In this document: positions 1 to 64,000 of the stretch, piece by piece | Position numbering within the stretch: position 1 is the first letter of the stretch | Layout of the letters: each line of letters starts with the position of its first letter | DNA from: Anaerohalosphaera lusitana | Lineage (GTDB): Bacteria > Planctomycetota > Phycisphaerae > Sedimentisphaerales > Anaerohalosphaeraceae | NCBI RefSeq assembly: GCF_002007645.1 | Contig: NZ_CP019791.1 | Span: 1 to 64,000, forward strand | DNA: 64,000 nt | Direction of reading: 5' to 3' | The notes under the pieces: model-generated | The model's database searches: none | The model's input: the letters and a program-made list of their open reading frames with translations, nothing else | Told to the model about the DNA's origin: nothing | Translations under genes and position numbers: made by a program

Positions 1-1407
1 ATGCATACGACACTCATGGATGATGTTACAGCTATTGACAAGGCGATTTCGAAGCGTATTGGAGTTGGGAAGCACAAGGTCTGGTTCAAGAATTCAACGC
101 AGTTTTCAGTCGCGGACGGGTATCTTACGATCGGCGTCCCGAATCACTTCATAGGCAGTTGGATAGAAAACCATTTTATGGACGATATCCAGGATGCTAT
201 TCGCGAAGTCACAGGCGATGAAAAGAAGATAACGTTCAATGTGGACGCTTCTCTGAGCGGCACGCAGAAAAAGCCGGTTCTGGATTCGCAGGCCAAATCG
301 GTTCGCAAGGCACGCGAGGTGAACACTCGCAGACGCGTCAAACCCAAGGCGGTGAAGGTCAAGCCCCTGAAGCTGTCGCTGGACACGTTTATCGCCGGGC
401 CGGGCAATGAGCTGGCGTTCAATGCGGCCAGGGCGGTCGTAAGCGAATCGAAAACACTGTTCAATCCGCTGTTCCTGCACGGCGGTTACGGTGTCGGCAA
501 GACGCACCTGCTGCAGGGCATCTGCAATGAGATAAGCAAGCAAAGGCCCGGCGCGAGGTGGATATACGTCAGCGCGGAAGAATTCGCCAACGAGTTCGTG
601 ATCGCGCTCAAGACGCAGAAGCTCGATGCGTTCCGCCGGCGGTTCAGACAGGCGGACGTGCTGGCGATCGACGACATTCACTTCCTGGCGAGCAAGCCCT
701 CGATGCAGGAGGAATTTCTGCACACGTTCAATACGATCGACCTTGCGGGCAAGCAGATCGTGCTCGCAAGCGACGCACATCCGAAGATGATCGGTCAGCT
801 CTGCGAGAAGCTGGTGAGCCGATTCGTTTCGGGTATGGTGGTCAAGATGGAGTCACCGGATTTCGAGACGCGGTGCAGTATATGCAGACAGCGTGCGGCA
901 GAGATGAAAAAGCACGTGCCCGACGAGGTGATCGAGCATATCGCAGGCAGCATGCACACGAATGTACGTGAGCTGGAAGGTGCATTGCTGAAGCTGGTGG
1001 CGTTCGCATCAATCGGCAACGGCCAGATCACGCTAAGGATGGCAGAGCAGGTCCTGGCCGAGCACATATCGCGGACCGATCCGATCGTGCATATTTCGGA
1101 CATCGATTCTGCGACCGCGACGTATTTCGGCATCACGCCGGCGGACATTCATTCGTCTAAGAAGGACCGGACGGTGAGCACGGCCAGGTCGTTCAGCATG
1201 TATCTGGCGCGGAAGTACACGAAGATGAGCTATCCGGAGATCGGCAAGCTGATGGGCGGCAAGAATCATGCGACCGTTATACTGGCATGCCGAAAGGTCG
1301 AGAAGTGGATCAAGGGCAACAGCGATGTGAAATGGAAGACCGAGACGGGCCAGCGGGTCGTCAAGGCGCTGACCGTACTGGATGAGCTGACGAACTGTAT
1401 CGGGTAG
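1..1407 (+). CDS. dnaA: Chromosomal replication initiator protein DnaA
   Basis: DnaA binds DnaA boxes at the origin, opens the duplex and loads the replicative helicase. The 468-residue product has the usual four-part layout: a short N-terminal domain (about 1-85), a basic linker (about 86-120), an AAA+ domain with Walker A GGYGVGKT at 161-168 and Walker B LAIDDI at 221-226, and a C-terminal helix-turn-helix domain with the DnaA signature around KNHATVILACRKVEKW. The length is normal for the family. The start codon is the first base of the window, so its ribosome binding site and any upstream origin are not visible; this suggests the replicon was numbered from dnaA. The next gene is not dnaN, so the classical dnaA-dnaN pair is broken on this side. 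Confidence 0.97.
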   Translation: MHTTLMDDVTAIDKAISKRIGVGKHKVWFKNSTQFSVADGYLTIGVPNHFIGSWIENHFMDDIQDAIREVTGDEKKITFNVDASLSGTQKKPVLDSQAKSVRKAREVNTRRRVKPKAVKVKPLKLSLDTFIAGPGNELAFNAARAVVSESKTLFNPLFLHGGYGVGKTHLLQGICNEISKQRPGARWIYVSAEEFANEFVIALKTQKLDAFRRRFRQADVLAIDDIHFLASKPSMQEEFLHTFNTIDLAGKQIVLASDAHPKMIGQLCEKLVSRFVSGMVVKMESPDFETRCSICRQRAAEMKKHVPDEVIEHIAGSMHTNVRELEGALLKLVAFASIGNGQITLRMAEQVLAEHISRTDPIVHISDIDSATATYFGITPADIHSSKKDRTVSTARSFSMYLARKYTKMSYPEIGKLMGGKNHATVILACRKVEKWIKGNSDVKWKTETGQRVVKALTVLDELTNCIG

Positions 1408-2033
1408 CGGAAAGCAAAAATAAGTGAAAGATTTTATGGTCGGTCCGGGAGCGGGTCGGCCTTTGTTATTTGGCAAGCTGGAAGGCTGTCGCGCTGAGAA
1501 GACATAAAAAAAGCAGCGACGAGGAGGGCGTCGCTGCTTCCCGCACAGGTTGTGTAACCTGGCGTCTTTAGGAGGAGGAGAATTTTATCATCACCACTCT
1601 TCACTCCTGATGGGTTCACTGCCTTTTACGGCCTTGCTTACTTCAGGTTCGGTAAATATACCTAAAATCATTAATAATTTCAAGGTGTCTGATGAAAAAA
1701 GTTCATGAGCAAGAGTATTTTTCGGAGCACTGAGTCGATCAGGGGCGGACCCAGAATACAGCATTTCGACATAAGTACATACTAAGAAAGGACTTAAAAA
1801 GAATACCTCCTTGACCGAAATCGTGGATGATATTGTTTTTGGTCAGTTAAATTTTCCGTTGAGTTTCAAAAATAGTTTTCGATACTTAGCAAAATACGAA
1901 CATTTACTCATTTTAACGTTTTGTTCCGAATGAGTGGATTGGAAGCAGGTTCATAAAGAACCCAGCACCGGTGGGCAATATACCCCAATAACCATGCTTT
2001 TGAGCTAAAAGTTATTTTCAGAAGGAGTTAAAA
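1408..2033. other. Intergenic region downstream of dnaA, AT-rich in its right half
   Basis: This 626-base stretch holds no convincing coding gene. Its left part contains a minus-strand terminator-like hairpin (1505-1539) and a 5-bp hairpin AGGTT/AACCT at 1547-1560. From about 1640 it becomes AT-rich. A 7-bp dyad ACTCATT/AATGAGT (1906-1912 and 1929-1935) lies about 100 bases before the next gene and could be an operator. I searched by eye for TTATCCACA-type DnaA boxes and found no cluster (the nearest is CGTGGATGA near 1821, two mismatches), so an origin here is not supported. Confidence 0.5.
1505..1539 (-). terminator. Rho-independent terminator-like hairpin on the minus strand
   Basis: Arms AAGCAGCGAC (1511-1520) and GTCGCTGCTT (1530-1539) pair perfectly over 10 bp with a 9-base loop. 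On the minus strand the hairpin is followed by an unbroken T run (the A tract 1505-1510 on the plus strand). It points away from any annotated minus-strand gene: the nearest minus-strand sequence is the gene-free stretch 1540-2033, so it may end an unannotated short transcript or act on antisense transcription. Confidence 0.6.
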
Positions 2034-2480
2034 ATGGAATATTCGGTTGGCAGATGCGGCAGGGTCGTTTCGATGAGGCTTTTCGAGGGCGAGGATCTTT
2101 ACGAGAGCATCGAGTCGGTCGCGAAGGATGAGAACATACGCTGCGGTGCGGTTTTCGTCACGGGCGGGTTCCGCAAAGCGAAGGTGGTTGTCGGCCCTGA
2201 ACAGGAAAAGCCCAAGATCGTGCCGAATTTCCGCAACTTTGTCGGGCCCGGTGAGGTTCTTGGAGTGGGCACAGTTTACTGGGACGATGAGGGGCCGAAA
2301 CTGCACATTCACACAGCCGCCGGACGCGGCGAGGAAACAGTCGTAGGCTGTCCGCGTGGCGGAGCATCTGTGTTTTTGATACTGGAAGTAACGATCATCG
2401 AGATAGAAGGCGTCAAGGCCAGTCGCGAATTCGACGCTGAAACCGGCGTGAAGCTGCTGCGGATCGTCCAGGGTGAATAA
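2034..2480 (+). CDS. PPC/DUF296 domain protein
   Basis: A 148-residue single-domain protein of the PPC (plants and prokaryotes conserved, DUF296) family. Visible hallmarks are the central glycine-rich strand ending GAVFVTGGFRKAKV (about 38-51), the GPGEVLGVGTVYWDDEGPKLHIHTA region with the family's HxHxx motif (about 71-95), and the late LEVTIIEI strand. Bacterial members are small trimeric proteins; some plant relatives bind DNA via an added AT-hook, which is absent here, so DNA binding is not shown. The start is set by a good ribosome binding site, AAGGAG seven to eight bases before ATG. The gene stands alone between dnaA and the convergent FtsB-like gene, and no substrate or partner can be read from context. 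Confidence 0.85.
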   Translation: MEYSVGRCGRVVSMRLFEGEDLYESIESVAKDENIRCGAVFVTGGFRKAKVVVGPEQEKPKIVPNFRNFVGPGEVLGVGTVYWDDEGPKLHIHTAAGRGEETVVGCPRGGASVFLILEVTIIEIEGVKASREFDAETGVKLLRIVQGE

Positions 2481-2546
2481 ACAGGCGGTATTCAGCCGAA
2501 CATGCTGCCGTAGTAATTAGATTTGCTGTGGCAGTTTGCCGGGCTT

Positions 2547-3062
2547 TTATGCGGTCTGGCTTGCAACTGTGCGAATTTCGCCGTCAGCGTATGGACCCGG
2601 ACGGCCGAAAAAGATGAAATTGACGAGGATGAGCCCGAAGCCGGCAAAGAACAGCGCATACCGAAAACGCGGCTCAGAACAGCGAACGACCCATTGCGGA
2701 CGGACAGGTGCTTCATCAGTTGGCGTTTCAGCCGTTTCGAGCACCTGTTCGACGCTTTTGAGCTGTGAGGGCGAGGCCTGCGGGAAGATCGTGTCCTCAG
2801 CTTTGGGTTCGATCCCCAGGGTGACCCGCTGGAGCTTTTCGATCGTGTCGGGGTTGGTACGTGCCTGGTATATCCGCATGTCGTAGTCTTTGAGCAGCGC
2901 GGTCAGCTCGGCGTTCTGGGCCTCGATCTCGGCTAGCTGCTGACGGCTTTCGTAATAGCCGTCGATCTCGCCAACCAGGATCGAGATAGAAACCGCGGAC
3001 GCACCGGTGATGAAAAAGACGGTGAACAGTATGAATCTGAAAAAGCGCGTTATTGCCGGCAT
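2547..3062 (-). CDS. FtsB/DivIC-like membrane protein with an extra C-terminal TM helix
   Basis: A 171-residue protein with an N-terminal membrane helix (about 6-27), a predicted coiled coil rich in E, Q, L and R (about 30-75), a Pro/Thr/Glu linker, and a second hydrophobic segment YALFFAGFGLILVNFIFF (about 135-152). The first two elements match the septum-initiator family FtsB/DivIC, which links division proteins at the septum. The gene lies directly downstream of eno in the same direction, the arrangement found for eno-ftsB in many bacteria. Typical FtsB is about 100 residues with one membrane helix, so the C-terminal extension is odd. It is separated from eno by a terminator, so it probably has its own promoter between 3063 and 3212. 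It could instead be an unrelated coiled-coil membrane protein. Confidence 0.55.
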   Translation of the reverse strand: MPAITRFFRFILFTVFFITGASAVSISILVGEIDGYYESRQQLAEIEAQNAELTALLKDYDMRIYQARTNPDTIEKLQRVTLGIEPKAEDTIFPQASPSQLKSVEQVLETAETPTDEAPVRPQWVVRCSEPRFRYALFFAGFGLILVNFIFFGRPGPYADGEIRTVASQTA

Positions 3063-3212
3063 AATTTCGTGCTAAAGGAACATCAGTTCGCCCAATGAGC
3101 CGTTCGGTCGACGACGGCTACACTATAGTAAATCCGCTATCGGGATACAAATGCTTTTCGCGGCCCGTGGAAATTTGTTCACTGCGGCGGGCTTTTTGCT
3201 GCTGCCGCGCAT

Positions 3213-3243
3213 AAAAAAGGCAGGGACACGAATGCCCCTGCCT
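3213..3243 (-). terminator. Rho-independent terminator of eno
   Basis: Arms AGGCAGGG (3218-3225) and CCCTGCCT (3236-3243) form an 8-bp stem with a 10-base loop; on the minus strand it is followed by a T run (A tract 3213-3218 on the plus strand). It sits about 20 bases after the eno stop codon. Confidence 0.9.
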
Positions 3244-3263
3244 GAATATCGGCATATTCAAGC

Positions 3264-4565
<1,302 letters not shown>

Positions 4566-4657
4566 TCAATTGATTCGTTATATTTGCGGCTTTCTTGTAA
4601 CCGTATGTTGTCGCCCTGCCGTGTGGACGCGTAACCCCGGCGCGCGGGATTTCGGAG

Positions 4658-4686
4658 AGGTTACCGCAAGACAGACCGTTCGTCAA
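4658..4686 (-). promoter_or_regulatory. Candidate promoter of eno
   Basis: On the minus strand TTGACG (4681-4686) is followed after 17 bases by TAACCT (4658-4663). The -35 is strong, the -10 matches only 3 of 6. The -35 lies inside the 34-base repeat shared with the flavoprotein promoter. Confidence 0.45.
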
Positions 4687-4712
4687 GGGTCTAATTGCCC
4701 GAATCAGTACTG
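4679..4712. repeat. 34-bp direct repeat, copy 1 (upstream of eno)
   Basis: This 34-base segment matches 5473-5506 at 31 positions in the same orientation; the mismatches cluster in four central bases. The copies flank the flavoprotein gene and each lies upstream of a minus-strand gene. It contains the palindrome CAGTACTG at its right end and, on the minus strand, a TTGACG -35 box. Confidence 0.85.
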
Positions 4713-4798
4713 ACAATCGCGATTTCACCACGTTCCTGGACATAAATGTTCAAACAGATCGCGCCAACTCACTTCATATCACTTTACCGGCAATCGCA

Positions 4799-5413
4799 TC
4801 ATGCAACAATGGAACGTGCCAACGTCTTTCCGAGTGTTGTGGCCTTTTCCAGCACTTCGACATCATTTTTGACCTTACCGCGGTCAAAAATTCCATATAC
4901 AGCAAGCTCGTCGATGACTTCATAGCCCAAAGACTGTAGTGCGACTCTCATTGACTCAATTGTAAAACCCATATCTTTCGGATCGGTCTGCTCGGCAACG
5001 CCGACAAGAACTGCCTTTCTGTTCTGTCCGGCTAATTGGCTGCTCCAGCTTCTTGGTCGATCATTCCCGAAGTTGTAAAAAGTGTACATCCTGTCAATAA
5101 AAGCCTTCATCAAGGCAGACACATTATAAGTATGTGCCGGCGAAAGCAAAACCAGACCTTGAGAGCTGACGACCTTGGGATAAACCTTCGTCATATCATC
5201 TTTGAGACCGGTACAGCTTTTGTCTTTTCGACATCTTTCACAGCCGATGCAAGACTGAAAATCCATCGTTCTGAGATGGATCTTCTCGCATTGAATGCGC
5301 AACGCTTCGACACCTTTTTGTACATGCTCCAGCAGTACATCTGAATTGCCGTTCTTTCTTGGGCTGCCTGAAATCCCCAAAACTTGCTGTTTCGGGGGCT
5401 CTTGTTTGTACAT
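4799..5413 (-). CDS. Iron-sulfur flavoprotein / NADPH-dependent FMN reductase family
   Basis: A 204-residue flavodoxin-fold protein. The FMN phosphate loop GISGSPRKNGNSD is at 13-25. Cysteines 55, 58, 61 and 67 form CX2CX2CX5C, the compact [4Fe-4S] motif of the iron-sulfur flavoprotein (Isf) group, in which FMN and the cluster pass electrons, for instance in oxidative-stress defence of anaerobes. LVLLSPAHTYNVSALMKAFIDR corresponds to the second flavin-binding loop. The physiological acceptor is unknown. Start ATG is preceded by AAAGGTACC. It stands alone, transcribed away from the autotransporter gene, with its promoter in a region that repeats the eno promoter region; this hints at common regulation or at insertion by duplication of that region. 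Confidence 0.85.
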   Translation of the reverse strand: MYKQEPPKQQVLGISGSPRKNGNSDVLLEHVQKGVEALRIQCEKIHLRTMDFQSCIGCERCRKDKSCTGLKDDMTKVYPKVVSSQGLVLLSPAHTYNVSALMKAFIDRMYTFYNFGNDRPRSWSSQLAGQNRKAVLVGVAEQTDPKDMGFTIESMRVALQSLGYEVIDELAVYGIFDRGKVKNDVEVLEKATTLGKTLARSIVA

Positions 5414-5451
5414 GTGTAAGGTACCTTTCTGAATAAAACCAGGACAGGACC

Positions 5452-5480
5452 ATTCTCATTAGATATTGGAATTTCGTCAA
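5452..5480 (-). promoter_or_regulatory. Candidate promoter of the iron-sulfur flavoprotein gene
   Basis: On the minus strand TTGACG (5475-5480) is followed after 17 bases by GAGAAT (5452-5457, 4 of 6 to consensus), placing the start of transcription about 30 bases before the ATG. The -35 belongs to the second copy of the 34-base repeat. Confidence 0.5.
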
Positions 5481-5506
5481 GAATGTAATTGCCCGAATCA
5501 GTACTG
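5473..5506. repeat. 34-bp direct repeat, copy 2 (upstream of flavoprotein gene)
   Basis: Near-identical partner of 4679-4712 (31 of 34 bases). The rest of the two intergenic regions is not similar, so conservation is local, as expected of a shared operator/promoter or a short recombination scar. Confidence 0.85.
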
Positions 5507-5770
5507 TTACCCCGGTTTTCAGCCTAGCGGGCTGCGGAGCCATATAGACAGTGACCAAAGCCTGGTGACAAGTCAAAGTGGATATTTGGCTGGCAGGAGC
5601 TAACACGTGATAAATTATTTTTTCTAAGTTCAACCTATCAGCTTGATAATATCCGAAGAAATAACTACTATTTGCCGAAAACATGACTACATTCATAGCG
5701 AATGACGGCCGGGCAAGGACGTAGCGGCAGTGTAAGATTTTATTTGTATTCTTCACGAGATAGGGAAATC
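5507..5770. other. Divergent intergenic region with stem-loops
   Basis: Between the flavoprotein promoter and the autotransporter start lies a short hairpin CAGCC/GGCTG (5520-5534) and a longer imperfect dyad: GGATATT (5580-5586) with AATATCC (5648-5654), extended inside by GGCTG and CAGCT. No gene is supported here. The dyad could be a regulatory site or leader structure for the autotransporter. Confidence 0.35.
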
Positions 5771-8275
5771 ATGATCAGATCAAGCGGGCGTATCGGGGTT
5801 GCACTCTTTCTATGTATTCTGTACTCAGCAGCAACAGCAGGAGCACCGAGTTATTCGATCACAAACGACGTAATGGCCGAGCAGCAGGCCCAGGTCGAAC
5901 AGGGCTTTGATGATCTGTTCGCAAATGAAGGAACCAAAAGATGGCTGGTCGAGGGTACAGGGCTCCCGGCTATTACATCGGAAACCTTATATGAAACAAC
6001 AGGACTGATTAAGGATTTTAGCGGGATCATGACTGTCGGCTATGGAGGCTTGCATCTCAACAATGGAGAATGGCTCGACACCGGAAGCGGCATAATGCTG
6101 ACACTGGAGAACTTCACCAGCTCAAAAGATGTGTCCATAACTGTTGACGGCTTGCATTTTCGCTCGGCCGATCTCAACAACGACATCGGAAGCCACTTGT
6201 ATGTGGTAAAGAATACGCCGGGCGACACGGCTGGCAGGGTCAATAACAGAGGCTGGATATACAGCGGTTTCGGTTGGCCCAACTCATCATATGAAGCTCA
6301 CGGCATCTCTCTCACAGCCAATACAGGCCTTACCGACGGTGTCCGAAACGAGGGAACCATCTTTGTTCAAAATGGTCGCGATTCCTTCGGCATATTCGTC
6401 GACAGCCCCGAGATCGGCGAGATAACCAATACCGGCCGAATATACGCCGGAGCTTCAGCGGATTCATCCAGAGGTATCTATGTATACGCAGGTACAAGCG
6501 TGGATAAGATCAGCAACAGCGGTACGATTTACATAAACAATCGGCCTGATGTTGCCCAGGGAATTGTAGCCGTTTCCAGTTCCGGAAGCCTTGACGTGGC
6601 GGAATTCACCAATGCCGGAGACATCCTTGTAAAGGGCGAGATGGCATACGGCATCACCGCACAAGACGTTCAGGGCACGGTCACCAACACAGCATCCGGC
6701 AACATAATGAGTATTTCCGAGGACGCATACGGCGCAGCATTCGGAATTACAGGCGGCAGCAACTCAGACTTGAAAATCGTGAACGAAGGCACGATCCTGG
6801 CAGGCGGACCCGCCGGTGCGGGACTGGCGGTCTACTATGACGCTGTCGTGAGCAACCCCGGCATCATCTATTCACTGGACCAGGCGAGGACGCTTTCGGT
6901 CGGATACGGAATCATGCGAGGCAACGCCACATTGGAAGATGATTTTTCCGTCCTTCTCACTGGTGACCCGCTCGACGAAAACTATGTCGAGGAGATCCTC
7001 ATCACGAGCGGTTCGAGCCTGGACCTGAACAATGCAGATCTGCTCGTCAGGACTGACGACGGCTCTGTGCTGGATACGCCCTATCCGCTGATCGAGATCG
7101 GAACGAGCGACATTGGAGCTAAGAGGCAGGATCCTGAAGAAACGGATCCGCTCGTCGGCGATTTCGCCTCAGTCTCAGCGGTCAATCCGCAGGTCCAGGC
7201 AAGCTGGGACGCCGACAGCAGAAGCGTCACCATGAGCTACGGCCCGAAGGAAAGCCCCGCCGCACGTGTCCCCGAGGTCACACGCGAAACGGTCAGCCAA
7301 TCGGTCAACATGGTTCAGGACCGGATGATATCCACGGCTGTTCTTGGCAACATGACCAATACGTTCCTGCCCGAGACGTCGATCAGCCGAAACAGCTCAG
7401 AGATGATCGCAAGTGCCGACACCAACTTCTCAGCAAAACCCAACGTAACCAGCGGCGAGTTATTTTTCCAGCCATACTACACAAAGACCGACAGAGAAGC
7501 CAACAGCGACGGCATGGGCTACGATTCGCATATGACGGGCTTTACCGTGGGCTACGATTGGTACTTCGACAGTTCGCTGGCGGGACTGCACGCCGGCTAC
7601 GGCAGGGCCACCGTCGATTTCTCCGGCGCGGGCTACAACAGAAACAGCGAGGACCAGGACGTCTTCAGCGGCGGCGTACACTTCAGCAAAAAATGGGACA
7701 GCAACCTCTACGCGGGCCTGAGCTCGACTGCCTACGTCTCGATGCACGACTACTCCGGACGCACCGGCGCGGCACTGACCGACCGCGAGCATGCGGACTA
7801 CACCGGCTACGGCATCCAGAACAGGCTCATCGGCGGATACATCATCGAATTCGACAAGTTCTCACTCATGCCCGAAGCAGGCATCGCACACACCTGGTCG
7901 CACAGAGAAAGCTACACCTCCGACGCGAGCGACCCGGCATGGGACACGCATTACAGCCAGTATGACGACAACGAGATCAAGAGCATACTCGGCGGCAGGA
8001 TCATGGGCACATGGCACAAAGACGGCGTGACGATCCTGCCCAGCGCGGCCCTCAGTTGGGAACATGCTTTGACCGACGCGGACGGCGTGAGCCAGTCGCT
8101 GCCCGGCACGAGCCCCGTTACAGTCGAAAGCGACCAGTCTAACGACTCGATGGTGGCGAATCTGAGCATGACCCTGATCGAGAAGGATTTCAGCGTAGAA
8201 CTGGGCTACACGTACGAGTACAACCAGGACGTCAGCTCAAACGGCGTATACGCAACCATCCGCAAGGCGTTCTAG
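5771..8275 (+). CDS. Autotransporter (type V secretion) with beta-helix-like passenger
   Basis: Starting at ATG 5771 the product has 834 residues with a clear signal peptide (MIRSSGR then a hydrophobic stretch ending near SAATAGA). I prefer this start to an in-frame upstream one because the signal peptide begins here and GATAGGGA precedes it. Residues about 80-400 contain recurring NEGTI/NTGRIYAG/NSGTIYINN units, typical of a parallel beta-helix passenger. About 7440 to the end encodes a C-terminal autotransporter beta-barrel with alternating aromatic strands (for example GFTVGYDWYF, VELGYTYEYN) and a terminal Phe. The barrel inserts in the outer membrane and exports the passenger to the surface. 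Function of the passenger (adhesion, for instance) is not readable. The gene is monocistronic. Confidence 0.88.
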   Translation: MIRSSGRIGVALFLCILYSAATAGAPSYSITNDVMAEQQAQVEQGFDDLFANEGTKRWLVEGTGLPAITSETLYETTGLIKDFSGIMTVGYGGLHLNNGEWLDTGSGIMLTLENFTSSKDVSITVDGLHFRSADLNNDIGSHLYVVKNTPGDTAGRVNNRGWIYSGFGWPNSSYEAHGISLTANTGLTDGVRNEGTIFVQNGRDSFGIFVDSPEIGEITNTGRIYAGASADSSRGIYVYAGTSVDKISNSGTIYINNRPDVAQGIVAVSSSGSLDVAEFTNAGDILVKGEMAYGITAQDVQGTVTNTASGNIMSISEDAYGAAFGITGGSNSDLKIVNEGTILAGGPAGAGLAVYYDAVVSNPGIIYSLDQARTLSVGYGIMRGNATLEDDFSVLLTGDPLDENYVEEILITSGSSLDLNNADLLVRTDDGSVLDTPYPLIEIGTSDIGAKRQDPEETDPLVGDFASVSAVNPQVQASWDADSRSVTMSYGPKESPAARVPEVTRETVSQSVNMVQDRMISTAVLGNMTNTFLPETSISRNSSEMIASADTNFSAKPNVTSGELFFQPYYTKTDREANSDGMGYDSHMTGFTVGYDWYFDSSLAGLHAGYGRATVDFSGAGYNRNSEDQDVFSGGVHFSKKWDSNLYAGLSSTAYVSMHDYSGRTGAALTDREHADYTGYGIQNRLIGGYIIEFDKFSLMPEAGIAHTWSHRESYTSDASDPAWDTHYSQYDDNEIKSILGGRIMGTWHKDGVTILPSAALSWEHALTDADGVSQSLPGTSPVTVESDQSNDSMVANLSMTLIEKDFSVELGYTYEYNQDVSSNGVYATIRKAF

Positions 8276-8337
8276 AACAAAGCGTTTGCAGCCTTTTTTG
8301 ATGAGACTGCATAATCCGAAGGCTTGTCATACACCTA

Positions 8338-9057
8338 TCAAGGCCAGACGATCAGCTTTACCGCGATCAGCAGCAGGAAGACAGCGACGACTTTGCGAAA
8401 ATTCTTCTGCGGGATGCGGTCCACCAGCCGCTGGGCGATCTTCGCACCCGCGAACGAGCCGGGGATGAACACGATCAGCCCCCACAGCAGACTGCTCGGC
8501 AGCCGGACGCCTTCGCTCGCATAGACACTCAGCCGGGTCGTGTCGATCACCAGCGCGATCGCGCCGGCCGTGGCAATGTAGACCGCCTTGGGCAGATCGA
8601 ACGCGGTCAGAAACAGACTGCGGACCGCCCCGCCGATGCCGAAGATGCCCGCGAAAAAGCCCGACAGTGCCCCGCCGACCGCACCGGTCACGACCGTCGG
8701 CCTCACGCGAAACGAGCTCTGCACGAACAGGTACAGCACATACGCCGCGATCATGCCCCCGAGCACGCGGGAGAGAATCACCGACGGTATGTCGAACACG
8801 AGCTTCGCACCGATCGCGGTCGCGACCAGCCCCGGAACGCCGAAGCTCAGAACCAGCCCCCACCTAAAACCCTCACGAAACAGCACCAGCTTCCAAACAT
8901 TGCCGAACCAGTGAATTATCCCCACGAACAGCAGCGTCTCGGGCACCGGATAAAACAGCACCATCACCGGCACCAGCAGCGTAGAAGTACCAAACCCAGT
9001 AAGCGTCCCAACCCCGCTGGCAACCAAAACCGCAATTAATATCGGTAGAACTTGCAC
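8338..9057 (-). CDS. TauE/SafE family sulfite or anion exporter-like permease
   Basis: A 239-residue polytopic membrane protein with about seven to eight hydrophobic helices. The N-terminal half GVGTLTGFGTSTLLVPVMVLF and the later GGALSGFFAGIFGIGGAVRSLFLTAF are the paired repeats of the TauE/SafE (DUF81) family, members of which export sulfite, sulfoacetate or related anions. The start is GTG at 9057, with a strong G-rich ribosome binding site that overlaps the stop codon of the small upstream membrane protein, so translation of the two is probably coupled. The substrate cannot be told from sequence; the sulfate-activation operon is too far away to argue a link. Confidence 0.85.
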   Translation of the reverse strand: MQVLPILIAVLVASGVGTLTGFGTSTLLVPVMVLFYPVPETLLFVGIIHWFGNVWKLVLFREGFRWGLVLSFGVPGLVATAIGAKLVFDIPSVILSRVLGGMIAAYVLYLFVQSSFRVRPTVVTGAVGGALSGFFAGIFGIGGAVRSLFLTAFDLPKAVYIATAGAIALVIDTTRLSVYASEGVRLPSSLLWGLIVFIPGSFAGAKIAQRLVDRIPQKNFRKVVAVFLLLIAVKLIVWP

Positions 9058-9066
9058 CGTCCCCCC

Positions 9067-9246
9067 CTAGAAAAGTCGAAATAGTGACTGGATAAGAAGA
9101 ATAACCGTGCCGGCGATCAAGAACCATGCCATTTTCACCAACAATTTTGCATGCTTGCCCTCAGGCGGCTTACATTTCAAAGACAGTATAAAAAGCACCA
9201 GGAACTGAACATACAAAAACACACTTATGAGATCAAACGCATTCAT
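9067..9246 (-). CDS. Small two-helix membrane protein upstream of TauE/SafE
   Basis: A 59-residue frame, ATG at 9246 to TAG at 9067, is not an obvious member of any family I recognise. It has two hydrophobic segments, FDLISVFLYVQFLVLFIL (about 4-21) and a second around AWFLIAGTVILLIQSLF (about 40-56), joined by a short loop with several lysines. GGAAATAGACGG precedes the start. It ends 9 bases before the GTG start of the permease, and the G-run after its stop serves as the permease ribosome binding site, which supports a real two-gene operon. Confidence 0.6.
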   Translation of the reverse strand: MNAFDLISVFLYVQFLVLFILSLKCKPPEGKHAKLLVKMAWFLIAGTVILLIQSLFRLF

Positions 9247-9668
9247 CCGTCTATTTCCAAATCTTCATTCAGGTAGCAGGATCAACAAGAATAATCTAGT
9301 AATTGCTAACTGTCTTGTTAAAACCACCACATAACCTAACTAAACTGTTGAACTGAACGGCCGATATTTGTAATATTACATTAGCGGGTAAGATCTGCAA
9401 TGTGCCCTGGATGTTCCCTTCCATCGGTTGGCCATAGTCCAGGGATGATCGGCATTGCAGGGTCCGCTTTTTTTGTGCGCATTCATCGAATAGCATCACC
9501 CCTATTTTCACCAAATCCTTCAGTCTTACTCCTAGTATACAGACTACCCCCAACGAAAAAAGCTTTTTATAAAATATTGCCCAATCTGACTCCGTTAAAC
9601 TTTCTTGTCATCTTGCATTCCGCATCAGCCCTTGCCAACACGCCCCCAATAAGTTATCATTCCCGGTT
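9247..9668. other. Intergenic region, 422 bases
   Basis: It lies between the divergent small membrane protein and psd. Apart from the two-part inverted repeat at 9395-9460 I see no gene or known site; two overlapping open frames (one per strand) have no recognisable protein features. Confidence 0.4.
9395..9474 (+). other. Two-part inverted repeat followed by a T run
   Basis: CTGCAATG (9395-9402) pairs with CATTGCAG (9453-9460), and inside it CCCTGGA (9405-9411) pairs with TCCAGGG (9438-9444), giving a long hairpin with an asymmetric internal loop. Seven T residues follow at 9468-9474. It may be a structured RNA leader, a distal terminator, or a remnant of a small mobile repeat. Confidence 0.4.
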
Positions 9669-10352
9669 ATGAAGATACCACTAACAAAATACGGAATGCC
9701 CCAGGTTGCGGTTTTTCCTGGGCTTGTTGTCGCTGCGATGCTCACCATCGCGATCGGCGGACACTACGACGTCATTCGGCCCGGCTGGGTCCGGGGCAGC
9801 GAGATCGTGCTCGCCGCCGTGCTGGTCTGGGTGCTGGCGTTCTTCCGCGACCCCGAGCGCAACGTCCCCGCCGACGAGTCCCTGCTGCTCTCCCCCGCGG
9901 ACGGCCGAATATCCGACATAACCGAAGTCGACGAGCCCGCCCTGGGCGGCACAGCCATACGCATCGGCATATTCCTCAACATCTTCAACGTGCACATCAA
10001 CCGCGCACCATGCTCCGTCCGCATCGGCAAGATCACATACAAAGAAGGCGAGTTCAAGAACGCCTGCGACCCCGAGTCCGCCCGCGTCAACGAATCGAAC
10101 GCCCTCGAAATGCAGCGCACAGCCCAGCCCGCGGACAAGCTCATCGTCCGCCAGATATCCGGCGCGATCGCAAGGCGCATCGTCTGCGCCACCGCCGAAG
10201 GCGACGAACTCACGCAGGGCCGGCGGTTCGGCATGATCAAGTTCGGCTCGCGGACCGAGCTCTACCTGCCCGCACGCGAGAACGCATCCGTGCAGGTGCA
10301 GGTCGGCGACAAGGTAAAAGCGGGTCTTACGGTACTGGTGAAATACGAATGA
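9669..10352 (+). CDS. psd: Phosphatidylserine decarboxylase
   Basis: Decarboxylates phosphatidylserine to phosphatidylethanolamine, using a pyruvoyl group made by self-cleavage. The 227-residue protein belongs to the short (PSD-A) type: two N-terminal membrane helices (about 12-58), FRDPERNVP, LLSPADGRI, FLNIFNVHINRAP, and the cleavage site Gly193-Ser194 in KFGSRTEL; Ser194 should become the pyruvoyl of the alpha chain. It overlaps pssA by four bases (ATGA), so the two-step route from CDP-diacylglycerol to phosphatidylethanolamine is encoded together. Confidence 0.95.
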   Translation: MKIPLTKYGMPQVAVFPGLVVAAMLTIAIGGHYDVIRPGWVRGSEIVLAAVLVWVLAFFRDPERNVPADESLLLSPADGRISDITEVDEPALGGTAIRIGIFLNIFNVHINRAPCSVRIGKITYKEGEFKNACDPESARVNESNALEMQRTAQPADKLIVRQISGAIARRIVCATAEGDELTQGRRFGMIKFGSRTELYLPARENASVQVQVGDKVKAGLTVLVKYE

Positions 10353-11275
10353 CGCCCAAACAAAACAACAACGGCACGAAGGCGAATCTGATGAGGCGGG
10401 TGCACAAGCATCGGCTCAAGACGGTCGCAGTCCTGCCCTCGCTGATCACGCTGCTCAACGGACTGGCCGGCTTCGCGGCGATATGGTTCGCGGGCGACGG
10501 CATGTACATGTTCTCGTTCCACCAGGTCGAGATATCGTATTTCTCTGTCGCAGCCGCCCTGATATTCATCGCGATGGTCGCCGATATGCTCGACGGCCGG
10601 ATCGCGCGGATGAGTCACGCGACCTCCAGCTTCGGCGGACAGCTCGACAGCCTCTGCGACGTCATTTCCTTCGGCCTCGCACCGGCGTACCTGGTGCTCA
10701 AGATGATGGAGTATAAGCTCACCGCACTGGTGAACCCGCCCGCCGAGCTGTCCGGATTCCTCACGCGTTTCATCTGGCTCGCAGCAGCGGTCTACCTGGC
10801 GTGCGCGGCCATCCGCCTGGCGCGGTTCAACGTCGAAAACGAAGAAGACGAGACTTCGCACATGTCGTTCATGGGCCTGCCCACCCCCGCCGCAGCAGGC
10901 GGGCTCGCGTCGATGGTCATGTTCTACGAGGGCCTCGTCACGACCGTCAGCCGCGACTCGATCGTCTTCACGCTCGGCGAAGGATTCATACTCTTCTCCA
11001 TGCCCTTCGCGGCCATGATGTGCGGCCTGCTGATGATCAGCAGAATACGCTACCCGCACGTGGTGAACCAGCTCATCCGCGGCAGACAGCCCATGACGCA
11101 CCTGCTCTATTCACTCGTATTGCTCGGCCTGATTCTCTGGTCACTCACAAACGCCCTGCTGATCGTCTTCTGGCTGTTCATCTTCAGCGGACTGTTCAAA
11201 TGGGCACACCACCTCGCCCTGCGAACCAGACACAAACACACAAATACCGAACCCGCAAACACCCACGCGAAGTAA
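10349..11275 (+). CDS. pssA: CDP-diacylglycerol-serine O-phosphatidyltransferase
   Basis: Makes phosphatidylserine from CDP-diacylglycerol and serine at the membrane. With the ATG at 10349, overlapping the psd stop, the product is 308 residues. The CDP-alcohol phosphotransferase motif DGX2ARX8GX3DX3D is perfect (DGRIAR...G...D...D around residues 80-102). Multiple hydrophobic helices follow, and the C-terminus is basic. A longer in-frame reading begins inside psd but is out of register with any conserved sequence, so the short start is chosen. The gene is convergent with the lipoprotein gene 46 bases away. Confidence 0.94.
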   Translation: MTPKQNNNGTKANLMRRVHKHRLKTVAVLPSLITLLNGLAGFAAIWFAGDGMYMFSFHQVEISYFSVAAALIFIAMVADMLDGRIARMSHATSSFGGQLDSLCDVISFGLAPAYLVLKMMEYKLTALVNPPAELSGFLTRFIWLAAAVYLACAAIRLARFNVENEEDETSHMSFMGLPTPAAAGGLASMVMFYEGLVTTVSRDSIVFTLGEGFILFSMPFAAMMCGLLMISRIRYPHVVNQLIRGRQPMTHLLYSLVLLGLILWSLTNALLIVFWLFIFSGLFKWAHHLALRTRHKHTNTEPANTHAK

Positions 11276-11321
11276 ATTTCATTGCGGAGTATAGTGTAAC
11301 GAAAGCAATCTAATATTCGCT

Positions 11322-11771
11322 TCAGTTACCGCACTCCACAGGCTTAAAATACATCTTGAAATCCACATCACCCGTGCTTGGGATGCACAGATACTTGCCC
11401 GATCTGGTCAGCCTGGCAGTCTCCGGACTCTCTACAACAATGGTGTTCGCATCAGGCCGCTTGATGACCTCATAGTCGCGGGTCTTATCACCTTCTGCTG
11501 TGAAGAAGGTGATCTCATCAGCGGTAAAGCGGATCCGAACGTCTTCCAGTTGGCTCATCAGCTTGCCCACAAGCTCCGCACCCAACTCCTCTGCGACGTC
11601 GTCCGGCACCCCCGCCGCTTTGATATTTGCCGGCAAATTCGCCTTCGTCGCCTGTCCGTCATAAACCCATTCACCGATCAGCCAGTCATCGCTCTCCTTG
11701 GAACAGCCCCCCAAAACGCTCAACCCCGCCAGAACCACACCAGCAACGCACCTTTGCAAATTTCTGCCCAT
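11322..11771 (-). CDS. Putative lipoprotein, paralogue A
   Basis: A 149-residue exported protein with a type II signal peptide: MGRNLQRCVAGVVLAGLSV then LGGC with Cys23 as the lipidation site. The ATG at 11771 has AAAGGGG nearby; a TTG five codons earlier is less likely. The mature part begins SKESDDWLIGEW and ends in an unusual conserved tail containing SGKYLCIPSTGDVDFKMYF. I do not recognise the family; the WxxGEW beginning and short beta-rich body resemble small lipocalin-like or stress lipoproteins in style only. The next gene downstream in the tandem is a close paralogue. Confidence 0.8.
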   Translation of the reverse strand: MGRNLQRCVAGVVLAGLSVLGGCSKESDDWLIGEWVYDGQATKANLPANIKAAGVPDDVAEELGAELVGKLMSQLEDVRIRFTADEITFFTAEGDKTRDYEVIKRPDANTIVVESPETARLTRSGKYLCIPSTGDVDFKMYFKPVECGN

Positions 11772-11853
11772 TCTTACCCCTTTCAATATTCACTCATCGC
11801 CATCTGCAAAAAAACAGACTTGAATGAACAACCGCCCCCCGCCACTATCACCT

Positions 11854-12300
11854 TCACTCCACAGGCTTGAAGTACATCTTGAAATCGACATCGCCCGCGC
11901 TTGGAATACACAGATACTTGCCGGACCTGATGAACGTCGCAGGCTCTTCGCTCTCGATCTTTATCGTATTGGCATCAGGCCTGGATGCGATCTTGTAATC
12001 GTGAGTCTCTGTGCCTTTGGCCGAAATGAAGGAAACCTCATCAGCGGTAAAATGCAGTTCAACGCCCTCCATCTGACTCATAAGCTGCTCCACAAGCTGG
12101 GCGCCCAACTGCTCTGCCATAATGTCCGGAACCCCCTCGGCCTTGATATTGGTCGGCAGATTCGACTTCGTCGCCTGCGCATCGTACGCCCATTCACCGA
12201 TCAGCCAGTTATCACTCTCCTTGGAACAGCCAGCCAAAACACTCAATCCCGCCAGGGCCGTACACATAACGCAAGTTAGTAATGATCTGCTCATCTCCAT
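11854..12300 (-). CDS. Putative lipoprotein, paralogue B
   Basis: A second copy of the preceding lipoprotein, 148 residues (or 146 from the ATG at 12294, which is better spaced from AAAGGG). The lipobox is LAGC with Cys25. More than half of the residues match the neighbour across the mature part (SKESDNWLIGEW, NLPTNIKAEGVPD, SGKYLCIPSAGDVDFKMYFKPVE), so the pair arose by tandem duplication. The function is unknown; both would sit on a membrane facing the periplasm. Confidence 0.8.
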   Translation of the reverse strand: MEMSRSLLTCVMCTALAGLSVLAGCSKESDNWLIGEWAYDAQATKSNLPTNIKAEGVPDIMAEQLGAQLVEQLMSQMEGVELHFTADEVSFISAKGTETHDYKIASRPDANTIKIESEEPATFIRSGKYLCIPSAGDVDFKMYFKPVE

Positions 12301-12448
12301 CCCTTTCTGTACATTGGTTGTTGTGATATTTATAGTACAGACCCGGACGGATATGGAATGTTACGGGAAAAATAAATTTTCTTCGTTTTTTTTACAAGAA
12401 GCTGTTTATATGACCGCACCGCTGAATTGACCCCCGCAGCAGATCATA

Positions 12449-13708
12449 TCATTTCGATTCCTTTAAGGATGCCTGTTTCTCCTCGTTTAGCAGCAGATCG
12501 ACTACGCAATCCGAAAATCCGTTTGCCCAGGCCCATCGCTTATTCTCCGGCATCGACTCGGGAAACCACTCGAACCACACACAAAAGGCTGCTGCCCGCT
12601 TTTCGTCAAAAACATACAACCCCCAGCCCAGCATATTGTATTGCGGCCTGGGCGGCCTTTTCCAGATTATGCTCCCTCCTTTGCCCACGCTCTCGCATCC
12701 TGCAGGAGTGCCCCGCGGAGCAAAACGCTTTGGATTGCGCATCAGCGAAGCAAGCACCTTCTCGCTGACAGCTTTGTTGAAAAGTTTGCCCTCATGCAGG
12801 AGCTTGAAAAACTCGACCACGCTCCTTGCCGTTCCATGCTGGGGCAGGAACTTGTCTTTCGGCAAAACCTTGGCCCCAAACACCCTCTTGTCGAGCTGTT
12901 CTTCAAGCCCTCCCGGTCTCGGCCAGACAGTCATACTCAATCCTTCGATCGACAGCTTTTTCGCAAGCGCGTCGACATTTTCATACCCCACCCGCCTTGC
13001 CAGTGCCGTCGTTGCCTCATTATCGCTGACGCCGATCATCTTGTCGATCGCCTCGGTGATCGTACAGCTTTCCTTTTCACCTCCACGATCTATCTCGACC
13101 GACTCCGACAATTTGAGGCCCCCTGCATCCTGCTGCCGCATTATTTCAAGCAGGACGAACAGCTTCACAATACTTGCCAGGCACGCCGGCTGCTCACTCC
13201 TGTACCCCAGCGTCGCTCCTGTATTGAGATTGATCCCGTAGAACCCTACCTCCGCAGGACAAACCTTAGCCAGCGCCGTCAAATCCCGTGGCGTTTCGAT
13301 CACACTAAGTGCATCCATCGGATCACTCGGCCGCGGGATCTGCAGTTGCTTACCTTCGCGAACCCGGACCTCTTTCTCGACGCCGTCAAGAATGTATGTC
13401 ACGACCAGGTGCTTTGGATGTCCGAAAAAAGGATCGCCCGCGATGTTGTTGGATACGTAAATCGACAGCCGGTTCGAGTCAACTCTGCTCCGCAGCTCAT
13501 CCGTGACATCCAGCCACTTATCCTCCGCTCCGTATTTGGCCGAAACTATCTCCAGCTTCTCAGGCTCAACCGGCTTCGGTGGAGTCGGCAGACCCTTTCC
13601 CTCAGCGATGCTTTCTATCGAATCATTGAAAGTTCTGTATTCGGCCCCGCCGGATACTCCGACACAAACACCAACCGCCATCATAAACAGAATTACCGCT
13701 CTACCCAT
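12449..13708 (-). CDS. Class A beta-lactamase-like serine hydrolase with an N-terminal extra domain
   Basis: From ATG 13708 (AGGAG six bases upstream) the product is 419 residues with a signal peptide ending near VSGGA. Residues about 50-125 form a separate beta-rich domain (KLEIVSAKYGAEDKWLDVTDELR, VTYILDGVEKEVRVREGKQLQIP) that resembles the DUF3395-type domain seen in other planctomycete proteins. From about 145 a penicillin-recognising fold follows: SxxK as S179-IV-K182, SDN at 228-230 and KGG at 343-345 in place of KTG. This is the active-site set of class A beta-lactamases and related hydrolases. The omega-loop glutamate is not evident to me, so lactamase activity is uncertain; it may act on peptidoglycan or peptides. 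Confidence 0.78.
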   Translation of the reverse strand: MGRAVILFMMAVGVCVGVSGGAEYRTFNDSIESIAEGKGLPTPPKPVEPEKLEIVSAKYGAEDKWLDVTDELRSRVDSNRLSIYVSNNIAGDPFFGHPKHLVVTYILDGVEKEVRVREGKQLQIPRPSDPMDALSVIETPRDLTALAKVCPAEVGFYGINLNTGATLGYRSEQPACLASIVKLFVLLEIMRQQDAGGLKLSESVEIDRGGEKESCTITEAIDKMIGVSDNEATTALARRVGYENVDALAKKLSIEGLSMTVWPRPGGLEEQLDKRVFGAKVLPKDKFLPQHGTARSVVEFFKLLHEGKLFNKAVSEKVLASLMRNPKRFAPRGTPAGCESVGKGGSIIWKRPPRPQYNMLGWGLYVFDEKRAAAFCVWFEWFPESMPENKRWAWANGFSDCVVDLLLNEEKQASLKESK

Positions 13709-13895
13709 ACCAGCTCCTCTCACTATACGATATACAAGTTAGAAGCTGTTTCAAAACCGCTTCTAGACAAGCATAAGCGAGAAACGTAACAGAAAAAAGC
13801 AAATAATCCTGAAATGACACCGGTGCCCTTGTCCGGAATACTGGTCTTTCTGGTTTCACCTGATTTCTACAGCTTCTAGCCGCAAAACCGCAGCA

Positions 13896-14957
<1,062 letters not shown>

Positions 14958-14964
14958 TTAATAA

Positions 14965-15450
14965 TTATAGCTTTTTGTCGCGACCGACGCACCTGACCGT
15001 GAGCGTCCCGTCGGCAATATCGAGATACATATTTCGCGGCGACGTCCCGCCGATATCTTCCGCATCGATGAACATCCCCAGCTTCCAGAACACCTTCCGT
15101 ATCGCAAGATGGTTCCGCTTGCCGATGTCGAACCCCTTGGGCCCTGTCGACATCGCAGCCCCGCCCGCGATCTTGACGTTCATACGTTTTTTCGACGCCC
15201 CCATCGAGACCATCTTATCCACCAGCAGCTTGATCCCCGTATCCGCGAACATGAACGGCAGGCGTTTCGCCTTCTCCGGATCGAGCTTCGATTCGGGCAA
15301 CTGATAGTGCAGCATCCCGCCGATCTTTGTCGCAGGATCGTAAAGCGAAACCCCCACGCAAGACCCGAGCGAGTATGTAACGATCACCTCGTTCGGATTC
15401 CGCGAAACCGCCGCGTCGGATATATCTACTGTTTTCTTTGTCTTAACCAT
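14965..15450 (-). CDS. cheD: Chemoreceptor glutamine deamidase CheD
   Basis: CheD deamidates specific glutamines of chemoreceptors and, in systems with CheC/CheX, takes part in adaptation. At 161 residues it is of normal size. The catalytic set Thr25, Cys31 (YSLGSCVGV) and His48 (GMLHY) keeps the spacing of the Thermotoga enzyme (Thr21, Cys27, His44). The GGTSPRN segment near 133-139 is also conserved. It lies six bases after cheR. CheX-type proteins are encoded elsewhere in the window (29.7 kb), which may partner the adaptation branch. Confidence 0.95.
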   Translation of the reverse strand: MVKTKKTVDISDAAVSRNPNEVIVTYSLGSCVGVSLYDPATKIGGMLHYQLPESKLDPEKAKRLPFMFADTGIKLLVDKMVSMGASKKRMNVKIAGGAAMSTGPKGFDIGKRNHLAIRKVFWKLGMFIDAEDIGGTSPRNMYLDIADGTLTVRCVGRDKKL

Positions 15451-15456
15451 AGCGTG

Positions 15457-16311
15457 CTACACCTTGGCATAAATTGTCGGTTGAACATAACGGAAGCGGT
15501 GCTTGATCCCGGTCAGCGATTCCGAATGCCCCGTAAAGAGCACCCCGCCGGGCTGTAGAATATCGTAATACCGGTTCACCAGCCGCTCCTGTGTCGGCTT
15601 ATCAAAATATATCATAACGTTCCGACAGAATATAAAATCCAGCGGCACCTTGATCGGCCACTCCTGCATCAGATTGAGCTGCCCGAAATAGATGCACTCG
15701 CGAAGAATCTTCGCAACACGAAACATCTTCTCGCCGTCGCTTTTCTCACGAATCAGATAGCGATGCTTCAACTCCGCCGGCACCGGCGCTACCCGCTTTT
15801 CCGGATATATCCCAGTACGTGCCCGATCCAGCACCGTCGTCGATATGTCGGTCGCCAGGATCTTCACCTGAAACTCCGGCGCATTCTTCAGCTCACTCAA
15901 AAGCGTGATCGCCAGCGAATACGGCTCCTCGCCCGACGAACACCCCGCACTCCATGCACGCACCACCTTATCACCGGAAGCACGTTTTTTCGTGATCAGC
16001 GACGGCAGGAACTCATCACACAGAAAATCAAAATGCTTCTGCTCGCGAAAGAAGCTCGTCAGGTTCGTCGAGATCGCATCCACCAGCAGAGAAAACTCCT
16101 TGCCGCTGTGATCGCGAAGTGCATACGACAGATAATCGCTGATCGACCTGCGTTTCGTCACCCGCATCCGCTTCGCAAGCCTCGCCCGCACAAGCTCCTT
16201 CTTACCGTCATGCAGGTTGATCCCGCAATGCTCATAAATAACTCGGCTGACCTGACGAAAATCATCGTCGGTCAAATTCGCATCCGAAGAATATGTCGTA
16301 CAACCCACCAT
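15457..16311 (-). CDS. cheR: Chemotaxis protein methyltransferase CheR
   Basis: CheR methylates glutamates of chemoreceptors using S-adenosylmethionine. The 284-residue product shows the N-terminal helical domain (LTDDDFRQVSRVIYEHCGINL), TNLTSFFREQKHFDFL, the SAM-binding WSAGCSSGEEPYSLA, and the later LDFIFCRNVMIYFDKP and GGVLFTGHSESL motifs. All the expected motifs are present. It is the second gene of the operon, between cheA and cheD, and no pentapeptide-tether domain is fused to it. Confidence 0.96.
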   Translation of the reverse strand: MVGCTTYSSDANLTDDDFRQVSRVIYEHCGINLHDGKKELVRARLAKRMRVTKRRSISDYLSYALRDHSGKEFSLLVDAISTNLTSFFREQKHFDFLCDEFLPSLITKKRASGDKVVRAWSAGCSSGEEPYSLAITLLSELKNAPEFQVKILATDISTTVLDRARTGIYPEKRVAPVPAELKHRYLIREKSDGEKMFRVAKILRECIYFGQLNLMQEWPIKVPLDFIFCRNVMIYFDKPTQERLVNRYYDILQPGGVLFTGHSESLTGIKHRFRYVQPTIYAKV

Positions 16312-16358
16312 CTGCCTTCCCTGCCAAATCTATGTTTTCATATTATCCTTATTAACTA

Positions 16359-18623
16359 TCAGTTCGCAGCCAGCTCTATCAACCCAGGCACATCGAGTAT
16401 CAGACTCACCTTTCCGTTGCCCATGATCGCGGCCCCGGAAATACCCCGCAGGTCGCCGAACGACTCACCGAGGCTCTTGATCACGATCTGCTGCTGATCG
16501 AGCAGTTCGTCTACAACCAGCCCGCCCTTTCGTCCGTCCTCTTCGACGACAACCAGTGCCGAATCCGTCAGCTCCGTCGTATCCGGCTCCACGTCGAACA
16601 GATCATACAGACGAACAACCGGCACAAGCTCGCCCTGCACAGTCGCCATCTCGCCGCGTCCGTAAACCGTCGAAAGCTGCTCTGTCGTCGGCCTGATGCA
16701 GCGTTCGATCGCAAGTATCGGCAGTATATATATCTGTTCGCCGATGCGTACGACCTGGCCGTCAATGATCGCCAGCGTCAGCGGCAGGCGGATCGTAAAC
16801 TTCGTACCAACGCCCTTCTTCGATGATATATCGACCTTGCCTCGCAGCGATTCGATATTCTTTTTCACCACGTCCATGCCGACGCCCCGCCCCGACACCT
16901 CCGTGATCTTGTCCGCAGTACTCAGCCCCGCGTGGAAGATCAGCTTGTGTATCTCGTGGTCGGCCAGATCCTGGCTCGCCGATATAACGCCGTTCGCGAT
17001 AGCCTTATTGCGTATCTTGTCCGCATCGAGTCCGCGTCCGTCATCTTCGATCTCGATAACGATATTGCCCGACTGATGGAACGCACGCAGTTCGAGCTTA
17101 CCCACCGGATCCTTGCCCGCCTTACGCCTATCCTCCTCCGGCTCGATACCGTGGTCCATCGAATTGCGAACCATATGCACGAGCGGATCCGCGATCAGAT
17201 CGACGACATTTCGGTCCAGCTCCGTATCCTCACCTTCCGTAACGAAATTGATCTTCTTGCCGCTCTTACGTGAAAGGTCGCGTACCAGCCGTGCCATCTT
17301 GCCGAACACACCCTGGATCGGAACCATACGCATGAGCATCGCAAGCTCCTGCAGTTCACGCACGATCTTACCCTGCTGATTGATCTTCGCTGAAAGTGCT
17401 ATATCGCTTTCGCAATGCGTTTCCGCGTGCTGCGTTATCATCGACTGCGCGATCACCAGTTCGCCGGCCATATTGACAAGCTTGTCCAGCCGACCGGTAC
17501 CGACCTTGATCTTCTCCTCGGTCTGTGTCTTAACTGTCTTGGCAGGCTGTGATTTGCCAGTACTTCCGGCAGACTTTTCAGCCGTTTCCGTTTTGGCTTT
17601 GTCCTCGCCCTTGGGCTTATCATCCGCTTTCGGTGCATCTGCCGCCGGGGTCTTTTCCGTATCAGGCTGCGGAGCCGTTTCAGCTTTTTCCGCTGTGGGC
17701 TCTGGTTTTTCAACTTTCGGTTTTGATTCCGATTTATCCCCCGCTTTACCGCCGTCTGGCTTCTGGCATGCCTCGATACGCTTAAGCAGCTCAGCAAGGC
17801 CAGCCTGTGAACCTATCGGGGTTCCGTTCTCCACACCCGCCTTCAGATCGCTGATCTGGTTCTTGAGCATATCGATCGCTTCGAAAACCACATCCATCTT
17901 TTCGTCAACCAGGACAAGCTCACCCTTGCGCCCCATGTCGAGCAGATTTTCCGATGTGTGAGCAAGCGAACCAATATCCTGCAAATTGAGAAACCCAGCC
18001 ATACCTTTGACAGTGTGGAAGCTGCGGAAGATCGTATTTATCGAATCGGCATCCGTCGGATTACTTTCCAGCTCAAGTAAACCCGCCTCTGCGGACTCAA
18101 TATGCTCCTGGGCCTCGGTAATGAAGTCCAGTATCAGCGGCGCGTCCTCTTCAGGTATCGTAAGACCCGCCGGCTCACCCTCAGATGCTGGTTCCGCATC
18201 AGCCTTGCTCTCTTCGCCGGCCTCGGTCTCTTCCGCAGCAGATACCTCCTCGATGTCCGCCTGAAGGTCGCCCAGGTCGAACTCGGGAAAACTGATATCC
18301 CCAAGCGCATCCAGCTTATCCGCAAGCGTGTTCTCAACGATCGCCTGCAGCGACACTACAGTATCCGCGATCACTTTGATGGTTTCATCGTCCGCGTCCT
18401 CGCCGTCAGCGATATACTTAGCATATTTTGCTGCCGAACTCGCCGCCGACGCTGCCTGCGACTGCAACTGTTCGGGCAGATCGGCAAGCTCGCTGATCTG
18501 TTGGGATATCTGATCGAATACGTCCAGCAGCCCCGCCAGATCCGACGGGTCGTCCACGCTAACCATATTAATGGTGGATGCTGCCTGATGCACAAGATTT
18601 ACTAGTTTGCTGTTTTCTGTCAT
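16359..18623 (-). CDS. cheA: Chemotaxis histidine kinase CheA
   Basis: CheA autophosphorylates and passes phosphate to CheY and CheB in the receptor array. The 754-residue protein carries an unusual N-terminal segment of about 150 residues (helical, then acidic) before the Hpt domain with the phospho-accepting His203 in SFHTVKG. A long Ala/Pro/Lys/Glu linker (about 285-370) follows, then dimerisation, the ATPase domain (HMVRNSMDHGIE N-box, GRGLD, GRGVGMDVVK) and a C-terminal CheW-like domain. A separate P2 CheY-binding domain is not obvious; the linker may replace it. It is the first gene of the che operon; no cheW or receptor gene is in the window. Confidence 0.96.
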   Translation of the reverse strand: MTENSKLVNLVHQAASTINMVSVDDPSDLAGLLDVFDQISQQISELADLPEQLQSQAASAASSAAKYAKYIADGEDADDETIKVIADTVVSLQAIVENTLADKLDALGDISFPEFDLGDLQADIEEVSAAEETEAGEESKADAEPASEGEPAGLTIPEEDAPLILDFITEAQEHIESAEAGLLELESNPTDADSINTIFRSFHTVKGMAGFLNLQDIGSLAHTSENLLDMGRKGELVLVDEKMDVVFEAIDMLKNQISDLKAGVENGTPIGSQAGLAELLKRIEACQKPDGGKAGDKSESKPKVEKPEPTAEKAETAPQPDTEKTPAADAPKADDKPKGEDKAKTETAEKSAGSTGKSQPAKTVKTQTEEKIKVGTGRLDKLVNMAGELVIAQSMITQHAETHCESDIALSAKINQQGKIVRELQELAMLMRMVPIQGVFGKMARLVRDLSRKSGKKINFVTEGEDTELDRNVVDLIADPLVHMVRNSMDHGIEPEEDRRKAGKDPVGKLELRAFHQSGNIVIEIEDDGRGLDADKIRNKAIANGVISASQDLADHEIHKLIFHAGLSTADKITEVSGRGVGMDVVKKNIESLRGKVDISSKKGVGTKFTIRLPLTLAIIDGQVVRIGEQIYILPILAIERCIRPTTEQLSTVYGRGEMATVQGELVPVVRLYDLFDVEPDTTELTDSALVVVEEDGRKGGLVVDELLDQQQIVIKSLGESFGDLRGISGAAIMGNGKVSLILDVPGLIELAAN

Positions 18624-19125
18624 TTTAACACCTGCATTAAGAGATCGAGCACTGGTTCGTTAACGCTCATGTGAACTATCGGCCAACCCGCAGAGCCGAT
18701 TTAGCTGCAAACAGGGAAATTGCGGATATAAGCTGCTGGACAGCGGCCTCCGGTCTGAAAAATCAACGAGATGACAAAAACCGCACTTATGGGGTTCAAA
18801 AGCGGGCTTCTTACCGTCATGATGGTGTGTAAACCTACAACTCATCAATAGTAATAATCACCTAAAACAGCACAGACCGACTCTTCGATTTTGAAGACAC
18901 ATTTTGACCGCTGAAAGGCCCTTTTTATGGGACATGATATGTTTATCCGACATACCGCCTCAATCGTGAACAGCGGGAAACTGCTGACGTATCTGGAATT
19001 GAAATGATTTGCCCGGACGAATTGTGCAAAAATGCGGCTTTTATTGCTCCGCTGATAAACAGATTCAACGTTTTTTTGACAAATGCCGATTGATATTACA
19101 GGACCTTTACGCAAATTAATGCCGA
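18624..19125. other. Divergent intergenic region between cheA and cysC
   Basis: About 500 bases with no supported gene; two small minus-strand frames (18660-18848, 18845-19132) lack recognisable features. Its right end carries two copies of AATGCCGATTGA (19082-19093 and 19119-19130), the second merging into the -35 of the cysC promoter, so they could form an operator. I could not find a clear promoter for cheA. Confidence 0.4.
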
Positions 19126-19154
19126 TTGACACGGTCTGATAGTTTCTTTATACT
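19126..19154 (+). promoter_or_regulatory. Strong sigma-70 promoter of the cysC-cysD-cysN operon
   Basis: TTGACA (19126-19131), a 17-base spacer, and TATACT (19149-19154) make an almost ideal vegetative promoter 62 bases before the cysC start. A direct repeat of AATGCCGATTGA overlaps the -35 and lies 37 bases upstream, a plausible operator. Confidence 0.8.
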
Positions 19155-19216
19155 CTCTGGCTAAACCAAGGCCGACCGGGCCAACTTCTTAAGCATATCC
19201 GGAGTTATCGGAACAA

Positions 19217-19774
19217 ATGACGAAAACAGACAGTGAACATTCTAGAAACGGCGACACCGGTCTGGTGATATGGCTCACCGGCCTGTCAGGCAGCGGTAAG
19301 AGCACCCTGGCTGACAGACTGTATGAGGTATTGAACAAGAAGCTCCCCAGGGTCGAAAAACTGGACGGGGACGTCATACGTTCATATTTCCCCTCCACCG
19401 GATTCACCAAGGCAGCCAGGGACGAACATATAAAGCGGGTAGGATTTATCGCCTCCCTGCTGGAAAAGCACGGAGTCACAGTCATCGCCTCTTTCATCTC
19501 CCCCTACAGCGACACCAGAAAGCTGGTCAGGAATATGTGCGGCAATTTTCTTGAGGTCCACGTCAAGGCGTCTATCGAAGAATGTGAACGCAGGGACGTG
19601 AAGGGACTCTATAAGAAGGTCCGCGCAGGCGAGATCACCAATTTCACGGGCATCGACGACCCCTACGAGGAGCCGGTGAACCCGGAAGTCGTCGTAGATA
19701 CGGAGAAGCTGACCGTGGAAGAAGCCGCGGAGAAGATTTTACAAGCTATCAGTTTAAGTTGTGAGGCAAAGTAG
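19217..19774 (+). CDS. cysC: Adenylyl-sulfate kinase
   Basis: Phosphorylates APS to PAPS, the universal sulfate donor. The 185-residue enzyme has an intact P-loop GLSGSGKST (22-30), the DGD motif after LPRVEKL, the FISPYSD segment, and the lid GLYKKVRAGEITNFTGIDDPYE. These are all catalytically expected residues, in contrast to the kinase-like domain at the end of CysN. The stop codon is directly followed by the cysD start. It heads an operon whose last member is a sulfotransferase, so the purpose is probably PAPS for sulfation rather than assimilation only. Confidence 0.96.
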   Translation: MTKTDSEHSRNGDTGLVIWLTGLSGSGKSTLADRLYEVLNKKLPRVEKLDGDVIRSYFPSTGFTKAARDEHIKRVGFIASLLEKHGVTVIASFISPYSDTRKLVRNMCGNFLEVHVKASIEECERRDVKGLYKKVRAGEITNFTGIDDPYEEPVNPEVVVDTEKLTVEEAAEKILQAISLSCEAK

Positions 19775-20656
19775 ATGGATCATCTCGACCGTCTGGAAAG
19801 TACAAGCATACACATCCTTCGCGAGGCATACGCGAACTTCAAGAGCCTTTGCATGCTCTGGTCGATCGGTAAGGACAGCACGGTAATGCTCTGGCTGGCC
19901 AAGAAAGCGTTTCTCGGGCACGTCCCCATACCGCTGGTTCACATCGACACCAGCTACAAGATCCCGGAGATGATCGAGTATCGTGACCGGCTGACAAAAG
20001 AATGGAACCTGGACATGGTCTACGGCATGAACCATGAGGCCCTCAAGGCCAGTGAAACGTTCCCCGCAGGCAACACCGACAGACTGACCTGCTGCAAGAT
20101 GCTCAAAAGCGAGGCCCTGCGAAACACGCTCAGCGGTCGCTGGCCCAGGCACAGGTTCAACCACAATCTCGGCAAGTACGAGATCGACAAGAACGCCGAG
20201 CCTTTCACCGGCGTGATCGTTGGCGTACGCTCGGACGAAGAAGGATCGCGTTCGAAGGAACGTTACTTCTCGCCGCGCGACAGGGAAAACGACTGGGACA
20301 TCGCCGACCAGCCCCCCGAGCTCTGGAACCATTACAAGACAGACTTCGCGCCCGGCACCCATGTCCGCATACATCCCCTGCTCGACTGGACAGAGCTGAA
20401 TATCTGGGAATACATCGAGCGTGAAAACATACCGACGGTTTCGCTGTATTACAATCAGGGCGACGGCAAGCGATACAGATCGCTCGGCTGCGCTCCCTGC
20501 ACCAATCCCATCGAGTCCGAAGCTCGCAATGTATCCGAGGTCATCGAGGAACTGCGCAGCGGACAGCTATCAAACATCGCAGAACGCAGCGGACGTGCCC
20601 AGGACAGCGAAGATGGCGGCGGACTCGAAAGCCTCCGCCGCGACGGTTATATGTAA
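19775..20656 (+). CDS. cysD: Sulfate adenylyltransferase subunit 2
   Basis: Catalytic subunit of the heterodimeric ATP sulfurylase; it adenylates sulfate to APS. The 293-residue protein belongs to the PAPS-reductase-like ATP pyrophosphatase fold with the PP-loop SIGKDS (30-35), followed by [14 protein letters not shown], the TCCKMLK segment and the conserved [18 protein letters not shown] and LGCAPCT. Its ATG begins at the base after the cysC stop, so translation is probably coupled. It needs the CysN GTPase encoded next. Confidence 0.96.
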
Positions 20657-20723
20657 TCGCGGACACTAACAGATGTACCGACAGACTTCGAGACTAGCCT
20701 TAACTTGACAGGAATGAGTGATC

Positions 20724-22547
20724 ATGAAAACAGCGGAAGCTGAAAAACAGGTTGCAAGAGAACACATGAACATCGTCATCGCCGGGCATGTCGATCACGG
20801 CAAGAGCACGGTGATCGGACGAATGCTGGCTGACACCAATTCTCTGCCCCAGGGCAAGCTCGAACAGATCAAGGAGCGGTGCAGACGCAACTCCAAGCCT
20901 TTCGAATATGCATTCCTGCTGGACGCTCTCAAGGACGAGCAGTCGCAGGGCATCACCATCGACTCGGCAAGAGTGTTCTTCAGTTCAGCCAAGCGCGAAT
21001 ACATCATCATCGACGCGCCCGGCCATATCGAGTTCCTCAAGAACATGGTCACCGGTGCATCCCGCGCCGAAGCCGCCCTGCTCGTGATCGACGCCGAGGA
21101 GGGCGTACAGGAAAACAGCCGCCGGCACGGCTACATGCTCAGCATGCTCGGCATCAAGCAGGTCGTCGTAGTGGTCAACAAAATGGACCTGGTCGATTAC
21201 AGCGAAGAAACCTACAAGAACGTAAAAGCCGAATACACGAAATTCCTCGCCGACATCGGGCTCGAAGCGATATTCGTCCCTGTAAGCGGCATGGCAGGCG
21301 ATAACATCGTATCCCTCAGCGACAAAATGTCCTGGTACCAGGGCGCTACGGTGCTCGAAAGCATCGACGGATTCGAAAAAGAACCACCCGCCATCGACAA
21401 GCCCTTCCGCATGCCCGTACAGGACGTTTACAAATTCACCCAGGCAGGCGACAAACGGCGTCTCGTCGTCGGCACCATCGAGACCGGACAGGTCTCCGTA
21501 GGCGATGAACTGGTCTTCTACCCCTCGGGCAAAAAAAGCACCGTCAAAACCGTCGAGCGGTTCAACGTACCGCAAAAAGACACCGCAGCCGCGGGCGAAG
21601 CCATCGCACTCACGCTCGATCAGCAGATATACGTCTCGCGGGGCGAAGTCGCGGCCAGGACCAGCGAAACAAAGCCCGAAGTCACCAGCAGGCTCAGCGT
21701 CAACCTTTTCTGGATGGGTCGAAACCCAATGGTCAAGGGCAAACGCTACCTCATAAAGGTCGGCACCATGAAAGAAGAGGTCGAGCTCGAAGACGTCATC
21801 CGAGTCATGGACGGCTCCGACCTCGAAGCGAGCGAAACAAAAGACAAGGTCGAGCACCACGACGTCGCAGAATGCGTGCTCTCGACCAAACGCGCGATCG
21901 CCTTCGACCTGGCCGAAGAAATAGCTGCCACGGGCAGATTCGTCGTCGTAGACGATTACGAGATACGAGGGGGAGGCATAATTCGCGAGGGCCTGAAAGA
22001 CGAACAGGTCTGGGTCCGCGACTACGTGATGCGCCGAAACTACAAGTGGGAGACCGGTGAAGTCTCACGCGACGACCGCGCCGAAAGATACAGCCAGCGA
22101 TCCAGCCTGGTACTCATAACCGGTCAGCGAGGCGTCGGCAAAAAGCCCCTCGCAAAGGCACTCGAAGCCAGATTCTTCACCGAGGGCAGATTCGTCTATT
22201 TCCTCGGCATCGGAAACATCCTCTACGGCGTCGACGCGGACATCAAATCACAGGAAAGCGAAGGCAACGGCCAACGGCAGGAACACTTGCGAAGAATGGC
22301 CGAAGTCGCCAACGTCATGCTCGATGCTGGCATGATACTCGTCGTCACCGCAGTCGGCCTGACCAACGAGGACCTGGAAGTCATTCAAACCGCGGTCGAT
22401 TCCAGGCAGATCAACGTAGTCTGGATGGGCGACGAACCGACCGACATCCCCTGCGATCTGGTACTGCCGCAAAACGGCGACCTCAGCGACGCAGGCGAAG
22501 CGATCAAAACCATGCTGCAGGACAAGGGCATTATCTACAGACCCTAA
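20724..22547 (+). CDS. cysN: Sulfate adenylyltransferase subunit 1 with a degenerate C-terminal APS-kinase domain
   Basis: CysN is the GTPase that drives ATP sulfurylase. From ATG 20724 (AGGA upstream; GTG 20718 is an alternative) the product is 607 residues. GTPase motifs are GHVDHGKS (21-28), DAPGH and NKMD, followed by the beta-barrel domains up to about 440. The last 150 residues align with APS kinase ([12 protein letters not shown], then [22 protein letters not shown]), but the P-loop Ser/Thr is Lys, the DGD motif is LGIGN and FISP is lost, so this domain should be catalytically dead. An intact CysC is encoded two genes upstream. The dead domain may be a scaffold for CysC or an evolutionary relic of a CysNC fusion. 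Confidence 0.94.
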
Positions 22548-22586
22548 CCGCAGCGAACGCAAATTGACATATCAATCAGGATGCGT

Positions 22587-24842
22587 ATGAATTCAAATGC
22601 CGGAAAGCCCGAACTCAAGGGCAGGAAGCGGTCCGCACAGAGAAAAGCGACCGCAAAAAATGGGGGCTTCGACTGCAGAGCGGAACTCCTGAAGGGACTT
22701 AACCTTTTCAACCAGGGCAAACTCCCCGAAGCCGAAGCGTGCTACAAAAAGGTGCTCTCTGCCGACCCGCAGAACCACGAGGCCTATAACCTGCTCGGCC
22801 TGCTCGCAGAACGCTGCGGCCGACAGGATCTGGCCGTCCAGTTCTTCAACAAGGCCATCCAGCTCGCACCGCAGGTCGCGGGCTATTACCTCAACATGGG
22901 CAATCTCATGCACCGACTCGGCAAGCTCGACGAGGCCCTCGCCTGTCACACAAACGCCCTCAAGCTCGACCCCAAAAACGCAGAGGCACACAACAACCGC
23001 GGCATCGTCCTCTACGACCAGCAAAAGTACGACGAGGCCCGCCAATGTTACGCCGCCGCCCTCGCCCTCAACCCAAAGCACCCCCAGGCCCTCAACAACA
23101 TGGGCAACACACTGCGTCAAAGCGGCGAACTCGACGAAGCAGTAGAATATTACGAAAAAGCACTCGCCCTCCAGCCCCGCTACGCAGACGCATACAACAA
23201 CCTCGGCACCATCCACTACAAACAGATGCGCTACGATCAGGCCCTCGACTGCTACGACAAGGCCCTCGAGCTCAACCCCAACAACCCCGAGATATACAAC
23301 AACCTCGGTACCTTCCTCCAGGACCAGGACAAACTCGACGAGGCCCTGGAAAATTGCAAAAAATCCCTCGCCATCAATCCCAACTACCCCGAAGCCTACG
23401 TAAGCCTCAGCAAAATATTCCACCTGCAAGGCAAGCAGGATGACTCGATCGCCGCTGCCGAAAAGTCAGTCGCTCTCGGTCAACACAAAGCTTGCTGCCA
23501 TGCCCAGCTCGGCAAAATGCTCTACCTCAAAGATGAGCTTGACCGCGCAATAGAACGCTACGAAAAATGCATCGAACTTGAACCAGACGCTGCCCAGTAC
23601 CACGTCGCCATGGGCAACATCATGCGCGCAAAAGGCCTGCCCCAAAGGGCTCTGGCATGCTACCAAAGCGCCTGCGAACTCAACGACCAGCACGGCGGCG
23701 CCGCTGCCGCCATCGGAGCGGTCTACCTCGAACAGGGCGACAAAGACAAGGCGATCACCCAATTCGAAAAAGCCATCACCATCGACCCCCTCTGCACCGA
23801 AGCATACGACAGCCTCGCAAGCATAAAAAAGTTCGACAAAGACGACGAACTGTTCACCTCACTCGAACAGCTCGCCGCAGACGTACTCCCCGCCAACAAA
23901 AAGATGTCCATACATTTCGCACTCGGCAAAATGTATCAGGGCGTCGAAGAATACGACCGGGCGTTTGAAAACTACCTCGAAGCAAACAGCTTGCGTAAAA
24001 AACAAAAGGGCCAGGAATTCAGCATCAAAGAATTCAAGTTCCAGGTCGACATGTTCACAAAACACTTCGACCGCAATTATTTCGAGACACGCAAACAATG
24101 GGGCCTCGATACCGAGATGCCAGTTTTCATCGTCGGCATGCCCCGCTCCGGCACATCTCTCACCGAACAGATCATCTCCAGCCATCCCCAGGCATTCGGC
24201 GCAGGCGAGCTGATCGACATAAAAATGATACGCCCGGCCTTGCTCAACCGTTGCAACGCGAAGAGCGTCGAACAGTTCCTGCAAAACCTAAAACCCGACG
24301 ACATCGACTGGGCGGCAAACAAATACCTAAGCCGCATCATGGATTTATCCGGCGGCGAAGCCCCCCGCGTCATCGACAAAATGCCGCAAAACTTCAGCAA
24401 CCTCTGGCTCATCGCCATGATGTTCCCCAACGCAAAGATCATCAACACACGAAGAAACCCCGCCGACACCTGCGTCTCCATCTTCACGCTCGACTTCGTC
24501 AAGGGCCACGGCTACAAAAACGACCTGCGAACCCTCGGCACCTACTACCACTACTACGACAAACTCATGCAGCACTGGAAAAAGGTCCTGCCCGTCCCCA
24601 TCATGGAAGTGCACTACGAACAGCTCGTCGCCGACCAGGAACGCATCAGCCGCGACATCATAGACTTCTGCAACCTCGAATGGGACGACCGCTGCCTCGA
24701 GTTCCACAAAACCAAACGCCGCGTCATGACCGCAAGCGCAGGCCAGGTCCGTAAAAAGATGTACAGCACCTCCGTAGAACGCTGGCGCCGTTACGAAAAA
24801 CACCTCACCCCCCTGCTCGAAGCGATCGAGAACGGATCCTGA
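22587..24842 (+). CDS. TPR-repeat sulfotransferase
   Basis: A 751-residue fusion (second ATG 22587, preceded by CAGGATGCGT). Residues about 28-480 contain a long run of tetratricopeptide repeats with the recurring pattern YYEKALALxPxxADAYNNLG, which form a superhelix for holding a protein or glycan partner. The last 240 residues are a sulfotransferase: the 5-prime PAPS phosphate loop PVFIVGMPRSGTSLTEQI begins near residue 512, and the region around INTRRNPADTCVSIF has the 3-prime phosphate-binding Arg/Ser. Related TPR-sulfotransferases act on tyrosine or on glycans, and are common in planctomycetes. No signal peptide is visible. As the last gene of the PAPS operon, it is the likely consumer; the substrate is unknown. 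Confidence 0.9.
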   Translation: MNSNAGKPELKGRKRSAQRKATAKNGGFDCRAELLKGLNLFNQGKLPEAEACYKKVLSADPQNHEAYNLLGLLAERCGRQDLAVQFFNKAIQLAPQVAGYYLNMGNLMHRLGKLDEALACHTNALKLDPKNAEAHNNRGIVLYDQQKYDEARQCYAAALALNPKHPQALNNMGNTLRQSGELDEAVEYYEKALALQPRYADAYNNLGTIHYKQMRYDQALDCYDKALELNPNNPEIYNNLGTFLQDQDKLDEALENCKKSLAINPNYPEAYVSLSKIFHLQGKQDDSIAAAEKSVALGQHKACCHAQLGKMLYLKDELDRAIERYEKCIELEPDAAQYHVAMGNIMRAKGLPQRALACYQSACELNDQHGGAAAAIGAVYLEQGDKDKAITQFEKAITIDPLCTEAYDSLASIKKFDKDDELFTSLEQLAADVLPANKKMSIHFALGKMYQGVEEYDRAFENYLEANSLRKKQKGQEFSIKEFKFQVDMFTKHFDRNYFETRKQWGLDTEMPVFIVGMPRSGTSLTEQIISSHPQAFGAGELIDIKMIRPALLNRCNAKSVEQFLQNLKPDDIDWAANKYLSRIMDLSGGEAPRVIDKMPQNFSNLWLIAMMFPNAKIINTRRNPADTCVSIFTLDFVKGHGYKNDLRTLGTYYHYYDKLMQHWKKVLPVPIMEVHYEQLVADQERISRDIIDFCNLEWDDRCLEFHKTKRRVMTASAGQVRKKMYSTSVERWRRYEKHLTPLLEAIENGS

Positions 24843-24874
24843 ACTTTGACCCCCATATATCTGACGAAAAAAAG

Positions 24875-24910
24875 AAAGGGCGGTTTGCCAATAACAGCAG
24901 CCGCCCTTTT
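24875..24910. terminator. Bidirectional terminator between the sulfation operon and fliS
   Basis: Perfect 9-bp stem AAAGGGCGG (24875-24883) with CCGCCCTTT (24901-24909), flanked by an A run on the left and T residues on the right, so it can end transcription from both convergent operons. Confidence 0.9.
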
Positions 24911-24931
24911 GATTTTCTATTTAATGCCGTA

Positions 24932-25291
24932 TCACTCGCAGATATCTTTCCAAGCCTGGTTAAGCTCATCCATGCACTCGATCACTTCCTCGACAAGCTT
25001 TGGATCGTTCTGAGCGTTCGCACGCGCCAGATGCCCGTGCATAAAAGAATATAGTTTGCGAAGATTCACAGCGATCTCCCCGCCCGCCTCCATGTTCAGC
25101 ACGGCATTGAGCTCATTAATAATATCCTGAGCCTTGGTGATGTACTTGCCCTTCTCCTCGAAATTCTCAGCTTCCATTTCGCGAATGGCCAGCTTCATGA
25201 ATTTGATCGCGCCGTCGTACAGCATCACGACCAGCTTGCTGCGACTCTGCGTCAGAACTGCTGTTTCCTGATATGCGCCTATACCGTTCAT
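24932..25291 (-). CDS. fliS: Flagellin chaperone FliS
   Basis: FliS binds the C-terminus of newly made flagellin and stops it polymerising in the cytoplasm. The 119-residue, all-helical protein matches the family in length and in the N-terminal YQETAVLTQSRSKLVVMLYDGAIKFMKLA and GKYITKAQDIINELNAVLNMEAGGEIAVNLRKLYSFM segments. It is downstream of fliC on the same strand, 208 bases away, with a strong hairpin in between. Confidence 0.93.
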   Translation of the reverse strand: MNGIGAYQETAVLTQSRSKLVVMLYDGAIKFMKLAIREMEAENFEEKGKYITKAQDIINELNAVLNMEAGGEIAVNLRKLYSFMHGHLARANAQNDPKLVEEVIECMDELNQAWKDICE

Positions 25292-25420
25292 ACTGATATT
25301 TCCTCTCTACCTGCAGTGGTGGTTTTGCTGTGGGTAGATGATATTCGATGTTGGTTCATCATTGTGATTAGCCAATGACGAAGCGTTTTCTTGCACCCAA
25401 TTCTTTTAAGATCTGGACCA

Positions 25421-25447
25421 CCGGCTGTTCGATCCGTGAACAGCCGG
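25421..25447. other. Perfect 10-bp hairpin between fliC and fliS
   Basis: CCGGCTGTTC (25421-25430) and GAACAGCCGG (25438-25447) pair perfectly with a 7-base loop. There is no T run on either side. It may stabilise or partly terminate the fliC transcript. Confidence 0.5.
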
Positions 25448-25499
25448 CGTCCAGGAAAATTCAATCCAATGCGGCATCCGTGCCCTTAGATCAAGTCGC

Positions 25500-26735
25500 T
25501 TACCTAAGCAGCGACATAGCCATCTGAGGCATACCGTTTGCCTGTGCCAGCATAGAAACACCGGCCTGAGCCAGTACCTGATTTCTGGTCATCTTTGCCA
25601 TCTCAGTGGCAACGTCGACGTCAGAAATACGAGATTCCGCTGTCTTCAGGTTCTCGGACTGGATGTTAAGAACCGAATTCGTGCTCTCCAGACGGTTCAT
25701 CTTGTAACCGAATGCCGCACGAGCCGTGTCCTTCTCCTTAATGGCTGAATCTATTGCTGTCAGAGCAGCAACCGCGCCATCTTCAGTACCGATGTGGATG
25801 CCGTCACCTGCTGCTGCTGTAAAGTCAGCCGTCGTCAGATCGTCGTCCGTTGTACCACCTGCTACTGTGAACCCTTCACTTGCAGCAACGTTCGCTTCTG
25901 TTGTGGCAGTCATCGTCATTGAGGAGGATGACAATGTTTCGGACTCGAGCTTCAGAGAGTAGTTTCCGCTGCCGTCATCTTCAGCCGAAGCCATCGTATA
26001 ACCGGCTGCCGTGTTGACTGCAGATACTACGTCGTCAAGAGTGAAAGTAGCTGTCGTTGTGGTTGTGTTTGTAGGACCGGCGAATGTAGCCGTAACCGCG
26101 TCTTCACCGTCAAACTGAATGTTCAGAGTCATGCTTTCATTGGTACCACCTGTCAGGGTCAGGAACGACGTCGTATCGGTGTCAGTTACAGTGTGATCGG
26201 ATTCTGCCTGATAACCGGCAGTTGCAATATCGATACCCAGGCCTGATTTTGTCATGTCGACCTTGTCAACATCGATCGTCTCCTCGGTACCGACATGAAC
26301 ACTGACGTTGCCCTCATCAGTATTGAGCATGGCTAGACCATTGAACGAGGTAGAACTCGCAATACGCTCGATCTCATTGGCCATTTCCTTGAACTCATTG
26401 TTCATGATAGCACGCTGCTCGTTCGAATAAGAACCTGTAGCAGCCTGCTCAGCGAGTTCCTTCATACGGATGAGGTTTTCATCCATTACCGCCATCGCAC
26501 CTTCCATTGTCTGAAGCATGCTGATGCCGTCCTGTGCGTTTCGGCCTGCCTGATCGAGAACTGCGATATCTGCACGCATAAGTTCGCGAACCGCCATGCC
26601 CGCTGCGTCGTCCTTTGCACCGTTGATACGAAGACCTGAAGACAGTCTTTCAACAGACTGCGACAGATTGTCGTAACTCTGGCCCAGATGACGGGCAGCA
26701 TTCGTCGCCATCAAATTGTTTTTAATTGCTAACAT
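25500..26735 (-). CDS. fliC: Flagellin
   Basis: Structural subunit of the flagellar filament, 411 residues. The N-terminal D0/D1 part (1-130; LAIKNNLMATNAARHL, SSGLRINGAKDDAAGMAV) and the C-terminal D1/D0 part (about 335-411, ending in Leu-Leu-Arg) are conserved. The central 200 residues are extremely rich in Thr, Ser, Gly, Asp and Ala and low in aromatics, a surface-exposed domain with many possible modification sites. This is of interest because a sulfotransferase gene lies nearby. The gene seems to have its own promoter, which I cannot define; FlgM implies a sigma-28 site. fliS follows after a hairpin. Confidence 0.96.
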   Translation of the reverse strand: MLAIKNNLMATNAARHLGQSYDNLSQSVERLSSGLRINGAKDDAAGMAVRELMRADIAVLDQAGRNAQDGISMLQTMEGAMAVMDENLIRMKELAEQAATGSYSNEQRAIMNNEFKEMANEIERIASSTSFNGLAMLNTDEGNVSVHVGTEETIDVDKVDMTKSGLGIDIATAGYQAESDHTVTDTDTTSFLTLTGGTNESMTLNIQFDGEDAVTATFAGPTNTTTTTATFTLDDVVSAVNTAAGYTMASAEDDGSGNYSLKLESETLSSSSMTMTATTEANVAASEGFTVAGGTTDDDLTTADFTAAAGDGIHIGTEDGAVAALTAIDSAIKEKDTARAAFGYKMNRLESTNSVLNIQSENLKTAESRISDVDVATEMAKMTRNQVLAQAGVSMLAQANGMPQMAMSLLR

Positions 26736-27212
26736 TTCCGTTACTCCTATTAAAAGAAACTAACACATTCCACCCCCAAACGTGAGGGGTTTTGATTTTC
26801 CGTCAATCCATTCCAAAGAACCATTCAGTAAGGGTCAGGGAGGACCGCCTACAAACAAATTGTCGAAGCGAAATCAGTCAACTTAAGAGCTTTTGCTGAA
26901 AAAAGATGTGCATATGTGTACGGCCGGCACGAGTCCCGATTTTTGATACTGGTAACCGCGAAATCGCCACCGATCGGCTTACACAATTTTAGGGATTTTT
27001 CCCCATGGCCCATATTTTTTTGTTCATCACAAAAAATGGACCCAACTAAATCAACATCCCCCGCCGCATAACTTCACCGACCGCCAACAATGGACCCGCA
27101 TCAAAATAACCGTCGCGAAGCGACTCCATATTTCCAACGCCAACCGCTCCTCCCAACAAAAACAACCAGCACGCTCAACTCCCGCATCTAACAAAAAACG
27201 TCGCTCTTTTTT
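26736..27212. other. Region upstream of fliC
   Basis: The 5-prime region of fliC plus flanking sequence. A GCCGATCG on the minus strand (near 26965-26972) resembles a sigma-28 -10 but has no -35 at the right spacing. A minus-strand frame at 27051-27434 runs through the repeats and is not believable. Confidence 0.35.
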
Positions 27213-27246
27213 GTCACCCCGGCCTCCGAGCCGGGGTCCAGAGAAC
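27213..27246 (+). repeat. Hairpin repeat, GC-rich variant
   Basis: GTCA, then CCCCGG (27217-27222) paired with CCGGGG (27231-27236), then TCCAGAGAAC. It shares both flanks with the hairpins at 27337 and 27464 but has a different, internally complementary stem. Confidence 0.7.
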
Positions 27247-27336
27247 TCAGCGAGTACACATGCACGCATAAAACAGCATACAGCCTTCGCGTCTCGAAAT
27301 ACGAGCATGGCCAAAACGTGAGCATCAACCAATCTT

Positions 27337-27365
27337 GTCATCCGCCGCAGGCGGACCCAGAGAAC
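27337..27365 (+). repeat. Hairpin repeat, short variant
   Basis: GTCA-TCCGCC-GCA-GGCGGA-CCCAGAGAAC: same flanks as the neighbouring repeats with a third stem sequence. It immediately precedes the 131-bp array. Confidence 0.7.
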
Positions 27366-27370
27366 ACAAC

Positions 27371-28115
27371 GCCAGTCAGCACCACCCGGCGGCTTTACGC
27401 AAAACACCCGCCAACCGCATGCAGCCCAAAACACTGTCTTCGCGAGGAGCGAAGCAACGTCCTGTCATCCCAAACTTGATTTGGGATCCAGAGAACACAA
27501 CGCCAGTCAGCACCACCCGGCGACTTAACGCAAAACACCCGCCAACCGCATGCACCCCAAAACAATGTCATCGCGAGGAGCGAAGCAACGTCCTGTCATC
27601 CCAAACTTGATTTGGGATCCAGAGAACCCAACGCCAGTCAGCACCACCCGGCGACTTAACGCAAAACACCCGCCAACCGCATGCAGCCCAAAACACTGTC
27701 ATCACGAGGAGCGAAGCGACGTCCTGTCATCCCAAACTTGATTTGGGATCCAGAGAACCCAACGCCAGTCAGCACCACCCGGCGACTTTACGCAAAACAC
27801 CCGCCAACCGCATGCAGCCCAAAACACTGTCATCGCGAGGAGCGAAGCGAAGTCCTGTCATCCCAAACTTGATTTGGGATCCAGAGAACCCAACGCCAGT
27901 CAGCACCACCCGGCGGCTTTACGCAAAACACCCGCCAACCGCATGCAGCCCAAAACACTGTCATCGCGAGGAGCGAAGCAACGTCCTGTCATCCCAAACT
28001 TGATTTGGGATCCAGAGAACCCAACGCCAGTCAGCACCACCCGGCGGCTTTACGCAAAACACCCGCCAACCGCATGCAGCCCAAAACACTGTCATCGCGA
28101 GGAGCGAAGCGACGT
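27371..28115 (+). repeat. 131-bp tandem repeat array, about 5.7 copies
   Basis: Units begin at 27371, 27502, 27633, 27764, 27895 and 28026, exactly 131 bases apart; the sixth stops matching at about 28115. Copies differ at only a few positions. Each full unit holds two modules: a GCGAGGAGCGAAGC-centred one, and a 33-base hairpin element (first copy 27464-27496, arms TCCCAAA/TTTGGGA). Both modules occur again, inverted, between fliP and fliQ. As 131 is not a multiple of three, overlapping open frames appear in the array, but they are not genes. Confidence 0.95.
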
Positions 28116-28247
28116 GGCGATCTCAAACTCCACTATAAAGTTTGCTCACTCATAACAAACACCCCACACCGCTTTGTGGTCCCCAGCCGAATGTGCGCGC
28201 ACAAATATCGCACAGGTCAAAAGTAAGGTAGTGAGAATGTGACAATA
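28116..28247. other. Short spacer between the tandem array and the CheX-CBS gene
   Basis: The end of the last repeat module (GTGGCGATCTC, 28114-28124) is followed by unique AT-richer DNA without gene or terminator that I can identify. Confidence 0.3.
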
Positions 28248-29735
28248 TCAGGCTATGGGCGGAACGTCTGTGTTCTGACCTGCCGTCGAAGTGTCCTCGT
28301 CCCTGAGCAACGCGTCAAACACGGTGAACGCCGTCAAAATGCCCTTTACGCCCTTCTCATCCGCAACAGGAAGTGCGCGAATAGAGTGCTTGAGCATCGT
28401 ATCCATAGCAGATGCAAGAGGAGCGTCCGGCCTTATCGTACGCACAGGCCGGCTCATGAACCACTTGATCTTTATCTGCAGCGTCGCGGTATCCTGCTCA
28501 CGGCGATACTTGGCGAACACATTGTTGAGATACGGGCTCAAGGCCGCCCGGATGTCGGACTTCGACACAATGCCCCCCAGCGAATCCTCCGCACCTACCA
28601 GCACATACGCAGCGTTGTTCTGCTGCATGCTGGCAAGCACCTTCTCTACAGTTTCATCCTGCGTTGCCCATACGACATCCGTCCGCATTGCATCCGCAAC
28701 AGGCGTATTGTTCAGCATCGCAATGTCGCCTGTTGATACACCGGATGTCGTCCTGGTCAGCCTGCGAATCTCCTGAGAGATCGGCCCGCCGTCTTTTTGA
28801 GTTTTCTCTTCATCAGGCTGCTCAGTCTGAATCTGCTCATCCTCAGCTTCGACCTGCTCCGCGTTTTCCGCTGCAGCAGGTTCCGGCTTTAACTCTTCTT
28901 CAGGCTGTTCGGGTTCAGGCGAATCTGACGCTTCCACCGCTTTTTGTTCGGCTGCTGCTTCATCTGTTTTGACCGTCTGCTTTTCTGCTTCAGGATCTTC
29001 CTTCTCCTCAGCACTTGCCCCGTTATCAGCACTGTCAGCAGCGATTTGCCCATCCGCCGGTTCAGTTTTTGCTTGCGGCTTTTCCTCTGTTTTCGCTTCA
29101 GGCTCATCCTGTGTTTCGACTGCTTGCTCCGTCTCGGGCTCTGCCTGTTTCTCTTCGAACAGAGACACCGGCAGGACCGCTGCGCACTTGACCGGCTCAT
29201 ACTCGTCCAGCGTCATTTCATAGCCCACAGCTACAACCTGCTCATCAGCAGCGAGCGATATCTTCTCCTCCGACTTCATAAAAGGCTTGCCGATGAATGT
29301 TCCGGACTGAAGAAAATGCTCGTGACCTTCCATCTCTTCTCTGAAGAAACGGTCCCACGCACCTACCAGCAGATTGCCCACTTCGCCCAGAGCGTCAGCG
29401 TGCTCTTTCGCATCGTCTTCTGTGCCGGCCTTGCGGTTCTTGTCTATGATGTTGTCCGGCAGCATCACAAAAACACCCGCCAGGGTGAACAATGCATCCT
29501 GATCGAGCATTATGTGAAAATTGCCGTCTAAAGCACCCGAACTCTTCACCGAATAGACGCAGGTAAGCCGCTTAAATTCCTTTTTAAGACTTTTGAATGC
29601 GCACGTCTCTATCTCCAGTTCACAACCGCTTGCCTGGATGCCGAACATCGAGGCGATATCGTCGCAAAAAGCGTCGAAGGCACCAATGGTTACCTCGACC
29701 GCTGAGTTCTGCAGATCTGTAAGTGCTTCAGCCAT
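28248..29735 (-). CDS. CheX-like domain fused to tandem CBS domains
   Basis: A 495-residue protein with three parts. Residues 1-190 resemble the CheC/CheX phosphatase fold; E118 and N121 in GEVGNLLVG form the ExxN active-site pair of CheX. Residues about 195-325 are a disordered Glu/Ala/Pro/Gln linker. Residues about 345-480 hold two CBS domains (MLNNTPVADAMRTDVVW and KWFMSRPVRTIRPDAPLASAMDTML), a ligand-binding module for adenosyl nucleotides or c-di-nucleotides. It is the last gene of the fliK-flgM-cheY-cheX operon, five bases after cheX, with AAGGA before its ATG. A nucleotide-controlled CheY phosphatase or sequestering protein is a reasonable guess. I know no named family with this architecture. 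Confidence 0.75.
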   Translation of the reverse strand: MAEALTDLQNSAVEVTIGAFDAFCDDIASMFGIQASGCELEIETCAFKSLKKEFKRLTCVYSVKSSGALDGNFHIMLDQDALFTLAGVFVMLPDNIIDKNRKAGTEDDAKEHADALGEVGNLLVGAWDRFFREEMEGHEHFLQSGTFIGKPFMKSEEKISLAADEQVVAVGYEMTLDEYEPVKCAAVLPVSLFEEKQAEPETEQAVETQDEPEAKTEEKPQAKTEPADGQIAADSADNGASAEEKEDPEAEKQTVKTDEAAAEQKAVEASDSPEPEQPEEELKPEPAAAENAEQVEAEDEQIQTEQPDEEKTQKDGGPISQEIRRLTRTTSGVSTGDIAMLNNTPVADAMRTDVVWATQDETVEKVLASMQQNNAAYVLVGAEDSLGGIVSKSDIRAALSPYLNNVFAKYRREQDTATLQIKIKWFMSRPVRTIRPDAPLASAMDTMLKHSIRALPVADEKGVKGILTAFTVFDALLRDEDTSTAGQNTDVPPIA

Positions 29736-29740
29736 TCAAT

Positions 29741-30217
29741 TCAGCTTTCCTTGCTTCTGTACAACAGCATCAATTCTGCCGGGCATTCGTCTATGCAAAC
29801 GACCTTCTTGATTTGCACAGCACTGTCGCCCAGGCTCGACGAGAGCTCCTTGCCGCTTACGACACAGGGAATGGAAACGTCGAGATTGCTCAGGCCGTTT
29901 TCCAGCAGCCTGGCCTTGACGCTTCCCATTACCATATTGGCTATCTCGCCCATGGCGTCGCGTATATCCTCTTCTGCCAGGCCGTCTTCCGGCTCCATAC
30001 CCAACATCGTCGCGGCGATCAGCGTTGCGTCATCTTTGCCGCAGCAGATGGACATACAGCCTTCCAGCTCGCCCTTGAAAGTGATCGAGCCCAATAACGC
30101 ATCGCCCTCTACACAATCCACTTCCGGGTTATCATCAACCGTCATAAATATCATCGTCTCGAAGACTTCTTTCGCCGCGTCGACGAGCACTTCCAAGTAG
30201 CATGTTTCCGCTATCAT
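29741..30217 (-). CDS. cheX: CheX-type CheY-phosphate phosphatase
   Basis: CheX proteins remove phosphate from CheY. The 158-residue product matches the family, with the catalytic E91 and N94 in GEIANMVMGSVKARLLE and the usual mixed sheet of the CheC/CheX fold. Its placement next to cheY supports a phosphatase role. The following gene repeats this domain fused to CBS modules. Confidence 0.88.
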   Translation of the reverse strand: MIAETCYLEVLVDAAKEVFETMIFMTVDDNPEVDCVEGDALLGSITFKGELEGCMSICCGKDDATLIAATMLGMEPEDGLAEEDIRDAMGEIANMVMGSVKARLLENGLSNLDVSIPCVVSGKELSSSLGDSAVQIKKVVCIDECPAELMLLYRSKES

Positions 30218-30253
30218 GTCTGTTCCTCTCAGGAATGGATTCTTCAGTTATTG

Positions 30254-30625
30254 TCACATCAGCGGCGACAGCGCCTTCTGAATGCTCTCGGGTGTGAACG
30301 GCTTGGTAACATAACCGTTGGCACCGTCTGCCATAACGCTCTCGATCAGATCGTCCGAGCTCTCAGTGGAGATCATGACGATCTTTGTGTCATTACAGGA
30401 ATCCATTTCCCGAACCTTCTTTACAAGTTCCAGCCCGCCCATGCCCGGCATGTTGATATCGCAAAGCATAATGTCTGCCGGCTGTGCATTGAGTTTTTCC
30501 AGTGCTTCGTTGCCGTCGCCCGCTTCTTCGAAATTGTCGATGTCAAGACCCGCCATACGAAGTGTCCGCAGGATGATCTTACGCATTGTTGCAGAGTCAT
30601 CTACCAGTAAAAGTGACTTAGCCAT
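30254..30625 (-). CDS. cheY: Chemotaxis response regulator CheY
   Basis: Single receiver domain of about 123 residues from ATG 30625 (MAKSLLLVDDS; GGAG nine bases upstream). An upstream in-frame extension is not homologous. Visible are the acidic pair VDDS, phospho-acceptor Asp in IMLCDINMPG, the switch Ser in ISTES and the Lys in VTKPF. Phosphorylated CheY controls the direction or speed of the flagellar motor through the switch. It lies in the flagellar regulator operon rather than in the cheA operon. Confidence 0.95.
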   Translation of the reverse strand: MAKSLLLVDDSATMRKIILRTLRMAGLDIDNFEEAGDGNEALEKLNAQPADIMLCDINMPGMGGLELVKKVREMDSCNDTKIVMISTESSDDLIESVMADGANGYVTKPFTPESIQKALSPLM

Positions 30626-30690
30626 GATTAAGCTCCAAAATTCGTGACTTCTTATATAGATTTTCAAACGTCACGAACACCATCGACACC

Positions 30691-30960
30691 TCAGAAACCG
30701 AACTTTAGGATGTTTGCAGCGGCAGCATTAATATTTGTAGAAGATTCCAGCTTTCCAGCGGCTATCATCGCCTTTGCCCGCTGTATCCGGTCGGCACTGT
30801 TTCGCTCGATTTTGGGTAATTTCCCCAGCGTGTCCTTTATGCGGCTGTCAAAAACTGCGTCCTTATCCTGTTTCGCTGAGTCCGTCTGTTTACGCTGATT
30901 TGCTGCAGCGTCAACGTTTTTGATACTGGCAGCGGCGTTTTGTGTGTTTTCTATTCGCAT
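30691..30960 (-). CDS. flgM: Anti-sigma-28 factor FlgM
   Basis: FlgM holds sigma-28 until the hook is finished and FlgM is exported. The 89-residue protein is largely disordered and rich in Ala, Lys and Asp, with the C-terminal sigma-binding helices RIQRAKAMIAAGKLESSTNINAAAANIL matching the family pattern. It lies 20 bases downstream of fliK. The presence of flgM implies a fliA gene outside the window and a late-gene checkpoint in addition to the sigma-54 tier. Confidence 0.8.
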   Translation of the reverse strand: MRIENTQNAAASIKNVDAAANQRKQTDSAKQDKDAVFDSRIKDTLGKLPKIERNSADRIQRAKAMIAAGKLESSTNINAAAANILKFGF

Positions 30961-30979
30961 AGTTTATACTTATGGCTCA

Positions 30980-32668
30980 TTATATATACAGGTTCAGTTT
31001 GTCATCGCCAAAGGATGCTTCTTGTCCGCTTTCATTATCGAACTGCTGTCCGTTTTTTGCCCGTTCTGGGGAATTTTCCCCAACCGAAGCTGACCCGTCC
31101 GCCGATGTATCGGACCGTCCCTCGGCATCCGTCTGTCCCTGCTGCGATGCGAAGTCCTGTGATGTGTCCGCATTGGTGCTGTCCTGGGTCGACTGCTCGG
31201 TAACGACTACCTCGACCTTCTTGACCGCAAGACCCGACTGCTGCAGCGAACGCACGATCTCGGTCATGTTATGTGCGATCTCGTCACGTGTCGCCAGCTT
31301 TTCAGCCTGTATGAATCCTGTTATCTCGCCGTTTTCCTGCGCGAACTGGATGTTCACCCTTCCCAGTTCCGGCGGGTTGAGCATCAGCGACACCGAATCC
31401 TGTCCGTTCTGTACCGCTATCGCCATAGCCTGCGCGGTCTGCGTGGCCGGTGCGGCATTCGCTGAAAATAACTGGCTCGCACTCATCTGTGCAGCCCCCT
31501 GTGCCTGCGACGCCCCATTCGTCTGTACTGCCGACTGCGCCTGCGCAGATACGTTCTGGAAATCCGTCGCGGTGCGGATAGGATCGTTCGATGCCTGCCT
31601 GCTAACTGAGGACCTGACGCTGAATTCGGCCCCAGCCTTCGCTTGCGACTGAGCCTGGCCCTGCGTTTCGTTCTGATTCAGCGTGCCGGTCTCATTCTTC
31701 ATTTTGAAACTGGAAGACCTGCCCGTTCTGTTCGCTATATTCTCCCGCTGCATTTCAGCAGCAGGCGGATCATTCGTGACCGTTACCTTATTTACCTTGC
31801 CCCCCTTTTCAGAACCGCCGGCCTCGACTGCCAACCCATTTGCTTTCTGTTTACCCTGACCATTGCCTGCCTTTTCACCATCAACCAGCCCGCCGACACC
31901 CTTGTTTGCCGCTGCATCCTGACCGCCCTCACCACCTTTGCCTTTTGTCGCATTATTTGCAGCATTTGCGAGTGCTTCCTGCGCCTGCAGCGCAGCTTTT
32001 TCCATTGCCTTTTCAGGACCGGTTGTTGCTGGTTTGCCGCCCTGCTGCCCGGGCACAATATTTGGACTGTTGCTGTCCTCAACTGTCGCACCTCTCTCGG
32101 CAAAAGTTCCAGCCAGTTGACCTTGCTCAACGGCGGAGCCCCGCTCTGAAAATGTGCCGGATTTCTGGGTTCCGTCTGTCGTTATCTGAGCGGCCTGATT
32201 ATTTTGCGACATATTTTGGCCGGAAATTTTCGTCCCGTTTTGACCCACTTTTGTGCCGTTTTGTTCGACTTTTACCCCGTTTTGCTTAGTTTTGTCCGCT
32301 TCCGTAGAGCCGGTTTTTGCGAATTGTTGGGCATAGAAATGGACCGCAATTGCCGCTTTCTGTTGATCTTCAGCACTGTTTTCACCCTTGCCTGAGCCCT
32401 CAGATTCGCCCTTTTCCGTCTTGTCAGGCTCGGCAGATTCGCTGCTCTCCCGTCCCTGCTGCGATTCCTGCGCAGACTGCGATTCTTCTAACTGCTTGTT
32501 ATAAACGGAGTTAAAGTCCTCACGCGACGACCCCGACGTCCGGCCGGAACTGTCGGCCCATGAATCCTGTGTCCGATTGGTATCTCGCATAGCTGCCGGA
32601 TCATTTTTCGGCGCCGACTGCGGGATCGGTATGCTGTTGTTAAGATTATTGACGCCTGCAGCGCTCAT
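30980..32668 (-). CDS. fliK: Flagellar hook-length control protein FliK
   Basis: FliK measures hook length and switches the export gate to filament substrates. The 562-residue protein has a long, low-complexity N-terminal part rich in Gln, Gly, Lys, Glu and Ser (with several repeats such as VEQNGTKVGQNGTK), and a conserved C-terminal domain from about 405 with the family signature SVSLMLNPPELGRVNIQFAQENGEI. The length falls in the family range. It starts the operon fliK-flgM-cheY-cheX, divergent from flgB. Confidence 0.93.
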   Translation of the reverse strand: MSAAGVNNLNNSIPIPQSAPKNDPAAMRDTNRTQDSWADSSGRTSGSSREDFNSVYNKQLEESQSAQESQQGRESSESAEPDKTEKGESEGSGKGENSAEDQQKAAIAVHFYAQQFAKTGSTEADKTKQNGVKVEQNGTKVGQNGTKISGQNMSQNNQAAQITTDGTQKSGTFSERGSAVEQGQLAGTFAERGATVEDSNSPNIVPGQQGGKPATTGPEKAMEKAALQAQEALANAANNATKGKGGEGGQDAAANKGVGGLVDGEKAGNGQGKQKANGLAVEAGGSEKGGKVNKVTVTNDPPAAEMQRENIANRTGRSSSFKMKNETGTLNQNETQGQAQSQAKAGAEFSVRSSVSRQASNDPIRTATDFQNVSAQAQSAVQTNGASQAQGAAQMSASQLFSANAAPATQTAQAMAIAVQNGQDSVSLMLNPPELGRVNIQFAQENGEITGFIQAEKLATRDEIAHNMTEIVRSLQQSGLAVKKVEVVVTEQSTQDSTNADTSQDFASQQGQTDAEGRSDTSADGSASVGENSPERAKNGQQFDNESGQEASFGDDKLNLYI

Positions 32669-33066
32669 AATACGTTCTCCAGCTCAAAAAAGCTTAAAAA
32701 TTGGCTTGCTACGTTCGTACTGCATATAGAGCAAAATTCATGCCTGCAAAGCATCAGCAAACACAGCTTCAGTCGATAAAACTATACCCTGCAACGACTT
32801 ACAGAAATATCACCTGTTGCCGCAGATTTTCAGTTATTCAAAGCCATGCCCCGAAATTAGGCAGATTTTTCCGTTTCTGTGCATACTTTTCAAGTTTTGC
32901 ACATATATCTGCCTATCATCAGGTGACCGCAATGGTGTTTGAAATGTGTCGCCCTGTTCAAAAAACAGACGCATATGCGAACAGCAAGGCCATTTTTGAA
33001 CGCAATAACCGGCTTTTTGACCCCATGAGCGTACCTGGGAGCTGTTAAATACAGATATCGAACTTC
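32669..33066. other. Divergent promoter region between fliK and flgB
   Basis: About 490 bases separate the two operons. The identifiable contents are the sigma-54 promoter for flgB at 33067-33082 and a weaker one for fliK at 32731-32745. The stretch in between is AT-rich with no gene and is a likely place for an enhancer binding site. Confidence 0.5.
32731..32745 (-). promoter_or_regulatory. Weak sigma-54-like promoter of fliK
   Basis: On the minus strand AGGCAT-N5-TTGC preserves the essential GG and GC spaced by ten bases; two of the six -24 bases differ from TGGCAC. It is 63 bases before the fliK start. Confidence 0.4.
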
Positions 33067-33082
33067 TGGCACAGGTCTTGCA
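33067..33082 (+). promoter_or_regulatory. Perfect sigma-54 promoter of the flgB operon
   Basis: TGGCAC (33067-33072), five bases, TTGCA (33078-33082): an exact -24/-12 element, 74 bases before the flgB start. It is the best regulatory site in the window and indicates RpoN control of the rod/MS-ring/ATPase operon. Confidence 0.9.
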
Positions 33083-33156
33083 CATTACAGAGCACGTAAA
33101 AGAACCTTGTCATATGATCAAGCATTTACACGATTAAACATATTACGGGATTAACC

Positions 33157-33504
33157 ATGTCAGACAATCTGATCAGCTTTTTAGAATCGGGTATTCGTGC
33201 TGAGAGCCTGCGTCAGAGGGCCATTTCCAGCAACATGGCCAATCTGAACACGGCCGGCTACCGCAGGCACGAGGTCAAATTCGAGGAAGAGCTCGCCAAG
33301 GCCATGCAAGCGGGCAAGGATCCCAAAAACGTCGAAGCGGAAGTTTTTCAGCCAAAAACAGCGCCTTTGAACAAAATGGGTAACGATGTGAACCTGGCCT
33401 CGGAGGTCGGTGATATGGTAAAGAATTCATTGCGCCACAAGGCGTTTATCAGGCTGCTCAAGGGCAGATACAACAGATACGAGCAGGCGATAAAGACTCC
33501 GTAA
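33157..33504 (+). CDS. flgB: Flagellar basal-body rod protein FlgB
   Basis: Proximal rod subunit. The 115-residue protein has the rod/hook family N-terminal signature (RQRAISSNMANLNTAGYRRHEV) and lacks the C-terminal helix motif of the hook proteins, as expected for FlgB. It opens the operon under the sigma-54 promoter, 28 bases before flgC. Confidence 0.95.
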   Translation: MSDNLISFLESGIRAESLRQRAISSNMANLNTAGYRRHEVKFEEELAKAMQAGKDPKNVEAEVFQPKTAPLNKMGNDVNLASEVGDMVKNSLRHKAFIRLLKGRYNRYEQAIKTP

Positions 33505-33532
33505 GAGTCAGAGATAGAAGGAGTTAGCGATT

Positions 33533-33937
33533 ATGCCAGTAGAAAAGATGTTTGACAGTCTCGACATTGCTGTATCGGGTATCAAGGCCCAGGACCGCAG
33601 CATCAAATCGATATTTTCAAACGTTGCGAATTCGCGGACGGTGGATGCGGGTTCGGGCAAGCCTTATCGCAGGGTCGAAGCGATACTCAAGGCCCAGGCA
33701 GACGGGCTAAGCGGCGTGGAAGTGTCCGAGATGGCTGAGGACATGAGCGATTTTACGGAAATTCTCGCGCCGGGCCATCCCAATGCCGATGCGAAGGGCT
33801 TTCTGTCGATGCCGAACGTGAATCTGCCGGTTGAAATTATGAATCTGGGGCTTGCAAGCCGGGCATACCAGGCGAATGCGGCAGTTTTGAAGAGATACCA
33901 GGATATGGTGAACACCAGCCTGGAACTATTGAGATAA
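33533..33937 (+). CDS. flgC: Flagellar basal-body rod protein FlgC
   Basis: Second proximal rod subunit, 134 residues. N-terminal FDSLDIAVSGIKAQDRSIKSIFSNVANSRT and C-terminal SRAYQANAAVLKRYQDMVNTSLELL match the family. An AAGGAG site precedes the start. Confidence 0.95.
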   Translation: MPVEKMFDSLDIAVSGIKAQDRSIKSIFSNVANSRTVDAGSGKPYRRVEAILKAQADGLSGVEVSEMAEDMSDFTEILAPGHPNADAKGFLSMPNVNLPVEIMNLGLASRAYQANAAVLKRYQDMVNTSLELLR

Positions 33938-33959
33938 AAAACTTTAAGAGGTACGCAGG

Positions 33960-34268
33960 ATGATAAACTTCAATCCTAATATAAGTCAGATACAGCAGAC
34001 CAACAGGATCAACCAGCCGAACGGCCCGACCAAGACCGGCGAAGGCAGTGACAAGTTCCAGAACACTGTCAAGCAGTACACCGACAAGGTCAACGAGCTG
34101 CAGAACAATGCGGATGACAACGTCAAGGATCTGCTGGCGGGCAAGACCGAGGATGTAAATTCGGTAGTTGCAGATGTCGCCAAGGCGGATATGAGCTTCA
34201 AGGCGCTGGTTGGGGTGAGAAACAAGATCATCGAGGCATACAAGGAAACGATGCGAATGCAGATATGA
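33960..34268 (+). CDS. fliE: Flagellar hook-basal body protein FliE
   Basis: FliE links the MS ring to the rod. At 102 residues it has the usual size; the second half (VNSVVADVAKADMSFKALVGVRNKIIEAYKETMRMQI) carries the conserved terminal helix. The N-terminal third is polar and Asn/Gln rich. It sits in the standard flgB-flgC-fliE-fliF order. Confidence 0.93.
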   Translation: MINFNPNISQIQQTNRINQPNGPTKTGEGSDKFQNTVKQYTDKVNELQNNADDNVKDLLAGKTEDVNSVVADVAKADMSFKALVGVRNKIIEAYKETMRMQI

Positions 34269-34325
34269 TGGTCCGTGTTTGAAGTTGTATCAGTCACTCC
34301 CTATTAATAAGGAATGTAAACCACC

Positions 34326-35855
34326 ATGAATTTCGTTCAGAACATAGCAGCAGCATGGCAGAGAGTCGGGCTTGTGCAGAAAGCCCTGCTTATCGCTATT
34401 GCTGTGGCGTGCGTGATAGGCGGGACGGTTCTGACGAAATGGGCGAGCAAGCCGGACATGCGGCTGCTTTACAGCGATCTGACGCCGGATGTGGCGGGGA
34501 AGATAACGGACAAGCTCAGCGAGAAAGCGATACCTTATGAGCTTAGAGGCGGCGGAACGAGTGTTTATGTTCCGAGGAAGCATGTATATCAGATGCGGGT
34601 TGATCTGGCGAAGGACGGTCTGCCGGGCAACGAGTCGCAGGGTTACAAGCTATTCGATAACGAAGGTATCGGCGTAAGTCCGTTCGTGCAGAACATCAAC
34701 AAGACACGGGCATTACAGGATGAGCTGGCGAGATCCATATCGCTGTTTGACGGCGTTACGAATGCAAGGATCCACCTAGTTCGGCCGGAAGGAAACGTTT
34801 TCAATTCGGGTGAAGAAGATTCCAGTGCAAGCGTGGTATTGAGGCTCAAGCCTGGCTATCGCGTGGGGCAGACAACGGTAGCGAGCATTACGCACATGGT
34901 TGCGGGAGCGGTTGAGAGTCTGAAGGCTGAGAATGTCACGGTGGTCGACAGCCAGGGTCAGTTGCTTTCGAGCAGGCATGACGAGGGTCTTGCAGGCGGA
35001 CCGAGCACGTTCATGGATTACAAGGACAGGGTCGAGCAAACGCTTTCACGAAAAGCTGAGGACATGCTGATGGCGGCACTTGGGCCGGGGCGTGCATCGG
35101 TGAAGGTTTCCGCTGTGATCGATATGGAAAGCGAAGACGTTCAGACCGTCACTTATCAGAAAGGCGTACCGACCAAAGAGGAGATCAACACTACTTCCAA
35201 AACTACTAACAACGATGGTGAACAGGCCAGCGGCGGGGACAACGAATCCGAAGAGCAGATACTTACAGAATATCAGCTTCCGGAGACAACGACACGCAAG
35301 ACGAAGATCGGCGGGCAGATAGTATCGCTGAGCGTTGCCGCGGTGGTGGATCTGAGTGCACCCGAGCCTGAGCCGACAGCTACGGAGGGCGAAGAAGGCG
35401 GGGAGGGTACGACCAATACAACCAGCACGACATCCAGTCAGCCGATCATGGCGGTCGAAGATGTCAAGCAGTTAATCATTACGGCACTTGGTAAGGATCT
35501 GCTGACTGAGGAAAACCTGAGCGTTGTCAGTACGAAATTCAACAGACCTCAACTGCCAGTCGAAGAAGAGGCCGATGTGCCTTTCTGGGAACCATATATC
35601 GGTTTGATACGCAATGCTTCGCTGGGGATAATGGCGGTTTGTGCATTGGGCGTGTTGAAGATCATGGGCGGCGGGAAGGCGAAAGCCCCGGTCGCAGCAT
35701 CGGGCGGGGAGGCGAATCTGAGCGGCGGCGAACAGGCGAGCAGCACAAATATGCTGCCGGCCGGCGAGGTTCGGGCACAGATAGCACATGCGCTGCAGAG
35801 CGATCCCGATCAGGTTAGAGAATTGTTCAACAGTTGGCTGCAGGAAAAGGGTTGA
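34326..35855 (+). CDS. fliF: Flagellar MS-ring protein FliF
   Basis: FliF forms the membrane and supramembrane rings on which the motor is built. The 509-residue protein has an N-terminal membrane helix (about 18-37), ring-building motifs (LPGNESQGYKLFD, ALQDELARSISLFDGVTNARIHLV), an acidic extracellular stretch, a second membrane helix (about 433-450) and a cytoplasmic tail that binds FliG. Length is slightly below the usual 550. Confidence 0.96.
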   Translation: MNFVQNIAAAWQRVGLVQKALLIAIAVACVIGGTVLTKWASKPDMRLLYSDLTPDVAGKITDKLSEKAIPYELRGGGTSVYVPRKHVYQMRVDLAKDGLPGNESQGYKLFDNEGIGVSPFVQNINKTRALQDELARSISLFDGVTNARIHLVRPEGNVFNSGEEDSSASVVLRLKPGYRVGQTTVASITHMVAGAVESLKAENVTVVDSQGQLLSSRHDEGLAGGPSTFMDYKDRVEQTLSRKAEDMLMAALGPGRASVKVSAVIDMESEDVQTVTYQKGVPTKEEINTTSKTTNNDGEQASGGDNESEEQILTEYQLPETTTRKTKIGGQIVSLSVAAVVDLSAPEPEPTATEGEEGGEGTTNTTSTTSSQPIMAVEDVKQLIITALGKDLLTEENLSVVSTKFNRPQLPVEEEADVPFWEPYIGLIRNASLGIMAVCALGVLKIMGGGKAKAPVAASGGEANLSGGEQASSTNMLPAGEVRAQIAHALQSDPDQVRELFNSWLQEKG

Positions 35856-35858
35856 TAA

Positions 35859-36854
35859 GTGGCAAACGTAAACGGCGTGAGAAAAATTGCTATGCTTCTG
35901 CTCGGCCTGGATGCGGTGACCGCTACCGAGCTGATGAAGGGCCTGAATCCGGAAGAGGTTCAGGAGATAGCGATGGAGCTTGCGCAGTTGGATGCATCTG
36001 ATCAGCGTGACCCAAAGGAAGAGGCGCGTATCGCAAGAGAATTCCACGGTGTTCTGCAGAAGAAGGTGGCGCAGCGATTCAACGTAAAGAAATTTCTCAA
36101 CGAAGCACTTGTCAACATCCTGGGGAGCGGCAAGGCTGAAGAGGTGCGCAACCAGGTAATGGCGGTCACACAGCGGAAGGATCCATTCATCAATATACGT
36201 TCGGCGACAACGGACGAACTTGTGCTTGCGCTGGAGGGGCAGCACCCGCAGACCACAGCGGCTGTGCTGGGTGAGCTGGCGCCGAATAAATGCCAGGAAG
36301 TGCTGTCCCATCTGGACGAGCAGACAAGAAGGCAGACGGTGCGGCGGATGGCGACGCTGGATCAGATGACGATGGACATGAAGCATCGGATCGCGGGGAT
36401 GGTCAACGAACGGCTGAACAAGTTCAAGGGTGAAGTGCTGCCTGAAGGACGCGAGCAGACGCTGCGGCGGCTGGCGGTGGTACTGAGTGGTCTGGATCAT
36501 AAGCTGCGCGATGAGCTGGTGGGTGAGATCAACAAGGAAGACGAAGAGTCTTGCACTATGGTCAAGAACCTTATGGTAACGTGGGAGGATATTCCCTCGA
36601 TCGCGGACCGGTCGCTGCAGGAATGTCTGCGGAACGTGGATGTGGGGAAGATGGCGGTTGCGTTGTTCGAGGCGGACGAGGACATCGCACAGAAGATACG
36701 CGCGAATATGTCCGGTCGAGCGGTTTCGATGCTGGACGAAGAAATATCGCTGATGCAGGAGCCGATGGAGCAGGAAGTTATAGAGGCGAGGGACGAGGTC
36801 GTTCAGCCTCTGCGGGAAGCGAACGAAGAAGGCACACTCCGGAAGGAGAAGTAA
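35859..36854 (+). CDS. fliG: Flagellar motor switch protein FliG
   Basis: FliG is the rotor part that touches the stator. The 331-residue protein begins at GTG 35859, three bases after the fliF stop. It has the N-terminal FliF-binding domain, the middle EHPQT-type motif as EGQHPQTTAAVL, and a C-terminal torque helix region (DIPSIADRSLQECLRNVDVGKMAVALF). FliM and FliN, its usual switch partners, are not in the window. Confidence 0.95.
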   Translation: MANVNGVRKIAMLLLGLDAVTATELMKGLNPEEVQEIAMELAQLDASDQRDPKEEARIAREFHGVLQKKVAQRFNVKKFLNEALVNILGSGKAEEVRNQVMAVTQRKDPFINIRSATTDELVLALEGQHPQTTAAVLGELAPNKCQEVLSHLDEQTRRQTVRRMATLDQMTMDMKHRIAGMVNERLNKFKGEVLPEGREQTLRRLAVVLSGLDHKLRDELVGEINKEDEESCTMVKNLMVTWEDIPSIADRSLQECLRNVDVGKMAVALFEADEDIAQKIRANMSGRAVSMLDEEISLMQEPMEQEVIEARDEVVQPLREANEEGTLRKEK

Positions 36855-36857
36855 TAT

Positions 36858-37448
36858 ATGCCTGAGCCCATCACATTGAATCTCAAAGTGCCGGTGGCTT
36901 CTGTCGAGCTGGCGAATCCTGGTGAGGACGGACAGGATGACGCCCTGGGAGATCCTTCAGAGATAAAAGCCAGGCTTGCGGAAATTGAAAACATCAAGGC
37001 CGAGCTGACGGCGGAAAAACAGCAGATCGGGCAGGCACTGGCGGCGATCGAGAAAAGCGGCAGTGAGCTCGAGCAGTTCTATCAGCAGAGTATGAACGAA
37101 TATCCCGCGCAGGTGGTTGGGCTTGGGGTGGAAATCGCAAGGCGGATACTGGCTGGGAAGATCGAGGCGGGTGAATATGATATCGAAGCTATCATCGAGC
37201 GGGCGGTTGACGCCGCTCCGGTGAAGGAGGATATAACGATAAGGCTGAACGGCAAGGACATCGAGACGCTGACGGCTAATGGGGCCGAGAATGTCGGACG
37301 GCTCAAGGGCGTAAAGCTTGTTGCGGACGATTCGATAGGCAGAGCCGAGTGCGTGGTAGATACGCCGAGGGGGATCGTTGATTATTTTGTGGAAGATCAG
37401 TTAAAGCGAATCGTTGATATAATTCTCAATACGGCTTCAGATGAATGA
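36858..37448 (+). CDS. fliH: Flagellar assembly protein FliH
   Basis: FliH is the stator-like regulator of the FliI export ATPase. The 196-residue protein has an N-terminal region, a Glu/Lys/Gln-rich coiled coil (about 34-75), and the C-terminal domain with EIARRILAGKIE, ITIRLNGKDIE and GRAECVVDTPRGIVD, as in the family. It overlaps fliI by eight bases. Confidence 0.88.
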   Translation: MPEPITLNLKVPVASVELANPGEDGQDDALGDPSEIKARLAEIENIKAELTAEKQQIGQALAAIEKSGSELEQFYQQSMNEYPAQVVGLGVEIARRILAGKIEAGEYDIEAIIERAVDAAPVKEDITIRLNGKDIETLTANGAENVGRLKGVKLVADDSIGRAECVVDTPRGIVDYFVEDQLKRIVDIILNTASDE

Positions 37449-38841
37449 AATGCAAAGCAAACTGTTCGATATCGGCCGGGTAAGTGCAGCGCTGGATAAG
37501 GTCGAGACGCTGCCTACCAAGGGTCAGATCGTGCGCGTATCGGGTACGATAGTCGAAAGCAAAGGGCCGAACGTGGGCCTGGGTGAGCTTTGCGGGATCC
37601 ATCTTGATGACGGCAATCGGGTGCTGGCGGAGGTAATCGGTTTTCGCGAGAGCAAGCTGGTGCTGCTGCCGCTGGATGAGATAAACGGGATTCGGCCGGG
37701 CAATATAGTAACGGGCAGAGCGAAGCAGAGGAACCTGAAGGTCGGGCCTTCGATTTTGGGCCGGGTTCTGGACGGGCTGGGAAGGCCGATTGACGGCAAG
37801 GGACCTTTGACGGGGTCCGATGAACGGACGGTAGAGAATGCAGGCGTTTGCCCGTTAAGCAGGAAAAAAATTAGCGAGCCGTTGTCGCTTGGGATACGTT
37901 CGATAGACGGGATGATAACATGCGGCAAGGGTCAGCGCGTCGGCATATTCGCGGGAAGCGGTGTCGGTAAGAGCGTGCTGATGGGTGAGATCGCAAAATC
38001 CAGCGAGGCGGACGTGAACGTTGTCGCGCTGGTGGGTGAGCGTGGAAGGGAAGTGCGGGAGTTTCTGGAAGAAAACCTTGGGCCGGAAGGTCTGGCGAGG
38101 AGTGTGGTGGTTGTTGCGACGTCGGATTCGGCGGCGGTACAGCGTGTGCGGGCGGGGTTCGTTGCGGCGACTATCGCGGAGTATTTTCGTGACCAGGGCA
38201 TGGACGTGCTGTTCATGATGGATTCGCTGACGAGGCTCGCGCAGGCGCAGCGGGAGATCGGGCTGTCGGCAGGTGAGCCGCCCGCGACGAAGGGATATTG
38301 TCCGAGTGTATTCAAGCTTCTGCCGAAACTGATCGAGAGGCTGGGGTGCGGGAGCAAGGGTTCGATCACGGGTATGCTTACGGTACTGACGGAGGGGGAC
38401 GATATGAACGATCCGGTGGCGGACAGTGCGCGGTCGCTGCTGGACGGGCACATGGTGCTGACGCGAAAGCTGGCGGAAAAGGGACATTATCCAGCGATAG
38501 ATATTTTGGCCAGTGTGAGCAGGCTGATGACGACGGTTGCGAGTGATGAGCATGTCGCGGCGGCGAGGAAGCTGAAAGAAATTTACGCGACGTATGCAGA
38601 CGCTGAGGATCTGATCAATATTGGTGCGTTTCAGCCGGGCAGCAACATGAGGATCGATGCGGCGGTTGCGCTGATAGAGGATGTGCGGGACTTTTTGATA
38701 CAGCATGTCAATCAGAGGACGGGTTTCGGCAAGACCGTTGCGCGGCTGGTGGAGATCGCGAATGCGTGGGATCAGATGATCGCGCAGGACGGTCAGACGG
38801 TCGCGGCGGGCAGTGAGGCGAACAGCGGGCAGATGAGGTGA
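37441..38841 (+). CDS. fliI: Flagellum-specific ATPase FliI
   Basis: FliI is the hexameric ATPase of the flagellar type III export apparatus. The 466-residue protein has the P-loop AGSGVGKS at 171-178, the catalytic Glu in VALVGERGREV, Walker B DVLFMMDSLTRLAQAQREIGL, and the AATPase signature. Length matches the family. It is flanked by its regulators fliH and fliJ. Confidence 0.97.
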   Translation: MNEMQSKLFDIGRVSAALDKVETLPTKGQIVRVSGTIVESKGPNVGLGELCGIHLDDGNRVLAEVIGFRESKLVLLPLDEINGIRPGNIVTGRAKQRNLKVGPSILGRVLDGLGRPIDGKGPLTGSDERTVENAGVCPLSRKKISEPLSLGIRSIDGMITCGKGQRVGIFAGSGVGKSVLMGEIAKSSEADVNVVALVGERGREVREFLEENLGPEGLARSVVVVATSDSAAVQRVRAGFVAATIAEYFRDQGMDVLFMMDSLTRLAQAQREIGLSAGEPPATKGYCPSVFKLLPKLIERLGCGSKGSITGMLTVLTEGDDMNDPVADSARSLLDGHMVLTRKLAEKGHYPAIDILASVSRLMTTVASDEHVAAARKLKEIYATYADAEDLINIGAFQPGSNMRIDAAVALIEDVRDFLIQHVNQRTGFGKTVARLVEIANAWDQMIAQDGQTVAAGSEANSGQMR

Positions 38842-38845
38842 TGCG

Positions 38846-39301
38846 ATGGCGCGGTTCGTCTGGCGGCTGGATAAGGTTTTGAATGCCAAGGGAAAACTGG
38901 AACAAGCGAAAGAAGCGGAGATACATGCGGTTGCGGCGGAGATCGTGAGAGTCGATCGGCAGATCGGGAGTATCCGTTCGAAGCTGCGGGTGATGGGAGG
39001 CAAGCTCGGTGAGCTGGGGGGCGCGGAGCGGTTGCAGAAACAGCAGATGTATTTGAGCCATGCTCAGTACAGCGAGCAGGAGATAACGCAGCTCGGTCAT
39101 AAACGCGGCGAGCTGGAGAAGATTCGGCAGGAGAAGACGGCTGAGCTGGCGGAGATACGGAGGTCGATAAAGGTGCTGGAAAAGCTGAGGGAGAAAGCGA
39201 AGCAGGAATGGACGGAGGAGCAGGAGAAGATCGAGCAGAAGGAAACTGACGATCTGAACAATACGAGAAGTGCGAGAAGGCTGGCCGGCGAGGCGGTCTG
39301 A
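38846..39301 (+). CDS. fliJ: Flagellar export chaperone FliJ
   Basis: FliJ is the coiled-coil rod that sits in the FliI hexamer. The 151-residue protein is almost wholly helical and charged, with the N-terminal FVWRLDKVLNAKGKLEQAKE typical of FliJ. It starts five bases after the fliI stop. Identity rests on this start, the coiled coil and the fliH-fliI-fliJ order. Confidence 0.88.
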   Translation: MARFVWRLDKVLNAKGKLEQAKEAEIHAVAAEIVRVDRQIGSIRSKLRVMGGKLGELGGAERLQKQQMYLSHAQYSEQEITQLGHKRGELEKIRQEKTAELAEIRRSIKVLEKLREKAKQEWTEEQEKIEQKETDDLNNTRSARRLAGEAV

Positions 39302-39339
39302 GTTTGATATTTGTTAGTCCGGTTCATTGGAGATGATCC

Positions 39340-40068
39340 ATGGGAATCAAAAATATAATCATAATGTCGGTGATCGGCCTGGTTAGTTTTGCGGGTGCGT
39401 TCGGGTTCGGGCTGTTGACGCGAGAGAAGAAGGCTCCGGAGCAGAGTCAGAACCAGGATGGGCAGGTGCAGGGCGCTGGTGCTGGGGCGATGGACGGAAC
39501 TACGCCGGGGGACGGCGAGAGCGGTGAGACGATCGCGCTGGCGAAGAACAAGATCAAGGAGATCGAGCGGAACCTGGAGGCGGAGAATCCGCAGCGGACG
39601 ATGACCGAGCAGCAGCTAAAGACGCTGATATATGATGTGCGGAGTCGGCTGGATGATTTCAAGCAGCGTGAGGAGCGGATCGCTAAGAAGGAAGAGCGGC
39701 TGGCGGTGACACAGCAGGAATTGCAGAAGAATATCAAGGAGCTGAGCGATCTGCGGGTCAAGCTTGCGGGGGCGGTAACGTCGCTGCAGCAGGAGAGGCA
39801 GGCGCTGGAGCAGACGATTATCAAGGTGGAAGCGCTGGAGTCGCAGAATGTGAAGAAGACGGCGGCGGTTTACGACAAGATGAAGAGTGATCAGGCGGCG
39901 GAAGTGCTTTCGAATATGGCTGAGAATAATCAGTTGGAATACGCGGTTAAGATTCTTTACTACATGACCGAAAGAACCTGTGCGAATGCATTGGGTGAGA
40001 TCAGCCGGGACGAACCGTCAATGGCGGCTGTGATGAGTGATAAACTGCGTTTAATCAAAGAAGAATAG
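39340..40068 (+). CDS. MotE-like / MgtE N-terminal domain coiled-coil protein
   Basis: A 242-residue protein with an N-terminal membrane helix (about 5-25), a Gly/Gln linker, a long coiled coil (about 65-175) and a C-terminal helical domain (YDKMKSDQAAEVLSNMAENNQLEYAVKILYYM) resembling the MgtE intracellular N-domain found in FliG-like and MotE proteins. MotE is a periplasmic chaperone for the stator partner MotC in some bacteria; the name here rests on the architecture and its place directly before motA. A role in stator or export-chaperone assembly is likely. Confidence 0.7.
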   Translation: MGIKNIIIMSVIGLVSFAGAFGFGLLTREKKAPEQSQNQDGQVQGAGAGAMDGTTPGDGESGETIALAKNKIKEIERNLEAENPQRTMTEQQLKTLIYDVRSRLDDFKQREERIAKKEERLAVTQQELQKNIKELSDLRVKLAGAVTSLQQERQALEQTIIKVEALESQNVKKTAAVYDKMKSDQAAEVLSNMAENNQLEYAVKILYYMTERTCANALGEISRDEPSMAAVMSDKLRLIKEE

Positions 40069-40078
40069 GGATCGCAAT

Positions 40079-40849
40079 ATGGATATCGCAACAGTAGTTG
40101 GTGTGCTTGCTGGTTTTGCGCTGATTATAGGTGCGATTTTATCGGGCGGCTCATTGAAGATCTTCGTCAATGTGCCGTCGCTGCTTATCGTTGTGGGGGG
40201 TATGCTGTGTTCGGTGCTGATACATTTTTCGCTGGGGCAGTTTCTGGCGATCTTTGCGGTGATCAAGAACGCATTTTTCCATAAGGCGCATTCGCCGGTG
40301 ATACTGATCCAGCAGATGGTCAATTTTGCGGCGATTAATCGGCGTGACGGGGCGCTGGCGCTGGAGCAGGAGATGCGGAAGGTGGACGATCCGTTTTTGG
40401 TGAAGGGATTGCAGGCGCTGGTTGACGGGCAGGAAGAGGATGATATACGGGCGCTGATGGGGATGGAGACGGAATATATGCAGGCGAGGCACGGGGACGG
40501 GAAGAAGATTCTGGAGTTTATGGGGGCGTCGGCGCCGGCGTTCGGTATGGTGGGGACGCTGATCGGGCTGGTGCAGATGCTGCAGAATATGTCTTCGCCG
40601 GACGATATCGGACAGGGTATGGCGACTGCGTTGCTGACTACGTTTTATGGGGCGTTGCTTGCGAACCTGGTGTTTATACCGATGGCGGGCAAGCTGGGTC
40701 AGTATTCCAAGAGCGAGACGCTGGCGATGGAGATGATCACGGAGGGTGTTTGTGCGATCGTTCGCGGGGACAGCCCGACGGTGGTTCGTGAGAAGATGCA
40801 GGCGTTTGTTTCGGCGAGTAAGAGAGCGGACGTTAAGGTTACGATCTGA
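40079..40849 (+). CDS. motA: Flagellar motor stator protein MotA
   Basis: MotA forms the proton or sodium channel with MotB. The 256-residue protein shows four membrane helices and the conserved ILEFMGASAPAFGMVGTLIGLVQML and MATALLTTFYGALLANLVFIPMAGKL. The cytoplasmic loop is of family type. It overlaps the first motB-like gene (TGATG). The coupling ion cannot be told from sequence. Confidence 0.95.
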   Translation: MDIATVVGVLAGFALIIGAILSGGSLKIFVNVPSLLIVVGGMLCSVLIHFSLGQFLAIFAVIKNAFFHKAHSPVILIQQMVNFAAINRRDGALALEQEMRKVDDPFLVKGLQALVDGQEEDDIRALMGMETEYMQARHGDGKKILEFMGASAPAFGMVGTLIGLVQMLQNMSSPDDIGQGMATALLTTFYGALLANLVFIPMAGKLGQYSKSETLAMEMITEGVCAIVRGDSPTVVREKMQAFVSASKRADVKVTI

Positions 40850-41520
40850 TGGCCAGGAACCGCAGCAAAAAGCCAGTGGAGGACGACGGCGATCCGGGTG
40901 CGCCGGAATGGATGGTCACGTTCAGTGACTGTATGACGCTGCTGCTGACGTTTTTTGTGCTTTTGCTGAGTTTTGCGACGTTCGATAATGGGGAATTCAA
41001 CAGTTTCAGTAACGCGTTCGGGAAGGGGAACAAATCCGTAAAGGCGGCGAGCGGGACGCCCAAAGACGGGATGAACGAACCGCAGCAGATCATACCAGTG
41101 GAAGAGGTGAGCAAGGGCAGCCGGGTGCCGTCGGTTACGAAGGACCCTACGGGGAACATGGTGCAGCAGAAGCGGCTGACGGATTATCGGAATCAGAAGG
41201 TATTCGCGGTGTCGTCGGAGGACGTTTTTGTGGCGATGGGTACGGTGCTGAACAAGGACGGCAAGGCGATACTGGAGGATATGGCGAAGTTTCTGGAGCT
41301 GGTGCCTGCGCGGGTGGTGATAAGTGAGAATGACGGGGCGGAGCCGGGCAAGGCGGACAAGGTTGGGCTGAGCCGGGCGTGTTCGGTGATGGAGGCGCTG
41401 GTGGATAAGGGGGTGGACAGGGAGCTTATCAGTGTGACGGCGTCGAATATGCTGGATGATACGCATCGGCGGGAGAGTCGACAGCTCGTTATAACGCTGC
41501 TGGAAGAGGAGGTGTACTGA
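40849..41520 (+). CDS. motB: MotB-like stator protein 1
   Basis: A 223-residue protein with an N-terminal cytoplasmic stretch, a single membrane helix holding the ion-conducting Asp (MVTFSDCMTLLLTFFVLLLSF), and a C-terminal OmpA-like peptidoglycan-binding domain (VLNKDGKAILEDMAKFLELV, SRACSVMEALVDKG). It overlaps both neighbours by the TGATG arrangement, so motA and the two motB-like genes are co-translated. The OmpA domain is diverged. Confidence 0.88.
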   Translation: MARNRSKKPVEDDGDPGAPEWMVTFSDCMTLLLTFFVLLLSFATFDNGEFNSFSNAFGKGNKSVKAASGTPKDGMNEPQQIIPVEEVSKGSRVPSVTKDPTGNMVQQKRLTDYRNQKVFAVSSEDVFVAMGTVLNKDGKAILEDMAKFLELVPARVVISENDGAEPGKADKVGLSRACSVMEALVDKGVDRELISVTASNMLDDTHRRESRQLVITLLEEEVY

Positions 41521-42239
41521 TGCCTCCGGTCAAAGAAGAAAAGATGAAGGTGCCGACGTATATCGTGACGTTTTCGGACATGGTGACGCTGCTTTTGACG
41601 TTTTTTGTGCTTTTATTGACGCTGGCGGAGACGCAGGACGAGGTGCTGTTCGAGAAGGGCAAGCAGTCGTTTATTGAGGCGGTAAGTTCATACGGGATGG
41701 CGGGTTATGCGTTCAACCAGGAGAGCAAGGTCGAGTTCGGCAAGGAGACGACGCGGTATAAGACCGAGGGGAAGAGCGAAACGGACGAGGATATTACGGT
41801 GGATCCTGAGGAGGAGACGCTGCGGCGGATATTCAAGGAGCTTGAGGATCAGATGCGGATCACGCCGTCGCAGATACGGGGGGCGAATCCGGCTTACAGT
41901 GTGACGGATATTGTTTTTGAGGCGGGGAGCTCGACGCTGAGTGAGAAGGATGAGGAGTTTTTGAAGGATTTTTCGGAGGATCTGCAGCAGAACGTCGCGA
42001 GCGATGAGCTGACGATATATGTGGTCGGGATATCGCGGGACGAGGGGAACATATCAAACATGTGGCAGATCTCGGCGGAGCGGGCGCAGGCGGCGGCGGA
42101 TTATCTGCGAGGTACGCTGGATGAGGGCTGTGAGTGGGCGGTCCGGAGCTGGGGGGCGGGTGACGGAGGCAGATGGGCAGGCGAGAAGGGTGTGATATCA
42201 GAGCAATCGGACATTGTTTTATCCGTGCTTGGCGAGTGA
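41520..42239 (+). CDS. MotB-like stator protein 2
   Basis: A second MotB-like protein, 239 residues, sharing the membrane helix motif (VTFSDMVTLLLTFFVLLLT) with its neighbour but otherwise different. The C-terminal OmpA-like part (IVFEAGSSTLSEKDEEFL, ISAERAQAAADYL) is closer to the canonical peptidoglycan-binding motif. One MotA with two MotB forms could give a mixed stator or an ion-specific or load-dependent subunit choice. Confidence 0.85.
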   Translation: MPPVKEEKMKVPTYIVTFSDMVTLLLTFFVLLLTLAETQDEVLFEKGKQSFIEAVSSYGMAGYAFNQESKVEFGKETTRYKTEGKSETDEDITVDPEEETLRRIFKELEDQMRITPSQIRGANPAYSVTDIVFEAGSSTLSEKDEEFLKDFSEDLQQNVASDELTIYVVGISRDEGNISNMWQISAERAQAAADYLRGTLDEGCEWAVRSWGAGDGGRWAGEKGVISEQSDIVLSVLGE

Positions 42240-42461
42240 TCGGCGGCACGGGTGTCAAATAATTGAACGTCCCATAAAAATCGGCGGGTGAATACGGGGG
42301 TATGGGGGTGGTTTGCGGGGTCACAGGGGGATTTGGGGGCTACCGGCATGCGATTTGCACAATCCAGGTGTGTACCCGCGGAGCCGACTGACTGCTTGAT
42401 CCATTCATTTCTGCGGGCACTTCAAAGTACGAAATAATGACACATTTGGAGAGCCGGCGGT
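42240..42461. other. Intergenic region before fliO
   Basis: G-rich tract (around 42294-42345) followed by a sigma-54-like promoter at 42344-42359. No gene is visible. Confidence 0.4.
42344..42359 (+). promoter_or_regulatory. Sigma-54-like promoter of the fliO operon
   Basis: CGGCAT (42344-42349), five bases, TTGCA (42355-42359); the invariant GG and GC are ten bases apart. It is 103 bases before the fliO start. Two bases of the -24 hexamer are off consensus. Confidence 0.6.
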
Positions 42462-42881
42462 ATGCTGGAAGCGATCGAAAAAGCAAAATATCTGTTCATA
42501 ATGCTCGTTTTTACGGCTTGCGGGGTTGGTTTTGCGGCTGAGGACGGCGGTGAGGGTCCTGATTTTGGCATGAAGGACGGCGGGGACAGTTATATAGGCG
42601 AGATACTGGTGTCAATCGTGCTGGTGGGGGTTCTGGGCTGGCTGGCGTGGTGGCTGTCGAAAAAATACGCGCCGAAGCTGCGGTCGATGCGGGGCAAGCA
42701 CATGAACGTGGTGGAAACCATGTATCTGGGGCCCAACAAGACGGTGCACCTGCTGGAGGTGGGGGCCAAGACGCTGCTTATCGGCAGTACGAACGAGAAT
42801 ATCCGGCTGCTGGACGATGTGACGGGTACGCTGGCGGATGAGCTTGACGTGGAGAATCCAGAGGTGTTCGATGGCCGGTAA
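42462..42881 (+). CDS. fliO: Flagellar biosynthesis protein FliO
   Basis: FliO helps assemble the FliP ring of the export gate. The 139-residue protein has an N-terminal hydrophobic segment (possible signal or anchor), a membrane helix (about 46-66, VSIVLVGVLGWLAWWL), and a basic SH3-like cytoplasmic domain (MNVVETMYLGPNKTVHLLEVGAKTLLIG) characteristic of FliO. It overlaps the fliP start by 11 bases. Confidence 0.88.
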   Translation: MLEAIEKAKYLFIMLVFTACGVGFAAEDGGEGPDFGMKDGGDSYIGEILVSIVLVGVLGWLAWWLSKKYAPKLRSMRGKHMNVVETMYLGPNKTVHLLEVGAKTLLIGSTNENIRLLDDVTGTLADELDVENPEVFDGR

Positions 42882-43686
42882 GATGAGATTTTTATTGGTT
42901 GGGATGCTGCTGGCGGCGGTTTTGGTTCCGTTTGCGGGTGCGGCTGAGGGTGACGAGGCCGGGCAGAGTAACGTGACGAACGGTACGATGCCTTCGGTTC
43001 CGCAGGTGCTGGATGTGATAGATAAGGCGACGGCGGCTGAGAACCTGGAGGAGGATCAGGCGTGGTCCGGGCCGATTAAGATGGTGATCGTGTTCGCGGT
43101 GCTGGCGATACTGCCGAGCCTGCTGATCATGATGACGTCGTTTACGCGGATCATCATTGTGCTTTCGTTCGTGAGGCGTGCCCTTTCGACGCAGAATATT
43201 CCGCCGACGATAGCGATAATCGGGCTGGCTCTGTTTTTGACGCTGTTCACGATGGCGCCGACGTTTTCGCAGGTGAACGAGAAGGCTATTCAGCCATATC
43301 TGAATGAGGACATGGAGTTTGCCGATGCGATGACGCTGACGGGCGAGTCGATGAAGGATTTTATGATACGCCAGACGAGGAAGAACGACCTGAAGCTTTT
43401 CGTGCAGATGTCGGGGATCGAGCCGCCTGAGTCGCCGGAGGATGTGGCGATGCATGTTGCGATACCGGCATTTATTATCAGTGAATTCCGGACGGCGTTT
43501 GAGATCGGATGTCTGCTGTTTATTCCGTTTTTGCTGATCGACCTGGTGACGGCGAGCATACTGCTGAGTGCGGGTATGATGATGCTGCCGCCGGCGATGA
43601 TATCGCTGCCGTTCAAGCTGATCCTGTTTATTCTGGTGGATGGGTGGGGCTTGCTGGCGAAGAGTTTGAGTTTGAGTTTTCAGTGA
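42871..43686 (+). CDS. fliP: Flagellar biosynthesis protein FliP
   Basis: FliP is the main ring of the export gate. The chosen ATG at 42871 gives 271 residues with a signal peptide (MRFLLVGMLLAAVLVPFAGAA); longer in-frame starts lie within fliO. Family motifs are MMTSFTRIIIVLSFVRRALS, PPTIAIIGLALFLT and FLLIDLVTASILLSAGMMMLPP. Next is an unusual 456-base insert before fliQ. Confidence 0.95.
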   Translation: MAGKMRFLLVGMLLAAVLVPFAGAAEGDEAGQSNVTNGTMPSVPQVLDVIDKATAAENLEEDQAWSGPIKMVIVFAVLAILPSLLIMMTSFTRIIIVLSFVRRALSTQNIPPTIAIIGLALFLTLFTMAPTFSQVNEKAIQPYLNEDMEFADAMTLTGESMKDFMIRQTRKNDLKLFVQMSGIEPPESPEDVAMHVAIPAFIISEFRTAFEIGCLLFIPFLLIDLVTASILLSAGMMMLPPAMISLPFKLILFILVDGWGLLAKSLSLSFQ

Positions 43687-43696
43687 GTATGCGAAG

Positions 43697-43735
43697 GGCG
43701 TTGCGTGGGGACTCGCGACTTAGTCGTCGCTCGCG
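43697..43735 (+). repeat. 39-bp direct repeat in the fliP-fliQ insert (second copy 43957-43995)
   Basis: Both copies begin GGCGTTGCGTGGGG and end TCGTCGCTCGCG without a mismatch, 260 bases apart. Confidence 0.9.
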
Positions 43736-43800
43736 ATTTTTGGCTGCATGCGGTTGTTGTGCGATGTACTTGTGATAGAAAGTTATGTGAGAGGCGATAC

Positions 43801-43833
43801 GTTCTCTGGATCTCAAATCAAGTTTGGGATGAC
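43801..43833 (-). repeat. Inverted copy of the 27-kb hairpin module
   Basis: On the minus strand this begins GTCATCCCAAACTTG and ends GATCCAGAGAAC, as at 27464-27496, with one different base in the stem (GAGA for GGGA). Confidence 0.9.
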
Positions 43834-43870
43834 AACCTTGGCCCGCTGCTTGCGTTTTTTTGGGTGAATT

Positions 43871-44102
43871 CGATTTTGGTTGGGCTGTTGAAATTGTCGG
43901 CTTTGAGATTGCCACGTCGCCTTCGGCTCCTCGCAATGACAGGAAAGAACGCGGCTGGCGTTGCGTGGGGACTCGCGACTTAGTCGTCGCTCGCGTTTTT
44001 TATTGATGGATGCGATTTTGGTTGTGCTGTTGGAATTGTTGGCTTTGGGATTGCCACGTCGCCTTCGGCTCCTCGCAATGACAGGAAAGAACGCGGTTGG
44101 CG
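43871..44102 (+). repeat. 90-bp near-identical repeat pair (43871-43960 and 44013-44102)
   Basis: Copies match at nearly every base and both end with the module complementary to GCGAGGAGCCGAAGGCGACG found as a diverged form in the array at 28.09-28.12 kb. Confidence 0.85.
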
Positions 44103-44142
44103 CAAGATGACATTGGATTTATAGTTAGATCGGGATGGATCT

Positions 44143-44412
44143 ATGGATACTAGTTGGGTTGTATATCTTGGTAAGCATACGCTGGAGACGGCGTTGCTTG
44201 TGGCGGCTCCTATACTTGGGGTTTGTGCGCTGGTCGGTGTAGTGGTTTCGCTGCTGCAGGCGGTTACTTCGATACGGGACATGTCGCTTTCGATCGTGCC
44301 CAAGCTGATCGGGGTGGGGTTGACGGCGCTTTTATTCGGCAACTGGATGCTGGGTGTGCTGCTGAAGTTCACGGGCGAGATATTCGGTTATATTCAGGCG
44401 TACGGTCAGTAG
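44143..44412 (+). CDS. fliQ: Flagellar biosynthesis protein FliQ
   Basis: Small export-gate protein with two membrane helices. The 89-residue product matches the family in length and in GKHTLETALLVAAPILGVCALVGVVVSLLQAVTSIRDMSL and KLIGVGLTALLFGNWML. It is followed one base later by fliR. Confidence 0.95.
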   Translation: MDTSWVVYLGKHTLETALLVAAPILGVCALVGVVVSLLQAVTSIRDMSLSIVPKLIGVGLTALLFGNWMLGVLLKFTGEIFGYIQAYGQ

Positions 44413-44413
44413 G

Positions 44414-45166
44414 ATGACGTTTACCTCGGCGACACTTTTAGGGTTTGTGCTGGTTCTGACTCGGCTGTCGGTTTTTTTCGCTACGGCTCCGATCTTCAGT
44501 TGGATCACGATCCCGGTGCGTATAAAGGTGGGGCTGGCGCTGTTCTGCAGTTTTTTCTTTTCACTTTCGCTGTCGCCTCCGGAGATCGGTGCTGGGGTTG
44601 GGCTGCTGGAAGTCGTGCTTATGTTCATGATGGAGGGGATATACGGGCTTTCGCTTGGGCTGATACTCACGATGCTGTATTCGGCGGTGAAAGTATGCGG
44701 GCGGATACTGGAAATGCAGATGGCGATGTCGATGGCTCAGGAGATGGACCCGTTCAGGGGTGAGCGTCAGCAGCCGTTGTCGATTCTGTTTGAGATCATA
44801 TTTTTGCTGCTGCTGCTCTCGGCGAATGTGCATCATATGTTTCTGGAGCTGCTGCATACAAGCTTCGAGGCATTTGGGCCGGGTGAATTTCCGGGGGTGG
44901 CGGGCATGACGCAGGCGGTGATCGAGGCGGGTTCGATGATGCTTGTTTTCGGGTTGCGGCTGGCGATACCGGCACTTGTGGTATTTACGATATTGATGGT
45001 GGTGCTGGCGGTGATGGCGAGGATCGCGCCGGAGATGAACATACTGTTTTTGAGCCTGCCGTTTAAGGTGGGGCTGGGTTTGCTGATAGCGGCGTACCTG
45101 GTTCCTTACATACAGACGTATGTCAGTGAGTATGCGAATGCGGTGGGCAGGATGCTGCCGATATAG
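44414..45166 (+). CDS. fliR: Flagellar biosynthesis protein FliR
   Basis: FliR completes the FliPQR export channel. The 250-residue protein has about six membrane helices and family motifs (TRLSVFFATAPIFSW, IPVRIKVGLALFCSF, MQMAMSMAQEMDPF, LFLSLPFKVGLGLLI). It is 16 bases before flhB. Confidence 0.95.
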   Translation: MTFTSATLLGFVLVLTRLSVFFATAPIFSWITIPVRIKVGLALFCSFFFSLSLSPPEIGAGVGLLEVVLMFMMEGIYGLSLGLILTMLYSAVKVCGRILEMQMAMSMAQEMDPFRGERQQPLSILFEIIFLLLLLSANVHHMFLELLHTSFEAFGPGEFPGVAGMTQAVIEAGSMMLVFGLRLAIPALVVFTILMVVLAVMARIAPEMNILFLSLPFKVGLGLLIAAYLVPYIQTYVSEYANAVGRMLPI

Positions 45167-45182
45167 TTTGACGGAGTAGTTA

Positions 45183-46250
45183 ATGGCGGATAAACCAGCA
45201 GGCGAACGTACCGAACAACCAACCCCGCGACGGCTGCGTAAGGCCCGTGAGGACGGGCAGGCTCCGCAGAGTCAGGAGCTGCCGGCGGTTGCTTCGATCG
45301 TGGCGCTGCTGCTGGCGTTCGTGGCTGGGGGGAGCGGGCTGTTCGGATGGTTCCGTGAGCTGATAAGGAATGCGTGCACGTGTAATTTTCAGGCACTGGA
45401 GACGAGCGGGGCGTTTATGAAGTACGCGAGCGGGATAATTAAGGGGATGATCGGGGCGATGTCGCCTTTCTTTATCGCTGTGTTCGTGGCGGGTGTGATG
45501 AGTACGGTGGTGGTGAGCGGGCTGAACTTTTCGCCTAAGGCTGTAAAGTTCAAGCTGTCGGCTATATCGCCTGTGAAGGGTTTCAAGAAACTGTTCGGCA
45601 TACAGTCAGTCATCAAGCTGGTACTTTCGGTTTTGAAGCTGATCTTCGTTGGCATGCTGGTGTGGTTTTATCTGGATGACAAGCTTGAGAGCATGGCGTC
45701 GCTGAGGTGGGCGTGGCCGGACAATCTGCTGAAGATACTGGGTGAGCCGGTGCTTGGGATCATGATACGGATATGCATCGGGCTGATAATTATCGCTCTG
45801 ATAGATGTGGCTTTTCAAAAGTGGAAGTACATACGTGATCTGAAGATGACCAAACAGGAGATCAAGGAAGAACGCAAAAGCGAGGAGGGGTCGCCGGAGG
45901 TCAAGTCGAAGATCCGTCAGCAGCAGATGGCGATGGCGAGCAAGCGTATGCTGGCGGAGGTGCCGAAGGCTGACGTGGTGCTGGTCAACCCGACGCACGT
46001 TGCGGTGGCGTTGAAGTATGACTCGAAGAAGTCGGACGCGCCGGTGGTTATCGCGAAGGGTGGGGATCATCTTTGTGAACGGATCAAGGAAGTTGCGAGG
46101 TCGTACGGGGTGCCGATCGTGCGCAGGCCGAAGCTGGCGAGGACGATATTCGCGAACGTTGAGCTTGATCAGAGCATACCGGAATCGCTGTTTATGGCGG
46201 TTGCGGAGGTGCTGGCGATGATACAGAGGATGCGTCAGCGGAGGCAGTAG
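45183..46250 (+). CDS. flhB: Flagellar biosynthesis protein FlhB
   Basis: FlhB is the substrate-specificity switch of the export gate. The 355-residue protein has the Arg/Lys-rich N-terminus (ERTEQPTPRRLRKAREDGQ), four membrane helices and the autocleavage motif NPTH at 269-272, the same positions as in the Escherichia coli protein. FliK in the window is its partner for the switch. Confidence 0.97.
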   Translation: MADKPAGERTEQPTPRRLRKAREDGQAPQSQELPAVASIVALLLAFVAGGSGLFGWFRELIRNACTCNFQALETSGAFMKYASGIIKGMIGAMSPFFIAVFVAGVMSTVVVSGLNFSPKAVKFKLSAISPVKGFKKLFGIQSVIKLVLSVLKLIFVGMLVWFYLDDKLESMASLRWAWPDNLLKILGEPVLGIMIRICIGLIIIALIDVAFQKWKYIRDLKMTKQEIKEERKSEEGSPEVKSKIRQQQMAMASKRMLAEVPKADVVLVNPTHVAVALKYDSKKSDAPVVIAKGGDHLCERIKEVARSYGVPIVRRPKLARTIFANVELDQSIPESLFMAVAEVLAMIQRMRQRRQ

Positions 46251-46314
46251 GCTGGGTGATGCTTGTCGGGTGGGCGGCTGTGTTCGATTATTCACGCCAA
46301 TCTTATCTGAGGTC

Positions 46315-46343
46315 TGGCAATGGGGGCGGGGTTTGAGTATAAT
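46315..46343 (+). promoter_or_regulatory. Candidate promoter of the FlhA-like chimera
   Basis: A perfect TATAAT at 46338-46343, 17 bases after TGGCAA (46315-46320, 3 of 6 to TTGACA). The 133-base gap after flhB makes a separate promoter plausible. Confidence 0.5.
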
Positions 46344-46383
46344 GCCTGCGTTTTGAATGGTAAAACTGTGCAGGCAGGAAGTG

Positions 46384-48126
46384 ATGAAAAGGAACGGATC
46401 AGCGGACAATCGGAAAGAGGTTGATGACGCGGAGCGGGTTGTAGAACCTGTTGCGACGGCGAAGGGGCGGAATCTGCTCACGATCGCTGTGGTTGTGATC
46501 ATAGGTGCTCTTTTTGCGCCGACGGGTGGGTTTGTTTCGACGGTTCTCAATTTCGGATGGATACTGGCGTTCTGTCTGTTTGCGGCGGTGGTGATGATCG
46601 TTTTTGCCGCCCGTGATGTGGGGCAGTTGAGGGGGTTTGCGGGGCTGGTTTTCTTTTCTGTGGTTTTCCGGCAGGCGGTTGCGGTGGTTTCGGTGAAGAT
46701 GCTGTTTTATCATGGGACGGCATGCAGGCTGCTGGATAATGTAGGTGATATGTGGGCGTCGGCGGGCGGCGGGCCGATATGGACGATCACGGCTGGGCTG
46801 ATATTCGGCGCGATCGTTGCGGCGGGTTGGGCGGTCAGTCAGATCATCCGGCAGGCGGGGAAGGTGGCGGTCAACTCGATACCGTATAAATTCATAAGCA
46901 CTGATGCGGACATGAACGCGGGGCTGATCAGTGAGAATCAGGCGGAGGATATAAAGCAGCGGATAACGGATGAGGCGCGGTTTTATCTGTCGACGGCGGC
47001 GGTTTCGAAGCTGCTTTTGTTCGATGTGATCATGTCGGTTGTTTTCGTGCTGGCGGCTGGTGCTGGGATCGCTTTTTACAGGTCGTCTGTGATGGCGGAG
47101 AATATCGCGATGGGGCCTGAGGGAGTTGAGATCGGTGCGATAGCGACGGTATCGCTGGTGCCTGCTGCGGTCACGGTGATTCTGTGTGCGTGGCTGGTGA
47201 GGAAGAAGGACCTGGAGCTGAGCGAGGCTGGTGAGGCCGAGTCGGACCGGGGGTTCGATATGCACGAGTCGGAGGTTGAACGTGGGGGGGCTGAGATGGA
47301 GGTGCTGAATCCGGATTTTGTGCAGAAGAGCCTGGAGGCGGGGCCTTATCGGCTGGATGTAATGGAAGAGGCGGGGGATGAGGAAAACGATCTTACGGCG
47401 ACGCCTGAGGATGGTGAAGCAGAGGAAGAGGAGCAGGATCTGGCGGCGGTGCTGGGGGAGGCGTTGGGGCAGGACGATAGTAAGGGTGCAAGCGGTGGAA
47501 TGGATGAGGCGGACGGCGGTGAGATTTCGGTTGATGTTGAGCAAGCGGGGAGAGAGACCGGTGCGGATGCTGATTCGACGGAGGCGGAGCACGTGCGGGA
47601 GGATGAACCGGGTTCCGGTAGTGAGGAGGTGGATGTTTATGATGCGATCGCGGAGTTTTTTAGAGAATCGAGTGAGGGTGAAGCTAAGGTGCTTCTGCTT
47701 GGGGGGACGGGTGTCGAGAACATGCCGGTGACGGAAGTTGTGAATGCGGGATTTCATATGGCTGGGGAGGGGAGCCGATGTTTGGTGATCGATGCGGATA
47801 TCGATCGGCGAGCCGTTGCGGAGGCTTTCGATGCGGAGGGAGCAGAGGGGGCATCGCCTGCGTTGAGCTGTGTGGACAATCTGTGGGTGTGGACGGTCAA
47901 GCCGGAGGTGGGGAACCTGGGGGTGGATATCGCGAACAAGATCGAGGCGGAGCGGAGGCGGTTCGGGCGGATCATTATTTATGCGCCGGCGATCCGGGAC
48001 GATGCTTATTTCGGTAAGCTGGCGGGGATGGTGGATGCGGCTGTTTTGGCGGGGGATGTTGAGCGGGACGAGTATATGGCGGATCTCAAGGGGTTGCTGG
48101 AGGCGATGGGGTGCAGGTGTTTTTGA
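46384..48126 (+). CDS. Divergent FlhA membrane domain fused to a degenerate BY-kinase/MinD-like domain
   Basis: At the place where flhA follows flhB, this 580-residue protein starts at ATG 46384 (AGGAA before it). Residues 30-275 match the FlhA membrane half: about six to seven helices, VFFSVVFRQAVAVVSVKMLFYHG in place of LATLFRLSLNVASTRLILLHG, and FISTDADMNAGLISENQAEDIK in place of AIDADLNAGLIDEEEA, then EARFYLSTAAVSKLLLFD. Instead of the export-substrate domain there is an acidic linker (about 280-415) and a domain (about 418-580) with the order of a BY-kinase/MinD fold: KVLLLGGTGVENMP (Walker A Lys and Ser lost), CLVIDADID, IIYAPAI and DAAVLAGDVERDEY. It is not an ordinary FlhA; function unknown. 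A partner or paralogue of a real FlhA, or a regulator, are possible. Confidence 0.72.
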   Translation: MKRNGSADNRKEVDDAERVVEPVATAKGRNLLTIAVVVIIGALFAPTGGFVSTVLNFGWILAFCLFAAVVMIVFAARDVGQLRGFAGLVFFSVVFRQAVAVVSVKMLFYHGTACRLLDNVGDMWASAGGGPIWTITAGLIFGAIVAAGWAVSQIIRQAGKVAVNSIPYKFISTDADMNAGLISENQAEDIKQRITDEARFYLSTAAVSKLLLFDVIMSVVFVLAAGAGIAFYRSSVMAENIAMGPEGVEIGAIATVSLVPAAVTVILCAWLVRKKDLELSEAGEAESDRGFDMHESEVERGGAEMEVLNPDFVQKSLEAGPYRLDVMEEAGDEENDLTATPEDGEAEEEEQDLAAVLGEALGQDDSKGASGGMDEADGGEISVDVEQAGRETGADADSTEAEHVREDEPGSGSEEVDVYDAIAEFFRESSEGEAKVLLLGGTGVENMPVTEVVNAGFHMAGEGSRCLVIDADIDRRAVAEAFDAEGAEGASPALSCVDNLWVWTVKPEVGNLGVDIANKIEAERRRFGRIIIYAPAIRDDAYFGKLAGMVDAAVLAGDVERDEYMADLKGLLEAMGCRCF

Positions 48127-48200
48127 TGATGCGAAACAGGGTTAGACGGGCTTTAAAGCCATAAAACAGTTTTTGCTGTCGCTGATGATCGCGTTTGGTT

Positions 48201-50642
48201 CTACATCATTTGACCACCGCCGCTACCCATCATGCCGAGTGCACCCATTTGCTGCTGGATGCTTGCGAGCTGGGCCTCTAGGCGGGCGAACCGCTGAGTG
48301 AGGCGTTCCTTTTCGCGGTTCAGGCGGTCCTCTTCGCGTTCGATGCGGTCGCTGTAGTTCTCTATGCTGCCCTTTATGTTATCGCGCGCGATGGTCAGAT
48401 AGCCGTCGGTTGAATCGAGGACCTTGTCGAGTGCGTCCGAGATAGCGCCGGCGAAACCTTGCTGGACGCTGACGGTTGCTGTGTATTCGGTGCCTTCGGT
48501 GAGGGTGGACATGTCGAGTTTGATCTGGAGGTCGCGTTCGGGGAGGTCGTCGCCGTCTTCGCTTTCTTTTGCCTGGAAGGTTATGACGCCGGAGGTATCG
48601 TTCCATGAGTCGGCTTCGCGCCATTCGGTTTCGCCTTCGGGGCGGATCCATACCTGGTCGATCTCGTTGGAGCCGTCGGTGGTGGTCTGGACCTTTACTT
48701 TGTATGAGCCGGCGGTGGTGTATTTGCTCGCGCCGTAGAAGGAGATTATCTTGTGGGCGTCATTGGTGATCGTGCCTGTTTTGTCGGCGCCGATGATGGA
48801 GAGCACGTCGTTGAAGCCGTTGTCCATTGCTTCTTCGAGGGCTTCGGAGTCGAGTGATAGGACGCCGTCGCTGTCGATCTCGAGGCCGATGTCCTGGGGC
48901 ATGAGGTAGTCGTGTACGGTGTCGACGAAGCCTGTGGCGGTGGTTGCGAGGGGTGTTCGCATGATGGAACGGACGGTGCGCACGGTGCTGTTGGAGATGA
49001 GGATGCCGGCCTTTTCGGTTTCCGGGTTGTACTTTGTATTTTCCTTGATGAATGACATGAGGCCGTTGTAGGCCTTGACGAGCGAGCCGAGCTTTTTCTG
49101 GATAGCTTTTGTGTCTTTGCTTACGCCTATGTCGATTGTTTCGAGGTTTGCTGGGTCGGAGGTGTCGGTGGTGCCGTGGAGGTTTATGGTGACGCCGGGG
49201 AGGATGTCCTTGAGGGTGTTGGACGAGCGGGATATCCATTCGGTCTCGCCAGTGGGGTAGCCGTCGACCTTGATCATGCTGTCCTGGGCGTTCTGCGTTT
49301 CGGTGAAGCTGGCGGGGTCGAGGATATTGGAGTGCTGGCCGCCTACGGTGCCGGCTGTTGTGTCGAAAGTGGGGAGCTGGAGGTCCGAACCGTTGCCGGC
49401 GTTGTCGTAGGTTAGTGTGAGAGATGTTGAGCTTGCGCCGGATGTGTCGTCGATGAGTTTTATCTGGCCGTCTTCGAGTTTGGCTTCGGCGACGCCTTCG
49501 AACGCATCGTTTATGCGGTCGAGCAAGTGGTCCATGGTCGTGGTGGCGGTGACGTTCAGGGTTACGGAGGGGATGTTTACGCCCATGTTGTCGGTGCCGT
49601 CGATGGTTATGGTTTCGCCGCCTGCAAGTTCGCCGCGGAACTGGGCGAGATCGGTAATCTTTGTGTTGGCTTCGGCTTCGGTACCGGCCTTGGTGAAGGG
49701 GAGCGAGAGGTCGGCGGTTTCGAGGGCTGCTGTGCCGGTCGCGATGTAGTCGAGGCCGAGGTTGTATGAGGTGCCGTCGGCGTCGTTTGTTACGATTATC
49801 TGGCCGGAGTCGATGGTTGCGGTGGCGGTGCCGGTGAGGGAAGTGTTTATTGCGGAGAGCAGATCGTTGACGTCGGTGCTGTCGGTGATGTTGAGGGTGC
49901 CGACTTCTGCGTTGGTGTCGTCTTTGATGCTGATGTAGTCGCCGTCGGCGCGGGTGCCGGTGAACTGTACGAGATCGGTGATGAGGGTGCCGGTGGAGGC
50001 GAACTCGGATTCGCTGAAGGCTTTGTAGCCGCTGCTTTGGCCGAGTACCTGAGTTGTGGAATTATTGACGCTGATCTGGTAGTTCGAGCCTGCGTCATTA
50101 CCTGAGAGCACGAGGTGGTAGACGCCTTCTGTGCCGTTGTCGTATTCGAGTATGTTTGCGGTGAGGCCTGGGTTTTCGGGGTCGTTGTTTATGAGGCCGA
50201 CGAGGTCCTCGAGGGTGGTTTCGTCGTTGGTTTCGATCACGCGTTCTTCGTGGTTGTAGGAGTAGATGAATTTGCCCGCGCCTACGAGGGAGTCCTGGAA
50301 GCGGAAGCCGGTGTCGTGTACCCAGCTTTCGGTGGTCGCGAGCTGTTTGACGGCGATGGTGTGGGAGCCTTCGAAGACTTTTGAGGAGTCGACGGAGACG
50401 GAAAGGACATCGCTGTCGGAGGAAGTGGAGTTGTAGCCTCGCAGGTTGTCGGCGCCTACGAGTTTGCCGGCGGCGGATTCGAAGCTGTTGAGCTTTGCTT
50501 CGAGCTCACCGAGTGCGGCGTCCTTCTGTTCCCATTCCTGTTTCTGGTATTTATAGTTGTACAGCCGACCCTGCATCGACGCCATGAGCTGCTGGACGAT
50601 GGACTGGGTATCGAGGCCGCTTGAAAGACCACTAAGTTCCAT
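48201..50642 (-). CDS. fliD: Flagellar filament cap / hook-associated protein 2 FliD
   Basis: FliD caps the filament and helps flagellin fold into place. N-terminal LSGLSSGLDTQSIVQQLMASM and C-terminal coiled coil (YSDRIEREEDRLNREKERLTQRFARLEAQLASIQQQMGALG) are typical. The 813-residue length is above the usual 450-670; extra beta-rich domains with a repeated theme (LTADLSL, ITDLAQF, TITIDG) occupy the middle. It is at the end of a minus-strand operon with two TPR proteins. Confidence 0.93.
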   Translation of the reverse strand: MELSGLSSGLDTQSIVQQLMASMQGRLYNYKYQKQEWEQKDAALGELEAKLNSFESAAGKLVGADNLRGYNSTSSDSDVLSVSVDSSKVFEGSHTIAVKQLATTESWVHDTGFRFQDSLVGAGKFIYSYNHEERVIETNDETTLEDLVGLINNDPENPGLTANILEYDNGTEGVYHLVLSGNDAGSNYQISVNNSTTQVLGQSSGYKAFSESEFASTGTLITDLVQFTGTRADGDYISIKDDTNAEVGTLNITDSTDVNDLLSAINTSLTGTATATIDSGQIIVTNDADGTSYNLGLDYIATGTAALETADLSLPFTKAGTEAEANTKITDLAQFRGELAGGETITIDGTDNMGVNIPSVTLNVTATTTMDHLLDRINDAFEGVAEAKLEDGQIKLIDDTSGASSTSLTLTYDNAGNGSDLQLPTFDTTAGTVGGQHSNILDPASFTETQNAQDSMIKVDGYPTGETEWISRSSNTLKDILPGVTINLHGTTDTSDPANLETIDIGVSKDTKAIQKKLGSLVKAYNGLMSFIKENTKYNPETEKAGILISNSTVRTVRSIMRTPLATTATGFVDTVHDYLMPQDIGLEIDSDGVLSLDSEALEEAMDNGFNDVLSIIGADKTGTITNDAHKIISFYGASKYTTAGSYKVKVQTTTDGSNEIDQVWIRPEGETEWREADSWNDTSGVITFQAKESEDGDDLPERDLQIKLDMSTLTEGTEYTATVSVQQGFAGAISDALDKVLDSTDGYLTIARDNIKGSIENYSDRIEREEDRLNREKERLTQRFARLEAQLASIQQQMGALGMMGSGGGQMM

Positions 50643-50668
50643 TTTTGCCTCTATTTTACATTATCAAG

Positions 50669-50689
50669 AGGGACCGATCCTTCGGCCCT
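50669..50689. other. Hairpin in the fliD leader
   Basis: AGGG-A-CCGA (50669-50677) pairs with TCGGCCCT (50682-50689) with one bulged A and a 4-base loop. It lies between fliD and the upstream helical protein gene, without a T run. It may be an mRNA processing or stability element. Confidence 0.3.
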
Positions 50690-50770
50690 ATGATATTATT
50701 TTCGTTTGTTTTTGTCTCAGCTTGACAGCAATTCCGGTTAGATTCGTCAATTGGGCGTAATTAGATATGA

Positions 50771-51127
50771 TTATCGGTAATTTTTTGTACTTTCGTTGTA
50801 CTTGGAGACTGCTTTGTGACCTTTGCTGACCTTAGTTAGCTGCCGGAGTGTCTTTTCTTTTTGCGCAAACATGGCGGCTGAGATCCGGCGATAGAGGTTC
50901 AGTATGCGTTGGCGGGAATCGTTGAATTCGTCACGTTCGAGTACTTTGTTCTCGGCAATAAACTCGGCCACGTATGCCGCTTCGGTGGTTGTTCTGGAGG
51001 AGCGGGCGTCGTCGTCCTGATGGACGTGGTTGAGCTGGTCCTGCAGGAGTTTTTCAAGGCATGCGACGGCCTGGGCGGGTTCGATGTCCCGGAGGTCGTC
51101 AGTTTTATTTGCGTTTTCTGGTTTCAT
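50771..51127 (-). CDS. Small helical protein of the fliD operon
   Basis: A 118-residue soluble, strongly charged helical protein; no known signature. It lies between a TPR gene (7 bases away) and fliD (128 bases away). FliT-like or FlgN-like export chaperones for FliD are small and helical and often lie here, so a FliD chaperone is the most reasonable inference. Nothing in the sequence proves it. Confidence 0.5.
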   Translation of the reverse strand: MKPENANKTDDLRDIEPAQAVACLEKLLQDQLNHVHQDDDARSSRTTTEAAYVAEFIAENKVLERDEFNDSRQRILNLYRRISAAMFAQKEKTLRQLTKVSKGHKAVSKYNESTKNYR

Positions 51128-51133
51128 GACATC

Positions 51134-51769
51134 TCATGCTTTCTGTGCAAGTTGGTGCTCGACTTCTTCGAGTAAAGCGGCAGCATCGGTGTTATCACTG
51201 TCAGCTTTGAGTACAGCATTGAGTGCGCGCTGAGCCTTTTGCAGTTTGCCGTCACGCATGTACAGGGTGGCGACGCAGAACATGACGGAATGATCGTCGG
51301 GGTGCATTGAGAGGTAGACTTCCAGGTAATGCGTTACTTTTTCGAACGAGCCCATCTGACAGGAAGTCTGGAACAGCCCCAGCAGTGCGGAGAGATTGTC
51401 GGTATCCTGCTCGAGACATTTTAAATATCTGTCGAACGCCTCGGTGTATGCGCCTGCATTATGGTATATCATTGCAAGGCCGCAATGCGCCTTTGCATTG
51501 GTTCTGTCGAGTCGGAGGGCGACTTTGAAAGCGTTTTCGGCTTCGTCGGTGTTGCCGTTCTGGAACGCTACGGCGCCGATGCCTACGTAGGGTTCCGCCC
51601 TGTCGGGGTCGATGTCGGCGGCCTGATCGTAGCAGAGCTGTGCCTGCTGATGATCACCAACTGAGAGGTAGCAATCGCCAAGCTCGGTAAGTGCGGTAAA
51701 ACCCTCTTCTGCTGACTGATCGGTAAGTCGCAGGGAAGCGGGAAAATTTAGTTTGTTATTTTCTTTCAC
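51134..51769 (-). CDS. TPR-repeat protein of the fliD operon, 211 residues
   Basis: Starts at GTG 51769 (AAAGGA upstream). About four tetratricopeptide repeats (LTELGDCYLSVGDHQQAQLCYDQAADIDPDRAEPYVGIG and similar) cover residues 20-200. No signal peptide, no enzymatic domain. It is likely a cytoplasmic scaffold or chaperone. The gene lies in tandem with another TPR gene. Confidence 0.8.
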   Translation of the reverse strand: MKENNKLNFPASLRLTDQSAEEGFTALTELGDCYLSVGDHQQAQLCYDQAADIDPDRAEPYVGIGAVAFQNGNTDEAENAFKVALRLDRTNAKAHCGLAMIYHNAGAYTEAFDRYLKCLEQDTDNLSALLGLFQTSCQMGSFEKVTHYLEVYLSMHPDDHSVMFCVATLYMRDGKLQKAQRALNAVLKADSDNTDAAALLEEVEHQLAQKA

Positions 51770-51790
51770 AGTTAATCCTTTGCTGCAATA

Positions 51791-52264
51791 TCACTGCTGA
51801 TTCTGCCTGCTCTGAATTATTTCGATCATGGGTTTGAGGATCTCCTGGTCCGGCGTCATTTTGAGCGACCACTCGAGCATTTCGTTTGCCTGTTCGCAGT
51901 TCTCATTCTGAAGGAACTGGTTTGCTGTTCGGTTGAGAAGGTCGCAGTTGAGGATGCTGAGCCGATCCATCTTTTCGAACTGTTTTTTTGCTTGTTCCGG
52001 ACGGTTGGCGGATAGGTAGGCCTCGGCGAGATTCCAGTAGACCTGGGGGCAATCTTCATCGACCTGACGAGCCTGCTCGAAGTGTTGAATAGCTTCGTCT
52101 GTCTTGCCCATGCAGAACAGGATAGCGCCCTTGTCGTTGAGAGCCTCCAGATCGTCGGGACTGGTTTCGAGATGTTCGGAGATTAGTTCCAGGGCCTGGT
52201 CATGCTTGCCCTGTTCGGCGAGTTCGAGGCCCTTCTGATAAGATTTGCTCTTGTTATTTTCCAT
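51791..52264 (-). CDS. TPR-repeat protein of the fliD operon, 157 residues
   Basis: First gene of the operon, preceded by AAGGCAGGA. Three to four TPR units (KGLELAEQGKHDQALELISEHLE, and after it) fill the protein. It lies 46 bases downstream of a sigma-54-like site, so it heads a flagellar operon with the second TPR gene, the helical protein and fliD. Its partner is unknown. Confidence 0.8.
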   Translation of the reverse strand: MENNKSKSYQKGLELAEQGKHDQALELISEHLETSPDDLEALNDKGAILFCMGKTDEAIQHFEQARQVDEDCPQVYWNLAEAYLSANRPEQAKKQFEKMDRLSILNCDLLNRTANQFLQNENCEQANEMLEWSLKMTPDQEILKPMIEIIQSRQNQQ

Positions 52265-52309
52265 TTTAGTCCTGCCTTAGAATAGAATCATTCAAACGCA
52301 TTTCATAAC

Positions 52310-52325
52310 TGCAAACTCTGTGCCG
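52310..52325 (-). promoter_or_regulatory. Sigma-54-like promoter of the TPR-fliD operon
   Basis: On the minus strand CGGCAC-N5-TTGCA: 5 of 6 bases of TGGCAC and all of TTGCA match, and GG to GC spacing is correct. It is about 46 bases before the first TPR gene. Confidence 0.75.
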
Positions 52326-52512
52326 GAAAAGTGAAACTGCTGCATTTTTGTTTAGTGCGATCCTGTTCACCTGCAACAGCCCTGTCGCGGGCCAAGAAGG
52401 CGGATGCTAGCGTATACAACGCCCGTGCAGGAATGAGAGCGAAATTGCAAAGCTTTGGCCGTGTATAAATATCGAACAGAGGCGATACGAGATTGACAGA
52501 AAACGCTTTCAC

Positions 52513-53691
52513 TCAGTTGATGAAATCTACGAGTGATGTGGACATGAGCTTGCCCGTGACGGAGAGGGACATCTGATAGAGAGTCTGTCTGCGGGTCAGG
52601 TCCATGGCAACCTGGGCGATGTCGGCCTGCTGCAGGGTGGTGGCTTCTTCTTCGGAGTTAACTTTGACATTCTCGAAACTGTCGACGACCGTCTGCAGGC
52701 TGGTTATCCGGCTACCGACGAGTGTGAGATCGGCAGCGACCTTGTCGTGAACCTCCTGTAGCGACTTTATGGCTTCATCGAGCTGTACGTCGGCGGCTTC
52801 GGTATCAGTATCCTTAAGTAGATTGCGAATCTTTATGAGCAAATTGAAGACATCGTGTGTGCCGCGTACACTGAGCTGATCGGTGCCGGTCTGGGTTATG
52901 CCGGTAGTGTCGACGTACATGACTTCGCCTGTGCGGGAATCGGTGACGGCGGTGTTCGCCTCGCCTCCGACTGGCACGGTCGTTTTCGAGAGGCCGCCGT
53001 CGATCGATATCTGATAGTTGGTGCCGTCGTGGGTGACTTCCAATTCGAAATCGCCTTTGACGCTGGAAGTGCCGGTGCCTGCGACTGCGCCGGTGTTCGA
53101 TTCGACGAAAAATATCTGGCGGTCGCCAGATGCACGGAAGATATCATCGCCAACAAAATTGGCACCTATTTCGACGCCGGGGGAGAGCTCTACGCGGCGT
53201 TCGGCGGTGCTGCCCTGGTAAACGATGCGATCTATCTGGCCGTTTTTCTTTTCGACTTTGTAAGGCGGTATGGAAGAATTATCGCCGCCGAAATAATACT
53301 GGCCCTGGTGCTTTGTGTTGGCAAGAGAAACCATCTGATTTATCAGATCGTCCATTCCCGCGGCGACGCCCTGTCGTGCGGAAGCGTCCATGCTCATGAC
53401 CCTGGTAAGGTCGCCTTTGAGGCCTGTGAGTCTTTCGGAGATCAGTTCGAGATTTGCGGACGCGGAATTGAAGCGGTTTACCACGCGGTCCATTTCTGTC
53501 ATGTAATGATCAACGTCACGTATTTCGGTGCGCAGGGTGAGGATGCGGTTTGCGTCGGAGACATCGTCGGAGGGCTTGATGATGCGATTGCCCGTAGACG
53601 CCTGCTGCTGCAGATACGTCAGGGCCTGGGTGTGTGACTGCAGAGCCCAGCTTGTTGTTCTGAACATTGTACCGAATGACGAATATGACAT
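52513..53691 (-). CDS. flgL: Hook-filament junction protein FlgL
   Basis: FlgL joins hook and filament. The 392-residue protein has a flagellin-like N-terminal helix region (FRTTSWALQSHTQALTYLQQQASTGNRI, DVSDANRILTLR) and C-terminal (QADIAQVAMDLTRRQTLYQMSLSVTGKLM). It is the last gene of the long flg operon, 16 bases after flgK. Confidence 0.94.
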   Translation of the reverse strand: MSYSSFGTMFRTTSWALQSHTQALTYLQQQASTGNRIIKPSDDVSDANRILTLRTEIRDVDHYMTEMDRVVNRFNSASANLELISERLTGLKGDLTRVMSMDASARQGVAAGMDDLINQMVSLANTKHQGQYYFGGDNSSIPPYKVEKKNGQIDRIVYQGSTAERRVELSPGVEIGANFVGDDIFRASGDRQIFFVESNTGAVAGTGTSSVKGDFELEVTHDGTNYQISIDGGLSKTTVPVGGEANTAVTDSRTGEVMYVDTTGITQTGTDQLSVRGTHDVFNLLIKIRNLLKDTDTEAADVQLDEAIKSLQEVHDKVAADLTLVGSRITSLQTVVDSFENVKVNSEEEATTLQQADIAQVAMDLTRRQTLYQMSLSVTGKLMSTSLVDFIN

Positions 53692-53706
53692 GATCCAACC
53701 TCGTAA

Positions 53707-55695
53707 TTAGATGATCTGCATTATCTGATCCAGCGAACCCTTCATGGTGTTCATGTACTTGGCCATCGCCTGGAACATCTGCTGGAAGACGAGCATCTGG
53801 GCAGCTTCGTTGTTGATGTCCACGCCGCTGACCGTATCGCGTTCAGCCATGAGTCCGTTGATGATATCTTTCGTGCTCTTGTCCTTCATCTCGGCGAGGC
53901 TGACATCGCGACTGACACCTACGCTTATTTTGCGGTAGTAGTCGTCGACCTTCATCGAGTCGAGACTTGACAGCTTCATGTTGGCAACATCAGCGATACG
54001 CTTGACGTTGACGTTGTCGGTCATTTCGGTACCGAGCGATGAGGCAATCATCGAAGGAGCATCCTTGATGCGCTGCGTGATCGATATGTCCGAAGCATCG
54101 CGTCCACTGAAGAATGTGTTGACACCGGCGGCAGCGAGAAGGCCCGAGGTGTCGGAGTTACCTATCGCTTCGACGGTGAATGTCTCGCCGGCCGTGAGGT
54201 CGCCTGGCGCGAGGCTTATCTTGAGGTCGTGATTCGGATCGATGGTCAGGTCCGTGCCCGGCGAGTAGCCCGAACCGACGTCGAGGGTGTTGACGGTCTG
54301 ACCCGCGGAATTCTGGACCTGAAGCTGGAGGCCGTCTGTGACGCCAACGGTGCCTGTCCCTATTATGTTGAAGGTATAAGTTTCATCTGTGGTAGAGACG
54401 TATGTGCCCGAGATGGAAGCTTCTGCTGTTCCGGTATAGCCTGCTGAGAAAGCGGTGGGCTCGGGAAGGACGCCGGGGAGAAAATCGAACTTGCGGTCGG
54501 CGTCGGCTTCTATGTGCAAAGAATCGTTTCGGATGCTTGCTGAGATGCCGGAGAGACTGTCCAGTTTTGTCGCGATAGATGCGAGGGTGTCGGTTTCGGT
54601 ATCGACAATGATAGACTCGCGGGTGATCTGGCCTGTCGTGGTGTCTGTTATCCTTACATTGATCCCGCCGTCGGTGACTGTCGGCGTGAAAGTGTCGAGT
54701 GTAGTCGAGGGCATGGCCCAGCCGGTCAGTTCGGTGAAAGAACCGCCGGTCCCGCTGTCCTCGTTGTAGGCGGGCACTCCCTGAGTGTGGAACTGGTTTA
54801 CCTGGGTGATGACTGTCTCGGCAAGGTTGTTGAGGTCGCCTATCAGGGGTGAGAGGTGATCATTTTTGAGTGAGATCAGGCCGCCCAATTTGCCGCCGGG
54901 GAAGTCCGGCGAGAAGTTGTTGAGGCCGTCCAGCGATATGCCGAACTGGTCTTCTCCAATTGGGCTGGCCTTGAGCTCGCTGCTTTGGGAGCCGAGCACA
55001 ACCGCAATGCCGCCGACTGAAACATCTATCACGCCGTCTTCGCGATGCCTGGTTGATATGCCTACGAGTTCCGATAATTCGGTTATGGCCTGATCGCGTC
55101 TGTCCTTGAGATTATTCGTGTCTGCGCTGCGAATATCCAGTGACTTGATCTGATAATTCATGTCAGCGATCTGGCTGGTGAGTGAGTTAACATGATCGAT
55201 AACGTCACGTGCCTCGGTAACGACCTGGTCGCTCATATCGGCAAGGAAGGAACGCGTGGTGTGGAAATAGCTGACCATGGCTTGAGCATTGTTGATCAGC
55301 TCGGCCTGGGTGATCGAGCTCTGCGGGTCGGCGGCCATGCTGCGGAAAGACGTAAAGAAATCGCCCAGCTTGGTGCCGAGATTGTCCTCGGTGAGTTCGC
55401 CGAGTACGCTTTCGATGGATTTTAGCGCAGAAAGCTCACGGGAGACCTGGCCGGAGGCGGAATTCTGTGTGAGCAGTTCCTGTTCGAGGAGATTGTCGAT
55501 GAGCCTTTTTGCATCGCCCGAGATGACGCCGCTTTCGATGAACACGCCGTCTGCGCCTATGGTTCCTGCGGGGCGCAGCTCTACGCGCTGGCGGTGATAT
55601 CCTTCGGTGGCCGCGTTGGCGATATTATTTCCGATTGTCTGAAGGGATTTTTGAGCTGCCGCTATGCCGCTCAACCCTATTGAGAAACCATCCAT
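53707..55695 (-). CDS. flgK: Hook-associated protein 1 FlgK
   Basis: FlgK is the first junction protein on the hook. The 662-residue protein starts SIGLSGIAAAQKSLQTIGNNIANAATEGYHRQRVEL, and ends SGVDINNEAAQMLVFQQMFQAMAKYM. The middle region (about 350-560) is beta-rich, as in large FlgK proteins. It lies between flgN and flgL. Confidence 0.96.
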   Translation of the reverse strand: MDGFSIGLSGIAAAQKSLQTIGNNIANAATEGYHRQRVELRPAGTIGADGVFIESGVISGDAKRLIDNLLEQELLTQNSASGQVSRELSALKSIESVLGELTEDNLGTKLGDFFTSFRSMAADPQSSITQAELINNAQAMVSYFHTTRSFLADMSDQVVTEARDVIDHVNSLTSQIADMNYQIKSLDIRSADTNNLKDRRDQAITELSELVGISTRHREDGVIDVSVGGIAVVLGSQSSELKASPIGEDQFGISLDGLNNFSPDFPGGKLGGLISLKNDHLSPLIGDLNNLAETVITQVNQFHTQGVPAYNEDSGTGGSFTELTGWAMPSTTLDTFTPTVTDGGINVRITDTTTGQITRESIIVDTETDTLASIATKLDSLSGISASIRNDSLHIEADADRKFDFLPGVLPEPTAFSAGYTGTAEASISGTYVSTTDETYTFNIIGTGTVGVTDGLQLQVQNSAGQTVNTLDVGSGYSPGTDLTIDPNHDLKISLAPGDLTAGETFTVEAIGNSDTSGLLAAAGVNTFFSGRDASDISITQRIKDAPSMIASSLGTEMTDNVNVKRIADVANMKLSSLDSMKVDDYYRKISVGVSRDVSLAEMKDKSTKDIINGLMAERDTVSGVDINNEAAQMLVFQQMFQAMAKYMNTMKGSLDQIMQII

Positions 55696-55718
55696 TTAAA
55701 GCTCCTGTAATGAGCGTG

Positions 55719-56237
55719 CTATAGTCGCATGTTCATCATGCCCGAGGTACGATTTTCGTTTTTGGCGCCCTGCCTTGAGTAAGTCGTACCTTCGCTGCTT
55801 TTGGTGCAGAGTATGCTGTTGAGTATCTGCTGGTTAAAACGCGAACACTCGGCAAGCAGCATAGCGGTGGCGGCGTGTTCGACGTTCATTTTGCCTACAA
55901 GTTCGGCAAGGCGGTCCTGGCGGGTTTTGACTGCCTGGGATTTTTCGCCTGCCAGAGCCTTGGCGATGAGGGACAGGTCGGTATCGTCGAAGCTGCTGCC
56001 GAGCAGTGCGGCGATCTGTGTACGAAGCTGCTGACGTTTCTGCTCGACCGCGGAGTATCGGTTTGCCTGTATGCGGATCGTTTCGAGCAGTTCGTTCAGG
56101 CCTGTTTCGTCGCGTGTTATGGTCATTGCGCGCAGGGTGTCAAGACGCTCGAGTGAGCCTTCGAGGTGACGTATATCCTCGTCGAGCACTTCGATCAGCT
56201 CATCCGCCAATTGGTATAGATTGCCGTTTGCGTTCAT
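55719..56237 (-). CDS. flgN: FlgN-like export chaperone
   Basis: A 172-residue helical protein with the layout and charge of FlgN chaperones for FlgK and FlgL. The matching signature is weak, but it starts within the last bases of flgJ (four-base overlap) and lies directly before flgK, where flgN is usually found. The C-terminal tail ends in a short basic, Asn/Met-rich piece. Confidence 0.75.
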   Translation of the reverse strand: MNANGNLYQLADELIEVLDEDIRHLEGSLERLDTLRAMTITRDETGLNELLETIRIQANRYSAVEQKRQQLRTQIAALLGSSFDDTDLSLIAKALAGEKSQAVKTRQDRLAELVGKMNVEHAATAMLLAECSRFNQQILNSILCTKSSEGTTYSRQGAKNENRTSGMMNMRL

Positions 56238-56584
56238 GCTTTACTGTCCAGAGAATCAGAGACATTAATTTCGGATTTTTGCTCGCTGTCGTTCATCGAC
56301 TGGTAGATCTGTTTCCACAGGCCGATGCCGCCCTGCTTTGAGACGTCTTTTGCCAGGAACGAGAAGAACATGTCCTGTATCTGTTTGGAGCCCTGCTCTT
56401 CGAGAAGGCCTGAGGAGCCTATGGTGTCCTTCATCTGATCGACGAGCTGGCCGACGAGGATGGACTCGAAGTTCTTTGCGACTTCTTTTTTCTTTTCTTC
56501 GGCAAGGCGCTGGGAAGCGTCCTTGTTCAGGCCCTCCGGTCCGGCGGTATTTATCAGATTGTGACTGTTGATGGGGTCTATCAT
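56234..56584 (-). CDS. flgJ: FlgJ-like rod-binding protein (no muramidase domain)
   Basis: Only the N-terminal rod-binding part of FlgJ is present in this 116-residue protein: VAKNFESILVGQLVDQMKDTI and GIGLWKQIYQSM match the family. The peptidoglycan hydrolase half of the enterobacterial FlgJ is missing, as in many other bacteria, so a separate hydrolase must open the wall. It is between flgI and flgN. Confidence 0.88.
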   Translation of the reverse strand: MIDPINSHNLINTAGPEGLNKDASQRLAEEKKKEVAKNFESILVGQLVDQMKDTIGSSGLLEEQGSKQIQDMFFSFLAKDVSKQGGIGLWKQIYQSMNDSEQKSEINVSDSLDSKA

Positions 56585-56596
56585 TTTTCGAATCCG

Positions 56597-57712
56597 TTAC
56601 ATTATTTTGAGTTCGGCCTGCAATGCGCCTGCCTGCTTGAGGGCGTTGAATATTGCGATCAGGTCACGCGGTGTTGCACCGATGGCGTTGAGAGCCTTGG
56701 CGAGTTCGGAGACCGTGACGACGCGGTTGACCGGGATCAGGTAGCCCTGGCTTTCACTGACGCCGATGGATGTGTCGGGCACAGCGACGGTCTGGCCGGG
56801 ATTGTCGGAGAAGTTCGCCTGGGGCTGGGAGACCATGGCGGATTCCTTGACCTTGACGACCAGCGAGCCCTGCGATATCGCGACGGTGCTGATGCCGACC
56901 TTTTCGCCGACGACGATGGTGCCGGTCCGCTCATTGATCACGACGATCGCGGGCATGTCGACCTTGACTTCCTGCTGTGTGATCGAGTCGACGAAGAACG
57001 CGACTTTTTCGCGGTCGTATTCCGGCGGGATCTTTACGCGGACGGAGCTTGCGTCGACGGTATGTGCCTGGTTCGGGAACAACTGATTGATGGCGGTTGT
57101 CATGCGGTTGGCTGTGGTGAAGTCTTCGTTGCGAAGGTTGAGCGTGACGTATTGTTTGCCGGCGATGTTTTCGATGAAGGTGGCGATTTCGGAACGCTCG
57201 ACGTATGCACCGCCGGGTATGCGGCCGACGGTCGGGTGGTTCTTTGTGGCGGTGGCTGCTTCGCCGGTGGCTGCGAAACCGCCGAGGAAGATGGAGCCCT
57301 GTGCGGTTGCGTAGACCTGTCCGTCGGCACCTTTTAGCTCGGTGAGCAGCAGTACGCCGCCCTGAAGGCTGTCGGCGTCGCCTATTGCGGATACGTCGAC
57401 GTCGATCTTTTTGCCGACGTGGTCGAAGGGTCCGAGTTCGGCGGTGACCATGACCATGGCGATGGAGCCGGTGGGCAGGTCGTCGGGCGAGAATACGAGG
57501 TCGCTGCGGCGGAGGACGTTGGTGAGCATTCGTTGTGAGGGCAGGGACTGATCGCCGGTGCCGGCAAGGCCGACTACGAGACCGACGCCGCTGAGCGGGT
57601 TTCCGCGCACGCCCTGGATAGTTGCGATGTCCTTGATGCGTTCAGCGCGGGCGAGGTTCGCCGCGGCGGTGAACATGATCAAAACAGAAATTATTGCTGT
57701 CAGTTTTCGCAT
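56597..57712 (-). CDS. flgI: Flagellar P-ring protein FlgI
   Basis: FlgI forms the periplasmic bushing. The 371-residue protein has a signal peptide (MRKLTAIISVLIMFTAAANLARA) and the conserved RIKDIATIQGVRGNPLSGVGLVVGLAGTGD. The C-terminal NLAKALNAIGATP-like segment is present. With flgH it indicates an outer membrane. Confidence 0.96.
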   Translation of the reverse strand: MRKLTAIISVLIMFTAAANLARAERIKDIATIQGVRGNPLSGVGLVVGLAGTGDQSLPSQRMLTNVLRRSDLVFSPDDLPTGSIAMVMVTAELGPFDHVGKKIDVDVSAIGDADSLQGGVLLLTELKGADGQVYATAQGSIFLGGFAATGEAATATKNHPTVGRIPGGAYVERSEIATFIENIAGKQYVTLNLRNEDFTTANRMTTAINQLFPNQAHTVDASSVRVKIPPEYDREKVAFFVDSITQQEVKVDMPAIVVINERTGTIVVGEKVGISTVAISQGSLVVKVKESAMVSQPQANFSDNPGQTVAVPDTSIGVSESQGYLIPVNRVVTVSELAKALNAIGATPRDLIAIFNALKQAGALQAELKIM

Positions 57713-57737
57713 GGTCTTCCCTGAACCGATGATTTAA

Positions 57738-58361
57738 TTAGAATGGCCATATGAAATCGAGTATCTGACCGAGCCAGCCGACTTCGTTGTAGGTTTTGCT
57801 GGGGCCGTCGTTTTTGACGACCATGTAGAAGTCGGCGACCTGGGAGCTCAGTACGTTGTTTTCGAATGAGATGTCGCTGGGGCGGACGATGCCGCCTACT
57901 TCGATCGTCTGTTCGTCGCCGGCGATGTCCCTTACGAGCGAGCCGAGAACGACCAGGTTGCCGTTCGGCTGTACGTCTTCGACGACGACGGTGATGTTGT
58001 CCTCGATGGTCCGTTCGTCCTTGTACTCGGCCTGGCCTTCGAGCGACTGTGATGAGCCGTCGCCGAGTGAGACGCTGAAGCCGGGCACGCTGGGCAGGAC
58101 GTGGTCTATGCCGACCTTGCCGTCCCAGTCGACGGAGCGGTTTGCTTCTTTTTCGAGGTCGCGTTCGACGTTGCTGTCAATGCGTGTGGCCTCGTTGATG
58201 GTTATCGTGAGGATATCGCCGATCTTGCGTGCGGTGTCGTCGGAGTACATGGACTTTGCGTTTTTGCTTTTCTTGGCCCAGATGGAGCCTGCGTACGACT
58301 GTCCTGCGGTGAACAGTGTTAGCAGGGCAAGAATTGTTATCGTTGTATAAATGTTTTTCAT
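57738..58361 (-). CDS. flgH: Flagellar L-ring protein FlgH
   Basis: FlgH forms the outer-membrane ring. The 207-residue protein has a signal peptide (ending near SYAGS). Unlike most FlgH it has no clear lipobox cysteine at the cleavage site, so the lipid anchor is uncertain. Family segments are DDTARKIGDILTITINEATRIDSN and GNLVVLGSLVRDIAGDEQTIEVGGIVRPSDI. Confidence 0.93.
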   Translation of the reverse strand: MKNIYTTITILALLTLFTAGQSYAGSIWAKKSKNAKSMYSDDTARKIGDILTITINEATRIDSNVERDLEKEANRSVDWDGKVGIDHVLPSVPGFSVSLGDGSSQSLEGQAEYKDERTIEDNITVVVEDVQPNGNLVVLGSLVRDIAGDEQTIEVGGIVRPSDISFENNVLSSQVADFYMVVKNDGPSKTYNEVGWLGQILDFIWPF

Positions 58362-58374
58362 TTTATTGTCTCCA

Positions 58375-59355
58375 CTAGAAAACGGGTGAAACTGTTCCGT
58401 CCTCGCTTACCTTTGTAACAAGGATGCGGCCTGAATCGACGTTACGTACTTTTATGGTCTGGCCCACGGCTCCGTCGTCGAGGGCCTTGCCCATTGTGGT
58501 TATCAGCAGGCCGGGGGTCTGTACCTTTATTACGAGTGTCTGGTTTCGTTTGATCACGACTTCGGGTTTTGGGGCGGTTATGTAGTTCTGTTTTACCTGC
58601 TCGCCTTTGCTGAGCGGCTTGCGTGCGATGTATCCGAAGGGGGCTTTCCAGTTTTTCGGCTCGGGGGTGTTGTCCAGATATGTTTCGAGCTTGATGTTGT
58701 CGGGGGTGAGCCTTTTTCCTTTTTCGACGTCGGCCTTTGCGATGATCCTGCTGCGTTTGTATCTGGGGCGGAAGTGTACGCTTACGGTTTCGACCTTTTC
58801 GCCGTCGCTGATGATGTCTACGAGCACTTCCTTTTGGGTATTGGTGTCGATCCTGCCCTGTCTGCAGCTAAGGCGTGTCCATTCGGATTCGCCCGGGATT
58901 ATTACCGAATCGGGGGATCGAAGGGCCTCGAATTTTGTTACGATCGCATTGCCCGGTATGTTTTTGAGATAGGTGCCGGCTTTTTCGATAAGCTGTTCAG
59001 CGGTGACTTCCTGTTCGGAACGTCTGACGGAGATTTGCTTTGCGCCTTTGAGGTCGACCTGGGCGGTGTCTATGCCGTTGCTGGCCAGGCGGCTCATTAT
59101 GGTTCTGCGGTCGATGACGAGTTTCTGGCCCTCGGCGGTGATCTTTCCCATGTCGATCTTGCCGGCGGATTCCTTGAGGTCATCGGCACCGCTGAGGACG
59201 GCAAGGTTGGCGAGCCTGAGGGCGTTGCCCTCGACGGTTACCTGTCTGGGCAGATATACGCTGAGTCTCGCGTCTGTCTTGGCGGCTCCGCTGGATGCAA
59301 AGAGCATCATTGCGAGCACGAGTATAATCGCTGAGTTGTGTTTAGCCGATCGCAT
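58375..59355 (-). CDS. flgA: Flagellar P-ring assembly protein FlgA
   Basis: FlgA is the periplasmic chaperone for P-ring assembly. The 326-residue protein has a signal peptide (LVLAMMLFASSGAAK) and a C-terminal SAF domain: ADVEKGKRLTPDNIKLE, and ARKPLSKGEQVKQNYI. It is longer than typical FlgA (about 220); the N-terminal 180 residues are an extra beta-rich part often found in such long forms. Confidence 0.9.
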   Translation of the reverse strand: MRSAKHNSAIILVLAMMLFASSGAAKTDARLSVYLPRQVTVEGNALRLANLAVLSGADDLKESAGKIDMGKITAEGQKLVIDRRTIMSRLASNGIDTAQVDLKGAKQISVRRSEQEVTAEQLIEKAGTYLKNIPGNAIVTKFEALRSPDSVIIPGESEWTRLSCRQGRIDTNTQKEVLVDIISDGEKVETVSVHFRPRYKRSRIIAKADVEKGKRLTPDNIKLETYLDNTPEPKNWKAPFGYIARKPLSKGEQVKQNYITAPKPEVVIKRNQTLVIKVQTPGLLITTMGKALDDGAVGQTIKVRNVDSGRILVTKVSEDGTVSPVF

Positions 59356-59365
59356 TATTCTGCTC

Positions 59366-60148
59366 CTATCTGATCAGTTGATTAGCGGTCTGCAACATGC
59401 TGTCGCCTGCCTTGATGGCGCGGGAGTTGATCTCGTAAGCCCGCTGGGCGGTGATAAGGTCGACCAGCTCGGAGACCATCTGGACGTTTGATTTTTCCAG
59501 CGAGCCTGCCTGGATGCCGCCGAAGCCATCTTCGCCCGCGGTGCCGGTAAGTGGTGCGCCGCTGGATTCGGTTTCGGCGAACAGGTTGCCGCCTTCTGCG
59601 GTGAGACCTTCGGCGTTGGGGAAGCGCACAAGCTGTATGTTGCCTACCTGCTGGGTGCCTTTGTCGGTGGTGACTGTCACGGTTCCGTCGACACCGACCG
59701 AAATGCCGGTGGCGTTGTCGGGGATGGTTACGGGCGGATCGAGTGCGAGTCCGTTGGAGTTTACTATCTGGCCTTGCGCGTTGGTCTGGAAGGACCCATC
59801 GCGTGTGTATCGCAGATCACCGTTGGGCAGAGTGACCTGGAAGAAGCCGTCGCCGTTGATCGCCATGTCCAGCGCCCTGCCTGTCTCGACCCTTTCGCCG
59901 GGTGAGAAGACCTTTGTGACAGCGGAGAGCCTTGTGCCGCTGCCGATCTCGATGCCGGATGGCGCGGTTACGCCGGCGGAGACTTCCCTGCCGGCCTCTT
60001 TCATCTTGACGTACAGCAGGTCCTCGAACATCGCCTGCCTTCTTTTGAAGCCGTTGGTGTTTATATTCGCCAGGTTGTTCGCAATGGTATCGACCATCTG
60101 CTGCTGTGCGGTCATACCAGTTGCCGCTGTTGAAAACGCTCTTAACAT
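59366..60148 (-). CDS. flgG: Flagellar distal rod protein FlgG
   Basis: Distal rod subunit; 260 residues. N-terminal RAFSTAATGMTAQQQMVDTIANNLANINTNGFKRRQ and C-terminal LEKSNVQMVSELVDLITAQRAYEINSRAIKAGDSMLQ are textbook FlgG. The ATG follows flgF after 29 bases. Confidence 0.96.
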   Translation of the reverse strand: MLRAFSTAATGMTAQQQMVDTIANNLANINTNGFKRRQAMFEDLLYVKMKEAGREVSAGVTAPSGIEIGSGTRLSAVTKVFSPGERVETGRALDMAINGDGFFQVTLPNGDLRYTRDGSFQTNAQGQIVNSNGLALDPPVTIPDNATGISVGVDGTVTVTTDKGTQQVGNIQLVRFPNAEGLTAEGGNLFAETESSGAPLTGTAGEDGFGGIQAGSLEKSNVQMVSELVDLITAQRAYEINSRAIKAGDSMLQTANQLIR

Positions 60149-60177
60149 TATCTATCTCCCTGTTCTATGAACTGCTA

Positions 60178-60906
60178 TTAGCCCATTGCGACGTTGAGAA
60201 TGCTTTTGGTGTTCTCGCCGCTTTTGGAAATGATCTTCATATTCGCTTCGTACAATCTGTTTACCGTGATGAGCTTTACGAGCTCCTGGGTAATTCCCAC
60301 GTTTGACGCCTCCTGGAAACCCTGCTTGACCTCGGTCTGTGTGGCGGGCTGGGGTCGAACTTCTTCGGGAGCGATGAACGCTCCATGCTCGGTGGGCATG
60401 AGCTGGCCTACTTTGTTGCCGAAGTCGACAAGACTCAACTGTCCGATGTTCATGCCGTTGGCGGATACTGTGCCGTCCGGTCCGAACGAAAGCTGCTGCA
60501 CGGTCGCACCCTGCGGCAGTACGATGGGGCCGTTCTGTCCGGCGATGTTATTGCCCGCTGTGTCGACGAGCTGGCGGTTATGGTTCAGATGCAGGCTGCC
60601 GTTTCGGGTATAACGCGGTCCGTCGGGGGTTTCGATGACGAAGAAGCCCTTGCCGTTGATGGCAATGTCGAGTCGGCGATCCGTCTGCCGCAGGTTGCCC
60701 TGCATGAAGTTGATCCCGGTGTGCGCCTTGATCGTATCCTCTGGCTTGCCGTCCGGGCCAAGCTTCTGTTCCATGATCGAGCTGAAACTAGTCGTTCGCG
60801 ACTTGTAGCCGGGCGTACTGGCATTGGCGAGGTTGTTCGTTATTGCCCGATACTCCTGCATCAGTGCATTGACGCTGGAACCCATATTCGGATTAATTTC
60901 AGTCAT
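60178..60906 (-). CDS. flgF: Flagellar proximal rod protein FlgF
   Basis: FlgF and FlgG are paralogues; this 242-residue protein (ATG 60906, GGAG nine bases before it) has the rod signature YRAITNNLANASTPGYKSR, GKGFFVIETPDGPRYTRNGSLH and the C-terminal EASNVGITQELVKLITVNRLYEANMK. It starts within the end of the upstream PilZ-like gene. Confidence 0.92.
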   Translation of the reverse strand: MTEINPNMGSSVNALMQEYRAITNNLANASTPGYKSRTTSFSSIMEQKLGPDGKPEDTIKAHTGINFMQGNLRQTDRRLDIAINGKGFFVIETPDGPRYTRNGSLHLNHNRQLVDTAGNNIAGQNGPIVLPQGATVQQLSFGPDGTVSANGMNIGQLSLVDFGNKVGQLMPTEHGAFIAPEEVRPQPATQTEVKQGFQEASNVGITQELVKLITVNRLYEANMKIISKSGENTKSILNVAMG

Positions 60907-62080
60907 CCGCATTCACTCCAGACTCTACGAGTTCTTGCTGTTCTTGTTTTTCATGTTTTGCACGCTGAGCGATAGCATGATTGGTAACAGCGATCAGCTC
61001 GTTGATCGACGATTCGCTAAGGGCTGTCATTTCAATGCCCAGCAGGGTTTCATTGTCATTAGTTTCCAGTCTGCGCACCTTGGCGGTGCTCTGCACCACC
61101 TGTTCATGTTCGAGTTCGAGCGTTACCAGTACTTGATGCCCAACTTTTGCCTTGAGTGAGGTTCGCATCAACAGGCCGGGCCCTGATAGCTCGATCACCC
61201 TGGCCTTGACGAATTGCGGGCAGATCGACGATTTGTCGCTGCTCTCAAATGTTTGCGGGAAAGATGCAATGTATGCATTCAGATCCACTTCGGCGTGGGC
61301 GAATTTACGTCTGTTGATGAAATTGACCTTGTCCGAGTGGCTGAGCGTAAGGACCTTGCCCTGGCTGTTAAGCTCTACGGTCTCGAAGTTCCATATCATC
61401 GCGCCCAGTTGATAATGCACGCGCCATTCCTGGCCCGGATTGCTGTCGACGGTCTCATCGGTCTTTAGCTTGAATTCATAGTTGGTATTTTCGATAACTT
61501 CCGCCGTCATCGGGCATGCCTGCTCGCTGTCGACCTTAGTCAGCAGCAGATACTTGCCGACGGGGATCTTACGACTGGTCTGAGCACTGAGCCTGGTGTC
61601 TTCGGTGTCGGTGTAGTCCTTGAGGCCGAGGAGCTGCTTTATCTTTGTGATCTGGGCGTTGAAGTACTGCCTCTCGGGGACACTTCGCCCTTGAGTGAGC
61701 TTTTGCTTCATGAGCTTTGCGGCACCGAGATCGTAAATGTCATTCGACTCGAAAATCTTATTAGGGTCATTGAGTTCAGCATAACGTGCAATCAGTGCGA
61801 GTATCGTCCGCTGCTCGTGGTCGAGGCCATGCTTGACAGATACTTCGTAGAATTTCTTTCTCTTGAGCTTCGCTTCCCGATCATGCAGGTGGCGGCGGTA
61901 GAGATACCAGATGAGCAGCAGCATAGCCACAGCGATGATACCGGCTGCGATGAACCGGCCATCCAGTAAGAAGTCCGGCATGCCGCTGTCAAGGTCGCGC
62001 ATAGCGTCCCATCTCTGAGACGGCGTGAGGCCTTTGGCAGCCAGAACGGGCAGAAAAGTTGTTATGCTGTCAATGTACAT
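60899..62080 (-). CDS. Membrane-anchored PilZ-like protein of the flg operon
   Basis: A 393-residue protein: N-terminal periplasmic stretch, one membrane helix (about 45-62, IIAVAMLLLIWYLY), a charged helical part to about 150, then two beta-barrel regions. The last (about 255-370) resembles PilZ: NRRKFAHAEV corresponds to RxxxR with the second Arg as His, and ELSGPGLLM to the D/NxSxxG motif. PilZ proteins such as YcgR are c-di-GMP-dependent flagellar brakes; this one is predicted to work at the membrane. With the altered motif, ligand binding is uncertain. It lies between flgE and flgF. Confidence 0.65.
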   Translation of the reverse strand: MYIDSITTFLPVLAAKGLTPSQRWDAMRDLDSGMPDFLLDGRFIAAGIIAVAMLLLIWYLYRRHLHDREAKLKRKKFYEVSVKHGLDHEQRTILALIARYAELNDPNKIFESNDIYDLGAAKLMKQKLTQGRSVPERQYFNAQITKIKQLLGLKDYTDTEDTRLSAQTSRKIPVGKYLLLTKVDSEQACPMTAEVIENTNYEFKLKTDETVDSNPGQEWRVHYQLGAMIWNFETVELNSQGKVLTLSHSDKVNFINRRKFAHAEVDLNAYIASFPQTFESSDKSSICPQFVKARVIELSGPGLLMRTSLKAKVGHQVLVTLELEHEQVVQSTAKVRRLETNDNETLLGIEMTALSESSINELIAVTNHAIAQRAKHEKQEQQELVESGVNADD

Positions 62081-62095
62081 TTATTCGTTATTCGC

Positions 62096-63781
62096 TTACC
62101 TTATTATATTGGTGAGTTCGCGAAGCACATCGTTGGCGACCTTGATGGTTCTCGCGTTGGCCTGATAGCCATTCTGTGCCTCGATCAGATTGACGAATTC
62201 CTTTGCGATCTCGACGTTAGACTTTTCGAGCTTCTGGCTCTTTATCGAACCGCCACCGCCGCCGCCCGATCTGGTTACGACAGGATCACCCGAGTTGCCG
62301 GAACCGGTGTAGTAACCGTTACCGACGCTTTCCAGGCCGGACGGATTCCTGAAGACAGCCATTTGAACCGTCGCGATGGTCTTCTTGATACCGTTGGAGA
62401 ACACACCTACGATATTGCCGCCCTCAGCGGCTACGGTAGCCAGCTCACCGGCTTCGTAGCCGTTGGCATTGCTGGCTGTAGCGGTCGAATCCACATTCGC
62501 ACCAAGGTTGAACTGTGTCAAACCGTCAAACCCGCCAACGGTTCCCATGTTTGCCTCTACAGTCTGAGTGGTTGCAGGATCGAATCCGAAACGGAAGCTG
62601 AAAGCGTTACTGGAATCATTTATCCCTTCAAAGCTTCCGTCGGTGCCGTCAAACTTTATACCTTCGATTCGTCTGTCGGACATGTCCAGGACATTTCCGC
62701 CGAGCTTGCCCAGAACCAGATCCCACTGGTTATCGGTATCAGTTCTGACAAAGGAAGCAGTTACAGCATGCGTACCACCATTGGAGTCTATGATCTCAAG
62801 ATTCACATTATGGACGTCATTACCGCCTGCTTGAGCCATCTCGAAATAACCCGGCAGTTCCAGGCCGGCAGGATCACCTGCGTCGGCCCCGACATAATTG
62901 AGTGTCATATCAGTAAGGCTGTAGCCGGCGGTATCATCTTTCAATGATATCTGTCCTCCGGAGAAAGAAGCGGTAGACCCATCTGCGGCGCCAGAGCCAA
63001 ACGCAGTGCTGATCTCAGAGACCAAGTCATTAAGAGTCGCGCCGGCGGGAACGGTCCAGTCGACGGATACGGCTGTGCCGTCCTTTTTAGTTCCTCTAAT
63101 CTCGATGACGTCGCCGGCGTTGTAGGTTCCGCTGAACTGCTGCAGTGATGCTATAGTATCGGTTCCTACAGCGTCTTTGCCTGCCGAATTGATGAATGAC
63201 GACTCTTCGCCCATTATCAAATGTGCAGCCTTTGGATCGCCGCCGACCGCGCGGAGATTACTCGAGAGGTCGAATGAGGTGGTTGCGCTTGCGGGCATTG
63301 CCGCGTCGCTGGGGATCTTGATGCTGCTGACGCCCGGGGCCTGGAAGCCTTCGGATTCGCCGGCCGTTCCGTACCGCTGGAGCCTGTAACCGGTGGCGGG
63401 GTCAACCAGATATGAGTCCGCGTCGATAGCGAACGATCCCATACGGGTGAAGACGTTACCCGATCCGGTGTTGAGCACAAAGTAGCCCTCGCCCTCGATC
63501 GCCATGTCCAGAGCCTGGCCGGTTTCGAGGAAGTCGCCCTGGTTCATATTTTTCACGATGCTGGCAATTCCTACGCCGGTACCCATCTGGATGGGGTTTG
63601 TGCCGCCGGCCCCGTTGGTGGGGGCAGAAGCTTTACGGACGGTCTGGCTGAGCAGTTCGGCAAAGCGAACCTGTCCGCTCTTAAATGCAGTCGTATTTAC
63701 GTTCGCCAGATTATTACCTGTCACCTCGAGCATTTTCTGGTGGGAAGTCAATCCCGTAACACCAGTCGATAATGCACCCAT
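62096..63781 (-). CDS. flgE: Flagellar hook protein FlgE
   Basis: FlgE builds the hook. The 561-residue protein begins LSTGVTGLTSHQKMLEVTGNNLANVNTTAFKSGQVRF, and ends EFVNLIEAQNGYQANARTIKVANDVLRELTNI, with hook/rod motif GYFVLNTGSGNVFTRMGSF. Extra domains lie in the middle (about 210-430). It is 16 bases from the next gene, and after flgD. Confidence 0.95.
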   Translation of the reverse strand: MGALSTGVTGLTSHQKMLEVTGNNLANVNTTAFKSGQVRFAELLSQTVRKASAPTNGAGGTNPIQMGTGVGIASIVKNMNQGDFLETGQALDMAIEGEGYFVLNTGSGNVFTRMGSFAIDADSYLVDPATGYRLQRYGTAGESEGFQAPGVSSIKIPSDAAMPASATTSFDLSSNLRAVGGDPKAAHLIMGEESSFINSAGKDAVGTDTIASLQQFSGTYNAGDVIEIRGTKKDGTAVSVDWTVPAGATLNDLVSEISTAFGSGAADGSTASFSGGQISLKDDTAGYSLTDMTLNYVGADAGDPAGLELPGYFEMAQAGGNDVHNVNLEIIDSNGGTHAVTASFVRTDTDNQWDLVLGKLGGNVLDMSDRRIEGIKFDGTDGSFEGINDSSNAFSFRFGFDPATTQTVEANMGTVGGFDGLTQFNLGANVDSTATASNANGYEAGELATVAAEGGNIVGVFSNGIKKTIATVQMAVFRNPSGLESVGNGYYTGSGNSGDPVVTRSGGGGGGSIKSQKLEKSNVEIAKEFVNLIEAQNGYQANARTIKVANDVLRELTNIIR

Positions 63782-63837
63782 TTGTCAATCTCCTTCAATA
63801 GAACTTTGAAAATAGCGACCTTATTGCTAAGCGGCCG

Positions 63838-64000
63838 CTACTTGAGAACGTCAGTTACGTTGAATCCGATAGTATCAACTTCCTTCATATTTATAGTGTG
63901 AGTCTTGACTTTAGACCCGCTTTGGTCGTACTGGCCGACGTTGAGCATGACATTTTCGCCTTCGACGTCGACCTTTTCTACGATGCCGAGGACCTTGACG
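63838..64000 (-). CDS. flgD: FlgD, hook-capping protein (C-terminal part only)
   Basis: A minus-strand frame runs from the right edge to a TAG at 63838, 53 codons visible. It reads VKVLGIVEKVDVEGENVM, then LNVGQYDQSGSK, and ends NVTDVLK. FlgD C-termini have a G-x-V-x-G/K-V-x-x-x-x-G-x-x-x-L-x-V-G pattern and lie directly before flgE, both as here. The start is outside the window. Confidence 0.7.
   Translation of the reverse strand, partial: VKVLGIVEKVDVEGENVMLNVGQYDQSGSKVKTHTINMKEVDTIGFNVTDVLK

Follow-up and report, generated by a model that had tools for sequence, protein, structure and literature searches.

A candidate protein-sulfation operon with its own PAPS supply beside flagellin genes in Anaerohalosphaera lusitana

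Four plus-strand genes, cysC, cysD, cysN and a gene for a TPR-sulfotransferase, form one tight predicted operon at positions 19217-24842 of the window (the whole 64,000-nucleotide stretch of A. lusitana DNA that was analysed), and coordinates and profile matches bear out this four-gene arrangement, which was described in an earlier note on the sequence. The genes are separated by 0 bp (cysC-cysD), 61 bp (cysD-cysN) and 33 bp (cysN-TPR-sulfotransferase), and the last shares its strand with cysN, with a single good promoter-like site ahead of the operon. This sigma-70-type site on the plus strand (TTGACA-17-TATACT, 19126-19154) has 11 of 12 matches and is the only one of such quality between 17500 and 28000, in agreement with the strong promoter previously reported; promoter-like sites overall numbered 7 in this interval, compared with 6.2 expected by chance. 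A predicted hairpin terminator (24874-24910, no strand assigned) lies between the operon and fliS-fliC, again as claimed. The fold of 24862-24926 reaches -24.8 kcal/mol (z -6.3), which none of 200 shuffles equalled; a consensus terminator scan did not include this hairpin in its list. Because A/T tails flank it on both sides, the hairpin could terminate both convergent units and is possibly a bidirectional terminator. The operon and fliS-fliC are convergent, separate transcription units.

The first gene, cysC (19217-19774), encodes a 185-aa APS kinase (PF01583, 182.5 bits; TIGR00455, 199.6 against a cut-off of 138.7) as a separate gene, not as a fusion, and its product is the sole full-length one among three APS-kinase matches in the genome. 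The 293-aa small subunit of ATP sulfurylase is encoded by cysD (19775-20656; NF003587, 350 against 195). It scores below the cut-off of the narrower model TIGR02039 (242 against 397) and is 72% identical to the assimilatory paralogue, compared with 79-83% for the CysDs encoded in the cassette by 14 relatives; a third CysD class, 51-54% identical, is present in five genomes. The large subunit is encoded by cysN (20718-22547; TIGR02034, 354 bits against 336), for which ATG at 20724 is the more likely start than GTG at 20718. Its C-terminus carries a short, degenerate APS-kinase-like domain that covers only positions 2-104 of 152 in PF01583, and the genome's other CysN shares this architecture. 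Judged by these profile assignments, CysD and CysN would convert sulfate and ATP to APS, and CysC would convert APS to PAPS.

The fourth gene (22581-24842) encodes a 753-aa protein that joins TPR repeats to a Sulfotransfer_3 domain (151.7 bits), with a mean pLDDT of 93.1 in its AlphaFold model. About eleven 34-aa repeats build an OGT-like TPR superhelix over approximately residues 34-415 (22680-23825), and OGT and SPINDLY are among the best matches of this half; the match to OGT chain 7ntf_B reaches Z 27.9 over 269 residues, a score that designed TPR proteins equal. The catalytic half (residues 509-753; 24105-24839) has the TPST fold in the predicted model, matching TPST1 (5wrj_A) with Z 22.6 and an rmsd of 2.9 over 240 aligned residues, together with PAPS-binding motifs; a PRSGTS motif is present in the sulfotransferase. 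The best 50 Foldseek matches were without exception TPR proteins or complexes that contain helical-repeat chains; the TPST match came from a second look. By sequence, TPSTs are the best solved relatives of the catalytic half (profile E 7.5e-26), whereas carbohydrate sulfotransferases (heparan sulfate 3-O) match more weakly (1.7e-5). Glu543, Arg625 and Ser633 are invariant across 49 homologues, and we take them to be counterparts of residues with roles in TPSTs. Asparagine at TPR position 6, found in five consecutive repeats, was considered as a sign of peptide binding and discarded, since it is the usual TPR consensus. The genome has three further Sulfotransfer_3 genes, and a sulfotransferase of the genome other than that of the operon sits in what appears by eye to be a sugar locus (L005).

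A second ATP sulfurylase set is encoded 1.17 Mb from the operon, in an Rrf2-cysH-cysD-cysN locus (L044) that also has a sulfite/nitrite-reductase-like gene and, on its predicted gene content, can serve assimilation. The ATP sulfurylase genes of the operon are distinct from this intact assimilatory set: there are two cysDN sets, and the other is the one with cysH. The L044 CysH clears the cut-off for APS reductase (257 against 235). It falls short of the narrow model for PAPS reductase, TIGR02057 (154 against 254), although it exceeds the cut-offs of two broad models that carry the PAPS-reductase name, NF002537 (274 against 154) and TIGR00434 (178 against 165). For the earlier note, a PAPS reductase or a sulfite reductase under shared regulation, together with the lack of a sulfated product, would have spoken against a role in sulfation; among the genes scanned at the operon locus, from cheB to fliK (13896-32668), no cysH, PAPS/APS reductase or sulfite reductase was found, and such genes lie at the distant locus beside Rrf2. 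The proposal that the PAPS of the operon is made for sulfation is well supported, because a separate cysH-cysDN locus exists, its CysH scores as an APS reductase and there is a single full-length APS kinase.

The cysC-cysD-cysN unit is an old cassette of the family. Operon-type CysD in 14 relatives is accompanied by cysN in all 14, by a downstream gene for a CysQ-like phosphatase in 13 and by cysH in none; cysC is present in 13, and the contig of the fourteenth begins too late. The other CysD type adjoins cysH in all six loci fetched. Polysaccharide or LPS-kinase genes lie near the cassette in the three neighbourhoods scanned in Pfam (L192, L194, L203), and the L203 cassette is about 5 kb from a gene with a weak resemblance to cysI (25%). 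For the two CysQ-like proteins scanned, the best NCBIfam model is TIGR01331, with scores under its cut-off. In the A. lusitana operon the TPR-sulfotransferase occupies the place that cysQ has in the family cassette, and the description of the operon as self-contained holds for PAPS synthesis but not for removal of PAP, the CysQ-like gene being outside it. Co-occurrence of the four genes in relatives, which had been suggested as a check, was not borne out: among the relatives searched, the TPR-sulfotransferase and the cassette are both present only in G012, on different contigs, and the G012 cassette retains cysQ despite the TPR-sulfotransferase in that genome. Conservation of the enzyme throughout the order was likewise rejected, as only 3 of 161 genomes, A. 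lusitana included, have it at E 1e-20; at this threshold it is absent from the relatives with long flagellins.

Across the hairpin, the minus strand carries fliS, for the flagellin export chaperone (24932-25291; PF02561, 139.5 bits), and fliC, for a 411-aa flagellin (25500-26735; PF00669/PF00700) that is the candidate substrate, with 31% Ser+Thr in its central part and six Tyr. A second flagellin, 63% identical to FliC, is encoded at 99162-100424. The opposite flank is formed by cheA (16359-18623, minus strand), identified by profile match, and the operon thus stands between fliS and cheA, which here are 6.3 kb apart. Of 18 regions read in relatives, each containing fliC or fliS, three (L285, L286, L287) and probably a fourth (L297) have these two genes side by side; in the other 14, some of which end at contig ends, cheA was not seen beside fliS, so that the ancestral order is not certain. 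Since the adjacency is found in 4 of 18 regions and is not general, the probability given to the best explanation was lowered slightly. No glycosyltransferase and no exporter was seen among the genes scanned between cheB and fliK.

In other bacteria, surface-protein-like genes, flagged by a crude rule, adjoin TPR-sulfotransferases in 11 of 62 dereplicated loci, compared with 4.1 expected (p 0.0005, within-locus permutation). This result is more trustworthy than that of a first test, which mixed many related Mesorhizobium loci and flagged 13 of the 116 adjacent genes, 9 of the 96 second neighbours and 9 of the 484 genes beyond these (p 3e-5). Gene calls in these loci came from a simple ORF rule, and the flag required a signal-peptide-like start plus C-terminal F/W/Y, or length plus richness in Ser/Thr/Asn/Gly/Asp; some of the genes that it picked out are probably of another kind (in L088 the gene resembles one for a lipoprotein), and the flagellin of L060 was missed. 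Pfam searches of 132 neighbours (sets of 61 and 71 rows) returned Porin_2 (3 + 4) and OMP_b-brl (2 + 2), along with Porin_4 (4) and TonB barrel (3) in the second set, and none of these outer-membrane families was among the 25 Pfam families listed (down to 3 members) for 132 farther genes. Class I aminotransferases were commoner among the neighbours (3 + 10), an excess put down to the related Mesorhizobium loci. Among plasmids, 47 records matched; an autotransporter lies within two genes in three of the four opened (H1-H4) and none does in H1, and genes for a GT8 glycosyltransferase and an autotransporter come after one plasmid TPR-sulfotransferase. Flagellin adjoins the enzyme in L060 and L107, 2 of the 79 closest loci, and flagellar genes lie near it in none of 60 regions from the phylum Planctomycetota. 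As the L060 flagellin has no tyrosine, Tyr cannot be a general acceptor. A dedicated flagellin-sulfotransferase clade was also rejected: a tree of 184 domains shows none, and the A. lusitana enzyme groups with L073, L053 and L078, apart from L060 and L107.

The best explanation, to which we give about an even chance as a whole, is a dedicated protein-sulfation operon with its own PAPS supply and with the flagellin next door as leading substrate. That the operon functions in protein sulfation is likely; flagellin, the leading candidate, is a more tentative choice, somewhat short of even. The TPR-sulfotransferase would act in the cytoplasm, passing the sulfuryl group to a protein awaiting export, with the TPR superhelix gripping the substrate in the way that FlmG holds flagellin with its TPR half, and the TPST-type half serving as catalyst; the neighbouring flagellin may be modified at Ser/Thr or Tyr. 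An old cysC-cysD-cysN-cysQ cassette would have been joined to an acquired TPR-sulfotransferase, and in A. lusitana the combined unit is found between fliS and cheA. The earlier note had named flagellin because of location only; this substrate is still unproven, but a little more than location now points to it, namely the fliS-cheA adjacency in some relatives and the surface-protein-like neighbours elsewhere, with flagellin as neighbour in 2 of 79 loci. Evidence against it comes from the separate transcription of fliC, the unrelated enzymes beside other flagellins, the 60 planctomycete regions and the three additional sulfotransferase genes.

It is unlikely that the target of the operon is instead a surface polysaccharide, or a glycan carried by a surface protein, and that its flagellar setting is incidental. 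The orthologous cysCDN-cysQ cassettes near polysaccharide or LPS-kinase genes, the sulfotransferase in the apparent sugar locus and the plasmid gene followed by GT8 and an autotransporter would suit such a role, but the closest relatives of the catalytic half are protein-tyrosine sulfotransferases, and the genes scanned in the cheB-fliK region include no glycosyltransferase. Less probable still is modification of another exported protein encoded elsewhere, such as an outer-membrane protein, an adhesin or the genome's other flagellin at 99 kb: within the window, fliC is the only such gene that adjoins the operon, although porin, TonB-receptor and other outer-membrane families, enriched by the crude rule, occur among immediate neighbours of TPR-sulfotransferases elsewhere, and the second flagellin is similar to FliC. 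A second sulfate-assimilation route or general PAPS supply, with the TPR-sulfotransferase as a passenger, is very improbable. CysD and CysN are general enzymes, the three other Sulfotransfer_3 genes could draw on PAPS, and CysH passes the two broad PAPS-reductase-named models; however, cysH and sulfite reductase are absent among the genes scanned at the locus, the narrow model pair places CysH with the APS reductases, a separate cysDN set accompanies its gene, and the sulfotransferase is the final gene of the same tight operon.

Bacterial protein sulfation rests on few cases, RaxST/RaxX being the one that was found. Titles and abstract openings revealed no study of sulfated flagellin or of TPR-sulfotransferases in bacteria, the nearest literature seen there concerning Halobacterium glycoproteins and their sulfated N-glycans. 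An enzyme that adds a TPR half to a TPST-type catalytic half, and that has its own PAPS operon in a flagellar cluster, makes flagellin sulfation directly testable, at approximately 80 Da per site, and TPR-sulfotransferases beside surface-protein-like genes would, as a wider pattern, provide candidate enzyme-substrate pairs. More doubtful is the broader proposal of cytoplasmic bacterial protein sulfation in which OGT-like TPRs aim TPST-type sulfotransferases at flagellins, autotransporters and porins encoded nearby; here the system would have its own PAPS, and the filament would be sulfated following a move into the flagellar cluster.

Known systems share individual features with the operon. 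NodPQ of rhizobia is described as a second ATP sulfurylase/APS kinase beside CysDN that provides PAPS for a specialised sulfotransferase (PMC6192434). NodPQ with NodH is thus alike in separate PAPS synthesis for its own sulfotransferase, but NodH sulfates Nod factors (lipo-chitooligosaccharides) and not a protein, as proposed here; moreover, the APS kinase of the operon is a separate CysC, its CysN kinase domain is truncated and its sulfotransferase joins a TPR half to a TPST-type one. RaxST of Xanthomonas, with the PAPS genes RaxPQ, is described as sulfating tyrosine in vitro (PMC4216712), and resembles the operon in combining PAPS genes with a bacterial sulfotransferase; raxST shares its operon with raxA and raxB, which are secretion genes, in contrast to the exporter-free set of genes scanned here. 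FlmG of Caulobacter, which is described as binding flagellin through an N-terminal TPR half and carrying a C-terminal transferase for cytoplasmic flagellin O-modification (PMC7591256), has the same general layout as the operon enzyme, as does OGT. The transferase half is a GT-B glycosyltransferase in those proteins and a sulfotransferase here, where flagellin binding is putative. TPST1 and TPST2 are alike in the fold of the catalytic half (Z 22, predicted model) and are closest in sequence. Eukaryotic TPSTs are Golgi enzymes without TPRs, unlike the operon enzyme, for which tyrosine is a putative acceptor. The same domain pair already has a RefSeq name, 'tetratricopeptide repeat-containing sulfotransferase family protein', which carries no function. 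Among the loci read, a PAPS operon at a flagellar site is particular to this genome.

An earlier note had placed cysC, cysD, cysN and a TPR-sulfotransferase gene at 19217-24842, ending at a terminator shared with fliS-fliC, and the positions of the four genes, all on the + strand, were borne out, with identities taken from profile matches. Window CysD scored above the cut-off of the broad CysD model (350 vs 195) and below that of the narrower TIGR02039 (242 vs 397). The first two genes abut, and gaps of 61 bp (cysD-cysN) and 33 bp (cysN-TPR-sulfotransferase) follow. A predicted promoter at 19126-19154 (11/12 matches) is the sole site of such quality in the 10.5 kb scanned, across which the total count of promoter-like sites was at chance level. 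The operon is separated from the opposing fliS-fliC by a hairpin (24874-24910; -24.8 kcal/mol, z -6.3).

The window covers the initial 64 kb of the genome, a single 4.25-Mb contig. A genome search with the PAPS_reduct family returned three genes: window CysD, a second CysD and a CysH, the latter two lying 1.17 Mb from the window in a locus (L044) that runs Rrf2 regulator, cysH, cysD, cysN and a 527-aa sulfite/nitrite-reductase-like protein scoring above no model cut-off. This CysH scores above the cut-off of the APS-reductase model TIGR02055 (257 vs 235.3) and below that of the PAPS-reductase model TIGR02057 (154 vs 254.2), and it also exceeds those of two broader PAPS-reductase-named models, NF002537 (274 vs 154) and TIGR00434 (178 vs 165). 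It carries CC and CAPC cysteine pairs, as iron-sulfur APS reductases do. The APS_kinase family was found in three places, namely in window CysC, which it matches from end to end, and in the C-terminal portions of both CysN proteins, which cover only positions 2-105 and 2-80 of 152. Because window CysC is the sole full-length APS kinase found by this search, and because APS-type reduction does not require PAPS, PAPS from the window operon would serve sulfation. The truncated APS-kinase-like domain of both CysN proteins (L044 7779-9620; window 20718-22547) has an altered P-loop and is probably not a kinase; being common to both, it is not special to the window operon.

The predicted model of the 753-aa TPR-sulfotransferase has a mean pLDDT of 93.1 and about eleven TPR repeats were counted in the protein. 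Residues 32-300 of the model match the TPR region of the glycosyltransferase OGT (Z 27.9), a match that designed TPR proteins equal (28.9), and residues 509-753 match human protein-tyrosine sulfotransferase TPST1 (Z 22.6, rmsd 2.9, 240 residues). Sequence comparison, too, places TPST1 and TPST2 closest to the catalytic half among proteins of solved structure (7.5e-26 with a profile, 1.2e-13 without). G542, E543, R625 and S633 are invariant across 49 homologues, and E543 aligns with the second Glu of the TPST1 GEE motif, which serves as the catalytic base.

On the - strand, the window reads cheY, cheX, a CBS-domain gene, fliC, fliS, a 6.3-kb stretch, cheA, cheR, cheD and cheB, and the operon lies on the + strand within that stretch. 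Among 20 regions sampled from relatives, 18 held fliC or fliS; fliS-cheA adjacency was seen in three of these and probably in a fourth, and the other 14 had no cheA beside fliS, some through a contig end. The spacing was about 245-360 bp between tblastn matches in L285, L286 and L287, and in L297 the neighbor of fliS, at a contig end, matches cheA weakly (34% over 154 aa); three of the source genomes belong to the same family and the fourth to a different family in the order. None of the 20 regions contained cysC, cysD or cysN. On the simplest reading, this lineage would have gained the operon at a site between fliS and cheA, the probable direction of change. A 131-bp tandem-unit array occupies 27222-28176, in the interval that separates fliC from the CBS-domain gene; of six 300-nt copies taken in register, the first is 65% alike and the others 82-100%. 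In L285, L290 and L300, several short flagellins (about 275 aa) that lack the central region stand in tandem, and some of them have an fliS of their own next in line.

CysD was found at E 1e-60 in 24 of 40 genomes (own included) and falls into classes 79-83% (14 relatives), 70-73% and 51-54% identical to window CysD. In all 14 first-class loci (L191-L204) cysN follows cysD and cysH is absent; cysC precedes cysD in 13, of which two are truncated at a contig end, and the 14th contig begins too late. A CysQ-like gene lies immediately 3' of cysN in 13 (L194 counted), 56-73% identical to that of L194. The six second-class loci read (L205-L210) all hold cysH, and five hold Rrf2. Sulfotransferases yield PAP as a by-product, and CysQ clears it. 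The CysQ-like slot is taken in the window by the TPR-sulfotransferase; the genome's two nearest proteins to the CysQ-like gene are 26-28% identical, and the one scanned scored best as inositol monophosphatase or HisN. Judged from these loci, the cassette itself is old, its window location and last gene being seen nowhere else among the loci read.

TPR-sulfotransferases have a wide but patchy distribution, occurring in 3 of 161 genomes of the order (E 1e-20), 56 of 391 in the phylum sample (E 1e-60) and at least 587 confirmed stretches of a public genome scan. In the tree, which has long branches here, the window enzyme groups with that of Hongsoonwoonella (L073; support 0.89) and then with those of Thiorhodovibrio and a gemmatimonadete (L053, L078; 0.95), and we infer that the gene moved between phyla by transfer. 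Within the order, L272 (G111:C326, 1-13000) holds six TPR-sulfotransferase genes in 12 kb, with a seventh on G111:C16. Among the matches listed, the 79 closest public loci have PAPS or sulfate-activation genes nearby in five cases (L061, L068, L085, L091, L100), and two loci (L060, L107) have flagellar genes nearby. In the 60 phylum regions (59 phylum-sample matches plus G111), nearby PAPS genes occur once (L243) and nearby flagellar genes never. In L060 (Ferruginivarius), the gene is divergent from fliC inside a flagellar run (fliS and fliC named by similarity; fliD, fliW, flgL, flgK and others by eye), and in L107 two such genes lie immediately 5' of a profile-confirmed flagellin gene, with fliS named by similarity.

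Genes for other putative surface proteins lie nearby as well. L085 and L100 combine an autotransporter, a TPR-sulfotransferase and cysC, and an autotransporter lies at most two genes away in three of four loci opened from 47 matched plasmids. A surface-protein-like neighbor occurs in 11 of 62 dereplicated loci vs 4.1 expected (within-locus permutation, p 0.0005) and in 17 of all 79 vs 6.7 expected, both among the matches listed. On a plasmid of Enterobacter sp. 638, typed conjugative (L275, 6876-13089), TPR-sulfotransferase, GT8 glycosyltransferase and autotransporter genes are consecutive. Several Mesorhizobium loci (L074, L114, L129 and others) have a Porin_2-type porin gene nearby, a possible enzyme-substrate pair.

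Because fliS-fliC adjoins the operon, which sits in the flagellar cluster, flagellin is the leading candidate substrate. The window's flagellin is rich in Ser/Thr in its central part (31%) and contains six tyrosines; another candidate would be the second flagellin, encoded at 99 kb. Against flagellin, the enzymes beside flagellin genes form no common group in the tree, such adjacency is rare (2/79 closest listed loci, 0/60 phylum regions), the L060 flagellin has no tyrosine, fliC and the operon are separate units, and fliS and cheA adjoin in only 4/18 regions, one by the weak match. A glycan is the best rival, since relatives' cassettes lie near polysaccharide genes in the three neighborhoods scanned in Pfam: sugar transferase, AAA-type ATPase and exosortase in L192, glycosyltransferase and Kdo/WaaP kinases in L194, and sugar transferase and glycosyltransferases in L203. 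A search limited to the Sulfotransfer_3 family found three further genes in this genome, whose enzymes may draw on the operon's PAPS too. Two lie at about 3347147 (L005) and 3353881 (L007); judged by eye, one has a sugar-acetyltransferase-like gene before it and transposase-like reading frames after it, and the other makes up the latter portion of a protein whose beginning resembles a polysaccharide deacetylase.

In the mechanism proposed from these data, CysD/CysN would produce APS, CysC would produce PAPS, and the TPR half would grip the protein for sulfation by the TPR-sulfotransferase ahead of export. 'TPR-sulfotransferase' already exists as an annotation name, and a title- and abstract-level literature search found no study of TPR-sulfotransferases or of bacterial flagellin sulfation, the closest work listed being on the sulfated N-glycan carried by glycoproteins of Halobacterium (PMC11980604). 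The combination of a PAPS operon, an enzyme that joins an OGT-like TPR half to one of TPST type, and a flagellar cluster site was not seen elsewhere among the loci read. PAPS supply dedicated to a sulfotransferase is already known from NodPQ-NodH and RaxPQ-RaxST. For the final step, in which the TPR half would hold a protein for modification, the model would be the glycosyltransferase FlmG, whose TPR half, and not its transferase half, binds flagellins in a two-hybrid test (PMC7591256).
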